Source: Cliona cf. orientalis
Taxonomy: Eukaryota > Porifera > Demospongiae > Clionaida > Clionaidae
DNA length: 64,000 bases
Direction of reading: 5' to 3'
Assembly: GCA_963930775.1 (NCBI GenBank)
Contig: OZ005704.1
Location: 2,294,001 to 2,358,000, forward strand
Within the stretch, counting starts at the first letter, position 1, and the number at the start of each line of letters is the position of its first letter. The translations under genes were made by a program, and so were the position numbers. Shown here one piece after another: positions 1 through 64,000 of this stretch. The notes under the pieces are model-generated. The model had not been told where the DNA came from. It worked only from the letters and a program-made list of their open reading frames with translations, and ran no database searches.

Positions 1-580
1 TTTTGCCTAGCTAATATTTTAGTTTAAACCTGTGGGTATGCCCCAAGCACTGTGTGCAATGTATGCAAGGTTCACTTTCAGGGCTGACATTTTTGGGTGG
101 GGAGGGGGAGGCACGACTGGGGCAAGGTAGTTGATGGACATATCTCTTGACCCTGTCACATGCTCAGGGGGCGTGGCTTGAGGTCAAGGGTGAGACCATG
201 GTAGTTGATAACTAGCTACAAGAGTGATGTGAGGCAGACTACACTACACCATTGTGATTTCATGGAATGTTGATCAAAGGAAAGGTGCATGTGGAGTGGG
301 TGTAGTTGTGCGGTATTGCTCCGCTCAGTCAGAAAATGAGGTGAGCTCTAGTGTTTGCAGAATTAATGGAAATGTATATAAATGGTTGAGTAAATCCCTA
401 GATATTTACATTTTTAGTGAACAAAATTGGCAAAAAAATCCTTATGTAGCTAATATAGCGTGTACAATCATCGTGGCTCAGATGCATGCTGTGTGTGCAA
501 GAGCTCACCCTCAGCATTCTATAGCTACTATCATGTTACTTAGTATATACTTCATTCTTGAACCATTAAACTTTAAATTA
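1..580. other. intergenic, no gene recognised
   Basis: No convincing gene was seen. A 165-codon open frame starts at 254, but it runs straight into the repeat arm beginning near 581, shows no domain, and has no splice-linked neighbour. Confidence 0.5.
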
Positions 581-1824
581 ACAAGTATAAAAAACAATGA
601 AATTGAAGGGAGAAGTAGGGATGGGAGGGCCAAAAAGTATACAAACAAGATTTGTAGGGATAATCATGTCCACTATACATCCCAACGCTTGCTTTTTTCG
701 ATTATGGCTACCATATGCCTGTTGACGATGATTCATTGGTGCTATCGTTAACCAAGAGAAATTAATGCTAGCTTAATGCTTGGCTTGTAGGGGTGGGGGG
801 ATTGACTGTCGCATTACTGCCTGGTTAGTTTATTCCTGCACTTAGCTACTCAAAAAGCAAGCGTAGGGATGTATAGTGGACATGATTATCCCTACAAATC
901 TTGTTTGTATACTTTTTGGCCCTACTTCTCCCTTCGTTTTCTATACTTGTTTCTTTTCTTTTTGTTTTTCTTTAGCATAATTCATCAATGCTATCTATTA
1001 TGATCTTCTCATTGGCTCTTAACTTCATTTTCAATGGTGCAGTGGTATAATAATGCTTTTATAGTATACGTATCCAGGATGATAAGCCGAAAATTGCTCG
1101 CGCGCAGTCTTAGCCACGCCACTCACTGGGTCGTCGTTACCGTACCGTGGCCACGGCCGTACTCTATATAGGCAAGCTCTAGATCTTGGCATAATAAATA
1201 GTATGCTCAGTGACTAGCCTCGTTTCCAGACCCAGAGAAGCTGCTACCAACATTAAACGTACTAATTTTTTAGGTTTGCTCCCTAAATAGAAGTTTTTCA
1301 CGGCCTAGCTCGTTCTCCAGGTCCAGTCTGCCCGCGCCCGTGTGATCGATGCGGTGGCGCGCGGCGCCAGCGCTCAACTCCTGTCACATGCTGCTTTGCA
1401 GCGCTCATAAGCTCCTGGACACACCCAATCGTACAATGCGCTGACCAAACCCACCATTACGTAACGGTGTCATGATAACACAAAATTAGTGTGACACTGC
1501 ACTGCGCGCTACAAAATAGAGTGGATTTATATGAGAACTAAGGTGAGCGGTCCAGAGAGTCTTGAGCTAGCCCTGGTAATGAAAAAGAAAGAAAGATTGA
1601 CAATTGGCTATTTTTTACACAGCTGGTTCAGGCATACCAGATCGTTTCCATGGATGTGTGGGGGCTTGATAGATAGATATTCTGGCGTAGATCATGAATA
1701 TGAGAGTTAAAAATCTTAAAATTTAAGTTGCTCTGAGTTATTCAAGTTTTTGTAATGTGTTACATATATGGCAATATCCGGGCCATCCCTACTTATAGAG
1801 TCTACCGACTCTATGATACTTTCC
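581..1824. repeat. composite fold-back repeat, copy 1
   Basis: A left part with inverted arms (about 581-697 and 851-950, each about 100 bp) is followed by about 870 bp of unique-looking DNA and a right end reading GGGCCATCCCTACTTATAG near 1785. The outer boundary motif AAGTAGGGATGGC (near 613) is the reverse complement of the right-end motif GCCATCCCTACTT. The same order is found at 2131-3465 and 17226-19180. This is a non-autonomous DNA-transposon-like family with no coding capacity. Confidence 0.7.
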
Positions 1825-2130
1825 CTAATTATGTTTGATCTTGAGAGGGGACTACTATTAAATTTTGTACTTTCTATTGGCTTAATTAACAACTGCCTAA
1901 TTAACCTATTCAGGAACTAGGGATTATTTAGATCTCAAGGATCATTAAACAGTTTAAAATTTCCAGAACCCTTGATCCTTCTATAACCATGTAGTTCCTC
2001 TATCAAGCAGTGTTGAATCCTATCATAATCTGAATCTGCATTGTTTTCTTTCAGAACCGGATCGTGGGTCACAGCTATATTATAGTTATACTCATTCAAT
2101 TTGTATGTTCAATACATAATATATTACACT

Positions 2131-3465
2131 GAGTATAAAAACAATTGAATAAAATTGAAGGATGAAGTAGGGATGGCAGGATCAAAAAGTACACAAACAA
2201 GATTTGTAAGGGATAGTCGCATCTACTATACATCCCTACGCTTGCTTTTCTTTACTATTACGCACCTATTAATGTCAATATACTTGTCGAGTGAAGTAGC
2301 TATGTGAAAGACATTCAGATTATTCCTAGTTGTCACGATGGTGGGATGGTCAGTTTGATTCATTATTGCTGGTTATTTTTGATCCCTCAACTTGAAAGCA
2401 AGCGTAGGGATGTATAGTAGATGCACTATTATCCCTTACAAATCTTGTTTGAGTACTTTTTGATCCTGCCATCCCTAGTTCATCCTTCAGTTTTATTCAA
2501 TTGTTTTTATACTTGTTCCTGTTCTTTTTTTATTGCACATAGTGCACTTTATCAATGCCATCTTACATGGCTTGCTGTCCAGTGTAAGTTGAGTGGACGA
2601 TGGGAGGTGCCGAAGTTCCGTAGCCACGCCTCTCGTTAACGCGTTCATATGAAGCAGGCTGATAAAGAAGGCTGTTTTAGGCGGCCTAAGTAGTGATGAG
2701 ACTCTTCCGTTTAGGGAGAAAACCAAGTCCTAAATTTTATTGTTAGCAGCAGCTACTCGGCATGCATAAATCTATGATCTGTACGCCACCGCTCCTCTAG
2801 TATTAGCGCTGCACGCGCTAGCGAGTAGCTCGCCTATGCCTAGCGCCTTACCGCTCCCCGAGCCTTGCGCCTTCTTATCCATGATCGATCCAGCGCGCTG
2901 CTCCACGCGCTAGCGAGTAGCTAGCTTGCCTCGGCCTCGGCTCGAGCGCTCGAGCTCGCCTGGGGCGCGGGCAAGGGGCGCTGTCACATGACTTCACCAT
3001 GGCAACACATTCGATTCCGAGCATGCGCATTATATCACAAAATGGCGTATCAGACACACCCAATTATCAATGCGCCGTACACACCCACTATTTATACGTA
3101 ACCGTCGAGATCATGCCAAACTTGCGTGCCACTGCACTGCGCGCTACAAAATGGAGTGGATTTATACTCAAACTAAGATGAGCGATTAAGGCAGTCTTGA
3201 GCTAGCCCTGATAATGAAAAAGAAAGAAAGAAAGAAGAAAGAATGAGAAATGGCCATTTTTTTGAACATCTGGTTCTGGCATATATAATCGATTTGATGA
3301 ATGATCTTGGTCTTGTTAGATAGATAATTTGCTGGAGATTCTGATTTTCACACTTAGAAATTTCACAAAATTACCTATTTTGAGATATTTGGATATTTGT
3401 AATGTATTACATATATGGCATATCCGGGCCATCCCTACTTATAGAGTCTACCGACTCTATGATAA
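2131..3465. repeat. composite fold-back repeat, copy 2
   Basis: The inverted arms are at about 2131-2250 and 2395-2517. The following segment (about 2690-3465) contains stretches nearly identical to copies 1 and 3, for example the AATGAAAAAGAAAGAAAG run near 3210 and the right end GGCCATCCCTACTTATAGAG near 3427. Small open frames inside are repeat sequence, not genes. Confidence 0.75.
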
Positions 3466-3781
3466 TATGGTTAAACTTCCCAGAACTCTCTCCTACACAG
3501 TGAACTGTAATCATATACGTACTTTGGGACTCTGGTTACTATATATATTAAAATATATTGAGCCATTATAACTATGAGAGTGTGGGAGGATCCCTGGTTG
3601 ATTAGGCATGAGTTATGCGTAGTAATGTACAGGAAGCTATTAAGAACATATTAATAACAATGATGTCAGCTATGTACGTAGCTGATATGTGACTTGGAAG
3701 ATCTTCAGTATGCATGCTCATGTTACTGTTAATTGCATCTACTTTATGCAGTAGCTATATACTGCTCTAGATCTTGCAGTG
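3466..3781. other. upstream region of the receptor kinase gene
   Basis: AT-rich DNA between the repeat copy and the first coding exon at 3782. It presumably holds promoter and 5' UTR, but no specific element can be supported. Confidence 0.35.
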
Positions 3782-6700
3782 ATGTATAAGGTGTCACAGT
3801 CAGTGTTTGGTCTGCTCTTTGTCCTACTTCATCTTGCCAATGCTCAAACAGGTATTACAAATAGTGGCAGTGTGTTTTGTATGCTTGAATACATATATCA
3901 ATTTCTATTCATCACCGCATGATCGTAAGTATAGTCTTATACCGAATCAAATTGTAATGCTAAAGCCTCATCCCCAGGCTATAACATTTAATAGTTGAAG
4001 TAGGCCTGAAGACAAAGTTAATTAAAGCCTTGTTATCTTTCTGTCCCTAGCAATTGTCAATGAGTGCTTGCCACACAATAATAATCGGCTTATCGGAGAG
4101 CATGGAGGACTACATCTTCTCTGAGAAATCAGATGTGGTATTTTTTTTAATAATCGGCTTCTGGCTAAAAACATGACAAAATTTGTTGTAATGGCTATAA
4201 TATGTTAGTACTAAGAAATATGTAGTTGTAGGCCAAAACATCATCTACTTTTTGAGAGGTGTATATAGTTGAATAATTATGGGAATGTATACCACACTGG
4301 TACTTAATACCGGTACTATAATAACAATCATTATTGAGTAATTACAGGAATGGACCACACATTCTATCCCTGTTGAATAATCAAACTGTTTACTACAGCA
4401 ATGATGACTGGAGTCCTAGTGTCTGTCTTAAGGAGGGAGTCTCCCTGTACAATGAAGCTATGGCTATGAATGCCCATGAGGCAGAGGCATAGTCAGGGTA
4501 TAATGGCACAGTGCTATGGCTATAAGATATGGATAGGGGCATGGTCACTAAACCGCCCACCCCTGAGCAAAGGATACCTCACTAGTTATATATAAAGGAC
4601 AAAATATTTGGTCCCAGTGGTGTCCATTTCAGTGCATGGGCAACCGTTCCACTGTACAATGTAGTTAAGATATCAGACTAGACAGTGCTATTAATAATAT
4701 TATGTAGCTAATGCTATTGTCTGCCATTGAGGGGTATCTGCTAAGTGAGATTCTAATGTGCTAGTCAAATATTGATCATTATTTTTCATTTATCTAGTGT
4801 CACCTGTAAGTGATGTACAATTATTTCCATATGGGAGTGATGCTGGTGATCTACAAGGACCACTTGGTGATGACAGTTCTTCACCTCCACTGACATTGAC
4901 AACTCCATTCACATTCTTTGGAAAGCAGCACACAGAGATTATTGTGAGGCCTTGAGAATAATACCATAGAACATCTTTAATAATATCATAGAACATCTTT
5001 AAAATTAATCGAGAATTGCAAGTTTTTACTTATGGGTGATGTAGGAGTATAGTGAAAAGAATTAATTACTGTAGATTGGGATATATATCGCTGGTAAAAT
5101 ATTTTGCTTGTAAATTTTTCGCGTAGTCTAAATGTCGTCGCCAGACTTCAGCGACCAAAACTGGTACAGATCGACGTGCGCTACATAAAAATTTAACATT
5201 TCACCTGTTTAATTTTCGTTGGAAAAGGTCGTCGACAAAAAGTTTTTAATGACGTAAAAATTTCACGATCTACAGTATATGTTTCAAGAACATGTATGCA
5301 TGTGCTCCTTATCATGGTGCCCTACATGACATCAATATAATATTATACATTTTACTAGCATGTTAAATTTTGCGCTTGAATAATTACGTCACTATTAACA
5401 CTTTGTTGAATGATTAGGTGAACTCCAATGGTGTCCTATCATTTGGAAATGAGAGGTTTCTGGATTTTGCACCAAGAAGATTTCCATTTGAGTCTCCTCC
5501 ACTTGTTGCTCCATTCTGGGATGACTTTAATCCTCACATTGGAGGAAATATTTCCTATCGCCAAACTAATGACTCTAGATCTGATCAGCTGGACCTATTT
5601 TACAATTATACTTCATGTTTGATGGATTGCAAGGATGAGCTAAATGACTGTTATCCTACTCACCTTTTTGTTGCTACGTGGGATCATGTACCTCCATATT
5701 ACTCATTCATTGGAACTAGAGAGGTATAATGCTGAGCTAATTGTGAAACTTATAATTATTACCTAAGTTAAATGGACTGCTATAATTTCTTAGCAAAACA
5801 CCTTTCAAGTGGTGCTTGGTACAAATGGTATCGCAACATTTGCAGTGTTTCTCTACACTGATATTCAGTGGGGACAGGGGGCACAAATAGGTTTTAATTC
5901 TGGTGATGGGCACAGTTCTTTCATGCTCAGTGAAGCATTGACTGAGCTGACTGTCGATGTTGATGAGCGATCCAATGTAGAAAAGCCAGGAGTATATGTT
6001 TTTCGTATTGACGGTAAGCCAATCGTATGTATGAGTCCAAATGACCGTTAGCTATCCAATGACTGCAGATTTAGGTCTAGTTGAATGCTTTGAAATGGTG
6101 GAATGTACAAATTCTACTTTCAAAATTGGGATCATGACAGCAGCAGAGTGTTGTTTAATGAATTCAAATGGTCTTGCTTACACTACACATGGAACTGAAG
6201 AATGTCATGCATGTGTTGGTATGTAAATCCATTGTTATTTATGGTACATATTTCATCTCATTGTTACTTGTATTAGTAAATTGCTCAAACATGCAGTTTT
6301 TGGCTGGCTCCAAGACTCATTTACAGGAGTTGAACAAGAGGATCGTCACGTTATTATGGCTGGTTACCAAAAAGGTGCTCAAAGTGTTGGACATAATTTT
6401 ACATTTACCATCAGCGAAAGAACAAGTCAATACTCATTTTTTGGTAAATACTGCTTAGAAGAGTGTATAATAGTTATTATGTTTGCATAATAATATTAAT
6501 GCTTAGCTATATATGAATTATTACAGGAGGATCGTCACCCGATCTCATGGTACTTACAAGTGAGGTTAGAATTAGCCCTCATCTGCAGCCTCAAGGAGTG
6601 GAGGTCATTTTTCAAATGGACAATATTGCTCAAGAAGGTAATGTCACTGTCATTTTGGAGCTAGATCCACTACCAACAACAAGTTTGCCAATGGAAGAAG

Positions 6701-9700
6701 CTGTCTTCTTCAGGAGAACAATCGATGTCATCATCATAGATACTGACAGTAAGAATATTAATGTATAAGTATGAAAATGGTGAGCAATGAAGCTATACCT
6801 TAGGGATAGATTTAATTAATTGTGAATTTTGAGATTTAGGTCAAATTTAATACCCATGGAAATTTAGGCCACGCTTACTTAATTAAGACTGTGCTCACTT
6901 AATTAAGTCACACACATAGCTTTAGCACTGCATACAGCCCTACAGCCCTCCAACAAGTGCAAACCTGCTAAGTCTGGAGTGTGGTTTTACAACTTGTACA
7001 GAACTGACTACTACTACCACTAGTTGCTACACTGTGTGTCTCTTGCTGATGGTAATACTATTGCTCAAGAATGTATAATCAGTGGGTGTGGTTGATTTTT
7101 TTGCAAATCCGCAATATTATTAGTACCAGCAAAATGCGAGGGGCAGCCAAATCGCAAAATTAAGTACTCGCAATTAAACCTGTCCTTAAGGTAGTCTCTT
7201 AATATTTTCAGTCTTAGATATTTATTTTACTTTGGACGTGTACGAAAGCTCTGAAGCAGATATGGAAATGATTCTCTCAGTTTGCAAAAACAAGCCGATT
7301 CCATGGTCTTATGAATCAGATGTTAGAGTGATTGTTGCTTCAGTGACAGTTGAAAACGCTACTACTCATGAAGGCTTACCTATTCCTGACAGTGATCCTT
7401 ATTCTCCAAATAGAGCAAGTTAGATGTAATTATACTTATTCCAGTATGCATAATTGTGACCTTGCTACTGGATCATCTATGCAGGTCGAGAAGATTTTGA
7501 GATTAGTCAGCACTATATGCTATTCTATGGTACTATTAACTGTCTCCATTCCCATATAATGATTTCCAATGATAACATAAATGAAGCAAATGAAGAAGTG
7601 TTTGTCATAGAACTCAAACTGGACTATAGTCTCGATCCTAGTTCGATAATCTTGACCAGGAATGCTAGCCTTGGTGTTATCATTGACGATGATCGTAAGC
7701 TGAATTGTAGCTATAATCCCTTTCTTTCTAGAGAAACAGATATTGTAATGATTTTTATATATCTCCTTTTATAGCTATTAGGATTGGCTTTGAGAGGCAA
7801 AATTATAGCTTCACTGAACCACCAATACCACTATTAAGGTCATTTTTCATTCCATTGGTCAAAGAAGGTGGCCAATTGTCAGAACAAACGTTTACAGTGC
7901 AAATTGAAGTGTCCAACATGACCCATCCATTTGAACCAGCAACGCTTGGTGAGGACTACAACCATTACAGATTCAATGTCACATTTCCCCCAAATCAGCA
8001 AACTGTCGAATGGGAATTCGAATTGATCCCTAACGAGGCTCCAGAGGAGAATGAGGCTTTTCGTCTCATTTTGTCCTCAGTTGGACATCCGGAGTTCCTA
8101 ACTGACAATAATGACGTTATTAATGAGACTTTGATTATCATCAATGACCCTCAAAGTAGGTCTATAAATGCATAAGAATTATTATTGCATTGCAGCTACA
8201 TTCATCACAATACCAATATTTATGATAATAGATCTTGTTGGATTTATTCAAGATGTCTACTCAGTTCATGAAAACCAAGGTTCTATTAGTATATCAGTGT
8301 TTTCATTCAATTCTTCAATTGATGTAGAGGTGAATTTTACAACATTTAAACTAACTGCCATTGAAGGTATAGTATACAAATCACCTTTTAAATTATTGTG
8401 TGACTTAAGTAAGCAAATTAAGCTATAAGTTCATTGTTTTATCAAAGGTGAAGATTATGCTCAGATATCAGAACAAATCTCAATAGCTGGCAATCAGACC
8501 ACTGTTATGAGCATACCAATCATAGATGATGACTTGGCTGAAGGTGTGGAGCTCTTTGGTGGAATGCTTCAAGTTCTGAGTCCACAAAGTAACGCATCAT
8601 CCATCATCACTATAGAAATCATTGATGATGAGGGTAAAATTCTATTAAAAAATTCAAAAATGGCTATTATGATTCATTGAATATTATTATAGATGAAGGA
8701 GATTGTGGTAATGCTGTACCATCGAAAGGAATCTGCAGTGAAGATGCTCTTTGTGAGGTGAGTGCTAATGGAAGAGCACTTTTGAATTGCTTCTGCAAAG
8801 ATGGATTTTTAGGCACTGGACCAATATGCCGAAGTAAGTTTGAAACTTATACACAGTGCGGAATACAAAATTGATGTGTGTCATATGCATAAATTGTGTT
8901 AATTTTAGATATTAACGAATGTGAAATTGGACAACACAACTGTCACATCAATGCTGACTGTGTTGACACATTTGGTAGCTACGAATGCCACTGTAAAGAT
9001 GGATTCTTTGGAGATGGTCAGAAATGCATAAGTGAGAGCAGTCTATTTTAATGCATGGTTTAGAGAATGATATTGATTTCACTATGTATAATCAGGTGCT
9101 ACGAACAGAGTTTCTGACACATGTGACCAAATCATTGGAAATTGTTCTTGCTTTAATTCATCTGATGGAAATATTGAGTGTGGCTGTAGTCTTGGATATG
9201 AATTAATCAATCAAAATAACTCATTTGCATGTCAAGGTAATATAATTTGAGTGAGTTTAATATATTATAGATGATATTGTCAATGTGCATTGCCCACATG
9301 CAGATGTTAATGAATGCAATGTTGGAAACCCATGCAACAGTGGAGCGTGTGAAAATACTAATGGTTCTTACAACTGCTTCTGTAGAGTTGGCTATGTCTT
9401 TGATCCAACTGGGAAACAATGTGTAGGTTAGTCATGCATAGAATTTTCCTGGAATTTTTGAAGGGGAGAGGGGAGGTTGATTGAAAGGCATGCTCTAGAT
9501 CTCACTAATGTACGAGACCATGAGCATATTCTTAAGCAATATTATATGGAATTACTGTGGAAGATTGTCAAATATGTTTACTCTGACATGGTCACATGGA
9601 TAAAGTTTGAAGGGGGGGGGTGGGAGACAGCCATGAAGGAGGGGGGGAGTCTTCTTGTCCCTCATGATGTAGAAAAACCCTGCATACTTCCTTCATGCAT

Positions 9701-12700
9701 AATAGTAATGTATAATGTCTGATATATAGCTCAAAGCTTAGCCTACAGTACAGCACCTGGTATGGATGGGGTGTTTTACACATTCACTCATATCTGTGTT
9801 GATAGCAGCTGAAGCGTACTAGAGGTCACAGACCCTTCCATAACAGGCCCGTAGCCAGACTCATTGAAAGGGGGGGTGCACATAATAATACGGGCCAGTG
9901 GACATGCGATAAAGGTACACATGTACATCCTAATGCAGTTTAGGTTGAGTGCTCAAGTACCTGCATCACATATACTAGGTGGCCAACAACCTTAAAGAAA
10001 AGCACCATTTTACATGCTGTTTTTTGTAAATTTCTGTCTGAAAGGGTGGTGCAAGTGCACCCCCTGCACCCCTCCCCCTGCCTTGCCCTGCCCTGCCTAC
10101 GGGCCTGCGTAATAGTTGACTAGCAGCCATAAACAGTACTAGAGCACCATGGATGCATCTCCCTGCTCATATCTGTGTTGATAGCATCCGAGTTTGCATC
10201 CTTGTGGCAGTAACTGTTGGTTTTAACTAATTTATTACTTATCACTTATGAATGGACTTTTTAGATCTTGATGAATGTGTACTTGGACTCCATAACTGTG
10301 ATAGGAATGCCTTTTGTTCTAATAATGATGGGGGATTTAAATGTGCGTGCAAAGAAGACTACTTTGGGAATGGGACGTTTTGTTTCCGTAAGAAAATAGC
10401 TATTATTATTTTCTCTTTTGATCTTAAGATCAAAAATATTACTACTAGATAATATGGAATGTAAAGACAAATGCAGCCAAAGGTGCATTGAATCAACTGA
10501 ATCATCTTTCTGTGGTTGTGAAAAAGGATATCATCTCTTATCGGACTTGACAACCTGTGAAGGTATATTCTCTAATGCATATTTCAGTGCACATTGATCT
10601 ACTACAGGCTAACTCAATGGTACACAGATCCTAGCTGATCTCACCTGTATTATTTATATCCTAAGCACTCGGAGTATCATAGCAAATCATCACATGTATA
10701 ACAATAATATGGAAGGGCTGTGCCTGGTCAATACCAATATGAATTGACAAGAAGCACATTATGCATTCTGTAATATCCTTTACCAAGTTGTGTTATGACT
10801 GCATTTCAGTAATGTCATCTATTTTTTAGACATTAATGAATGCAAAGTGAAGATATTCAACTGCGATGAAAATGCAGATTGCATAAACAATGAGGGTAGC
10901 TATCAGTGCCAGTGTAAAGCTGGTTTTCAAGGCAATGGGATAATATGCAAAGGTTATTAGCTAATACTTTAAATTTGGGATTAGCACTCTTACCACAAAT
11001 CTCAAACACATGTAGATATTGATGAATGTGATACTGGGCTCCATAATTGTAGTTTGAATGCTAATTGTAGCAACACAGAAAGCAGTTTTGACTGCATATG
11101 TAAGGAATCTTTCTTTGGTGATGGCAAGACATGTACAGGTATACCTGCAGTAAACATAGTTACATGATTACAGTGATTAGTTCTCTTTATTAACCTCCAT
11201 AGTTGGATTTCGCCCAGTGATTCTAGTTGCTAATGATACAGACCAAGGTATAAATACCCAATTGTAATTATAATAATAATAATACAGAGTATCGGCAGAG
11301 TGTGACTTCAATTCTTTTGTCTATAGTTCTTCCAAATCATCAACTGAGTTACTCTATTGGAAGAAACTTTTGTTTAGAAGGGAACGACACCATTCCACCA
11401 CATGGAGCAACCATTAACTGCACTCTTCAACAAACTCCAGTACCTCTCCCAGTGTTTAATATGACAATGACAAGAGTATTCAGAAATGGTGCTGTTGAAA
11501 AACGTTTGGATGAACATACTCCAAGGTTGTCCTTACATGCGTCTCAACTGTATTCTCTTTTTGAGGAAGATACAGAAACTCTTAGGATATCATGTTACGT
11601 TTCAAATTCATTTGGAAATGATAGTAGGACTACAGACATCAGGATGTGTGGCAAGTTTTATCCTATAGTCACCTTTTTTGTTGTTCAGTAAAAACTTAAT
11701 TTGTATGCAGGTACATTTGAGTGTCAAGATGGCGTCACTAACAACTGCACTCAAGTCTGTACTCGTAACATTTCATCAGATGGAATAAGTGCCTATGAAT
11801 GTAGTTGCACTGCTGGGTATATTTTAAATGAGAATGACACAAACTTCTGTGATGGTGAGCTTTATAAACCATATATTATTTATAATCTAACATTAAGTTT
11901 AGTATCTTAAAAAGTGCCCACTTCTGGGTGAGCACCCATGTATTAAAGTTTTTAATGTAACTGGTTAGAGCATCTGTACTAGTTAGTTTAACTTTATACT
12001 TTAGTTAGTGCTCGTGGATACTCAGTAATACTACTGCATGCAGCAGGTGTGTTGATATTTTATGCTAATAGATCTTGATGAATGTGTCAACAGTACCTAT
12101 CACAACTGTTCTGAAGCTGAAAATGAGTTATGTCTCAACACTGTTGGTTCATTTACGTGTGAGTGCTTGCAAGGCTTTGATCTCAATGCAAGTACAAATG
12201 TCTGTGAAGGTCAGGCAGAAATCATAAACAAAAAAGGGATGCTCCCTTCTTTAACCAATTCTTTCATTTACTGATTTCAAGTAGATATTAACGAGTGCAC
12301 AAAAATGTTACACAATTGCTCGGAGGATGAAGACTGTTTGAATGAGCCTGGTGGCTTTAGTTGTAATTGCAGCTCATCTGGCTTTCGTAAAAGAGATCCC
12401 TGGGGACTCTGTGAGGGTGAGTTCATGCATGATGTATGATTAATTGGTAAGATAATGGCATGCTCTACAGTATAATGCAGGAGCATGCAAACATCAGCAT
12501 AGCATAATTATACAGGAGCATACAATTAAACATCAACACAGACATTACAAAGCAGTTCAATGCTTATTTTATGTGTCGTCCTTAGTGGCAATACATTTTA
12601 GCACTTGAAAGCGAGATCATTCTGATCCGAGGAAATGTAGAGATAGTTCATTGTTGATCAACATGTTTTCATTTCCTGCTTTGATGCAGATATTGACGAA

Positions 12701-15638
12701 TGTGCTAATGACACCTTGAATGACTGTTCAGAAGATAAACATCAGCTGTGTGTAAACACTAATAGTTCCTTTTACTGTAATTGTATAGAAGGATTTCAGT
12801 GGAAAGCAATGGCATGTCAAGGTTAAAGCAATGGTTGCCAAATGCATGCACGCTGTAATACTCCTTTCATTGATTTTCATTCCATAGACATAGATGAATG
12901 TAGTGAAGGCACTGGTAATTGCACACAACTATGCAATAACACTGATGGATCATATCTGTGCTATTGTCAAAATGGCTACACTCTAGATTTAACAGACAAC
13001 TCTACTTGCCTTGGTATATGATATACTGTTAGCTATACTTAATTATAACTTGCAAAATGTTATGTGTTGTGGTAAATTATTACGTAGACAATAACGAGTG
13101 TGATGGAGAATTTCATCGGTGTCATTCTAATGCAATATGTATCAATACCGATGGAGCTTACGATTGTCAGTGTAAATCAGGATATGAAGGCGATGGGTCC
13201 ATTGACTGTCACTGTAAGCATAATAATGTGTACATGTTGTAAGCCCTTTGCATGATCACAAAAAAATTTAGTGTCAACAACTTTGACTGTGAGTAGTAGT
13301 CTTGGCTTGGTGTCATTTCTTCTTGTTGGTGGAATGGTAGGAGCTGTTGTCTGTATCTGCTGCTATGTTCGGCGCTATTCGAAAGCAAACAAGAAGAATC
13401 GTATATATCTGTGAGTACATAATATTATAAGCATGCTGCAGTATGGTATTTTTTATCAGGAGCATTTTGTGTGTGTACATTAGGTTGAGTTAATCACATT
13501 TATCTTAAGTAACATTCTTGTTAGGTATTTTTCACACTACAGTTTATTCTTATATTTATTATAATAGTAGTATATCTTATATTTGGCATCATAATATTAT
13601 ATCAATTTTTACATTAGCTGCGAAGTTATTTGTAAAGTGTATTATTTTCTTCAGTGCTCAGCTGACGAATGTACATAAAAAAGGAAATGAGTATGGAAAA
13701 TGTACGTCAAATATTTAATTATGTGATGAAAATTTAATAAAATTTCGCCAAAAAATTAGTTACTATTGATCGACAAGGATTTTCTGTTCAGAGCTCTTTC
13801 AAACTTAATTTCTCTCCACATTTGATCATCAAAAAAGCAAATATAAAAGTGTCTGAAACAATTGGACAAGGTGAGATATAGTACCAAATTGAATGGCCAG
13901 GTTATAACATTATGTATAGAATCCCATGCAATGCTAGGGTTTTACATTAATTTCCTTGCTGTAATCTTAGGTGAGTTTGGTGTAGTCTATAAGGGCCACC
14001 TTATTAAGGATCTAGGACGGACTGTCACAGAAGTTGTAGCCATTAAAACATTAAAAGGTTTGTATACAGAAATATGTAGAAAAGAGAATTGGGCTAAACA
14101 TTCATGCATGCCTGTAATTGCTTGACAGGATTCTTTGACAGATCTGCTGTGAAAGAAATGCTGAAGGAATGTTCAAAGATGCATCACTTTAACCATGCAA
14201 ATGTTCTTACGTTGAAAGGAGTTTGTCTAGATGGAGGTCCTGCTCCTTACATCATCATGCCCTTCATGGCCAATGGCAGCCTATTGGCTTACCTCAAGAA
14301 AAATAGAGGAACACTTGTTATTCCCGACAAAGAATCCAATGAGGTCAGTTTGGTAATTATTAGTATTATCCTGTGAATATCTTGTCTTAAGCAATAATGT
14401 GATAATCAATGTTATACATATACATCAGCAAGGATTGACGTTGTTAGCTACCGTATATCGGGATATTTTCGCCGTTAAAATATTTCCCTTGTAAATTTTT
14501 TGCGTAGTCTAATTTTCATCGCCAGAGTTTAGTGACCAATATTGGTATAGGTCGACATACGTTACACAAAATATTTCGTGTGTTTAATTTTTGTCGGAAA
14601 AGGTCATCGATGAAAATATCTTAACGACAAAAATTTCGCGATCTACGGTAACTAATTTAATTATGGATCTCAACGTTGTGCATGAGAGCATTCAGTCGTT
14701 GAAAATCTATAATTAGTTATGCCTGTAATTATTCATTTATCAGATGGATAATGTGAGCAAACAGCTGACAGATATGTGCATACAAGTTGCCAAAGGAATG
14801 GAGTATCTCGCAAGTATGAAGATGGTGCATAGAGATCTGGCAGCCAGGAACTGCATGTAAGTATCATTTATATAAAAACATTGAAAACCTGCATCATGAT
14901 AATTATTGTATGCAGGATTGATATTAATTTTGTCATCAAAGTTGCTGATTTTGGACTCTCTGAAAGTGTTGGACCAAAGGAATACTTTCGTCAAGATAAA
15001 GATTCATGCATCAAGCTACCTCTGAAGTGGCTGGCACCAGAAAGCATGGAAGACGGGGTCTTTTCAGAAAAATCTGATGTGGTAATTTGGCATTATTTAA
15101 AAGTTGTGCTTGCTGCATGGCAATACAGCTACATGCAACAATTAAAAAAATTAACACAGTCACCATTGTTGTTGTTTTTTTCATGTGAATTAGTGGGCTT
15201 TTGGTGTGACTTGTTGGGAGATTTTTAGTGCCGGGAAGAGCCCATACCCTGGAGTTAATCCAAGTGACCTTCCAAAGCTTTTAGGAAGAGGTCAACGTCT
15301 GGATAAACCAAACAACGAGGCTTGTCATGATGAAATGTAAGGCTTGTTAGTTATGCATAATTTAGTGTACTCATGATAATGGGTTAATTTATGTATATAA
15401 TATTTAATTATCAAGGTACAAGTTTATGCTGCAATGCTGGAAATTTGAGCCTGATTTAAGGCCATGTTTTTCAAAACTTGTAACATCACTTTCAAAATTT
15501 CTGGAGGACGTTGCTGGGTACTTTGACTTTGGAAGTATCAGTACTTTTGGAAAATGTGATGGATTCCAGGATGCCGACTTAGAAACTAATCCAGGACCTG
15601 TGATATTCATTAATGAAACAGCCCTTGTCGATGACTGA
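3782..15638 (+). CDS. receptor tyrosine kinase with NIDO, Calx-beta, EGF and Ig modules (37 exons, 1,945 aa)
   Basis: Exons: 3782-3851, 4798-4943, 5418-5723, 5794-6013, 6069-6218, 6297-6443, 6527-6748, 7212-7418, 7485-7694, 7775-8155, 8196-8366, 8448-8633, 8693-8833, 8909-9031, 9096-9236, 9304-9426, 10265-10387, 10449-10562, 10830-10952, 11016-11138, 11203-11247, 11327-11650, 11711-11854, 12072-12209, 12285-12416, 12690-12821, 12888-13013, 13088-13213, 13272-13410, 13655-13701, 13760-13870, 13971-14057, 14129-14343, 14744-14856, 14916-15081, 15194-15336, 15416-15638. All phases join to one frame. Domains: signal peptide (1-22), NIDO (about 60-247), Cys module, Calx-beta-like repeats (about 300-805), calcium-binding EGF repeats (810-1142), Ig-like (1158-1265), more EGF repeats (to 1531), one membrane helix (about 1537-1563) and kinase (about 1620-1900). 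Kinase landmarks are GQGEFGVVY, Lys1656 in [12 protein letters not shown] at 1760-1767 and DFG at 1780. Extracellular exons are mostly phase 1-1, the exon-shuffling pattern. The ligand is unknown. The start is chosen because the signal peptide follows it directly. Junctions are inferred. Confidence 0.88.
4096..4137 (+). pseudogene. relic of a tyrosine-kinase exon inside intron 1
   Basis: Read in frame this encodes [14 protein letters not shown] followed by a GT. It matches the end of exon 35 of the host gene ([14 protein letters not shown] followed by GT at 15082). Only this tail of the activation segment is recognisable. It looks like a decayed fragment of a duplicated kinase gene. Confidence 0.65.
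4551..4659. mobile_element. solo right end of a Tigger/pogo-like MITE
   Basis: Closely resembles the right end of the complete element at 35059-35540: both share CTGAGC, AAGGAxACCTCACTA, TTTGGTCCCA and end in TTCCACTGTA. No matching left end was found nearby. Confidence 0.55.
5069..5275. mobile_element. CTGTAGAT-ended MITE in a kinase-gene intron
   Basis: A TA-flanked element with imperfect terminal inverted repeats (CTGTAGAT and ATCTACAG). Internal sequence, including the TTTTTCGCGTAGTCTAA block, is shared with 14451-14648, so both belong to one family. Confidence 0.6.
9844..10107. mobile_element. small MITE with CAGGCCCGTAG ends
   Basis: Inverted termini CAGGCCCGTAG and CTACGGGCCTG enclose about 264 bp with inverted inner blocks (GGGGGGGTGCAC and GTGCACCCCC). 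It lies in the intron after exon 16 of the receptor kinase. Short tails of the SINE family described at 20455 lie on either side (near 9790 and 10160). Confidence 0.6.
14451..14648. mobile_element. CCGTA-ended MITE, TA target site
   Basis: Starts CCGTATATCG and ends CGATCTACGG with TA on both sides. It is inserted in the intron between exons 33 and 34 of the kinase gene and is related to the copy at 5069-5275. Confidence 0.65.
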
Positions 15639-17225
15639 TACATTAATCTCCTTATCTAACACCACAATTTTATGGTCATTGCACAGTACATATATAATAT
15701 TATTACCACTTTCTATGCATAATATCTTGAGCCAGAAATTTTTATCTGGAGAAAATTTTTCACCTGCATGGCATAATATTATGGTAATGTTTGCAGTATG
15801 GGTGAAAATTAAATATTTATGTGAAAAATTTTGGCTATGTGTTGATGTTTAACTCTTCTGCATTATGCTTAATTGATGTGCTATATAGCTAATAATGCTG
15901 CACCTGTAGCTATTAATGAAGTTGCACAATGCAAAGTATGAAGTATATAATAATTAATTTTACTATTGTCTAACAATAAGGAACTAATAAGTGTGTATAG
16001 TACATATTATTATTAATAATGAGTTTAATTTTGTTAATATCTGTCCTTGAGTTCACTAAGTCATGCAAGCATGTGGGGGTATATGATTCTATAGCATCGG
16101 ATTCCTGATGTCAGACCTCTCAATGTATTTTTTGGCTATAGCTAGGCTAAGCATGGATGCTCATCAGACCAGAAATCGGATCCAATAGCCAGTCTTCAGG
16201 AAGTAAGTGGGGATTATCCATGCACAATAATAATATTATTATTGACTTGTTTGCTGCGTGGACACAACACCCATCATCTATGGAGAGTTTAATTACGGTT
16301 TTTCATCCAAACCCAGATGCAGAAGGGTTGAATGCATTCTCTAGCCCAAAACCAACTGGAAGAGACGAAGGCTACAATAATGATTATATATTATATTAGC
16401 CTTAAATTTTCCTTCTTTTCGTTTACCTTAACTGGCAGAAACAAAGCGGAATGGAGTCAAAGAAGCAGTCCTGACGTCTGCAATATAATTATTATTGCTA
16501 TATCAACTTGGTAGCAGAACCGTTTGCAGCCATATTATTGATTGGCTGATTGTGTTCCCGGCCACTTATGATGCCCCACTGAGTGAGCCAATTGGACCAC
16601 TCCTCATAAACTTAGCTGGTCAACCGCCTCATCTAAATTTATCTTTTTGCCTGCATCAGATCTATATTATATTATAGCCTCATTATAATAGTGGACCAGA
16701 TCTCAACTTGGATAATTTTCTGATGAAACTAATCATTCCTCATCACAGATATACCCTCCAAACTGAATGGAATGGTACTTCAAATGACAAGACAAGATGC
16801 CTACTAGTAGTAGTTCATCCCGTTTCTTGACAGAAGATTTTAGGCAGGGATGGCAGTATTTTGATATTGCATGATTCAATCTGCTTCACCGGAGAGTTAC
16901 TCCACAAGAACCACTCCTCCCAGTGAGTGCAATCATTGTTCAAAGGAAAGTTTAGGGTGACTACAGTCTTACATGTACACTTTCTGAGGGAGCATTTTTC
17001 TCAAGGGAAAGTGTCGATTTTAATACATGCATTAACAATATACTCGTAAGATGTCCTAACTTTCAAATTGATCCTGAGTTCACTCCATCTTATGTTGACT
17101 CCCACTGAGACACAATGTCATGCACAAGCAACTTAAGCACTGACTAGCTATCCAAAGCTAACAACATTGATACTCATAAGATGTCCTATAGCTTCAGTCC
17201 TGAGTTCACTCCATCTTATATATTA
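15639..17225. other. gene-poor stretch downstream of the receptor kinase
   Basis: AT-rich sequence. Open frames of 60-90 codons show no recognisable domain and no convincing splice chain. The kinase 3' UTR presumably lies at the left end, but no confident poly(A) signal was assigned. Confidence 0.4.
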
Positions 17226-17865
17226 TACAAGTATAAAAACAATTGAATAAAATTGAAGAATGAAGTAGGGATGGCAGGATCAAAAAGTACACAAACAAGA
17301 GATAATCGCATCAAATTCTACTATACATCCCTACGCTTGCTTTTCTTGACTATTGTGCACCTATTAATCATGGTTGACGTGTTTGTTGAATGTGGTATGT
17401 GGGAGACATTCGTGCAGGTTGTTCCCTAGTTGTCACGATGGTTTGGATCCGGATTTATCAGTTTTAATTCAATCACACTATTATTGGTAGTATTTTTGCA
17501 CCCTCAAAAGCCAAGCGTAGGGATGTATAGTAGATGCAATTATCTCTTGTTTGTGTACTTTTTGATCCTGCCATCCCTACTTCATTCTTCAATTAAGTTT
17601 TATTCAATTGTTTTTATACTTGTTTCTGTTCTTTTTTATTGCAAGTAGTGTATTAAATTTATCAATGCCATCTTATATTATGGTTTGCTCACATGCTCAC
17701 AACTTCTGGTTTAATAAGGGCCCAAGTAGTGATGAGACTTTTCCGCTTAGGGAGAAAACCAAATTCTATATTTTACTGTTGGCAGCAGCTAGCTACCTGG
17801 CATAATTTTATGATCTGTACTACGTTTTAACCGCTGCTCCAGCCTTGTTCCTTCGTACGATCAAA

Positions 17866-18199
17866 GGCGTAGGAATAGGGGGGGGGGGGGGGGCGGGGGA
17901 GGGGGGAGGCTATGGCCCCCCCCAATCATCTGACTGATTGCTGGCCATAGAGCCCAAGATACAGCCTATCAACGGATATTTCACAGGCCTGACTGAGTGA
18001 AATTTCATGAATAAACAGCTAAATAGTATGCTCTACCTGACTTACTGCTCGTTCTACAGCCAGGAAACCTCTTGCTTCACTTTTACACAGCCTCGTTGAT
18101 GCGAAAATGGACGTGGTTCAAAGGAAATATGGGTGTGGTCAAAAAATTGCGCGCGCTTCATGTGCTGGCCCCTCCAACCTTATACGTGTTCCTACGCCT
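17866..18199. mobile_element. MITE with AGGCGTAGGAA ends and a poly-G tract
   Basis: Inverted termini AGGCGTAGGAATA and GTTCCTACGCCT. It is nested in composite repeat copy 3 and missing from the corresponding place in copies 1 and 2. Confidence 0.55.
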
Positions 18200-18630
18200 A
18201 TGATGATGGTATAATATCTATGACCGAATCCAGCGTAGCACTAGCGCTGCAAGCGCTAGCGAGTAGCCCGCCTATGCCTAGCGCCTTACCGCTCCTCGAG
18301 CCTTGAACTTGATCGGTCCAGCGCGCCGTTGCACGCGCTGGCGATGTACGAGCTAGTAATAGCTCTAGCTCGCCTAGCGCCTAGGGCCAGGCACTGTCAC
18401 ATGACTTCACCATAGCAACATATTCCGAGCATGCACATTATATCACAAAATGGCTTGTTGTATACTTAAGACTCATTCCCATAGACTCTGCAATAACAAC
18501 ATAACTGATGTTGCACAGGAAGTGATGTTGCATATGCAACATATTTTGCCCAAGGGTAAAATGCAGTCCTCCTATAGAAATAAGGTTGAAATGCCCTCAT
18601 GTCTTTGCCAGAAGGGAAATACAACAAGTC

Positions 18631-18764
18631 AGTTATTACTCAAGAAATGGTACAACATGGGTTAGTTGCCCTCGGGCTGATGTTTCACTCGGGCTACGCC
18701 CTCGTGACAACATCCAGCCCTTGTGCAACATAACCTATGTTGCACCATTTCTTGGGTAATAACT
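18631..18764. repeat. hairpin-forming inverted repeat
   Basis: The ends are AGTTATTACTCAAGAAATGG and CCATTTCTTGGGTAATAACT, reverse complements with two mismatches. The centre is itself palindromic around CTCGGGCTACGCCCTCG. It is part of the insertion in composite repeat copy 3. Confidence 0.65.
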
Positions 18765-19649
18765 ATTACATACTAGACACACCCATTCGATAACACGCCA
18801 TACACACCCACTATTACGTAATTGTCGAGATAACGCCAAGCTAGCGTGCCACTGCACTGCGCACTACAAATAAGAGTGGATTTATGCTCAAAGTAAGATG
18901 AGTGGTGGAGGCAGTCTTGAGTTAGCCCTGGAAATGAGAAAGAAAGAAAGAAAGAAAGATTGACAAATGGCCTATTTTTTGAACATCTGGTTCTGATGTG
19001 TACAATTGTTTTGATGAATGATCTTGGTCTTGTTAGATGCACAATTTGCTGGAGATTCTGATTTTCACACTTAGAAATTTCACAAAATTATCTATTTTGA
19101 GATATTTGGGTATTTGTAATGTATTACATATATGGCATATCCGGGCCATCCCTACTAATACAGTCTACCGACTCTATGATTATTATGTTGCAATTGAAGA
19201 CACACAGGTCTAAATTCTCACTCTTCTTTGACCTAGGCTATTTTAGCATGATGATCAGTAACAACGCTATGATCATACGCTGCAACAGTGAATTAAATAG
19301 GCAGGCCAGACAAGAAACCAACAATGCTATAATAATAATATCAATGTTATTATTATTTCTCAACAGGCACACAAACGTACGTGTGTATTTTTCTTTGCAG
19401 AAAATATTTTCTTATGCCAGATATTGATAATACGCATACTAGCTAGTTGGACTCACACAGCAGCAGCAATTTTCAGTCAGAGCTGCTGATCTATCAACAA
19501 CAGACATCATATGAATTTCAAGATGACTGTGTGGTTGGTCGTAATGATTTATAATATTATATCTTTATACCACAAACCAATCATGCCGATTAGTGATGTG
19601 GTTATGTCCTCTGATGATTAAGTAGCTATTATAGTCTTCAAACAATATA

Positions 19650-20138
19650 CAATGTCATATATGCAGCCTTGTCACGACATGGAATTGTAGATCTCACAAG
19701 CATCCGAAGGATGTGCAGTGAGATCGGAATTCCATTAGTGACAAGGCAAGTATATGACATTACCCACCCTGCCCTCCCATGTCATATATTTGAACATTAC
19801 TTTTCTCAACTGGATGGACAATCTCAGGAAAAGGTATTAATTTCAATAAGATTATGATGAGAATAGCTACTTCGAATTCCTTTCCGAAAAGAAAAAAATT
19901 TTAGGCCGCCTTAGGCCACGTGATCACGATACCGTATAGGGATGGATAATTATGGAAATTTTGTATAAATATTTATATTTTATTTATCTTCAAAAGTTTG
20001 CTGTTAATTTTAAAATTGGGAACAATTTTAAGGACAAATACACAATGTCATAATCATATACTTGCCTTGTCACTTATGGAATTCCAATCTCACTGCACAT
20101 CTTTCGGATGCTTGTGAGATCTACAAATGTCATGCATC
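19650..20138. repeat. inverted repeat with about 100-bp arms
   Basis: The left arm (about 19650-19768) reappears reverse-complemented at about 20043-20138, including TTCGGATGCTTGTGAGATCT and GGAATTCCA blocks. The short open frame within the left arm (from 19669) has no support as a gene. Confidence 0.6.
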
Positions 20139-20454
20139 AATGAATGTGTAGCTCGTGACCACTCTTTGTTTTATGTGTACACTAATTAAAAGTCTCTTCC
20201 GCATGTGCAAAATAAAACAATGTGCAAAAATATAACAAGGAGTCGCTTAAAACAATGTGCAAAAATAAAACAATGAGTCGCTGAAGAAGGGAGTACGTAC
20301 ATGTGTAGCTAGTCTAGGACACTGTCAGGGAAATCAGACAATGTCGTGCTCCAGCACTTTAGCACTATTCTCTAATATTCTCTAGGGAGGGTAATCGACC
20401 TCCAGCATGATAGTTCTTAGCTTAACAAGGATGGGCACACATACACTCTCACTT

Positions 20455-20675
20455 ATCTGTGTTGATAGCAGCCAAACTGTACTAGAGCATCACAGACCCC
20501 TGTGTTGATAGCAGCCAAACTGTACTAGAGCACCACAGGCATGCATCACCCCATCTATACATCCTAAAGCTAGCTGGAAGAGAAAAAATCCGGGCAGCCA
20601 CCGGGAATCGAACCCAGGGCCACTGACTTAAGCCGCCAGCGCTCTACCACTGAGCCACGACCACCCTTAGGCACC
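20455..20675 (-). mobile_element. tRNA-derived SINE, minus orientation
   Basis: Read on the minus strand, 20666-20592 folds like a tRNA: a seven-pair acceptor with wobbles, box A TGGCTCAGTGGTAGAGC, an anticodon arm, and box B GGGTTCGATTCCC. The tail continues into CTAGCTTTAGGATG and repeated CTCTAGTACAGTTTGGCTGC blocks. A related plus-strand copy begins at 35543. Position 33 of the anticodon loop is not T, so this is a retroposon head and not a working tRNA gene. Confidence 0.65.
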
Positions 20676-21177
20676 CGAACTCCCCCCTTTCCAGCTTTAA
20701 GGGCGAAAGTCAACCCTATACCCAAACTACGTTCACGGAGTCTGCCAGGATAATTAAATCACCAAAGCACAGAGCCCCAACAATAGTAATAACATGCATG
20801 GGTAGGAACTCCTACGCTCCCAATCTTGTCCCTGCTAGCAAAGTAGTGTTTCTTTCGACCAAGCTATAGATACATGTATATTCATCATAAGCTAAATGAA
20901 CAAAGAGTGTGCAAATGTTTGCACATACTACCGTATAGCCGGAAATATTGGCGGTCATTTAATTTGGCGGTTTGGCTCCAAACCGGGCATTTAAAAATAT
21001 TGGCGGAATTTAAATTTGGCGGTGGGCCTAGCCAAGGTCGCGGTGTTAATTATGCGCTATGCACGTGTGCGCACGGCCGGCCACATACGTACGTACGTGC
21101 ATGCATGCTAACGTCTAGTGGGCGGGGTCTATTCACGTTAGCACTAGGATCTAGGAGTGAACAGCTGCTGACACGAC

Positions 21178-21525
21178 ATGGAGACCATTGAAGTAGCCAG
21201 CTGCGTTCGAGGACATCACGTTTACGATCGTATATGGACTTCTACACTTGGCGAGGAGCTACAGTGCGTAACAGAAGATTCTAACAATAATGACCCATAC
21301 CCAGTTGCAGTCATGAAGCGGGATGACATTGTTGGTCACGTCCCTCGGCGAATATCAGCTGCCTGCTCACTCTTTCTTCGTAGAAGAGGCGTGATAGATT
21401 GCATCATCACAGGCTCGAGACGATTCTCTGCTGATCTCCCTCAAGGAGGGCTGGAAGTGCCCTGTACTTTAAAGTTAAAGGGAGAACCTAAAGATGTTGA
21501 TGAAGCTTTTCACACTCTCTCATGA
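21178..21525 (+). CDS. HIRAN-like protein carried by the pogo-type transposon
   Basis: A 115-aa frame. The pattern of a V-x-G-H-H start, EELQCVTEDSNNNDPYPVAV and VGHVPRRISAACSLFLR resembles the HIRAN fold (a DNA-end-binding module), where a DPxAVAV stretch and a GxxPR motif are typical. The assignment is by eye and tentative. The present frame stops after AFHTLS, but the next frame over reads on to a basic C-terminus PTKKRKLEM ending at 21575, which suggests a one-base frameshift near 21505 removed a nuclear-localisation tail. It lies just inside the left terminal repeat, so it belongs to the element. Confidence 0.45.
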   Translation: METIEVASCVRGHHVYDRIWTSTLGEELQCVTEDSNNNDPYPVAVMKRDDIVGHVPRRISAACSLFLRRRGVIDCIITGSRRFSADLPQGGLEVPCTLKLKGEPKDVDEAFHTLS

Positions 21526-22276
21526 AAAGCAATCTGAAGTGAGCCAGCCAACTAAGAAGAGAAAGTTGGAGATGTAATCAATGTCGATGAACTGCACATG
21601 CCAGACTCTTTTTCCAAGGCTCCGGTTCCATGGCTAACCTGTGCTAATATAGAATTGACAATGGTTGATAGATGTATTATCACCTTTAGGTGATCTTCTA
21701 TCTGACAAACACATCGCTCAGGACTGTTAAGGCAGCCTCAGCTGATGATTGTGCAGAGGCTTGTAAAATGCTTGTATTCAGCTCTTATCACTAATTATTG
21801 CCAATTACATGATCGTGAATATCATTAAATCTCGAGCGCACGTGATCATATCCCCACAGTCTAGTCAGTGTACAAGCGACTTGACTTTCAAAATGCGCTC
21901 AAGAAAACGGCCGAGGCGGCTACCAAAATCCCTTCAGCACCGAAGCTTTTGAGGATACTGAAGCCCATTGATGATTGTTCGAGGTCGAGCGGGGTGGAAA
22001 GGCTGTCAAAATTTTAGCAGTTGCCCGTGGTAAGGTCATGAATATTTAATAAGATCGATCTCAGCCCAAAAATACGTTCATATCCGTCCATAACTTTCGA
22101 GCGCTTAGTTTTTTGCAACCATTCCACCTACTTTAGATATTGCTAGTGTCTGTTCTTTCGTTTGAATCCTGAATCTTGTATATCTGTGGCCGTTTTGGTA
22201 CCCGCCTAGTCCAAAGTAGTCAGTTAAGGAAAAAAACTTTGACCCCCATTAATTTAAGTTAATTAACGATGTTGCC

Positions 22277-22897
22277 ATGGTAACTCATAATTTTAATAAA
22301 CTACTTCCCTTCCTCTTTAACATGGATACCTTAGTCAGTGATCAAAGTTCACCCATGACATACACCAACAGGTTTTGTGTTGCCATGTTAGCAGTATTTG
22401 CTACTTACAATCCAAGTGAGGCTGCCTTAACAGTCCTGAGCGATTTTGCTCAAGCTCTTCTAAGAAAGCATCACAAAGAGCTCACTGGACTTAACTCAAT
22501 CCTCTTGCTGGCCAATCACAGAAATCTAGCCAGTTCTGCGCCTTTTCTACAGATCTTGCACACTAGAGGAAACCACTGGATCGTTGCTACTACATTAGGA
22601 TACCCCATCGGCTCACCAAAAGTGTTCGATTCCCTTTATGAATCCATCGAGCTGCCAACGCAGAAGCTTCTTTCCTCATTGTATGGATCTGCTGTCAAGG
22701 TTGAAGATGGGCCGAAGCAGTTAGGTGTCAAGGATTGTGGTGTATATGCGATCGCAACAGCTACACTATTGGCGAGTGGTGCAAATCCAGGTTCAGCGAC
22801 TTACCACCAACAGGCTATGCGAGAACATCTAGTTAAGTGTTTTGAAACCTTTCAGCTCACTCCATTTCCACACAATTATATAATGTACATCTTTTAA
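22277..22897 (+). CDS. Ulp1/C48-like cysteine protease of the transposon
   Basis: A 206-aa frame with the C48 catalytic order: His100 in NHWIVATT, Asp118 in VFDSLYES, Gln148 in KQLGVKDCG and Cys154 in KDCGVYAIA. These are the residues expected of SUMO/ubiquitin-like proteases, which are often captured by DNA transposons. The N-terminal 30 residues do not look conserved, so the true start may be internal (Met16 or Met27) or spliced. It lies between the HIRAN-like ORF and the nested MITE, in the same orientation as the former. The physiological substrate is unknown. Confidence 0.6.
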   Translation: MVTHNFNKLLPFLFNMDTLVSDQSSPMTYTNRFCVAMLAVFATYNPSEAALTVLSDFAQALLRKHHKELTGLNSILLLANHRNLASSAPFLQILHTRGNHWIVATTLGYPIGSPKVFDSLYESIELPTQKLLSSLYGSAVKVEDGPKQLGVKDCGVYAIATATLLASGANPGSATYHQQAMREHLVKCFETFQLTPFPHNYIMYIF

Positions 22898-22982
22898 TCC
22901 ATTATATTCTTTTAGACATAATAGTGTGATGAATAAAATTGATTGTTACGATGACCATTAAAATGAACACCACTGGTGCTAA

Positions 22983-23616
22983 ACCCTCGGCGCTGTCAGA
23001 TTTATAGTAATGATAATTATACTACGCAGGTAGCTATAAAGATGATTGTATAATATTAGGCTGTGTCTAAAACTTAGCGCTTTGAGTACTGGCAAACTAG
23101 CCCACCAAAAAAGCTTAGAAAATTTTCGAAAGTAGAAGAAAAAAAAAAAAATTCAAAGATCAAGCGGGATACGAACCCATGACCACCTCTCCACCAGCTC
23201 CAGCCCTAGTCCACTCAGCTAACCCAGCTCGATGCTGGTGACTGCTGTTTTTTGCCAACTTAATACATCTCATCCATAATATGCTCCCTGACCCCGCCTT
23301 TGTAACCCTCGCGCATGCGTATAACTATTAGGCCTCTGCCATATATAGCGCGACACACCCAGCGTTCTATTTATACAAAAAGTTAGCTGGCCGAGATCGG
23401 AGAAGTCAAGAAGCTTAGAATCAGCGAATGACTCCAAAACTAGCAAACAAAGCGTTCTCTACGAAATCCACACAAATCATGAGTTTGGAACGCCATAAGG
23501 AACCTTATAATATCGTAATTTGGACTCGTAAACGAGGTATGTAGCAGTTAGCGTGGCAACAGACAGACACACACACACAGAACGACTACCGTAACCCTCG
23601 CGCATGCGCCGAGGGT
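22983..23616. mobile_element. Harbinger-like MITE with TAA duplication, nested in the pogo element
   Basis: Termini ACCCTCGGCG and CGCCGAGGGT are flanked by TAA on both sides, the 3-bp duplication typical of PIF/Harbinger elements. A second copy lies at 56399-56970. A tRNA-like block (minus strand, about 23245-23161, box B GGGTTCGTATCCCGC) lies inside it. Confidence 0.6.
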
Positions 23617-23743
23617 TAATGAGACAGACAAGTAATACGAGGACAACAGATGATCCATGAGAATAGTATGACATTGTGTGCATGGGGAGGATATGAAAGT
23701 GTGTGTGCATGAGAAACTTAGGAATCTCATAACAAGGTTTATC

Positions 23744-25211
23744 TTAAGCTTCTGTAGCAGCTATGACAGCATCAAGGATTCCAGTTTTCTTGAAACCATT
23801 GATGATGATCTCGGGACGGCCTTGAAGCGATTCCCAAGCAGAAATGAACCAGCTAACGCTCTTCGTCTTGATAACAGCAGCTGACACGTCCACCTTTACC
23901 TCATGCACTGGAACTGACTTCTGTACTTCATTTGCATCCCATGAATGAAAGCTCTTTTTCAAGTCATCTTTGATAGGCTTATTAACAGAGACGTCCAGTG
24001 GCTGTAGCCTATCAGTGCAGTTGGCTGGAACTTGCACAGAGACGATATTGTGCACTTTGAGCAAAGACAAGAATTCAGGGGTGGTTTGTCCACGAAAGCA
24101 ATCAAAAATTGCAAGAGCTGGGTGTGACTTGCTGAGCTTTAAAGCAACCCTCTTTGCATCAAGATAAGGAACAACGATCTTTTCGACGTACCGCTTCATG
24201 GTCTCTTCGTTTGACCAGTGGTTGTCACTGTGCCAAAGATCCCAGCCACTGGGCACAGAAACTTTTGGGTGTGAGCGCTCTGTCTTCCCTTTGTAGATGA
24301 TTTGTGGTGCAAGAAAGTCACCAATCAGGGTAGCAGCGAAAACAGCTGTAACCTGACGCTTATCGTCACTATTTGAGATGGTAATCACCTTCTCTCCGGC
24401 GCGATGCATGGTCCACCGACCTGTTGACACGAGATGGAGTGCCGTCTGATCCCAGTTGAAGATGAGTTCTGGTGGCACCTCGTTCATCACTACCTCGGCC
24501 TGGATGTCAGCAAGAAAGTTTTCCTGAATCTCCTTAAAATCGGGAAGAGATATCTTTCCAGCATTGGAACATTATTTTTCTCTTGACATAGCCCATTCTT
24601 CCTAGAAGAGATTTAGCCCATGACTTTTTGATCTCAATATGACCACCATGCTGTACAAGTAGGCTCCGATCTCGAGCAGCTATGATTCCTTCTGCAGCTG
24701 CCATTACGATGGCCGTGTTTACAACCCCTCCTACAGTTCTTATGGATGTGATGTAGTCCTGTACAGCTTTATCCAAAGCTTGGCCAAGAAGCAGTGGTCT
24801 TCCCTGCTCCTTAGTGGGCAAACTTTTCACTGTAAGAGGTGTCTCATCGTTGACGTCTTGAACTTCTCGAAGTGCTTGCAACTTGCTCAGGTACTCAGTT
24901 TTCAATCTTCTTGCTGTTGATTCAGGAATATTTCTTCTCATAAGCTTAGAGAAATGCTTAGCGGCTCTGGTAGGTCCATTTTCTGCTGCATATTTTCCAA
25001 TCTGAGCTCTTTGTTCTGGAGTGTAGTCGTTGTACTTTCCCCTTGTCGTCGGTGTTCGGGCCTTACTCGATTCTCTTTTGAGGCAGTCTTTCACCTTCGC
25101 GTTTGCCGATTTTAGCTCCTTTTCTGTTAACAACAGGCAATTCTCTTTATCTGGAAGCGGATCTTTTTCTCTCTTCAAGTACTTCAACAGCGCCATCGAT
25201 GCCAACAACAA
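23744..25211 (-). pseudogene. pogo-family DDE transposase, frameshifted
   Basis: Two minus-strand frames, 25211-24534 (225 aa) and 24490-23744 (248 aa), together make one transposase. The first holds an N-terminal HTH-like region (YTPEQRAQIGKYAAENG, then a second DNA-binding segment near SWAKSLLGRMGYVKRK). The second holds the DDE_1 catalytic core: NWDQTAL, FDCFRGQ and CTDRLQPLDVSVN carry the three acidic residues. The reading frame shifts by one base near 24570, after KRK; the right frame continues through SLPDFKEIQENF to the second ORF. The normal length would be about 490 aa. One indel suggests recent inactivation, or an assembly error. Confidence 0.75.
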
Positions 25212-25637
25212 ACACGGCTAGGATGGACGTCAACGGCGTGGCGACCGCGATATGGATATGGGTGGAGCCAGCTACAGCTGACTAGCATTACGTCATTCAA
25301 GTACTGGGCGTGCAAAAATATTGGCGGAATTAAATTTGGCGGCTTTAGCCTCAACCGCCAAACCGCCAAATTTAATTCCCCGCCAATATTTCTGGCTATA
25401 CGGTATGCCCAATGAGGTAGTCTCCAGACTGATTGAGTAAGGTATATTTTAAGGATCTATCAACCTATTTTCAATCAACAATGACTATGATGGATACTCC
25501 AATTCAGATCAAACTTTGGCCTCCATCAAGGGCGTATCGAGCCGCTACGGCGGCTCAATACGCCCTTGCCTCCATCCACTGTGTGTGTGCACGAGGTACA
25601 TGTACGTACATGTATGTATAGCATACATACCAAGGGT

Positions 25638-27962
25638 TTACTGTATTCGTTCCTTTTCTTTGAGCAGCTCCTCATCTGAGAATCCAGCCAGTCGCTCAAT
25701 ATTCTCACGGTGGATCCGAGTCACCTCCTCATGGGCGGAAGCCCCTCCCCCGATATCAAACTCGATTCCAAAAATCTGCAGCATTAAAAGGTGCTCAACA
25801 TGATTGAATAATATTATAAAAGTCTGGAGGTTAATTTTACCATTATACTATTATAGTTTCAGGATTACCATAATATCATAGCAGGAAACTTTGGAGAGGT
25901 TTTAAATGATGGCAATTAGCTAGATGCATGAATTCGGTATAGATCACCAGATTAAAAATTTTGCCAACTGCATGGCAGTAAGCACTCGGATTGTGACCAA
26001 ATTTAAACTTCACAAATACCAATGGAGAGCCATTTCACTAGCCTCATCCCCAGGCCACTCCAACACTTTCAATGTTACACATTGAAAATATATTATGTGG
26101 GAGTGTGTACCCACGTTTTCAATGTTACACACTACCACATCCCTGGGGACAAGGCCACCATTTTGTATTTAATGCTTGCCAAAATTACCCGCTTTACAGT
26201 TGAACTACAATCATATTACTGGTACATACGTTGTATACAAATAGTGCACATTTTCACCTATTCCAAGCTTGAGAAGCTCCTGACTCAAACTCCTCCCTAG
26301 CCACACCCCCACCTCCATGTCTTGGCCACCATCACCGCTTGCCACTGCTGTCGTACTTTGACCTTCCACCCTCTCTGAATCTACACCAGCATCCATGGCA
26401 GACGATGAGGAAGACAGGACACTACCACCAAGAGTGACAGGTTCAACGTAGTCTTTCTTGAATGCAGTGGCATGAGTCATCCCACTAGCTTCTTCGTTGA
26501 CTTCGATGCCAAAGTACTCTAGTCCATGTCTCTCCAGTTGTTGAGCAAAGAGGCTCTTCTTCTTCTTTGGAGGCTTGGCCATGCCACCTTGGGGTTCTGG
26601 GGGAGTGGAGTCGGTCTGTGTTGAGCTAGAGCTGTCTGGTGCAGCAGTAAGAGAGCTGAAGTCCAACTGGCGAACAGTGGGGAAGCCTTTCTTGATCATC
26701 CTGGTTGGCATGGCAACTGAAGAAGCAGAGAAACCTTGATGCTCCTGGCAGCAAAGTGAATAATAATATTATACGGCTAATTCAATATTACCGTAAATCG
26801 CAAATATTTAAAATAATTTCAGACAGCCTGGCCTGTGTGAAAATTAAATGCGCAAAAATAGCTACATATCCGGTATTAACGATAATGCGGTACAGGGCCA
26901 TTTGTCCAAAAATTATTTAACATGAAAAATTATCACACGAAAAATTTTAGACACAAAATATTTGTGATTTACAGTATACAATGTCATGTACAGTGTGTTT
27001 GTAGATGCCCACCTGAATATCGGCCAATACTTTAGTGATGTGAGTATCACGACCTATGGATATCATGGACTTCATGTTAACTTATATGCATGTACATGAT
27101 ACATTGTATGTATATGCATAGAGCAGATGGAAGCACAATGCAGTTTTATGCACAAACACATTAAATTTTGTACTCTTGTGAGCACAAATGTTACATGCAA
27201 ATTGTATATGCACACCAACAGTGCATCGTAGGTCGAGAAGGTATCGGTTAATGAATCATCAGAAGCATAACTTGTCAACCTCGATACTTACGCTCCATCT
27301 CCATGAATGGGTCCTTAGGAGCCTTTCTCATCTACAGTGCAGAAGGAAGGAAAAGTACACGTATAATGCAATAACGCATGTGGATACATGCATGCTCTAT
27401 ATGCCACCTTGCAGCATACGAGCAAGCTACAAGTTGGCTCGTACTTTAGCTTGTTTTTTTCGTTCCTTGAACTTCGACCTCTTCACCGGTGGCTTACCAC
27501 TCTCAAGCTCCAGGGATGCTCCTCCTCCTACATTAGTTTACTCATTTATGCATAGAAAATCATATGCATGCATGCCACATGTACATAGCATGTGATATGC
27601 ATTGAGATGAAAGGTTAATTCCTTAAAGTTATCCTATTATTGATGTACTTGCATGCATACATGTACATGTACATGTAAGCCTGTACCAGACATGTCGAGT
27701 GCATGTATGGGGGCAAACATTAATTTTGAGCTTTCTGACCCTGTGGATGCAGCTGTACGACATCCCTCCCCACAGGCTGGTCCCTCCATTCCTCCTCTCC
27801 CCCTCCAGCAAGCTCTCTCCTCTTCTCTCCAACCTGCACCCCTGCTCCAAGCTTCGACACTCTGTGGAGGGAAGCAGAAGGTAACTCTCCAGAAGCCAAG
27901 AAGCTTTCCTGCAGGGAGAGCAAATCTTCCTCCGTGTCAGTGGCCTTTGGTCTACTATGCAT
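25638..27962 (-). CDS. RPAP1: RPAP1-like gene, N-terminal part only
   Basis: Exons on the minus strand: 27962-27740, 27527-27445, 27331-27292, 27053-27013, 26744-about 26258, 25775-25638. The first five join in phase; the junction between the last two is unresolved (phase 1 against phase 0). Recognition rests on RPAP1 N-terminal signatures in order: SRPKATDTEEDLLSLQESFL at the start, RRDTHITKVLADIQ, SVAMPTR, KKKSLFAQQLERHG, and IHRENIERLAGFSDEELLKE. RPAP1 binds RNA polymerase II and helps its assembly and nuclear import. Known RPAP1 proteins are about 1,400 aa; this model gives about 335 aa and ends at ERIQ-stop. The stop falls at CAG-TAAACC, one G short of a perfect CAG/GTAAAC splice donor. 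The pogo element starts 235 bp further on and no later RPAP1 exon was found. Confidence 0.65.
26791..26974. mobile_element. CCGTAAATC-ended MITE in an RPAP1 intron
   Basis: Starts CCGTAAATCGC after TA and ends GATTTACAG before TA. It is AT-rich with no coding capacity and is similar in plan to the elements at 14451 and 34169. Confidence 0.5.
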
Positions 27963-28176
27963 GTATGTATAAGCTCGAGAGTACATGTGTAGGTAGTACA
28001 CGGTGTGCGTTAATTAGAACTCACTTCGTTTCGACATTAGACGTCATTTGGTACTGGTAGCCACACCTAGCTAAGCCAGTATACCCATAGCACCTGAGCT
28101 CATTGGTGACCCCAGGCCCTTGCTGTGCAACACGCTGTGTCAATAGAGAAACCACCGGTGGACGTCTTCCAGCATC
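27963..28176. promoter_or_regulatory. probable bidirectional promoter between RPAP1 and reticulon
   Basis: 214 bp separate the two divergent start codons (minus-strand ATG at 27962, plus-strand ATG at 28177). Both genes have ancient housekeeping functions, and such compact head-to-head spacing usually means shared promoter DNA. No TATA box or defined site was recognised. Confidence 0.45.
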
Positions 28177-31100
28177 ATGAGCGGAACAAACGACGACAAT
28201 AGAGCGGGGTCAGCTGACTCGGAGCACAGTTCAGACAGCTTCGTGCAGGTGAGCAAAGAGGACGCACCTGCTGCCATGTCGGAACAACTCGTCTCCGTGG
28301 CCGACAGCGAACCGCTAGCCGAGCCTACTGGCTCTGGAATACCCCCCATTGACGACCGGGAGGATATCTATGGAGCTGACGAAGAGGCCACTAGTGCACC
28401 TACTGACAAAGAAGAGGTACCTATTGAAGAATGCATGTGTGTTGTAAAAGCTGTGTACATGTACATGTATTGGAGTGGTATTGTGGAACAGGCTAAGGTC
28501 TGGTCTTGGGAGGGGCCCGCATTTCTTAGTGGTGACCTTATGAACACAGTTAGTGTTTCTGATTTGATATTGCATTATAGGGAGTGGCTCCTTTGGTATG
28601 ATAATAGCAGTATTACGGATGGGCAGAAATAATTATACATGTATGTACGCGTATTCAAGTCAAGCATTGAATTTCACATGGAAGCATGGGGGACCTGATG
28701 CCGCTAGTTAGCATGGGAAGCTACATGTATTTAGTAATATAGCAGAAGTAGAAAAAGTATAGCTGCTTGGAGGGAGGGAAGGGGGGAGGAGAATTTGAAT
28801 AACACACCTGGGCACCCACAGCAACCCACTCCTCTATACATGTAATGTACGTGTATGAAACACTGAAAAGTTATATCCACGTAGTAATACTCTTTTGTGT
28901 GTCTAGTTCGATGTCAACTTCATGGAATCAAAAGAGCCGGAGTTTGAGGAGCCGAAACAACCAGAAGCTGAGACCACACCCCCAACAGAGGAGACTCCGC
29001 CCCCTCCAATCTCCAGCAGCAGTGGGGTGGAAGATGTACCAAAGTTAGTGGAGTCCACTACAGAACCATCAATAACCAGCACTGCTAAGCCAACCGAAGG
29101 TACAGGATTATACATGTACATGTACAATGTATATTATGTAGCTACAGTATGTAACAGTGCCATAACACGTACATGTATGTGTAATGTCGTATCGTACATG
29201 TCATTGTGTTGAACTTGAGTATGTACAAGTATTCCGGACAGCTAGACCCTCCCCCTTTCCTAGCTACATGTATTATGCTGTTTTGTATGAGTCGAAGATT
29301 AGCTAACCCTAGAAGGTCTTTTCACAAGAGTACATTGCCAGGGCTCTAGATACGTTATTATTGGCTCAGCTGATTCTCCTTGTGTCCAGAATGGCCCAAA
29401 AGGCAAACTTTGTAGCTTCAATATTGATAAGATTCACACACTGTAATCTGAGGCTGCATGATTGACAGTTGATTGCAGATAACTACAAGTATGATGTAAT
29501 AGTACCTGTCAGCATTTCCCTTTGGGCTATTGTGCATTCGATTGCCACCTGAAGCCCTAACGCTTGGTGGTTAGTCGCTTGATTGTGGCGCAGACACACA
29601 CGTGCATTGAATTGAGGAGGTACAATGTACATGTATGTGCATGCCCTACCCTCAGCGCCAGGCTTTTCTCTTTGGGTGGAATTTGTATTTGTGCACAAGG
29701 GGAGAGAGAGAGAGTCTGGTGCTGCGAAGATAAGTATTGAATCTGTCACAGAGCCTGATACGAGGCTGCCATATTTCTTCTGAACATTCGCACAAAAAAT
29801 TTAATAGGTACAAGTCTCACCAATTTTTGGCGGTAAACGTGCAACATTCCAGCTGCATGTGCATTCTATTCCCGTTGATTGCACTTTGGTGAAAAGTGGA
29901 AGCTATTTTCCATGAGTCAATAAAGGGTGTTTAAAAATTTTAGGTGCCGAACTTTTTAGAAGAATTACTTCAATGTCTCACATGGGGGGGGGGGCAGCCT
30001 GGTATGTGCTTGGCTAGTAGGTATATATACGTGTGGTTACATGTACATGTACATGTGCAGAAGGAAATTCAGCTGAGCATGCATGTGTCAAGTGTGTGTA
30101 CGTTTAATTCATTTTCCTCTCTCGCATACCTGTGAGTAGTGGGAGTTATTATGCATATCCCCCCCCCCCCCCAAAGTGGTGTGCACTGCAATACTATACT
30201 ATCCATCATTGCGTATGCATCAGATTCTGTTACAATACATGACACATTTCTCTCTCCACACACACACACACACTCGTATGCACACAGTGTCTGTTCCAGT
30301 GCCGTCTGGTTACCTGTGTTTCCTTCGCCATCTCTCTCCTCTCAGTAAGTCTTTTTACTTTGTCGGTTTATTCTTTGATTGACATAGTGAAAACTAACTC
30401 ATCAGTGTGTGTGTATCAATATTGTGTCTCAGAGAGAAAATTTAATGCTAATTTACTAAATTATTACTCGGTAATGGCTTATCATGTTACCTAATAGTAT
30501 GCTAGAGTTCAGTCGATCCCTAACCTTGTGTGTGGTGGGGGGGGGGGGGGGGGGGGGGCAAACAGTACCAAACACTAAGGGAATAGGCTGGCTGTAGCAT
30601 GCTCAATCAAAATTAATAGCTATGTGGCTAGTGGAACTGACCAAAACTCGCCCGATGTATTGTTAGCCTGGATGCCATGCAGAAGGCCAAGCCACTTGGC
30701 TAGGTGCCTAGCATTGAAGAAATATAGGTAGCAACTCTAATATTAACGTTAAATGACCTCTATTTCTGATGTATACTCATCTCCATAGTGATAGTATAAT
30801 CTGTGTTGGTGAATTTAGCACTACTTGTGTGTCCTAGCTGAATTAGTGACACGCTGCTAATGATGTATCAAAGCCTTGATTGCATCATCTGTGAAACTGG
30901 ATACACTCTGGCTAATGGCCGAGCTAGTATAGAGTTGCCAGGTTTCCTCATTAGCAGTGTACATGTATGTGCCAGCTCTGATTATCCTTTATAGGGAATA
31001 GTTGAGCTGTGATCAGCAGCCTCTTTGACCTTTGATGTGTTGTTTAAGGACTTGATCTTCCTTCTCAATTTGGTGTAATTGTACAGTTCAGTGCCTTTGG

Positions 31101-34100
31101 AGTTTATGAGAAATAGAAAGTCGCTTATTGTATTATAGGTACAATCTGCATGAGTATGGCAGTACTGTAGATGAAACAGCATTATGGTGCATAGTGGGAC
31201 ATTGTCCAAGAGTTCTGGCCAATACTGCCTTCCTCTTTCATGATCAAAGCCATAACTACACAATGTAATCAACTGCATGTGCCTGGTGTATATTATTGCT
31301 CAGAGGTACGAGCTATGAGCAAACTTTGCTTTATTTATCTGTATACTTTCAATTAGACTACCTTCGATATGCCAACAATTTCATATCCCTTGCATACTTG
31401 ACTAGATTGTGCACCCTCAGTACCTGCCTCTACTATCTATCAGTTTCATGATAAAGGGGGTGGTTCTATTGTACATGTAGCACATGCACACTGCTATGCC
31501 CTTGTATGGTATTGCAGATGTTCTCCCCTCCCTCCCTCCCTCCCCCCAGAGATACAGTGCAGCTACCTATAGTTTACCTATTGACACCCACCACACATGT
31601 AGGTGTGCATGTATAATATATAAATAGATGTATGTAGTCTCATCCCCAGGCTCCTGCTGTATAATAACTGCAATATGCAACATAGCTGGAAATGTGTTAG
31701 GGACAAGGCTACCACACTGGGCTCGTAGTGGAACGCACACACTCAAATAAATACAAACACCTACACTTACTAAGATGAACCGACACAGTGCAAGTTCAAA
31801 TTCTTATCACCATAGTTCAGCTAATACACACAAGTAATCAGTTTTGTATAATAGTTATCTGACAATAATTGGAGTGCATGAGATTCATGATCGAATGCAC
31901 CCCAGATAACTATTTTGTTGGTAGTTGATCTCTGTTCATCATTGGCCTACTTTATGATGACCCAACATCTTCCCATAGTCAGCAAATTGCCTATAAACAA
32001 TTTGGTTGCTAAGCAACTACCAACAAATACCTATACAAAACACTGCTCGTACTCACTCACTTGTATTAATTCTGCAGTACTATATGTGATCTACTGGCGT
32101 GACATCAAGCTGAGTGCCGTTGTTCTTGGTGTGTGTCTGATGACCCTGCTCACTCTCAGTCTCAACACGTTCATCCACACCCTGGTGCTGATTCAGCTCT
32201 CCTTCCTCGTCGTCACGCTAACCTACATCGTCACCAAGATAGCCATCGACTCTTTCTACAACAGGGACATCGCAAACCCTTTCAAGTTAGTTGATACACC
32301 CTCTCAATGAGGACCACCACCTTTGACTTGGGTAATCGCATAGATAGAAAAATTGATGGGGGAATTGAAATAATATAGCTCTTTGGCGATATTCCTTCCC
32401 TTCCTATAGAGAGAGGCCATGTACATGTATGTATCCTCTTCCCCAGGCCACTCCCAGCCTTTTCAAAATGAAATCCTTTTGGTTCTCTTGATCTGCTTTG
32501 CTGTTAATGTTATACACTACATTGTACATCTGTATGATGTTATGTAGATGGACAACTAATGATCATAGACTAGTGTTGTTAAGATTTGAGTGGGTATGTC
32601 CCCTAGTGTACACTTGTACATCTCAACCAAGTGTTTTATGTCCGCTATCGCATTCCATGCACTGTCAGCGGGATGATAATTATCACTCCAACACTCACAA
32701 CTTTTGATAGAAGAGCTTTTCATGTATTAAAGTGTACACAATTTTTGTATGTTTGTACTGCTAGTTTTGCTAATGCCTCCCCCACCCTCTAGCCAACCTC
32801 TCTTCCTCTCAGTTTTACAAATAACCTAAGAGAAAGAAGCCTGGGAGTGAGGAAGCTCAATAATAATATTTTCTTCTTGAGTCGGGCTCTCTATGTGCAC
32901 ATGAAACTGTTTATACCGTTTGTGTACTCTAATTCACATTGTTGACTATTTCCGTTGCAGGAGCTTTTTGAGCTCAGACATTGTTCTCCCTGAGGAGAAG
33001 GTGAGTTTCAAAACTTCTTTTATGTAAACAAATCTGATGTCATGGCGTGCTGGATTCATTCATTGCCTGTGTATGTTGTTACTGTGTGTGCAGATCGTGG
33101 AGTGGACCAGATACAGCCTGCAGACGCTGCAAGTCCGGCTCAATGCGTTCGTCAAACTGATGCTCTTTCACAATATCAAACGCTCACTCAAGGTACGTAA
33201 CTCACATGATGTTATGTATAATTATACATGATGACACTGGGAAAAAATTGCATTTCAGTATAAGCAGACTGCATGCATGATTGTGTAGAGTCATTACAGG
33301 AATGTAATGTTAGATATTGGGAGGGGGGGTGCTCATATTATGCTGATGCATGCTTAAATTATTGCTATACTATGCCTGTTTTGTCTTGCTCATTGATGTG
33401 TGTGTTTCAACATTTCTTTCAGTATGGAGTATGTCTGTGGCTACTATCGTTCGTCACCAATTACATCACTGTGCTGACGGCTCTCTTCCTGGGTAAGTCC
33501 CTTTAATTAATCATCAATCCCTTATACATCTCATCTTCACCTCCCTTCTCTCTCTCACAGATGTTGCTGTGCTGTTCACAGTACCAGTGCTCTATGAGAA
33601 ATTCCAGGTGGGGCTAATTACATGTAGAGTCAGCTGACTGTTGTGTGCGTGCATCCTTGTGCTTATATTGAGCGCATGTTACTATATTATATGAAAGAAC
33701 AGATAATTCAAATTATTTGGTTCCTTTTCTGATATAACTTTGTTGTGGGTCTAAAGTCTTTTTCACTGATGAGACACATAAATTGCAGACTATGCTATAG
33801 TCCCAGGCAAGAGTCCTGGGCAAGCGCCCATGTACATGTACCACATTTGAAGGGGTCCATGTAGTCACTTCTATACAAATGTATAAAATTTATATCCCGT
33901 GTATGTTAGCACCCATGCAGGTCAAAATTGCAAGTTATGTTAAGCACCCATGGGCACTCACCCGGGACACTACTGTAGTAATTATCCCTCGTTCTGTCCA
34001 TGCAGCCCGTAATTGATAAGAACATCAACAAGGTGCTCAAGATTGCTTGTGAAACTTTCAATAAGTGAGTTATTGATTTTCAGTTGAGTAAGTTAACTGT

Positions 34101-34858
34101 AAGCAGTAGCAACCTATCCCCCCTTAATTAAACACAGCTTGCTGTTTAGCATGTACAGATCTGTAATACCGTATTTCTTCTAAAAATTCGGCCCTTCTAA
34201 TTATTCGGCACCTTTTATCGAAAGATTGAATATTATAGTCTCTAATTTTTCGGCAAAGGTCGTCATGCGTATATGCTATAAACGGGAATGGAATGCGCAC
34301 GCAGACAGAATGTTGAGTATTAACCTCTAAAAATTCGGCGAAGCTAAAGCAATATTATTATTTTCATGCCGAATTTTTAGAAGAAATACGGTAATTATGT
34401 GAACCTCACTGCTCTGTGTTAGGCCTTCTCCAGCCAATCACTATACTATATAGCCTCCAGTCTCTGCATCGTGATCGATTGCCAATATGCACCTCATGTT
34501 TCATGTGTAATTTCAAGAGTACTGACTTATAAGTATGTACTTTGTACTTTGTGTTAACAGTAATGTTTATTCTAGTAGAACGAAAGCTAAAAATATTTAT
34601 GATTTTAACTTTTGCGTGGTTTTCTGGTAAAGGTCATCATTGCCACATAGAGCCACATTATGGAGAACGCAGATTTTCTTGCATTAATTAAAATTAATAT
34701 TTAATACAGTATGTGACCCTGGTAGGCGTGGAATAATACTTCCTTCAACTTTGTGATGGTTTACATCATTAATTCTTTTTTTTTTCTCCTCCCCTTGCAG
34801 AGTGAGAAGTTACATTCCAAGCTACATTCCCATCATCGGCAAGCCCAAGGTGGAGTAA
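28177..34858 (+). CDS. RTN: reticulon, ER membrane-shaping protein (9 exons, 337 aa)
   Basis: Exons: 28177-28416, 28907-29099, 32078-32285, 32961-33000, 33094-33192, 33423-33492, 33561-33607, 34006-34064, 34801-34858; all phases join. Residues 1-144 are acidic, Pro- and Ser-rich and low in complexity, as in most reticulon N-termini. Residues 145-337 form the reticulon homology domain: it opens with VIYWRDIKLSAVV, has two long hydrophobic hairpins (about 155-200 and 255-290) and an amphipathic end (NKVRSYIPSYIPIIGK). The C-terminus KPKVE resembles the KxKxx ER-retention end of vertebrate reticulons. Reticulons insert as wedges into the cytosolic leaflet and tubulate the ER. The 3-kb second intron could hold alternative first exons. 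The first exon is supported by the acidic N-terminus and the divergent promoter. Confidence 0.88.
34169..34393. mobile_element. MITE with perfect 26-bp inverted ends
   Basis: Ends CCGTATTTCTTCTAAAAATT and AATTTTTAGAAGAAATACGG are reverse complements, flanked by TA. It is inserted in the last reticulon intron. The CCGTA start is shared with the pogo element at 20931. Confidence 0.75.
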
Positions 34859-34890
34859 CTCTTATCCGAGGCATTTCTAGATTCCATTAG

Positions 34891-34896
34891 AATAAA
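34891..34896 (+). terminator. poly(A) signal of the reticulon gene
   Basis: AATAAA 33 bp after the reticulon stop codon. Confidence 0.6.
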
Positions 34897-35058
34897 ATTG
34901 TTATCGTTGTTAAAGCTGAAACCTTTGAGCTACATATGTAGTGTGTTTAACCCTCACCCTATACTGTCTTGTTAGTGTGCACTGTTAATGATATTGCATA
35001 ATATAATTAATTTGTAGTTTATCCAATGGACTGGTCGGCCATGCATATATTATTATTA

Positions 35059-35540
35059 CAGTGGAACCCCGCTTAACGGACACCACTCAGTGGCGGACAC
35101 CTCTCAGTGGCAGACACCTGCGATATAACGGACAGTTCTGAATGTCCGGATTGTATTTCCATAGATTTCAATACATTCAAACCCCCTCAACCGTGGACAC
35201 CCTGCTATTCCGTATTACTTTGGCCCTATTTGAGCCTGCGCAATAGTGAACAACCTCGCATAACGGACAATTAACCACACCCACCATTAAAATCGGCCAG
35301 TTTCAGCAACCAGTAGTTACAGTAAAGCCTAAATATGTCTCAAATTCTTGCTTCGAAGCTGTCAGTTGATAGATTTCTCATCAATACGGTCTTTTTCGTC
35401 GTCCACAGTAGTGCTTTATCATAGCTGGCCGCGATTGTAGGAGGGACGTGGTCAACCACTAACCCCTGAGCTAAGGACACCTCACTATAGCGGACAAAAA
35501 TTTTGGTCCCAATGGTGTCCGCTTTAGAGGAGTTCCACTG
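35059..35540. mobile_element. Tigger-like MITE, TA target site
   Basis: Left end CAGTGGAACCCCGCTTAACG and right end, reverse-complemented, CAGTGGAACTCCTCTAAAGC; both go on to GGACACCA. TA flanks both sides. Tigger/pogo elements have this CAGTGGAA start. Internally it repeats GGACACCxCxCAGTGG blocks. The 86-codon frame on the minus strand is a by-product of the repeat. Confidence 0.75.
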
Positions 35541-35542
35541 TA

Positions 35543-35870
35543 TAGCGGAGTGGTCAGAGCACCTGCAGGAGGCCATGGGCTCGATTACCAGCGGCTGCAC
35601 TGGGCCTTTTTCTCTTCTAGCTAGATGATCTACGGTGCTACAGTTTGGCTGCTGTGTTATAATAATATTGACACAGATATGAATGGGGTAAAGGATCTGT
35701 GGTGCTCTAGTACAGTTTGGTGGCTATAATAATTATTATTATTAGGTATATCAGCATATTATTATTATTAAATTTTATGAATGGGGCAAAGGATCTGTGG
35801 CATGTTAAATAGTTGGGCTGCTATCAACACAGAAAATGGTCTGTGGTGCTGTATAGTACTGTTTGACAGT
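35543..35870 (+). mobile_element. tRNA-derived SINE, plus orientation
   Basis: A box A-like TAGCGGAGTGGTCAGAGCA and box B-like GGGCTCGATTACC head is followed by a tail (GATCTACGGTGCTACAGTTT, then TTTGGCTGCT and ACACAGATATGAATGGGGTA) shared in reverse with 20455-20590. It directly abuts the Tigger-like MITE. Confidence 0.55.
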
Positions 35871-36094
35871 GAAAGCTAGAGAGTAATCAATGTTTGAGTG
35901 GCTGTACAGTTATGGCTACCATTATACTACCAACAATGATCAACATTGTGTGTACAATACTACAAAAACTAATAATTATTATTCAGTGAACTCAAACAAA
36001 ACAATATTGTTATGACTGCTATAATATAATACCTTTTCCACAATCAAGCAAACAATGATTATTCTTATTAACAATGATCAACATAAAACGGTTG

Positions 36095-37042
36095 TTATTG
36101 AGTGAACTCAACATGTACATGGGCAGCTGCCATTTTGCTTCCGTAGTGTCCCGCCCAAAACTGAGTATCCTTCCCACCATCGACAAACAGCACATACCTC
36201 ACCCCTGACTTGTAGCCTCGAAACACGTGCATCACCTTCCTCCACCCCAACTCCCCTCCTTCCCACTGCGCTGTTGTTTCGGAGTGTTTGTAAGTCTCGA
36301 GAAACTTAAAATCCTTGTCTAGAAGGACCACCATGATGTTGAAGACGGAGCCACAGTCAAAGCGAGCGCAGAACCACTCTGATACATGAATGGGTGGTTT
36401 GACTTCATTTAGAATCTCTGGAGTGAAGCCAAAATCGCACAGGTCAACGAGCTGCCAGCGACAGCACCAGAAGTAAGTTGTTACGTAGTTTTTCGTGCAC
36501 CCTAAATTCTCTTTCAAGAGTTGCTGATCTTTGGCTTCATCCCTCTTGATCCACTCCTCAATGAGCCAGCCATCTCTTTGCCACCTGGCTCGCTGATTAC
36601 GTTGCTGTTGTCGACCACCACGTGATGCCAGCAATTCTTCCTTAAAATGCTGCTCACTTAAGTTATCCCAGTCTGTGTAGATAAGCGTCCATGGTTTCAA
36701 GCTCAAATCTCCTTTAGAGTCCAAGCTATTGATGAGGTTTGGATTATGGACTGTATACAGGCAGAGTTTGGCCCAGTTTATTCCAGACAGGCGATCCAAT
36801 CTGGGGTCGTAGTTGCCACGCCGTTTCATACGCAGCTGCCAAAAGGAGGCCTCATCGAAAAAGCCCCTCCAGCCTTTGCAAACCAGTCGACAGACCTTGA
36901 CTATCTCTCGTGGGGGGATGTAGTCAAAGAGATGAAGTAGAATTTCATATGGTAGTCGGCAGAGAGGGTCGCCTTCAGACCAACCGATGTCCGAGGCCTC
37001 GCTGCTAGCGCTCTGTTGGCTCTGGTAGCGTTCAAAAGCCAT
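36095..37042 (-). CDS. F-box protein with FBA domain (SCF substrate adaptor, Fbx2/6/44 type)
   Basis: A single 315-aa exon. The F-box is at about 27-70 (PLCRLPYEILLHLFDYIPPR followed by VCRLVCKGWRGFFDEASFW). The F-box-associated region follows at about 145-312: DGWLIEEW, FWCCRWQLVDLCDFGF, PPIHVSEWFCARFDCGSVFN, and an aromatic C-terminal part with FWAGHYGSKMAAAHV. The F-box would bind Skp1 in an SCF ubiquitin ligase. In vertebrate Fbx2/Fbx6 the FBA binds high-mannose glycans on misfolded ER proteins; whether this one binds sugar cannot be judged by eye. Lack of introns contrasts with the neighbouring reticulon and is common for this family only in some lineages; retroposition is possible. Confidence 0.85.
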   Translation of the reverse strand: MAFERYQSQQSASSEASDIGWSEGDPLCRLPYEILLHLFDYIPPREIVKVCRLVCKGWRGFFDEASFWQLRMKRRGNYDPRLDRLSGINWAKLCLYTVHNPNLINSLDSKGDLSLKPWTLIYTDWDNLSEQHFKEELLASRGGRQQQRNQRARWQRDGWLIEEWIKRDEAKDQQLLKENLGCTKNYVTTYFWCCRWQLVDLCDFGFTPEILNEVKPPIHVSEWFCARFDCGSVFNIMVVLLDKDFKFLETYKHSETTAQWEGGELGWRKVMHVFRGYKSGVRYVLFVDGGKDTQFWAGHYGSKMAAAHVHVEFTQ

Positions 37043-37127
37043 TTCTTCAACCAGGAATAGTCCGTCCCCAGGCCACCCCCACGTTTTCCATTGAAAACGT
37101 GGGAGTGGCCATTTCTCGGTTCGTTTT

Positions 37128-37452
37128 CAATGTTGCACCATAGATGGTTACCAAATTTTATGACACCGGTGTTGTATTGAACTCCACACTCATGGTAGCT
37201 AGTGCCTACATCAAGTCAGCTTACAGCCTCCAGGAGTCCTTGGGGACAATGAATCATTTACCAAGGACCTTGGGGTCCTTGGTAAATGATTCATTGTCCC
37301 CAAGCCCTTGGTAAATGACTCATTGTCCCCAAGGACTCCTGGAGGCTGTAAGCTGACTTGATGTAGGCACTAGCTACCATGAGTGTGGAGTTCAATACAA
37401 CACCGGTGTCATAAAATTTGGATTTTGTGTAACCATCTATGGTGCAACATTG
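37128..37452. repeat. long near-perfect hairpin upstream of the F-box gene
   Basis: Arms of about 140 bp (37128-37267 and 37308-37452) are almost exact reverse complements, from CAATGTTGCACCATAGATGG inward; only a few indels separate them (for example an extra GATTTTGTG near 37420). The short centre holds further copies of GGTAAATGAxTCATTGTCCC. It would fold into a very stable cruciform or RNA hairpin. Confidence 0.75.
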
Positions 37453-37974
37453 AAGGTCCATGACTGTCGACGTCATGCCGGCCAAGTCAGCACTGTCACT
37501 GTGCTCCGGCCGATCAGTGATGAGCTAGTCGTCTTGTTGGATTTATATTATGCATAGCTAACCATAGCTTCAAGAATCGATCACAGTGCACAATTTCCAC
37601 CATTTCTTTGTTTCTGGCAGTAGCAGCACCACCGATCGACACGCTTCGCGCGCAATTGTTAATGTTTGCCCCCCCAGTCAAAGCTTCCTTCCGCCGCCTA
37701 TGCTATTATTGGCCTCCCACCCCTTTGACTACTGTCCACCACGTTGTGATGTGACCGGGGGAGGATTATTCCCTCTCCCACATCCGGAAAGGTTTACAGT
37801 CATATTCTAGGACTCGTGCTCAAACTATGCTCAGCTTATTATTAGCTTCCCACCCCTTTGATTGCTGTCCACCATGCATGGTGTGACCTGGGGAGGATTA
37901 TTCCCTCCCCCACATCTGAGAAGGCCATTATAGCTAAGACTGGTGCTCAAACTATGCTCAGCCTATTATTAGCC

Positions 37975-38010
<36 letters not shown>

Positions 38011-38340
38011 ATCCGATGCTAAAACTAGGTTCAGCCCTAGTTTGCAGCCAGCCAATCATGCACGGTACGATATTGGCTAGATCTTGGCCTCACACGTCTC
38101 AATGGCGTGGGCTAACCCATGGTAAGCATAATATTGTGGCAATACCTTCGTCATAATATAACGGCAGGGCCCGGGGCAAGCGCACATGCTCTCCTAAGTG
38201 CTAAACGTGAGCCACTGTCAGTGATGAAGTCGTCACTGAGGATATAGCCAGCAAAAGCCACGCATGATCCTCAGCCATAAAATATCTATGCACCTCCAGT
38301 TGATATTTGTAGGCCAGAGTGTATTCTCCGGGAGATAATG
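37453..38340. repeat. tandem 140-bp repeat ending in a long poly-C tract
   Basis: About 2.2 copies, starting near 37697 and 37838, share CCCACCCCTTTGA, GCTGTCCACCA, GGGGAGGATTATTCCCTC and GTGCTCAAACTATGCTCAGC. The third copy breaks off in a run of over 30 C (about 37976-38008). No gene was seen. Confidence 0.6.
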
Positions 38341-39853
38341 TATGCTCGGCATAATGGCCATCTGGCTACCTTATGGGGCATGACCGTCAGTGCAGATCAG
38401 AAAAACGGCCTAGCTGTTTCTCTCTCTCCCAGTTGCAATGCGAATCCAGCAAATGGTGTCATGTCAGCATGCACTGATAATATCTTCAGCCAAGAAATGG
38501 CAAAGGTATTGCCCGTTCATAGACAGCTGAAAATCCTAGCTAACACTGCTCATTTGCATTGAAAATTCTCTTGCTCAAATTCCTAATAATATTAGGACAC
38601 AATGGGCGGCACCCCTGCTATGTATGTAGAGAGGACCCATCGCTTGTATTCACTTACTATGATAGGGATCTGAAATTTGGCATCAAATTAGACACCTCAT
38701 GAGAATCAACATATCAAGTTGCTATCACTAGCAAAGTAGCTAGCTGAAAGCATATATACATATCAGCTAGTAATCCAGACACCCAGAGGACCTAAGACAG
38801 CAGGGAGCCATGGCATTTATTGCTATTAAGCTAGCTGCTTTTGTGTACAATTTATCATGCACAACGCATTCTGTCAGCTCTCTGGCATCATTAATAAGAG
38901 TACATAATATCTCACTGTACATGTCGGCGGGTCAGACATAGGCACTCGGTAGTTGCAACGTGTCGTACTAATCATGTTCGCTGCAATTAAGACGACGTCC
39001 ATAAAGCTAACAATTCCGCTGCACGTTACAGGCTTGAACAACCTGCACACCAATTCTCGAAGAGTGCTACCTGGTTTATTGAGGTTTAGCATTTTCCCCA
39101 ATACTCACGCATACCCAGTAGCTACTATCCCTAGATGCCTCCTACAAACTAGAGCAATGCAGGCTTGTAATGGACTATAGCCAGACACTTGGCTTTGCAG
39201 CATCTCCCAAATTCCACAAGAGGCGAAGCATCAGCTAGCATGTCGGGGACAATCCAATAGATGCAAAGCCCAGAGAGCAAGAGGCTTGGCTTACACCTCA
39301 TACCCCATAAACACAGCAATGTCAACAACAGGGTCAACCCAACCCTCTACCCTCCGCCACACAGCAGATTCAGACACGAATGGCTCATGCATGCAACCAT
39401 GCACTCCTGGAACTAAGTCCCCACCACGTACATGCACTAAGCGCTACCGATCGTCCGTAGCAGATGTCCGACTTACACACTTCGAGTAGATGCTTTGCTG
39501 CTGGCATTAACTACGACCAGGGTCTCCTGATGTTATTAGCAAATACTTATTTAGCAAAGATACATACAGGCTACACTTACAAAAAAAGACAGTTACTTCA
39601 TGACTGACAAAGATTAGCAACTGAACTCAATACACAAAACCGGTCTGACTGGCCTAACTAGAATGACATAGCATTACATCATAACCAAAGATACAAGCAT
39701 ATACAAAACCAAAACCACATAACACTACAAACCTCTTAATTGACCGTCAGCGAATCTGACTGAGTGACTCTTTGTGCTGTACGTGTAACTGATTTTCCTC
39801 GACCTGAGGATCAAATTTGAAAGAAATCGGAGGTAAATACTATTATGTTGGTA
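38341..39853. other. no gene recognised
   Basis: Open frames of 60-75 codons on both strands have no domain, no splice partners and mixed composition. No convincing repeat structure was seen either. Confidence 0.35.
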
Positions 39854-40699
39854 CAGTGGCGTCTCTAGGTACTTCTTTCACTGGGTGCAAGTGCATCATA
39901 AAAATGATGTCGATTGCACAGGTGGATGCATAAACTAATTAATGGAAGTTTATATTTCGGACTACTGCATGATCGTATAAATATCATTGCTGTACTTAAC
40001 TGGTACTATTCCATGTAGACAGTCCTTGTGTATTTACTGGCATACTTGTTACTAGCCTCGTCCCCAGGCCTTCTGAGGGGGAGGGGGAAGGAAGGCCTGG
40101 TATCCACTGCATGCGCATGCGCTATTATTATTCAGATTCTGAATAATCCGATTACGTACGGATACTGCCTAGTATACTTGTCCTTTGACCTTAATGCATC
40201 GTGCTCAACGTACCTAGTGATGGCAGGCTTAGACAGTTGGAAGTTCGAGCGAGATTTCGAGGTGGCCCGAGCGATATTGTCCATCGATCGACAAAGGCCT
40301 CTGAACAGCGTGGGCACGCGTTTAGCGTGATCGCTAGTACAAAGGTCGGGAGGTCATTCCGTATTCTTTAGACACATGGACCGTTTCACTTGTCAGCACG
40401 TGGTAGAAATTAGTGTACGGACACTTTACGGTAAATTATACGGAAAATGTAGCGCATGCGCATGCAGTGGATACCAGGCCTTCCTTCCCCCTCCCCCCTC
40501 AGAAGGCCTGGGGACGAGGCTAACTTGTTACTAGCTATGACCATGGAGTAAAAGTGCATGTAGTATATAGGTGAACACCTTGATAGGCTTGGGTAAACAA
40601 ACCAACCTACATGTACACCTGCAAAGAAGCTAAGAGGGTGCACTGCTGTGTGAATTGGGTGCAAATAAACCCACATGCACCCCCCTGGTGATGCCACTG
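39854..40699. mobile_element. hAT-type MITE with 8-bp duplication, carrying a nested MITE
   Basis: Termini CAGTGGCGTC and (reverse) CAGTGGCATC; the flanking 8 bp TGTTGGTA are duplicated (39846-39853 and 40700-40707), as hAT transposases do. The element at 40053-40522 sits inside it. Confidence 0.75.
40053..40522. mobile_element. nested MITE with about 70-bp inverted ends and 9-bp duplication
   Basis: Ends TAGCCTCGTCCCCAGGCCTT and the reverse complement, extending inward through GTATCCACTGCATGCGCATG. ACTTGTTAC is duplicated at 40044-40052 and 40523-40531. A 9-bp duplication is typical of Mutator-like elements. Related right-end fragments (GGGCCTGGxAACGAGGCTA) lie near 54060 and a TAGCCTCGTTTCCAG fragment lies near 1216. 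Confidence 0.75.
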
Positions 40700-40707
40700 T
40701 GTTGGTA

Positions 40708-41508
40708 GCTACTAACTTCAATTTATATAGTTTAAGTGTTTAGCTATGTGGGTTTATGCAGTAGAAGGATTAAAACTTTATGATATCCCAGAACTGGGTC
40801 TTGATTTCAGTTGTCCAAATCAGGTACCTAGTTTGGAACTTTCAACCATTTCTAACCTCAGTGTGCGTTATTTACAAATCACCCATAACCATGGTAACGG
40901 TTGCTGCAAGGAGCTTATATAATTATAAGCAGCTAGTACTTAGCTTGTAAATGCTAATTGGAGCCAATAAATATATGGGTGTCCTAAACTCAGTACACAT
41001 TTCTAGACATGTGGTAGGCATTGCCTCAGAAAGAGCCACAGTGTCTTAATATTTAGACACCTAGCTATCTCCAAGGCTAAGAAAATTTACATGATCATAC
41101 CTACTAGGCTAGTTAGAGCATCCTCGGAATGTAAACTACAAAGATATGCAACTGTACTTGCAGACTGCAATGATTAGTGGGCAAGTCTTATCCCATAATT
41201 GCATTGTCAGGGCATGGTACAAGTTGGTTATAGCTATCACTCGGTATCCAGCTCCCTACATGATTTATGCTGCCTTGGCAGAGGCAGTTCTGCCATTTCT
41301 TTAGTAGTCAGGTCCAGGATATGGTTAAGTAGCCACACCGAACTCAATGACATATTTTATATACATGTACATGGCGTATGTCGGACATGGGTTGTGCATT
41401 CATTAGCACCGTGCACGTGGCATTACATGTAGGTACATGTAGGTCTAATGAAATAGAATCTGTTGACTGGAATACTAATTAATGCATGAACACTGGCCTT
41501 GACAGTGC
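40708..41508. other. no gene recognised
   Basis: AT-rich DNA with a short CATGTACATG microsatellite-like motif near 41360-41440. Nothing else is supported. Confidence 0.35.
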
Positions 41509-41954
41509 ATGGCTAGTGTAGCCGGATCGTCAGAGCTGCCCCTAGCTGCTCAGGCCTCTGGCCCTCGGTATGTAAATCACGTAAAGATGTCTACCTCATG
41601 ATATTATACGTTGAAGCAACTACGTGACATAATTAAGCACATGTGCTGACTGTGTGTACCAGGCTCTCTTTCTCCTCCCCCTCGAGAGCTTGGGTTTGAG
41701 GCTAGTACACGTATATGCCTTTTGCATGCATCCTAACCTCCCTCCCCCCCCCCCCCCCCCCCCCCCCCCCACATACACACACACCCTCCATTCCCAGGGT
41801 ATACCGTGGCATCTCTTGTTTTGCATCCGAGGAGAAAGCTTCAGAGAAAGAGCAGTTCTTTCAAGAGAATCTTTGGGATGCAGCTAACATGCTGGTCAAG
41901 CAGAACTGTGAGGCTGTTAGATTCAATGCCATCTGGCTGGGGAGTCTCGGATAA
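41509..41954 (+). CDS. possible small two-exon gene (71 aa), function unknown
   Basis: Exon 1, 41509-41567, reads MASVAGSSELPLAAQASGPR and ends at CG/GTATGT. Exon 2, 41798-41954, follows TTCCCAG and continues in phase as VYRGISCFASEEKASEKEQF, then an acidic and amphipathic helix-like stretch ending FNAIWLGSLG-stop. The intron holds a poly-C tract of about 30. I do not recognise the family. A clean phase-2 junction and an Ala/Ser start support it, but short length leaves real doubt. It could also be the end of a longer gene. Confidence 0.4.
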
Positions 41955-42687
41955 CTTATGAGAGTGTGAAAAGTTGGCTGGCTCAAGTGCAGTAAATTAA
42001 ATCTCTTATGACATTGCTTGAAAATCAAGTTTTGGATTAGTGAGTACTATTGTGTGAATTGTTATTCTTCACAATGAATATATACTAAGTTCATCTATAA
42101 AAATATTACCGATTTGGAATTAGCCTCAAGGACTCAATCATTGCTGACTAGTGCACCCCGCTGTGCTGTACGAGTACGAGCTGTATGTAAACACATACCC
42201 ACGATCTGATTGATCGAGCGCACACCGCTCCTTCAATAAGAGTGCAAATTAATAATAATTGTATTCCTGCTCTAATTAATAAAATTATTATGCAAAATTA
42301 ATAATAATATTATTATAATGTACACTTGAATTCAGCAGCAGCAGCAAAACTAATATGGAATATGCACTCAAAGTAAACCAACTGATAAAAGTTAAGTTAC
42401 TAATAAAACAACCAGCAATTATAGAACCGAACACACTCATATGAATTTATTTAAACACTTAATCAGACCTGATGTTTATATGGGATATAATCATGTTTGT
42501 GACAAGCTAAGGGGTGAATGATATTAGTGTAAAATACAAGTGAGGCGTATAGTATTATAGGCCTGATGATCACATGAAGTTAGTAAATATTTAATAGTTA
42601 GCTAATGTTATACCGTTGCATACAAATTACACGCACATATCACAGCACATGAATACGGAAGAAAAGCACAGATATAATTATATAATC
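41955..42687. other. AT-rich intergenic DNA downstream of the megasynthase
   Basis: The 3' flank of the minus-strand megasynthase and of the small plus-strand gene. Runs of TAATAATAATT occur near 42250-42320. No gene was seen. Confidence 0.4.
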
Positions 42688-42693
42688 TTTATT
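42688..42693 (-). terminator. poly(A) signal of the megasynthase
   Basis: AATAAA on the minus strand, 25 bp after the stop codon at 42718. This supports transcription as a eukaryotic mRNA. Confidence 0.6.
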
Positions 42694-42717
42694 GCAAGAT
42701 CTAAATTGGTATAGGTC

Positions 42718-45700
42718 CTACTGCGTATTGAGCAGACAGGAAATAAAGTTGGCAAGAGCTTTTAAAGTTGAGTTTGCAGTAATATGTTGAATTACCAGTT
42801 TGGGACCAATGCGCTTGCGAATCAGATAAATCATCTGCAAGGCAAGTAGTGACTCCCCACCAAGTGACTTGAAATTATCGTTAGGTTGAATATCTTCCAC
42901 TCCGAGTAATTCAGTCCATATCTTCTTGAGTTCATCATAAATTTGTTCAATAGACACATTCACTGTTTCAATTTCTTTCACTGGATTGTCATAATAATTA
43001 AGTGTTTTCAATTCGACCAGTTCATATTTACTGTTACTAGGAGGAACATCCAATGGATTGGCACTGCAGACAAATAAGAATTTTTCAACGAAGCTACGTT
43101 CACGTTCTTCTTCTGGAAATGATAGCACTGAAGAAAAGCCAACATCATATAGTACTCTCTCCCACACTTGTGGTTCCATCATTGGTTCGTGAGGTCGGAT
43201 ATGATAATCCTGGAAGACCCACCACCCATCGAGAATTCCCCAGGTCAGTGTAGCCCACATTTCATTCTTTACACATTCAATGATGAATAAAATGCCCCTA
43301 TCATCTAAACAGTGCTTAAGATTGGATACAGCATCCATGATACTTGGAACAGCATGAATGACATTGTATGTCAACACTATGTCAAATGAACCAATGATCC
43401 CCTGTGCTGTAGGATTTTTTGTTATATCAAATGTGCAAAACTTCATCATGTGTGAATAACTGGTGAAAACTGTTTTGGCACGATCAATGTATGCTTTTCC
43501 GACATCTGTGAACCAGTATTCAATGTTATCAGATAAACAGATGAGCTTGTGAAGTAACTGCCGTGTAATCTGCCCAATCCCTCCACCTACTTGCAGTATC
43601 CTCACTTTCTCTCCTTTTGTAATGAGATTCCTAACATAGTCTGCTATGACTTGCACATACACATTACAGTAGATATCACCAAGAGGATCACCAATTCTGT
43701 CAAATTTGTACATAAAGTTCAAATTACCATCTGGAAACAATACCATAAGAGGGTCCATTTTCCCATGAAGCACATCTGCTAGATACTCGAAGCAATATAG
43801 AGGGAATCGAAATCTGTCTGCCCATTGAGGGTATTTTTCAGAAATTGAAGTGCAGATGGATTCAAGATTAGTATGTAAAATATCTTGACATTGGAATTTA
43901 AATGAATCTAGTGAGGATTTCTCACTGGCTGAAATTACCACTAACTTACATTTCAGAAGTTCTTTGATCATCACATAAAAAAATTTTCGATACTTTGGAA
44001 TCATGCCTGAGAGGGAAAATGCTGTATCAAACTTCACTTCTTTGTTGTTTTTGATATATTCACCTAAATTGGTATTGAGAAGAAACTTGACAATGATGGT
44101 GCAGCAAAATGTATCTTCAATTTTCTGTAATTCTTGTGGTGGCTGAAGTGGCAGCATTCTTACTATTTCTCTAGTCTCACTAACTTTTCTTTGAAGCAAT
44201 TCAACAAGCCCCTCAACTGTTTGAGTCATTGGCAATTGAGTATTGTAATCAAACCAGTGTCTACATTCATCATACATTGCTATAGGCACTCCAGGGATTC
44301 TTGGAATGTTATGTTGATGACCTTGAAAGAGTTTTTCAAAAGATATCACTGATTCCTGCAGGAAAAGCTGTGAACCTATAGACGAAAACTCTGCTGGTGT
44401 GTAGTCTGGACAGTGCACTTCAATATTACTCTCTGATTTGCTTAGCTTAATGAGATCATCATCACTCTCGATGGAACTTATCATTTCAATTGCTGTGAAT
44501 AATTGCTGTACTTTTGCTGCCGTTATCACCAATCGTACTTGAAAATGGCCAATCTTCATCTCAGAAATTGGTTTCAGCCGCATTGCTACCGTTACACATA
44601 GACTGGGGAGTAGGGTATTGATTGTGCATGAAACCATGGCAAACTTCAGATAGTGTTTGTACAGACTAATTTGCTTTTTGATGTGTTTCAAAGTTTTACC
44701 ATTGAGCAGCAGTGGATATGCATACTCTTGATCCTTGTCATTATTCAGACTGATGGAATTTAAACTTTCTGGCTCTGTATTTGTAGTTAGACACTCAGCT
44801 AAGATAATGTGACAGTTGGTGCCAGTCATTCCAGACGAATTCACTCCAGCGTATCTTCTTAAGGACAGCTTTAGGTCCCATGGGATAGTTTCTCTTGGGA
44901 TATATAGTGGCGAATTAGTGAATTCATGATGAGGTGTGTTGAAATCAGCGGTTGCTGGTATGTGCTTTGTCAATAGTGAAACCAAAACCTTAAATACTCC
45001 CAGTATACCTGAAAGAGAGTCAACATGGCCAAAGACACTTTTAGTGGAACCGATAGGTAGTGTATGGTTTCCATGATCACTGAGAAATATAGAGGATAGT
45101 GCTGACAGTTCTATTTGGTCTCCCAGTCTTGAGCCTGTACCATGAGCTAGCATGAAGGAAATGTCTGAGGCCTTCAGTCCGGCACTTGAGAGCGCATCTT
45201 TAATGACTCTTTCCTGTGAGATAGCAGATGGTGCAGTAATTCCATTTCCACGGCCAACACAATTGCTTATAGCACCCTTCACAATTCCATACACTATCTT
45301 TCCTTCCTTCAAAGCAGTACTGAGGGGTTCCAAGAACAAACCAAGGACACCTTCACCAACTGAGGCTCCAGGATCTTCACCAAACTCAAATAAACTATTC
45401 TGACTGAGAACTCCTGAACTTGAGGGAGAAAATATAATTTGAAGATTCACACCGCCAACGATAGCACCTTCACACTCTTTATTCCTAATTGAATCACAGG
45501 CACATTTCATGGCCATAAGTGATGAAGAGCAAGCTGTGTCAATAAGCATTGTTGGTCCCTTTAGGTCCCATTGATATGCTACTCGAGTAGCAATCATTCC
45601 TGGCATCAGTCCAGCCACACTTACTGGTTGCTTTGGGTGATTTAGTTCAGCATACCCAGTTTGATCAGGAGCCCCTACAAATACACCAATCTTCGAACCC

Positions 45701-48700
45701 TTCACCTTGTCAATACTTCTACCCTCTGCAAGAGCTTCAGTGGCAACTTCAAGAAAGATTCTTTGTTCTGGTAGCATGCACTTTGCTTCTCCAGGAGCAA
45801 TGTTAAAAAAGTGATGATCAAACTGATCAATTCTTTCCAGGAAAGCACCACGACATCCATTTATGTTCTGAAACGTTTTAGTTGGTAAGCAATTTAAGAC
45901 ATCAGTCTTCCTTAGGTCCGATAATTCTTGGAAAAGATACTCTCCTTTGTCCAGTGCCTCCCATAGCTCTGCAAGTGATGAAATTCCACCTGGTAATCTA
46001 AGTCCAACTCCAGTTATGGCTATATCATCAACACTGTTATTAGCAGGTGTTTGATCAGTAGTATATTTGTTAGTAGAAATGTCATTAATATAATCTGCCA
46101 AAGAATTGATACTTGGATAAGAAAATACATCCGCTATTTCTACATGATAGTCAGTTTCCTGCTTAATTAGTGTCACGAAATTGACAAGTATTAGTGAATG
46201 ACCACCTTGCTCCATGAAGGTGACATCACCATTGATACTGCTGATGTCAGGCAAGCCCATAGCTTTTGAAAAGAGAGCTTTCAATATTGCAACCGTGGGT
46301 GTATCATCTCTTTCATCATCTTTACTGGTATCCATTACCCCTCCAAGCTCTGATAGGGAAGGGAGTAATTCGTGATTAACCTTTCCATGTGCTGTGGTGG
46401 GTATTTTATCAACGATATGTACGAGATCTGGCAACATATAGTAAGGAAGGTGGTGTTTCAGATTGTCACGTAAGGTCTTACAGTTTAAGGCTCGCTCATC
46501 ACTTTCATTACATGGCACAATAAAAGCACAAAGAAATTTAACGCCGGAAGAATTGGTCAAAGGAGTAACACAGACTTCTTTGACTTCTTCAAAGAGATCA
46601 CTCACTTTGTTTTCAATTTCAGTGGTGCTGATCCTGAATCCTCGTAGTTTTATCACAGTGTCTAGCCTGCCAAAGATTTCAATATCCCCTGAGGGTAACC
46701 TGCAAGCTGCATCACCTGTTTTTATAGCTGAACACTTTGGATATTTCAGTTCAACTAGCCTAACATCACCAGAGGCCAAGACATTGCCGGTTATGTACAA
46801 CTCACCTACTGTTCCTATTGGACATGGCTGGAGAGTTTTTGAATCCAATACATGTAAATTTACACCAGGTAGAGCTTTTCCAATTGGAACTGTTCCAGTC
46901 CGAGTTGGTGCAGTTAAGTCACCCTCAAAAAATGATGAAGCAATTGTTGCTTCAGACATTCCATAAAAATTCATTATCCTTTGATCTGGTGTGAGCTTGC
47001 CTTTGATCTTGCTGAATACATGTGTTGGTAGTACGTCTGCAGCTAAAATGAAGATTCTAATAGATTCCAAATCAGTACAGTTGATATCATTGAAAATTTG
47101 CATGCCAAACTGTGGAGTGACATCCATAAAAGTAATTTTATATTTTCTGATAAGGTTGCTCAAGTAGGATGTATCAAATTGGAATTTCTCTGGACACATG
47201 ATAAGCTGACCTGGATAACATACTAAAGCACGTACAATGTCAGCAATAAAGACATCAAATGATATTGGTGCCCACTGAAGCAAGGTCATATCAAAGTCAT
47301 TTATATTGTAGACTAACTTCCAAGCATGCGCTATTATAGCAAGACTAGAGTGTGAAATTTTACAGAGTTTAGGTGTACCAGTAGTTCCTGATGTTCTAAT
47401 GACATAAGCTAAGCCATCAGTTTCAGTCGCTCTAGCTATCAGTGATACTTCAATATCAATCGAAGGGTCTAAAAAGTGCTGAACATTCAATATCGGACAG
47501 CTGCCCTTTACTATAGAATTCAATTTACTTGAATTGGTGTTTGTGAGCACAGCAGCTACTGAACATTGGTTGACTATGTCTTTCAGTGTAATACTGCAGC
47601 TGCTAAAAACTACAGGTAAAAAATGTCCACCCGCTTTCCAGATGCCAAGAGTTGATGCAATTATCAGCTCATTTTTCTCCATGACTATCACAACTGGATT
47701 TCTACTTAGGCTAAATTGGCTAATGTTCTGCTGTAGTCCAAGTGCAATTCTGTCAGCTCTATTATTGAGTTCTTTATAAGACAAAACGTTTTCTTCATAA
47801 ACAACTGCCAAGCGATTGGGATGTCTTGCAACGTTATTTTCAAATTGTTGGAGAACAGTGCCGCTCACATTAGGATTAAGCTCATTACTAAATGATTTCA
47901 AAAGCCTGCATTCTGATTTGGACAAAAGATTTGTATCATTAATTGTTTTATCGGCCATTAGCATTGCTGTGGTAAACACGTCCCTGATACCTTCCGATAG
48001 CCTGCTTACAATTCCGGCATCCATGATTTCTATGGCCCATTCTACGTGAAGGTCATAGGATGATCTTTGTCTATCACTACTGATGGTGAATGTAAGTGGA
48101 CACTTTGCATGTTTAGAAGGTACCTTCACTTCCTCCTTTGTTGTGACTGATGCTGAGAAATTGAATACTATGCAGCAAAAGGAAGAGTAATGCTTTCCAT
48201 GATCGGACCATAGTTTCCTGACTACTTCACTGAGTGGATATCGTGCATGACTTTGCACTGCTTTCCAGTTGTTGGCCACTGCTTGAATGTGCTCTCCTAC
48301 TGTCAGATTTTGATCAATGAATGCTCGAAATAAGATCACATTTTCAAATTGTCCATCCGTATTCAAAAACTTTTCTATTCGTGTTGTTACTGGAATGGCT
48401 ATGGTGATATCTTCTGAACCTAGATACCTCTGTAAAAGTAACAGTGTACAGGCTAAAGCATACTGGAAGTCTGTCACTCCTAATAAAGCACAGTACTTGG
48501 AGATAGCTTTGGCTTCATTTGAGGATATACTATAACTTTGGTGTCCTGCATGATAGGTGCTAGTACTATTCCAGGCTGATTCTGTTGGGGGTAAAATTGA
48601 TAAGCTAACTTCAGGTGGTAGGGTTGCAAACATTTCCTTCCAAAATACAGCACTATCACAATACTGTGATGACTTATGATAGATGCTTTCATCCTTAAGA

Positions 48701-50919
48701 TAATCAAGATATGACAAATCTGACTGGACAGGAGTTTTCTCCTCTGCATTAGACATAAGGTTCTGAAGGTCATGTAAAACATTACTTAGGGTGACTCCAT
48801 CAGCAATTATTTGATGAATATGAATAGCCAGTAAGGTTGACTGACCAGCCTGAAGGTGTCTAAATTTGACAAGTGGAGCAGAATGAATACTCATTTCAGG
48901 AATTGACTTGGTGAGATACTCTTCAGCACCAGTAAGGCTATCTACTGTTTCAATTAGAGGGTTATATTCCAGTTCATTACCTGAACTAAGTACAAAAGCA
49001 TGTGTATCACTATCTAATCCAATTCTGTAAGTCAAGATGTGATGCTGACTGACCAGCGATCGAAAAATCATTTCAGCAGAGCCTGCATGCTTTCCTGTGT
49101 GAGCTATTGTCTCAATGTATGCAGTTGATGTGACAGCTAATTGTTGTGTTGCCATAATTTGCATTTGAGCATTTGATACTGATTGGCTTAATCTTGTGCA
49201 TGTTCTGTTGGGTTCAGTTACTTCTTCACTCACCATAATATTGTCAGTGAGATGTTTGTCACTTGACCATGGATTCAACACATGAAATGCATAACTAGAT
49301 AGCAGAGGCACCTTTTTTGTATCTGAATAGAGCTCTATCCAGTTGACATTACTCTCATTTAGAAATGAACATGCAAATGTTGCCAAGTCAGTGCCTAGAC
49401 AATTCAAGCACTGGGTGTCAGTAAAGCTTGCCTTTAAGTTAGTAGCATACCCAAAATGAATACTGAGTACTCTGTTGTCATCATCTTTACTTATGCTACT
49501 GCAAAACATCTGGAGTGAAGTAGTCATTCTTTTCCACGAATTAGCATAGAAAATAGCACGGTGTTTGAGTGTAGAATGCTCTTTACCAACATTTATGGTA
49601 AAACAAACATCTTTGAGCAATCTATATGATTTTTCATCAGAGCACTCAAAATAGTGTAACAAATTCCTTGCAATCTGTAGAAGAGCTTGCTCTGAGTTGA
49701 CTGCAAGAGCTAATAACTGCATTTCATTATTGTTATCAATTCTCATGGGTGGACAGTTCTTATGAGGAATGTGCTCTTTGACAATGGCAGTTTGCAGGTC
49801 AGTTCCATTGCGATGGTCGATGGAATGGATACATGCACACCTACGAGATTTGCTACTGTGACCCTGCCAGTCTTGTACAGATGTACAAATATAAAGAGGT
49901 CCAGACAGCCATTTTGATTGATATGCCCTTCCCTCAGCAAAGCTGGCAAATTCGGATGGTAATTTACCTTTATGAAGACAAATCACAATTTTTACCAAAC
50001 CTGTTATGCCACTTTCATCGAAAATTGATTCAACACAACCAACTGGAATTTTTGATGATGTCGTGCATGAATTGAAAATACTAGAGATAGCAGCAGCTCC
50101 TACTGGATCACTCAAGTCAGCCTCGATATAATCTAACTGTTGGGGCAAAGTGCTTGCTAGCTTCAAAGCATGCAAAATCATACTGGCTACTTTTTTTGTG
50201 TTAGGTGTACCGAAATGACATACAGCAGTTGCTTCCAAAATGCCATAAATATAATCTCCACATGCCAATGCACTATGCAGCGACTTCAGTAGCACTGCAG
50301 TACAGATCTCCCCCTTGAAAGTAGAACTTGTTAAAGACTCCCTAGTCTCAGAACTAGACAAGATACCAAGTTTGATTCCCCCAGCGACTGCCATTTCACA
50401 ATCACTGCAAAGAAGTCCTTGGCATGCAAGATGGACTGCAAGTAGGGACGATGCATTGTTACTAATTGTAACTGCTGGACCTTTGAGGTCATAAACATGA
50501 GAAATTCGTGAAGATATGCAAACATTGTCATAATGAAAACGGTTTTGGCTCATTGTGCTGATAACATAGACACCTGTATTCGACCCCTTAATATTGGAAG
50601 CATAGCCAGCATCTTCAAAGAGCTCCCATGCAACTTCTAAAAAAATACGATGTTCTTCTGATTCAATACGCATGGGTTTGGGGGGAAAATTAGCCTGATC
50701 AATGCTTGGCTTAGGACATAATCCAAATGATAATTTCTTACTTTCATCCAATGGTTGATCATCAAATGCTGTTGTTGACTGATGACCATCAGATACAAGC
50801 TCCTGTACAAATTTCCTGTCATGCACAGTCAACCGCTTCCAGAAGTCTAGACATGAGTTAGTTCCAGGCAATCTCATTGCCATCCCAACAATAGCTACTG
50901 GAAACTTGCTGCTGGCCAT
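42718..50919 (-). CDS. intronless hybrid PKS/NRPS megasynthase (2,733 aa)
   Basis: Domain order with approximate residues. KS1 7-350: VAIVGMAMRLPG start, but Cys is replaced by Ala156 (SNNASS for TACSS) and the HGTGT and NIGH histidines are missing, so it is inactive. Linker 370-560 with a PTYPF-like end and no AT. Condensation 595-1010 with HQIIADG at 702-708, where HHxxxDG is expected, so the catalytic second His is Gln703. Adenylation 1030-1510: TSGTTGTPK at 1176, FDVFIAD, NFYGMSEAT, KTGD, GRLDTVIKLRGFRI, and a GK near the end; D235-equivalent present, suggesting an amino acid substrate. Carrier 1, Ser1575 (GGHSL). KS2 1625-2040 with all three catalytic residues (DTACSSS, Cys1797; AHGTG; FGH). 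Linker without AT. C-methyltransferase about 2380-2620 (ILQVGGGIGQ). Carrier 2, Ser2690 (GGESL). No KR, DH, ER, TE or reductase. It likely condenses an activated amino acid with a methylated C2 unit loaded in trans. The start at 50919 directly precedes the KS. Product unknown. Confidence 0.93.
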   Translation of the reverse strand: MASSKFPVAIVGMAMRLPGTNSCLDFWKRLTVHDRKFVQELVSDGHQSTTAFDDQPLDESKKLSFGLCPKPSIDQANFPPKPMRIESEEHRIFLEVAWELFEDAGYASNIKGSNTGVYVISTMSQNRFHYDNVCISSRISHVYDLKGPAVTISNNASSLLAVHLACQGLLCSDCEMAVAGGIKLGILSSSETRESLTSSTFKGEICTAVLLKSLHSALACGDYIYGILEATAVCHFGTPNTKKVASMILHALKLASTLPQQLDYIEADLSDPVGAAAISSIFNSCTTSSKIPVGCVESIFDESGITGLVKIVICLHKGKLPSEFASFAEGRAYQSKWLSGPLYICTSVQDWQGHSSKSRRCACIHSIDHRNGTDLQTAIVKEHIPHKNCPPMRIDNNNEMQLLALAVNSEQALLQIARNLLHYFECSDEKSYRLLKDVCFTINVGKEHSTLKHRAIFYANSWKRMTTSLQMFCSSISKDDDNRVLSIHFGYATNLKASFTDTQCLNCLGTDLATFACSFLNESNVNWIELYSDTKKVPLLSSYAFHVLNPWSSDKHLTDNIMVSEEVTEPNRTCTRLSQSVSNAQMQIMATQQLAVTSTAYIETIAHTGKHAGSAEMIFRSLVSQHHILTYRIGLDSDTHAFVLSSGNELEYNPLIETVDSLTGAEEYLTKSIPEMSIHSAPLVKFRHLQAGQSTLLAIHIHQIIADGVTLSNVLHDLQNLMSNAEEKTPVQSDLSYLDYLKDESIYHKSSQYCDSAVFWKEMFATLPPEVSLSILPPTESAWNSTSTYHAGHQSYSISSNEAKAISKYCALLGVTDFQYALACTLLLLQRYLGSEDITIAIPVTTRIEKFLNTDGQFENVILFRAFIDQNLTVGEHIQAVANNWKAVQSHARYPLSEVVRKLWSDHGKHYSSFCCIVFNFSASVTTKEEVKVPSKHAKCPLTFTISSDRQRSSYDLHVEWAIEIMDAGIVSRLSEGIRDVFTTAMLMADKTINDTNLLSKSECRLLKSFSNELNPNVSGTVLQQFENNVARHPNRLAVVYEENVLSYKELNNRADRIALGLQQNISQFSLSRNPVVIVMEKNELIIASTLGIWKAGGHFLPVVFSSCSITLKDIVNQCSVAAVLTNTNSSKLNSIVKGSCPILNVQHFLDPSIDIEVSLIARATETDGLAYVIRTSGTTGTPKLCKISHSSLAIIAHAWKLVYNINDFDMTLLQWAPISFDVFIADIVRALVCYPGQLIMCPEKFQFDTSYLSNLIRKYKITFMDVTPQFGMQIFNDINCTDLESIRIFILAADVLPTHVFSKIKGKLTPDQRIMNFYGMSEATIASSFFEGDLTAPTRTGTVPIGKALPGVNLHVLDSKTLQPCPIGTVGELYITGNVLASGDVRLVELKYPKCSAIKTGDAACRLPSGDIEIFGRLDTVIKLRGFRISTTEIENKVSDLFEEVKEVCVTPLTNSSGVKFLCAFIVPCNESDERALNCKTLRDNLKHHLPYYMLPDLVHIVDKIPTTAHGKVNHELLPSLSELGGVMDTSKDDERDDTPTVAILKALFSKAMGLPDISSINGDVTFMEQGGHSLILVNFVTLIKQETDYHVEIADVFSYPSINSLADYINDISTNKYTTDQTPANNSVDDIAITGVGLRLPGGISSLAELWEALDKGEYLFQELSDLRKTDVLNCLPTKTFQNINGCRGAFLERIDQFDHHFFNIAPGEAKCMLPEQRIFLEVATEALAEGRSIDKVKGSKIGVFVGAPDQTGYAELNHPKQPVSVAGLMPGMIATRVAYQWDLKGPTMLIDTACSSSLMAMKCACDSIRNKECEGAIVGGVNLQIIFSPSSSGVLSQNSLFEFGEDPGASVGEGVLGLFLEPLSTALKEGKIVYGIVKGAISNCVGRGNGITAPSAISQERVIKDALSSAGLKASDISFMLAHGTGSRLGDQIELSALSSIFLSDHGNHTLPIGSTKSVFGHVDSLSGILGVFKVLVSLLTKHIPATADFNTPHHEFTNSPLYIPRETIPWDLKLSLRRYAGVNSSGMTGTNCHIILAECLTTNTEPESLNSISLNNDKDQEYAYPLLLNGKTLKHIKKQISLYKHYLKFAMVSCTINTLLPSLCVTVAMRLKPISEMKIGHFQVRLVITAAKVQQLFTAIEMISSIESDDDLIKLSKSESNIEVHCPDYTPAEFSSIGSQLFLQESVISFEKLFQGHQHNIPRIPGVPIAMYDECRHWFDYNTQLPMTQTVEGLVELLQRKVSETREIVRMLPLQPPQELQKIEDTFCCTIIVKFLLNTNLGEYIKNNKEVKFDTAFSLSGMIPKYRKFFYVMIKELLKCKLVVISASEKSSLDSFKFQCQDILHTNLESICTSISEKYPQWADRFRFPLYCFEYLADVLHGKMDPLMVLFPDGNLNFMYKFDRIGDPLGDIYCNVYVQVIADYVRNLITKGEKVRILQVGGGIGQITRQLLHKLICLSDNIEYWFTDVGKAYIDRAKTVFTSYSHMMKFCTFDITKNPTAQGIIGSFDIVLTYNVIHAVPSIMDAVSNLKHCLDDRGILFIIECVKNEMWATLTWGILDGWWVFQDYHIRPHEPMMEPQVWERVLYDVGFSSVLSFPEEERERSFVEKFLFVCSANPLDVPPSNSKYELVELKTLNYYDNPVKEIETVNVSIEQIYDELKKIWTELLGVEDIQPNDNFKSLGGESLLALQMIYLIRKRIGPKLVIQHITANSTLKALANFISCLLNTQ

Positions 50920-51901
50920 ATTCTGGTGTCAGTTCAGCTCTGCCTAGCTACATGTGCAAAAGAATGATCGGACCAGGTATATTATAGAAATGACTATAGG
51001 AATCCTTCCTTAAGCCTATTTAGAAGAGCACAGAGTAGGACAATAGAATGAGGTAACAATTAGACTTACTGGTCGGAATAGTAAGATGAATAAATGGTGG
51101 TCATATTATCCTTTTTGTTATTTACTAAACACCAGCTCATTAGACTATATGCTTCCTGACTGTTGAGTAACAATTCTACCGGCATTTTAGAAGAGCACAG
51201 AGACAGTAGGACAATAGGATGAGGTAACAATTAGACTTACTGGTTGGAATAGTAAGATGAATAAATGGTGATCATATTATCCTTTTTGTTATTTAAGAAC
51301 TACATCTAAACAGCCAGCTCATTAGACTATATGCTTCCTGACTGCTGGGTGACAATTCTACCGGCATTTTAGAAGAGCACAGAGACAGTAGGACAATAGA
51401 ATGAGGTAGCTAACAATTAGACTTACTGGTCGGAATAGTAAGATGAATAAATGGTGGTCATAACTATTATGCTTTTTGTTACTTAAGAACTACATCTAAA
51501 CAGCCAGCTCATTAGACTATATGCTTCCTGACTGCTGGGTGACAATTCTACCGGCATTTTAGAAGAGCACAGAGACAGTAGGACATTAGGATGAGGTAAC
51601 AATCACACTATACTATAATATATTTGACAATGGTATGTGGTTTTGTGATCCTAGCTATTGGTATTAATTTTCAGTGCAATTAAGAGCAGTGACAGTACGT
51701 AGGAAAGTAGCTAGCACAATAATTAGCAGCTAAGACTTTACTTGTTGGAAGTGTAAGGTGCTATATTTGTCAACGGTATTCCCAATTTGTTAGGAGCAGT
51801 ACTGCTGTCATCAGAACGTGAATTGAACTATAACATATAGGAATAAAGACATATATTATATCAAAGTCAGTAAATCTTTAAATCGATGATTCAGGCTCAC
51901 A
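50920..51901. promoter_or_regulatory. divergent intergenic region of megasynthase and P450
   Basis: 982 bp separate the two start codons, which point away from each other, so both promoters should lie here. Most of it is the tandem repeat listed next. The rest is AT-rich with no site I can name. Confidence 0.5.
51018..51602. repeat. tandem repeat, 3.3 copies of 168-190 bp
   Basis: Units start at about 51018, 51186, 51367 and 51557 (partial), each with TTTAGAAGAGCACAGAG, GAGGTAACAATTAGACTTAC, GGAATAGTAAGATGAATAAA, CAGCTCATTAGACTATATGC and ACAATTCTACCGGCAT. Identity is high; differences are short indels (for example GAACTACATCTAAACAG is missing in unit 1). Confidence 0.9.
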
Positions 51902-54900
51902 ATGGTACCATCAACAATTGAGGTCTTACTGATGTGTTCATTAGGTGGCATTCTATTCATAAGCTACCTATTTTATTGGTAAGTCTAGCTTACTTAACCT
52001 TTAGGGATCGAACGGGCTAGGGAGGAGCTAGTTAGTAAGACTAGTCAGTTTAAATAAAGTCCAGGCAGTCCTGTCACAGATCTGTGACTATAGTCCTGTG
52101 AGTGTTAATGCTGTCTTAGAAGCTAGTTAGTAAGACTAGTCAGTTTAAATAAAGTCCGGCAGGCAGACCTGTCACAGATCTGTGACTATAGTCCTGTGAG
52201 TGTTAATATTATTATATCCTAGCTTAGCCAATCGCTAATAATATATGAATTCCAGTAGGCTAAAATTTACAACAAGCCAAGTGTAGAGCCTCAAGCATAA
52301 TAATTATGCATGCATGTAACCCTACATAATTATGCGTGGTGATACATGCTCTCCTGAAGCTTGAGCCTTGGATACTTCAAGTTTTAAACATCAGGACGCT
52401 GCATTTATGCCTGATCCGAGTTATATGATCCATGCATGGCACGAAGAATGATGTGTAAAATGAGCTGCATGACAGGACATGCATTAGCTGTTCAAAGTTC
52501 TAATTAACGCGACATGAAAAAATAATTACGAATGTTGGGTGGCGCGCCATTAGAGCGTGAAAATTACCCTTCGCGACCAGGTGGTGCGCAAAATTTGTAC
52601 ACAAAGGTATAGGGCCGCGCGCGTGGGTGGGCGCATTTAAATAGAGCGCGTGAAAAATTGCACTTCAGGCCGAGGTGGCGCATCTCTTAGAGAGGCACGT
52701 TAACTAGATCGGCTACGGTATACCGTATTTCCTTGTATTTTTCCCGCGTGTACGTGCTATTAGTTTGAAGTGTCTCAGGATACGGGTACAGTTTGAGGGC
52801 GGTAACAAAACAAGGGCGGGTTCAATTAATGCCTGAATACACTGCACTTGCGTATACATCAAATAAGCCCTAGCGCACGTGTTAATCGAATTGCATGTGA
52901 CTACTGCGGTACCGGCTACTGGATGGACGAATTCTAGGTACTCCGAAATCAAGAACACCAGAGAGTAGCTATAAACTTGAACTCGTCATCTTAGGTTGCT
53001 TATATAGTTGGCTCACGATCAATCGCTGGAGCGCTAGCGTGGGCTATGGGCGCGGGCACGGGCGTGCTACATGAACTGATATTTGTGGGCGTGGTCGCGC
53101 TTTTATAAACGCTTACAGGGGCGTATTTAGGCTGTTTGTTGGTTGTCTGGAAACCCCCCATGGCCTCAAGTTTCGTGTATATCACAATGGAAAATTAATC
53201 ATAGTATCACTGTTAAAAAGTACAAATGGAACCTCCAGGATCTTTGGGCTTCTTTATCTGTGTTCAAGAATAGCTTTTTGCTGCTTCTTAGACTTAATTG
53301 CTTTGGCACACAGAATCGAGCTGCAGTCAAGTTGAGCTGGTAGCTGCTCGCGTTTATCAGTGGGCGTGGCATCGAAAATTTTTCGCGCGCGCTTATGCAG
53401 AAAACTCACCAACCTGAATCTTGCATACGCCCCCTGGCATATCCTTTATTAAGACCACTCCAATAAAATGTTATGTTTCTGGTTGAGTGGTTTCTTCAAC
53501 TGTGATGCGGGCGGACGGGTTATTATTATTGTTGTTATGGGTGGGTGTGGCCTGCGCGACTAAAATTAGAAATTGCAGGAGATCTCAGGGTCTTCAACTC
53601 GAATAATTTTCCATTGAAAAGCTACCTTTGAAAGGACTTCAGTACCACGCTGGTATTCAGCAACATTTTATCGGTGTATATTCGCGTGTAGCTAGCTACC
53701 TAGTTCGTGCTTAGCAAGTAGACTCGTGGACTTCGACAATCGGCAACCTTTTGACCCCGGCTCGATCAGCGCTAGTGCGCCTCAGTGTATAAAAAGGATG
53801 GTATCACAATAATAATATTGGGGGGGGGGGGGGTTTCCTAAAAAAAAAAACACGTGGGCGGGTGACCAGAAACACATCATTTTATTGGAGTGACCTAAAC
53901 GCATACTACCTTTCCACTTACCGCTATAAGCGCATACGCTGATAGACGGCATACTAGGTCGGTTTATGCCTCATCGATGACGGTGACCCCTGCGATCTTA
54001 GCTTGTTACCGTGGAGATAGCGCATGCACGAGTAGTGTGTACCAGGCCCTCTCCTCTCCTTCGTAGGGCCTGGAAACGAGGCTATAGTTCAGTCAAGTTT
54101 AAAAGTTACTCGTCCTCTATAATCAATTCGTCGTCTTCGAACTCTTCATCACTTGCAAAAAAGGATCCGCAGCGTCATCCAAGTTGTCCTCATCGTCATA
54201 AAGCCTCAGTGGAGATTTCTGCTGCGGCTGCCACCCTTCCTTCTAGGATTCAATGTATGTGGGTGATTTTGACAAATTTTAATATGCCAGAACTGCTGAC
54301 ATGTTTTGATGAGAAATCCCAAGATTTATGCAGAAAATCCTGGCAAATGTATTGGCCTTATTGGCTGAAAAATCCCAATATTCAAGGTAATTTTAGCGCT
54401 CAAAAATCGGAGTGTTCGGACAAACTCCGAGTTTTGGGCAGCACTGTTAAAATAAATATGCCGAGGTGCTACGCACGCACGAATTTTGTGCACGTCCAGC
54501 CCCGCCCACTCAGTTATTCCGTACGCGCATGTGTGGACTATTGAAGGGTGGCCGGGGTTATTTCGAACTCAATGCTAGAGAAGAGGTGCAGAAAGAATTC
54601 AAGGAAATACGATAGTTATTTCTATGCTCAATAGATTAAAGGATCCACTATGTACATGCAGTATGTATAGTGGTATAGCTTGTGCATGCATGCCATCTGT
54701 GAGTGCAGGTTTGTTCTCGCTTCCTATCGGAGTCTTAAGAAATGTGGAATCAAAGGTCCCAAACCACAATTCTTCTTTGGTAATTATAAGGAAAGAATGA
54801 AAATGGTATATATGCAAAGTTGTACACATGAACAATCAACAACTACTCTTCCTCACAATGCATACAGAATCTAGTAGAACATGATAACTATCTCACAAAA

Positions 54901-57900
54901 ACCTACGGAAAAGTGTCTGGGTATGCTAACAAATTAAACTATATCATTGATATATATATATAGCTATATGGAATTCCAATGCTTATAATATTACTCAACC
55001 TCAAATACATTGTCAATTTTGTTGCAAATCGATGGGCAACCTTCGAAGTATGATCAATATAAATGGCACGAATACATGGTCAAGCTCAGATACGAATGCA
55101 ACTGTCAAGCCAATATAATATTATTGTCAAATGCCAATGCATTGTCAGCACTATCGAATGCAAACGCACTGTCAAATGCGATTGCACAGTCATGTAGTGT
55201 GGTCAACTGAATTCCAGCAAGTCAAATTCCTGTGGTCAACTCAAGTTGTCATTAGTCTTGCCGTCAGACTGTCAGCAGGCAGGTTGGACCCAGGGGGATC
55301 ATGATCACCAGAAGTTATGTAATAACATACATAGTAAGGTTGAAATGCAATCAATGTGTACATGCTTGGTAAATTTTGCGAGACTGACTATTAATGCATT
55401 TGCATTCGATAATGCTGACAGTGCATTCGCATTTGACAATGTATTGGCTCGATAAATGCATTCACATTTGAGCTTGACCATGTACTTGTGTCATATTTTG
55501 ATCACACTTTGAAGATTGCCCATAGCTAAATTGACAATGTATTTGAGGTTGCCCATGTATTTGCAACAAAATTGACAACGTATTTGAGTTTGATAATTTT
55601 GTCAGCATTGGAATTCCATAAAAATATAGTAATGTTGATATAATATTATACTATTGGAATAAACAGGTTTTATGTTGGACGACAGCCACACATCTTGATC
55701 AGTGACTTGGATATGATTAAGCAAATAATGCTTAAGAACTTTCAAAACTTTCCAGATCATCCGGTTAGTTAGTAAAATACAATATTTTTGTAGCTAGCTA
55801 AGTAAAAAGTTTCTTATGTGCATGAAAGCTGATGGAATAGAATTATTCTACTATATGTTCCCCCATAAAATGCAATACACAGCCCACGCCTGGCATCTAT
55901 ATTACCAGTGATCAGAAACTCACTGAACTACCAATGGCCACGGGAGATGCTTGGAGTCGTATGAGAAGAATCCTCTCCCCGTCATTTTCTGTATTCAGGC
56001 TGAAAGCAGTAAATACTATAACAGTATATAATATAATGTATGAAACTTTTACATAGATGCCAGGAGTGCAACTGCAGACAGCTGTTTCGGCCTAATTGGG
56101 CCTCGTCAGTGCAGTGTAGCACAAGGTGGGCCTGCCACCTCAACAGTAGACCCTGGCACCGAGGGGCTTAAATAAGCTCAGAGTCCTAAAGTACTTGTGG
56201 GTTTCATAAAAGCTCTCAAAACTTCTTTAATTAGCCCAAATTAGGCTTCCATGAGACATGATCCAAGCTATTTTGATAATAATAAGGATGGGAGCTAATT
56301 AACAGGCTAGGGTAGTTGGGAGCTCAATCTGACCAATTATCTAGCTAATGTTTGGCAAACAATCTTCTTGCATTATTAATGAAGTACTATTGTACAAAAC
56401 CCTCGGCGTGCAGCACTAGCTTTTCAAGTAAGGCAGAAGCAATGCAGCTTGCAGTGCTGTGTATGCTGTGCATGCAGATACACTAGCTAATTAGATCTAA
56501 TTAACCACAAGAATGTATTAATTACAATACTACACGCTACTACGTAATTGCAGCGGACCACGTGCATGCTTAGTCAGCAGAATTAGTACACAAGCCTAGT
56601 CAGGCTAGCTGACAGTTTAGGTATGTTCAGTGATGAATCATTCGAGTTATAGGACCTATTGCTAGACCTACCCACTATTCTTTTTGAAAAGAAGCCATCG
56701 GTGTCTCTTTTGTTCACCGAGAGTTCGTCAGAATAAGCGAAGAAGGCACTGAGGCGATCAGCAAATGTCACCAGAACTTTTGAACAGAGCGATTTTAACG
56801 AAATCCACACAGTATACATATCTTGAGAACACCATAAGAAGCTTAACAGCACCATGTTTTCAACGTATAAACGAGGTATGAAGCAGCTAGCGTGGTAACA
56901 GACAGACACACAAACACACACACACACCACACACACACACTACCATAACCCTCGCGCATGCGCCAAGGGTTAATTAGATCACCTCAGCCAAGCACAACAG
57001 TTTCGTGCAGAGGTAGCTAGCTATAATAGCAGTTCACTATTAATTTTCTGTGAGTTGCCCCTTCACTACTCCTAGATTAAATTAGCCTCAGAGATGATCA
57101 TGAAGGTGTTCTTAGATATCTAGTACAATATTATTTGTGGTATAGTGTATACTATATTATGATCTTCTATGAGTATTGCAACGAAAAATGACACTCTATG
57201 GATAGACGGCTGTCCCCTTAAAGCGGGGCAAACTGAATTCGCTGCTTATCGTCACCGCCCGCATGGATTTTCAGATTTTTTCCAGATTTCGCATCCAATA
57301 CAGTAAACATACGACACTTTGAGCCCCACCCACCAATCGCGCTAATTAGAGAGCGGGGCCTCGGCGACTTCGAGGTTCGAGCATAGCTTTCCAGCACTCT
57401 CTGCTCGTTTGAAATATGAAAAATGACCACCTGCCCGCATGCAAAATCGAAATCTTTGTGACGATAAACTGAATTTAGTTTGTCACGCCTAAGTTAGGCC
57501 ACTCCAAATAAATTTCCTGTTTCCCGTCCACCGCCCGCATCCTTTTCTGGCATGTCACAAAATTTTCCATTATTAGTACTTTTGTATGTATGCAATATCC
57601 GCATTTACTTTTGTACACGTAGTGTTCTTGCCCCAAGTGAGTGATAATTAATTAGTTTAAGTGCTTCCTGTAGGCCTTGCTACTATGTAAATAATGGGAT
57701 TTACCGCCCGCCCGCATACTACATTAGTTATTTCCAGGACGGGAAACAGGAAATTTATTTGGAGTGGCCTTATGTGGTCACCGTGATAAAAATTATCTTT
57801 TTTAGGGGCTAAGCACATAAAAATTTCTATGTTCCATTCCACATTCTGCTTTTTATATCTTACTGAATGAATTCATTATTCTAGAGGCCGATCCCCCTAA

Positions 57901-60900
57901 CCAGCCTCTGAATAATGAAATAGGTGACATGGGCGGATCTAGGGTAGTTCACAGGGTGCCTGTGAACCCCCCCCCCCTCCATCCTTCACTGATTTAGAAT
58001 GGCAAATAACTTGCTATATTTCTTACTTATGAACCCAAGGCTTCAAACCAATGAACTATAATACATATCTGATAAACATTCTGTACTAAATCAGACTAAA
58101 TCAACCTCAAAAGTTGAGCTTTCATGGTTCTCTAGCAGTTTGTCACGATGCAGTAGTACTTGCTGCCCGTTTGTGGGCGTGGTTTTCCGAAAATGGGCGT
58201 GGTTTCCCATTAGCGCGCATGCGCATCCACGCAGTGAACCTCCCCCCAGGAAATCCTGGATCCGCCCCTGGGTGAAATAGATGAAATAGGTGAAGTAGGT
58301 AAAATTATAATAGCTGCTACCTCTACCTGAGCCCGTGACTCCATGAGATGGTGTGCCATTTCTAACCAGTCACTTCATATTGATATTGTTGTGGTTTAGT
58401 ACAATACCTGCATGTCCAATATTATATATTCCCACTTGTTAATAATTATCATGATCATGCTTGCACCCATTATATGTGCATATTACATAAATTTCTATCC
58501 AGATGTTACCATTACTAAGCAAGAGCACTTGCTCTCTGATTGATTGTATCAATGAAAAAATTATACCTGGAGAAAGTTTTAATGTCTTCAGGTACTTCTA
58601 GAATGCACTTCTTAGTGCCAGTAATCTATTCAATCTTGATCTGCAGTGCATTTGGCCCCTTTGCCATAGAAGCTGTTTTGATCTCATCCTTTGGATATGC
58701 TACTGACAGCAGAGATGATCTTAGGCAATTATGCAAATGTGTGGGTATACTTGTGAGAAGTATATCTGAAGGGCAAATTGAAAGAGATGTACTACTCTAT
58801 AGTAAATCACTATGACTACATGATATCATTCATGTTAAGTCACTAAACTGCATCATTCACTTTTTTCTTTTTTCTTTTTTTTTTACTGTAGGTAATTTTC
58901 CATGGCTCTTACCGTTACAACATGTCATTTCAAAATTCTCTGAGACCAGCAAATCAATTGCCATCCTTGAGACCTTTGCTCTCAATCTGATTAAAGAAAG
59001 GAGAAGGACTAGGCATGCAAGTGAAGTTAGTAGCTGTATGTAATAATTAGTTTACTTACGTTGAATACTTTATCCGGACAATATGCCATGCATGAAAATT
59101 CAGTAGGTTTATCTTCTACTACCAATCCAAACCTAAGGGGAAAACCATCTCACTGCCTGCTCAGGCAAACCTAAACCTAATTTAAGCAAAAGGCAGAGCC
59201 ACATAGGTGCCTAGCCTTGAGAACTAGGGGTGGTAGGTTGAAAAGCTCTTTTGTTCCATGGAAACTCTCCCTACCCACCTAAGTGGCTCATGGACACGGG
59301 CAGCATGCATATATGACCATAATTACACATGGCAGGGAAATTAACAGAATCTCCAGTCAGTATTGTTACTAGCTACTACATAATTTTGTAGGGGTTAACT
59401 CACGAATCCCGGGTGTTCATGCAGGAGCTGGAGTAGTCTACTTCTTTAGGCTCTGGAACTTTTTGTATTAGTTGTTGTAACCAATGGCCCTAGTTATATA
59501 CGTTTATAGGTTGCTATCAGTATGGTAATTAGTGTTATGATGTAACTATAATTTGATGTCAGACTATTGGCGCCCCTTAAACTAAGATTTTTTTTGAAGA
59601 CCTAGATCTAATGTTTACTTTATTCGGCAGACTACTGATAGCTACAGTGGGAAGGCAAATACCATCCTGTACGTGCTTTCTAATGGAAATTTTAAATTTG
59701 GAAAAAATCTCAGGATACCTGCTACAAAATGTTTTAAAAGTAGTAACTAGTTTATCGAATAAAAAACCCTGTTTGACTAATCTACAGGTTAATTTGTGGT
59801 GTCTGGTATAAATGCATGCATGGCTAGTTGATATGTATTATTATACTATTGTGGCTGATTATAATAATTTTCAGTTCAAAGATGTGTTGCAACTAATGAT
59901 TGAAGCAAGTGATCAGTCACAGACTGAAAAGAGAATGGATGACGAAGAAATTGTGGCAAATATTCTCAATTTTTTTATTACCAACTATGATGCTCTGGCC
60001 ATTCATTTGTGCTACACAATTTATCTGCTGGCACTTAATTCTGACATCCAAGAGAAATTACAGCTAGAGATAGACAAATATTTCATCAATAAAAATGTAA
60101 TTAGAGACATGCATGATATTGCATGATATGTAACTATTGGTTGGACATCTATAGCTCTGATAAAATTACCATTAACACATGATATGCAGGATACAGCACT
60201 TTATGATGCAGCTCAGGAGATTGAATACCTCAATAATATCACTCAAGAATCTCTTCGTCTCTATCCTCCTAACTATGAGTAATAATGAAACTCAATATAA
60301 TAATCCATGTTCTGGTAATATAAGTGATTAATATCATGCAGAACTGACCGTTGCTGCAAAAAGACCACTGTTGTGGGTGGAGTTACTATTCCTGAGGGAG
60401 CCACCATCATTATTCCAATATACACAATCCATCACAATCCTTCATATTGGAAAGATCCTGAGAAGTTCAATCCTGATAGGTATATTCAGTAGCTAACGTA
60501 CAGTGCAAGCTATTATGATGGTAGTTATAATTATGATGTGAATATAGCCATACATAGCATAGACATATACAAAGAAAGCAGGAATGTTACCAGATTTTCA
60601 GAGTAGTTTGCTACAACACGGTGACAAGCACATCATGTCTCACTGCCCTCAATGTTTCTTCCATGTTTGTTAGCACAGTGCATATTAATATATTATGTCA
60701 TTAATCATGTAGGTTCAAAGCTGAGGAGAGAGAAAAGCAACCTCAACACTGTTTTCTTCCATTTGGTTTGGGTCCTCGTTCCTGCATAGCAATGAGGTTT
60801 GTTCAGCTGGTGGCTAAGGTAACCATCATTGAGCTCCTCAAACGGTACTCCTTCTTGTGCTCATCAGACACAGAGGTAATATGAATGCAGTGTTGTCTAT

Positions 60901-61030
60901 GGATATGGAATAAGAAATGTAAATCGTTTTGCAGGTACCTCTGCAGCTTCAAAGCTTTGGTATTGTCATGAGACCAAAGAATGGCATATATCTCAAAGTG
61001 ATTGCTCGATCATCTAATCCCACATTATAG
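51902..61030 (+). CDS. cytochrome P450, CYP3-clan-like (13 exons, 497 aa)
   Basis: Exons: 51902-51978, 54709-54805, 54868-54920, 55667-55763, 55883-56008, 58503-58591, 58647-58759, 58892-59025, 59875-60096, 60190-60278, 60342-60479, 60713-60875, 60935-61030; every junction is in phase. Exon 1 encodes the membrane anchor (MVPSTIEVLLMCSLGGILFI...), followed by the GIKGPKP hinge. C-helix W-S-R-M-R-R-I is present; K-helix ExxR is E356-R359; the heme loop is FGLGPRSCIAMRF with Cys436. The order and spacing, including the FGPFAIEAVLISSFG segment, resemble the CYP3/CYP5 clan. The I-helix, normally AGxxTT, reads TNYDAL at 298-303, so the oxygen-activating Thr is Ala302 and the Gly is Asn299. It would sit in the ER membrane and use CYP reductase if it is a monooxygenase. 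Its divergent neighbour is the megasynthase, suggesting tailoring of that product. Confidence 0.88.
52027..52207. repeat. tandem duplication in P450 intron 1
   Basis: Two copies (52027-52121 and 52122-52207) of GCTAGTTAGTAAGACTAGTC through CACAGATCTGTGACTATAGT to GTGAGTGTTAAT. They lie just after exon 1. Confidence 0.85.
53453..53895. mobile_element. MITE with GACCACTCCAATAAAATG ends
   Basis: Imperfect 30-bp inverted ends (GACCACTCCAATAAAATG to TTTCTGGT, and CATTTTATTGGAGTGACC). Located in P450 intron 1. The GGCCACTCC ends of 57496-57770 suggest the same superfamily. Internal poly-G near 53820. Confidence 0.6.
54967..55620. mobile_element. fold-back MITE in P450 intron 3
   Basis: Ends TATGGAATTCCAATGC and GCATTGGAATTCCATA. 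Much of the interior is also inverted: ACATTGTCAATTTTGTTGCA near 55010 against TTGCAACAAAATTGACAACG near 55560, and AATGCATTGTCAGCA blocks around the centre. Confidence 0.7.
56399..56970. mobile_element. Harbinger-like MITE, second copy, in P450 intron 5
   Basis: Starts ACCCTCGGCG and ends CGCGCATGCGCCAAGGGT, like 22983-23616. The right 170 bp are closely similar in both (AAACGAGGTATG, AGCGTGG, AACAGACAGACACAC). The CA-rich open frame on the minus strand is repeat sequence. Confidence 0.6.
57496..57770. mobile_element. MITE with perfect 34-bp inverted ends, P450 intron 5
   Basis: AGGCCACTCCAAATAAATTT running on to CCTGTTTCCCGTCC is exactly inverted at 57737-57770. The centre holds CCGCCCGCAT blocks on both sides. 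Confidence 0.8.
57930..58268. mobile_element. MITE with GGGCGGATC ends, P450 intron 5
   Basis: Begins TGGGCGGATCTAG and ends CTGGATCCGCCC, with inverted subterminal blocks around AGTTCACAG, GTGAACCCCCCC and GTGAACCTCCCCCC. No coding capacity. Confidence 0.55.
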
Positions 61031-61399
61031 TTCAAACAGTATACACTATAAATGCATCCATAATTATAGCTACAATAACTTCAGATACTCATGCATGCAT
61101 GTTTAGTAGTGAACTACAAATTGTAATCATTGTACACTATTTAATTATAGATGTATGTTTAATAGTATGTGCTGCAACCTGTGGGTATGACTATAATTAC
61201 ATCCGAGTCCCAATTCCAATTCGGCCTCGCGATGAGGTAATTGATGAGTAATTGATTACGAAAGTAGTGAGGTAATTAATGACGAAAGTAATGATGAAAT
61301 TATGACGAAATTGGGGTGAAGACTGCTTCAAAATGTTTAGCGCGCATGAAAGGTTGTTGGGACCCAGAATTCGAACCTAGCGTAGAAGATAATTTAGAT
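61031..61399. other. 3' flank of the P450, low complexity
   Basis: AT-rich DNA, with a run of related GATGAGGTAATTGATGAG and GACGAAAGTAATGATGAAAT units near 61230-61315. A poly(A) signal was not clearly identified. Confidence 0.35.
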
Positions 61400-62020
61400 C
61401 TTTACGTAAAAGTAGGCAAATTGCCATGATTCTATCATGGGAAGATTTTACGTCACTTCTCCCTTGGGTTAATCATGGGGAGATTTTACGTGACTTCTGC
61501 CATGATCTAATCATGGGAGGATTTTACGTCACATGTAAAGTATTCCCAATGTTTATATTCGTTCACTTTATATGGGAAGATTTTACGTAAGGTCAAAGTT
61601 CTTACGTAAAATCTTCCCATGTTATACTGACTTACCAACACAATAATCTGGGGGTGCTTTATGTGTGACCTCTGACCTCACATAAAATCTCCCCAGATAT
61701 ATACAATGCATAGGTATGTGGGCTGATAATACTGCAACAACACACTGCTCATACAGATGAACTTTAACCTCACGTAAAATCTTCCCATATAATACTGCCA
61801 TTAATCAGGGGTGCTTTATGTGTGAGTCTGACCTCACGTAAAATCTCCCCATGTAATACTGACTTACCAACACAATAATCAGGGGGTGATTTATGTGTGA
61901 CCTCTGACCTCACGTAAAATCTCCCCAGATATTATATACAATGTATAGGTATGTGGGCTGATAATACTGCAACAACCCACTGCTCATACAGATGGACTTT
62001 AACCTCACGTAAAACCATGG
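61400..62020. repeat. array of TACGTAAAATC motifs within a tandem repeat
   Basis: Ten copies of a motif like CACGTAAAATCTTCCCAT occur in about 600 bp: four in one orientation (61439, 61479, 61516, 61574) and then six in the other (61602, 61676, 61770, 61832, 61910, 62003). The last four are embedded in longer tandem units sharing GGTATGTGGGCTGATAATAC and ACAATAATCxGGGGGTG. Confidence 0.8.
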
Positions 62021-62373
62021 ATAATATAATACGCTTACGTGGATAGGAAACGTTTCCGTATACTATAATAATTCGCGTTTCCATCCTCGTAATCCGTATA
62101 GCGGACCGCGTGCACAGTAATATCCGGACTTGCATGGCGCTTCTTACCACCAACTTGAGCTATACTTACCACAAACGAGCTATAAAGCCACTACTCTCGA
62201 AGGTAGCTAAGCGAAAATAACGATTGTATTTGACAGTAGATAAATACTTTACCTGCACTGGAAGCGAGAATATGCCCCACAATTATGAACACATGCAATG
62301 CATCAAGCAGCTGCATAGTACTTCAAGTTCAGAACAGAATTGAAGTATAAATAATATTAATATTATTATCGTA

Positions 62374-63744
62374 ATGTGCAGTTTGTTCAGTATGGCAGAA
62401 GCAGTACCCGCAGTTGAGAATGAGTCTACTGAGAGTGATTATTCCAGTGAAGAATCTGAGCCGGAGTATGATACTGAGGAACCAGCTCTAGGAGCTTTGA
62501 ATTTGTCTGATAGCCAGGATAGTGATGGAGTACACAAATTCACATTCTTGGAGATTTTTGGACAGTTGAAAGAAGATCCTGTAATAGACTCAGATGTTGG
62601 GCCAGCTGTATTGGAGTTGCTAAAATGCATCAAAGAAAACTGTGATGATCCTTCAACCCGGCAACTTATATCGAGCCTATGCATTCGTGCACAATCATGT
62701 GTGAATAAAGCAAGTGGATGCAAGCTAACATCATCAATTGGAGCACGAGTTTGGCCGGCACTACATCAGCTAAGACTTAATGCTGATATCCAACGACAGT
62801 GGAAGCATCACTTATCAACAATATGCAGTGACGCTGATTTAATAAAGTATAGCATTCATGCTCTTCAGATTTTACTGGACAGGCTCGTGAAATTGTTGAT
62901 CAGTAAGAGGAAGGGAAGTTTAAATCCAGCAACTGCACCAGCACCAAGTACCAACCAGATAACATTACGAGAAGAAAATGCAGTCCATTATATGGCAGGC
63001 TACGTGACTACAAAGCTCATCAAGCGCTACCAGAAGAAATCAGCTAATAAAGCAACCCAGAAAAAGAATCGTATGTTTGTGTCTGTTTTGAAAGAGATGG
63101 TGATCAGTAGAATAGATGTAGATATTGGAGATTACGATGCAGTGGAGTGGACAGAACTGATTGACCGTGGTGGGTTGACCCATGTCAATAATGAGGTAGG
63201 TTAATTCTATGGTGCATGTACATAATTTGTAGCTATAAACTTTGCCCTAGGACCTAAGTAATTATATAATAGCAGGAGCACATGAGCTGCCTAAAGGAGT
63301 GTCCAACTGAGCTGAGTACATGTGTACATGTATCAGATCTAGATGTGTTAGGCAAAGTTCATTCGTACTGCTTTACCTTATATGGAGTGGGCAGCTGCAG
63401 GGTATTAGTGTGGCTTGTGCAAAAGCTATTCACTGCAACAGCTGTACATTCCAAATAAGGAAGAACAGACTAAGTGCATATGCTACAGCCAACCCTACCG
63501 TATAGTCGGACGCTTCTTGGCGGCTCATATGCTCCTGATAATGGATGGACTGTATCACATATACCCAGTATTCTGTATTATAATTAGCAACTACATAGCA
63601 ATGGGTATTATGCTTGCTGCCATACATGTACAGGTATTGGACTTCATGAAATCAGTTGAGTACAAAGCTCGCCAACACCTCAGCACTACGTCACTTCAAC
63701 CCAATGAGGACCATCAACATGCCATCATTGAAGATGTTTTATAG
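62374..63744 (+). CDS. transposon-derived gene, interrupted by an in-frame stop
   Basis: Exon 1, 62374-63195 (274 codons): an acidic Ser/Glu-rich start (true start may be Met at 62392), then ENAVHYMAGYVTTKLIKRY and WTELIDRGGLTHVNNE. Exon 2, from 63634 after TACAG, joins in phase 0 as VLDFMKSVEYKARQHL. The frame stops at TAG 63742-63744 yet continues open afterwards to TAA near 63969, with equally protein-like sequence (LLKEVVKLWTTIRCNSFAKC). The YxAGYVxxKL and GGLxHxNxE patterns recall C-terminal regions of P-element- or hAT-like transposase genes; I cannot name the family. It is probably a decaying element copy, and the motif array just upstream may be its terminal region. Confidence 0.5.
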
Positions 63745-63969
63745 GATACATCACTCCTAGACAGTTGGGACCAACTTTGCCATAAGATTCCATCAAGATA
63801 TGAATCATACAGCCTTGAATTACTGAAAGAAGTTGTTAAACTTTGGACGACAATAAGGTGCAACTCATTTGCTAAGTGCTACACCATGCAACAACAACAA
63901 CAAGAATTTGTTAAGCACGGGACAAGGAGGACTTTAAAAGCAAAAAATACGGAAAAGGAAGCACAATAA
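63745..63969 (+). pseudogene. open continuation after the in-frame TAG
   Basis: Same frame as the preceding exon, beginning DTSLLDSWDQLCHKIPSRY and ending in a basic tail (HGTRRTLKAKNTEKEAQ-stop). It contains a CAA run coding five Gln. Read-through, a nonsense mutation or a sequencing error are all possible. Confidence 0.45.
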
Positions 63970-64000
63970 TAATATGATAAGTACATGTGTGTGTTAATGT

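Follow-up and report, generated by a model that had tools for sequence, protein, structure and literature searches.

A bacterial-type hybrid NRPS/PKS gene without an acyltransferase beside a spliced cytochrome P450 gene in an animal, probably demosponge, genome

We found that a single-exon gene on the minus strand (42718..50919) of the 64,000-nucleotide stretch of DNA analysed here, called the window, encodes from ATG to stop a 2733-aa hybrid NRPS/PKS with the order KS-C-A-PCP-KS-MT-ACP and no acyltransferase (AT) domain. Its linkage within the window to a 13-exon cytochrome P450 gene, together with its CpG signature, supports its residence in an animal nuclear genome, and the host of the window is probably a sponge, more precisely a demosponge. 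The reading that we prefer, with a confidence slightly on the favourable side of even, is that this nuclear gene encodes a bacterial-type synthase that would have entered the animal line long ago and been domesticated, keeping A-PCP-KS2-MT-ACP as a working core, and we infer both the age and the direction of that transfer. The synthase activity, substrate, product, release and P450 role proposed below are predictions from sequence.

The megasynthase frame begins with an ATG at 50919, preceded by an in-frame TGA, and ends with a TAG (42718-42720), all within a single stop-to-stop frame of 2736 aa (42718-50928, minus strand). The chance of a 2733-codon open frame is about log10 P = -71, with a stop frequency of 0.058 per triplet taken from positions 1-36 kb of the window, and the open frame by itself, seen in one copy, suggests that the gene is under selection. 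An AATAAA polyadenylation-type signal (42688..42693, minus strand) lies 24 nt 3' of the stop. The complete frame and poly(A) signal described in an earlier note on this DNA are therefore there, and its coordinates for both genes are correct to within a few bases.

Pfam recognised two KS domains, C, AMP-binding with its C-terminal domain, two carrier-protein stretches and a methyltransferase in this protein, while acyltransferase, KR, DH, ER and TE families were absent from the 15 Pfam families listed for it. All domains are on the minus strand. In KS1 with its C-terminal linker (49489..50907, from Pfam and a KS alignment), the column of the catalytic Cys is a gap, which depends on the alignment and could alternatively be read as a substitution; the first catalytic His is replaced by Asp with the following five residues absent, and the third catalytic residue, also His, is deleted together with three neighbours, whereas the Cys and both His are kept in all 15 other aligned KS rows, KS2 included. 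The predicted structure of KS1 (mean pLDDT 46.7, from four alignment rows) was uninformative. The condensation domain (48034..49182) has HQxxxDG in place of HHxxxDG, so that the second, catalytic His is a Gln. The adenylation domain (46381..47844) has the core motifs TSGTTG, A4 FD and the A10 Lys, and its code, read by hand from alignments in the PheA numbering, is D-V-A-Q-I-A-F-I-A-K; we assign no substrate from it and do not claim a proline-like reading. The PCP (46087..46284, GGHSL) and the C-terminal ACP (42730..42981, GGESL, limits approximate and set by eye around the motif) both keep the carrier Ser, KS2 (44797..46029) has Cys/His/His intact in TACSSS, HGTGS and GHVD, and the C-methyltransferase-type domain (MT, 43105..44205), whose closest solved structure is the CurJ C-methyltransferase (142 bits over 367 residues), keeps the CurJ-aligned His and Glu. 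By these residues, only A-PCP-KS2-MT-ACP looks catalytically intact. The description of the gene as a hybrid assembly line holds as to its NRPS/PKS content, with C-A-PCP and KS-ACP modules in one protein, but not for KS1 and C, which have lost their catalytic residues.

KS2 ends at about aa 2044 and the CurJ-like region begins at aa 2242, a spacing too short for an AT plus linker; since there is also no AT family match, the module has no AT in it, as in trans-AT systems. A discrete AT family was likewise absent from the part of the window that was scanned, namely 37 ORFs together with the spliced P450, and animal genes need not cluster.

Domestication may be recognised in the lack of introns, the animal-type CpG decay, the full frame kept, and the reduction of KS1 and C to non-catalytic parts. 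We propose that PCP and ACP are both primed by a phosphopantetheinyl transferase of the host, that an alpha-amino acid is activated by A as the adenylate and passed to PCP, and that a separate malonyl transferase, acting in trans, loads ACP; KS2 would then accept the aminoacyl chain and add one malonyl unit in one decarboxylative condensation, and MT would methylate the alpha carbon. The resulting gamma-amino-beta-keto thioester would need no TE for its release: in the simplest case its own amine would attack it, giving perhaps a 5-substituted 3-methyl tetramic acid, or else an enzyme in trans would free it, and the head-to-head P450 may tailor the product. It is unlikely that the protein is instead a decaying or repurposed pseudo-synthase, a scaffold or an amino-acid activator with Ebony-like use of A-PCP, that makes no ketide: the loss of all three catalytic residues in KS1 and of the catalytic His in C, the A-PCP motifs kept, and a P450 partner without the I-helix Thr would suit such a protein, but an idle KS2 is hard to square with the retention of its residues while those of KS1 were lost, the MT His/Glu and both carrier Ser were likewise kept, and 2733 codons run without a stop. 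The fullest form of the preferred reading, which we hold only tentatively, is that a type I KS enzyme encoded by a sponge is seen here for the first time: a bacterial hybrid synthase of ancient origin that now makes a single extension as an amino-acid/ketide synthase, its front consisting of a pseudo-KS and a pseudo-C, and that works with a host malonyl transferase and a P450 without classical oxygen activation.

A bacterial symbiont or contaminant gene misassembled onto an animal contig is a very improbable source of the megasynthase. At codon positions 3|1, the megasynthase had a CpG o/e of 0.28 and the P450 exons one of 0.12, compared with 0.52-1.14 in the bacterial reference of 14 PKS/NRPS CDS, and the megasynthase also showed TpG of 1.34 (0.86-1.09 in the bacterial CDS) and CpA of 1.62 (0.87-1.40). 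This CpG depletion with TpG/CpA excess resembles the P450 exons and differs from all 14 bacterial genes, and it is because the depletion is P450-exon-like and outside the bacterial range that contamination is unlikely; along the locus it is uneven, with 0.70 in the P450 introns. Such a test can tell bacterial-type genes that reside in a host genome from contamination, and it needs no reads. Misassembly would explain the single exon with bacterial-type domains, the bacterial relatives found, although the collections searched contain prokaryotic records only, and the somewhat raised number of terminator-like hairpins at 42.3-52.0 kb (10, about twice the shuffle mean of 5.1, sd 2.2). Besides the base composition, it is opposed by the AATAAA close to the stop, by a KS2 at most 39% identical to any of 51 bacterial KSs, and by sigma-70-like sites at the shuffle level in the same interval (33 vs. 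a mean of 31.1). The view that the locus is host-encoded and not a symbiont's agrees with the spliced P450 1 kb away, the methylation-type CpG decay in the ORF, and the animal neighbour genes. Codon usage was dropped as a host test, given that the RSCU of the megasynthase correlated with a Lewinella PKS gene (r = 0.84) as well as with the P450 (0.86), the value for an F-box ORF being 0.10.

By its scores, KS2 is of the bacterial modular type and not animal-FAS-like: CurL (233 bits), EryAIII (229) and PksL (216) precede fungal psoA (177), LovB (162) and animal FAS (160), and the 233 vs. 160 bits, a comparison by scores with animal FAS itself, also set it apart from animal-FAS-type KSs of the PKS-1/AFPK kind. 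Close relatives did not appear: the 2525 plasmid records matching the megasynthase were all below 60% identity (23.8-28.7% among the 40 listed), a protein scan of genome contigs gave six candidate stretches with one weak relative, a Lewinella MAG (best segment 34%), and two protein scans of viral contigs gave none. Three repeat patterns taken from the window, used as a clue to the host, each had 0 matches in the viral contigs as well. The comparison records were 18 of the 2525 plasmid matches and 4 of 290 from a second search. The KS tree was built from 51 of 54 KS2 matches, after dropping short (query span <331) and minus-strand ones, in a search that omitted loci L007-L010, and its rows were bacterial KSs and KS2, without eukaryotic KSs; its labels are crude, "noAT" meaning no GHSxG at 480-800 aa in frame, and "hybrid" an A match <=900 bp upstream. 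On a long branch (1.9), KS2 fell in a set of 12 rows (99/99) together with six AT-bearing, four "noAT" and one hybrid KS, its neighbour there being a Lewinella KS (88/67). Neither its grouping with the other 40 rows (p-AU 0.387) nor its placement within the hybrid-KS clade (p-AU 0.137) was rejected, so the donor bacterium and an AT-less ancestry of KS2 are not fixed.

We consider it rather unlikely that the gene descends from an old eukaryotic line of hybrid synthases that survives in a few animals or protists, with no bacterial-to-animal transfer in the host's own ancestry. KS2 is indeed far from every bacterial KS tried, and "Probable polyketide synthase 16", a Dictyostelium protein, scores well with it (195 bits), but the best KS2 scores are those of bacterial modular KSs, and the MT matches CurJ, AprA and DisA ahead of fungal MTs. 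The scatter of NRPS over animal phyla described in PMC10531068 would also suit such a lineage.

The nemamide system of C. elegans, PKS-1/NRPS-1, is an animal-encoded hybrid whose domains are diverged and out of order and which relies on partners acting in trans (PMC8363725), and it consists of two multi-domain proteins with TE domains and pathway genes spread over the genome, in contrast to the one 2733-aa protein without AT or TE in the window. The C. elegans PKS domains are most likely animal-FAS-derived according to PMC10531068, unlike the bacterial-type KS2, so the earlier note's comparison with nemamide is apt as to rarity but not as to kinship. Likened by description, the PKS-NRPS clusters of bdelloid rotifers are also bacterial-type hybrids in an animal genome, one of them flanked by a P450, but there are many clusters per genome, and the focal one is predicted for a cyclic heptadepsipeptide (PMC11258130). 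Fungal TAS1, for tenuazonic acid, is a small eukaryotic NRPS-first hybrid (C-A-PCP-KS) with a tetramic acid product, has no MT or ACP, and uses its C to condense acetoacetyl-CoA with Ile and its KS to cyclise (PMC4640141); unlike TAS1, the window protein has a C without catalytic His and an MT-ACP after KS2. The Sandaracinus plasmid pSa001 has the same order of A, KS without AT motif and MT, but split over two adjacent proteins, the KS-MT one annotated as an alpha/beta fold hydrolase, with halogenase and HMGS-type genes next in line; in the tree, the KS of this plasmid groups within the hybrid clade, away from KS2, although a common clade was not rejected.

Whether sponge natural products are made by the sponge or by its microbes is a long-standing question. 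Should the host be a sponge, the megasynthase contradicts PMC10764717, in which 896 transcriptome assemblies from sponges yielded no type I KS enzyme, and which names sponges and ctenophores as the only animal phyla among those investigated that have no PKSs. The filter of that survey removed KS contigs with bacterial, fungal, plant or algal taxonomy and could have discarded a gene like this one. Porifera are absent from the NRPS phyla in PMC10531068, whose main text leaves sponges unmentioned; antiSMASH clusters have been found in sponge assemblies, with possible genuine transfers deemed worth study (PMC10542158), and sponge-made alkaloids are now demonstrated for the oro bundle, as described in PMC12833800, and rely on common animal enzymes. 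The locus offers a concrete, testable case for host-made sponge chemistry, in which the animal itself, not its microbes, could make a small amino-acid-derived natural product; if so, part of the sponge chemistry that is at present attributed to microbes would be animal-made, and surveys dropping bacterial-looking contigs would overlook such genes.

The P450 gene (51902..61030, plus strand, 497 aa) has GT-AG borders in all 12 introns with consistent phases, a stop at 61028-61030, and 284 bits against Pfam p450. Vertebrate CYP3A is its best solved match (250-260 bits vs. 130 for the next family), and CYP3A genes likewise have 13 exons, in keeping with the spliced CYP3-clan P450 with animal introns that had been claimed. 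Closest to CYP3, it has ExxR and, in exon 12 (60713..60875, plus strand), the haem-binding loop FGLGPRSCIAMR with the haem Cys kept, though two residues past it there is Ala, not the Gly of vertebrate CYP3A; in the I helix of exon 9 (59875..60096, plus strand), TNYDAL aligns with AGYETT of CYP3A4, so the acid-alcohol pair of CYP3 monooxygenases, with its Thr, is missing. Eight candidate first exons in 50.9-54.7 kb were compared by their membrane anchors, and that at 51902 came first (16 of 18 residues), followed by 53468 (15 residues). Animal genes also neighbour the megasynthase and the P450. The two genes do stand head to head, but the claim of one divergent promoter region comes down to the 982-bp gap from ATG to ATG (50920..51901), which is CpG-poor (o/e 0.31) and mostly a 585-bp tandem repeat of 190 bp x 3.3 (51019..51603). 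A CpG-rich block in P450 intron 1 (52501..54600, o/e 0.80-1.54 per 300 bp) is possibly an alternative promoter or a young insertion.

The ORF scan of the window recovered the megasynthase, the hybrid NRPS/PKS gene, as a single open frame of 2736 codons on the minus strand, with its first ATG at 50919, an in-frame TGA ahead of that ATG, a TAG stop at 42718-42720 and an AATAAA 24 nt beyond the stop, thus bearing out the full frame and poly(A) signal claimed in the earlier note. Its Pfam content (15 families at E 0.001) comprises a KS, C, AMP-binding together with its C-terminal part, two stretches of PP-binding, another KS and a methyltransferase; acyltransferase, reductase, dehydratase and thioesterase families are absent from these 15. 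Residue numbers follow P0001, the stop-to-stop translation of the frame, and equal the Met-based numbers plus 3. The KS catalytic residues were judged in a 16-row KS alignment, where all 15 rows other than that of KS1, the first KS, carry the expected residues at the catalytic Cys and at both His, with KS2, the second, among them. KS1 shows a gap at the Cys, has Asp for the first catalytic His and lacks the five residues that follow it, and has lost the second His along with three neighbours; gaps over the 402 core columns number 47 in KS1 vs. 9 in KS2. The motifs checked in KS, C, A, PCP and ACP are those important for their families: the C domain has HQIIADG at 705 where HHxxxDG is expected, the A domain retains TSGTTG (1179), FDVF (1224) and the A10 Lys, the Ser is kept in the PCP (GGHSL, 1575) and the ACP (GGESL, 2690), and KS2 retains TACSSS, HGTGS and GHVD. 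The MT region matches the CurJ C-methyltransferase with 142 bits over 367 residues, having in place the His and Glu that we take to be the catalytic dyad. Between the end of KS2, near 2044, and the start of the CurJ-like region at 2242, there is no room for an AT domain besides the linker. Because catalytic residues are lost in KS1 and C and kept in the other domains, A-PCP-KS2-MT-ACP is plausibly the working part of the megasynthase.

All steps beyond domain identification we infer from PKS/NRPS chemistry. A gamma-amino-beta-keto thioester can close on its own amine, and the outcome would thus be a tetramic acid. According to PMC4640141, TAS1, a small fungal NRPS-first hybrid, makes a tetramic acid, although its reaction order differs from that proposed here. 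Animal hybrid PKS/NRPS enzymes are already a known kind, since they occur in nematodes and rotifers. The accessible portions of the open-access literature searched (PKS/NRPS in sponges and animals) gave no description of a sponge-encoded hybrid, nor of an AT-less KS-C-A-PCP-KS-MT-ACP enzyme with dead front domains; PMC10764717 reports none in sponges, and the word "polyketide" does not appear in the main text of PMC4784904, which deals with prokaryotic genes in A. queenslandica, or of PMC13342648, which compiles transfers to animals. The gene may still be present in public assemblies beyond those searched, either without annotation or labelled a hypothetical protein.

A tblastn search of plasmids gave 2525 records matching the megasynthase, each below 60% identity and the 40 listed at 23.8-28.7%, within DNA collections that contain no animal, fungal or protist genomes. 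Among the best 60 of 149 PDB matches of KS2, the bacterial CurL, EryAIII and PksL scored 233, 229 and 216 bits, and Probable polyketide synthase 16, psoA, LovB and animal FAS 195, 177, 162 and 160 bits; the top row, 7zma, is a sum over two KSs (195 and 215 bits). Our tree held 52 KSs, KS2 and 51 bacterial, to which its identity averages 35% (maximum 39%) vs. 44% among the bacterial KSs themselves. KS2 fell, on a branch of 1.9, in a 12-row set (99/99) with six AT-bearing, four "noAT" (no GHSxG motif at 480-800 aa in frame) and one hybrid KS (A match within 900 bp upstream), its neighbour being a Lewinella KS (88/67). Grouping KS2 instead with the 40 other KSs (p-AU 0.387) or with the hybrid clade (p-AU 0.137) was not rejected.

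The P450 runs from 51902 to 61030 (+) in thirteen exons, as in vertebrate CYP3A genes, and encodes 497 aa. All 12 introns are GT-AG and its top solved structures are CYP3A4, 3A7 and 3A5 (250-260 bits, the following family 130), in agreement with the spliced CYP3-clan gene noted earlier. The protein retains ExxR (as ESLR) and the haem Cys loop; where CYP3A4 has AGYETT it reads TNYDAL, which leaves it without the acid-alcohol Thr, as are some non-oxygenating P450s. Intron 5 carries a type I hammerhead ribozyme at 56071-56115 (-) (Rfam RF00163, 40.4 bits, gathering 34). The start codons of the two genes lie 982 bp apart, with a tandem repeat taking up 585 bp of this gap, whose CpG o/e is 0.31; a CpG-rich block lies in CpG-poor surroundings at 52.5-54.6 kb (52501-54600), within P450 intron 1. 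Co-regulation of the pair is possible. No other biosynthetic families appeared in the 37 further window ORFs scanned (7 + 10 + 10 + 10).

At codon positions 3|1, the megasynthase has 0.28 of the expected CpG and the P450 exons have 0.12, compared with 0.52-1.14 in 14 bacterial PKS/NRPS CDS from 13 loci. TpG/CpA are raised to 1.34/1.62 and 1.56/1.60, respectively, the bacterial range being 0.86-1.09/0.87-1.40. This CpG loss with TpG and CpA excess we read, from composition, as long exposure of both genes to CpG methylation. Depletion is patchy (0.20 to 0.99 in 2-kb blocks, 0.70 in P450 introns, 0.51 over the window); according to PMC7385117, A. queenslandica is highly CpG-depleted and CpG content differs greatly between sponges. 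Codon usage does not separate host from bacterial DNA here, since the megasynthase matches a Lewinella PKS gene (RSCU r 0.84) nearly as well as the P450 (0.86). The exons at 5418-15635 (+), matched by Pfam to NIDO, Calx-beta, EGF_CA and tyrosine kinase, resemble a receptor tyrosine kinase of an unusual type, and a figure legend in PMC8242945 places such domain types among receptors of the sponge Halichondria panicea, which lends weak support to a sponge origin of the window. Taking together the earlier note, the composition and this receptor-kinase-like neighbour, the host is probably a sponge.

The remaining features include a tRNA-Lys(CTT) at 20592-20664 (-), a DDE_1 transposase match at 23744-24571 (-), overlapped by an open frame with no Pfam match at 24534-25217 (-), and a 286-aa open frame, also with no Pfam match, at 62344-63204 (+). 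A one-frame FBA F-box ORF (Pfam) at 36095-37126 (-) has a GC3 of 0.55 and codon usage different from that of the P450 and megasynthase; directly upstream, an inverted repeat at 37151-37421, with 124-nt arms 97% complementary, overlaps a short tandem repeat. Over the whole window, TGCATG, CATGCA and GCATGC occur 81, 75 and 52 times vs. 14.2, 13.8 and 9.5 predicted from base composition, a five- to six-fold excess.
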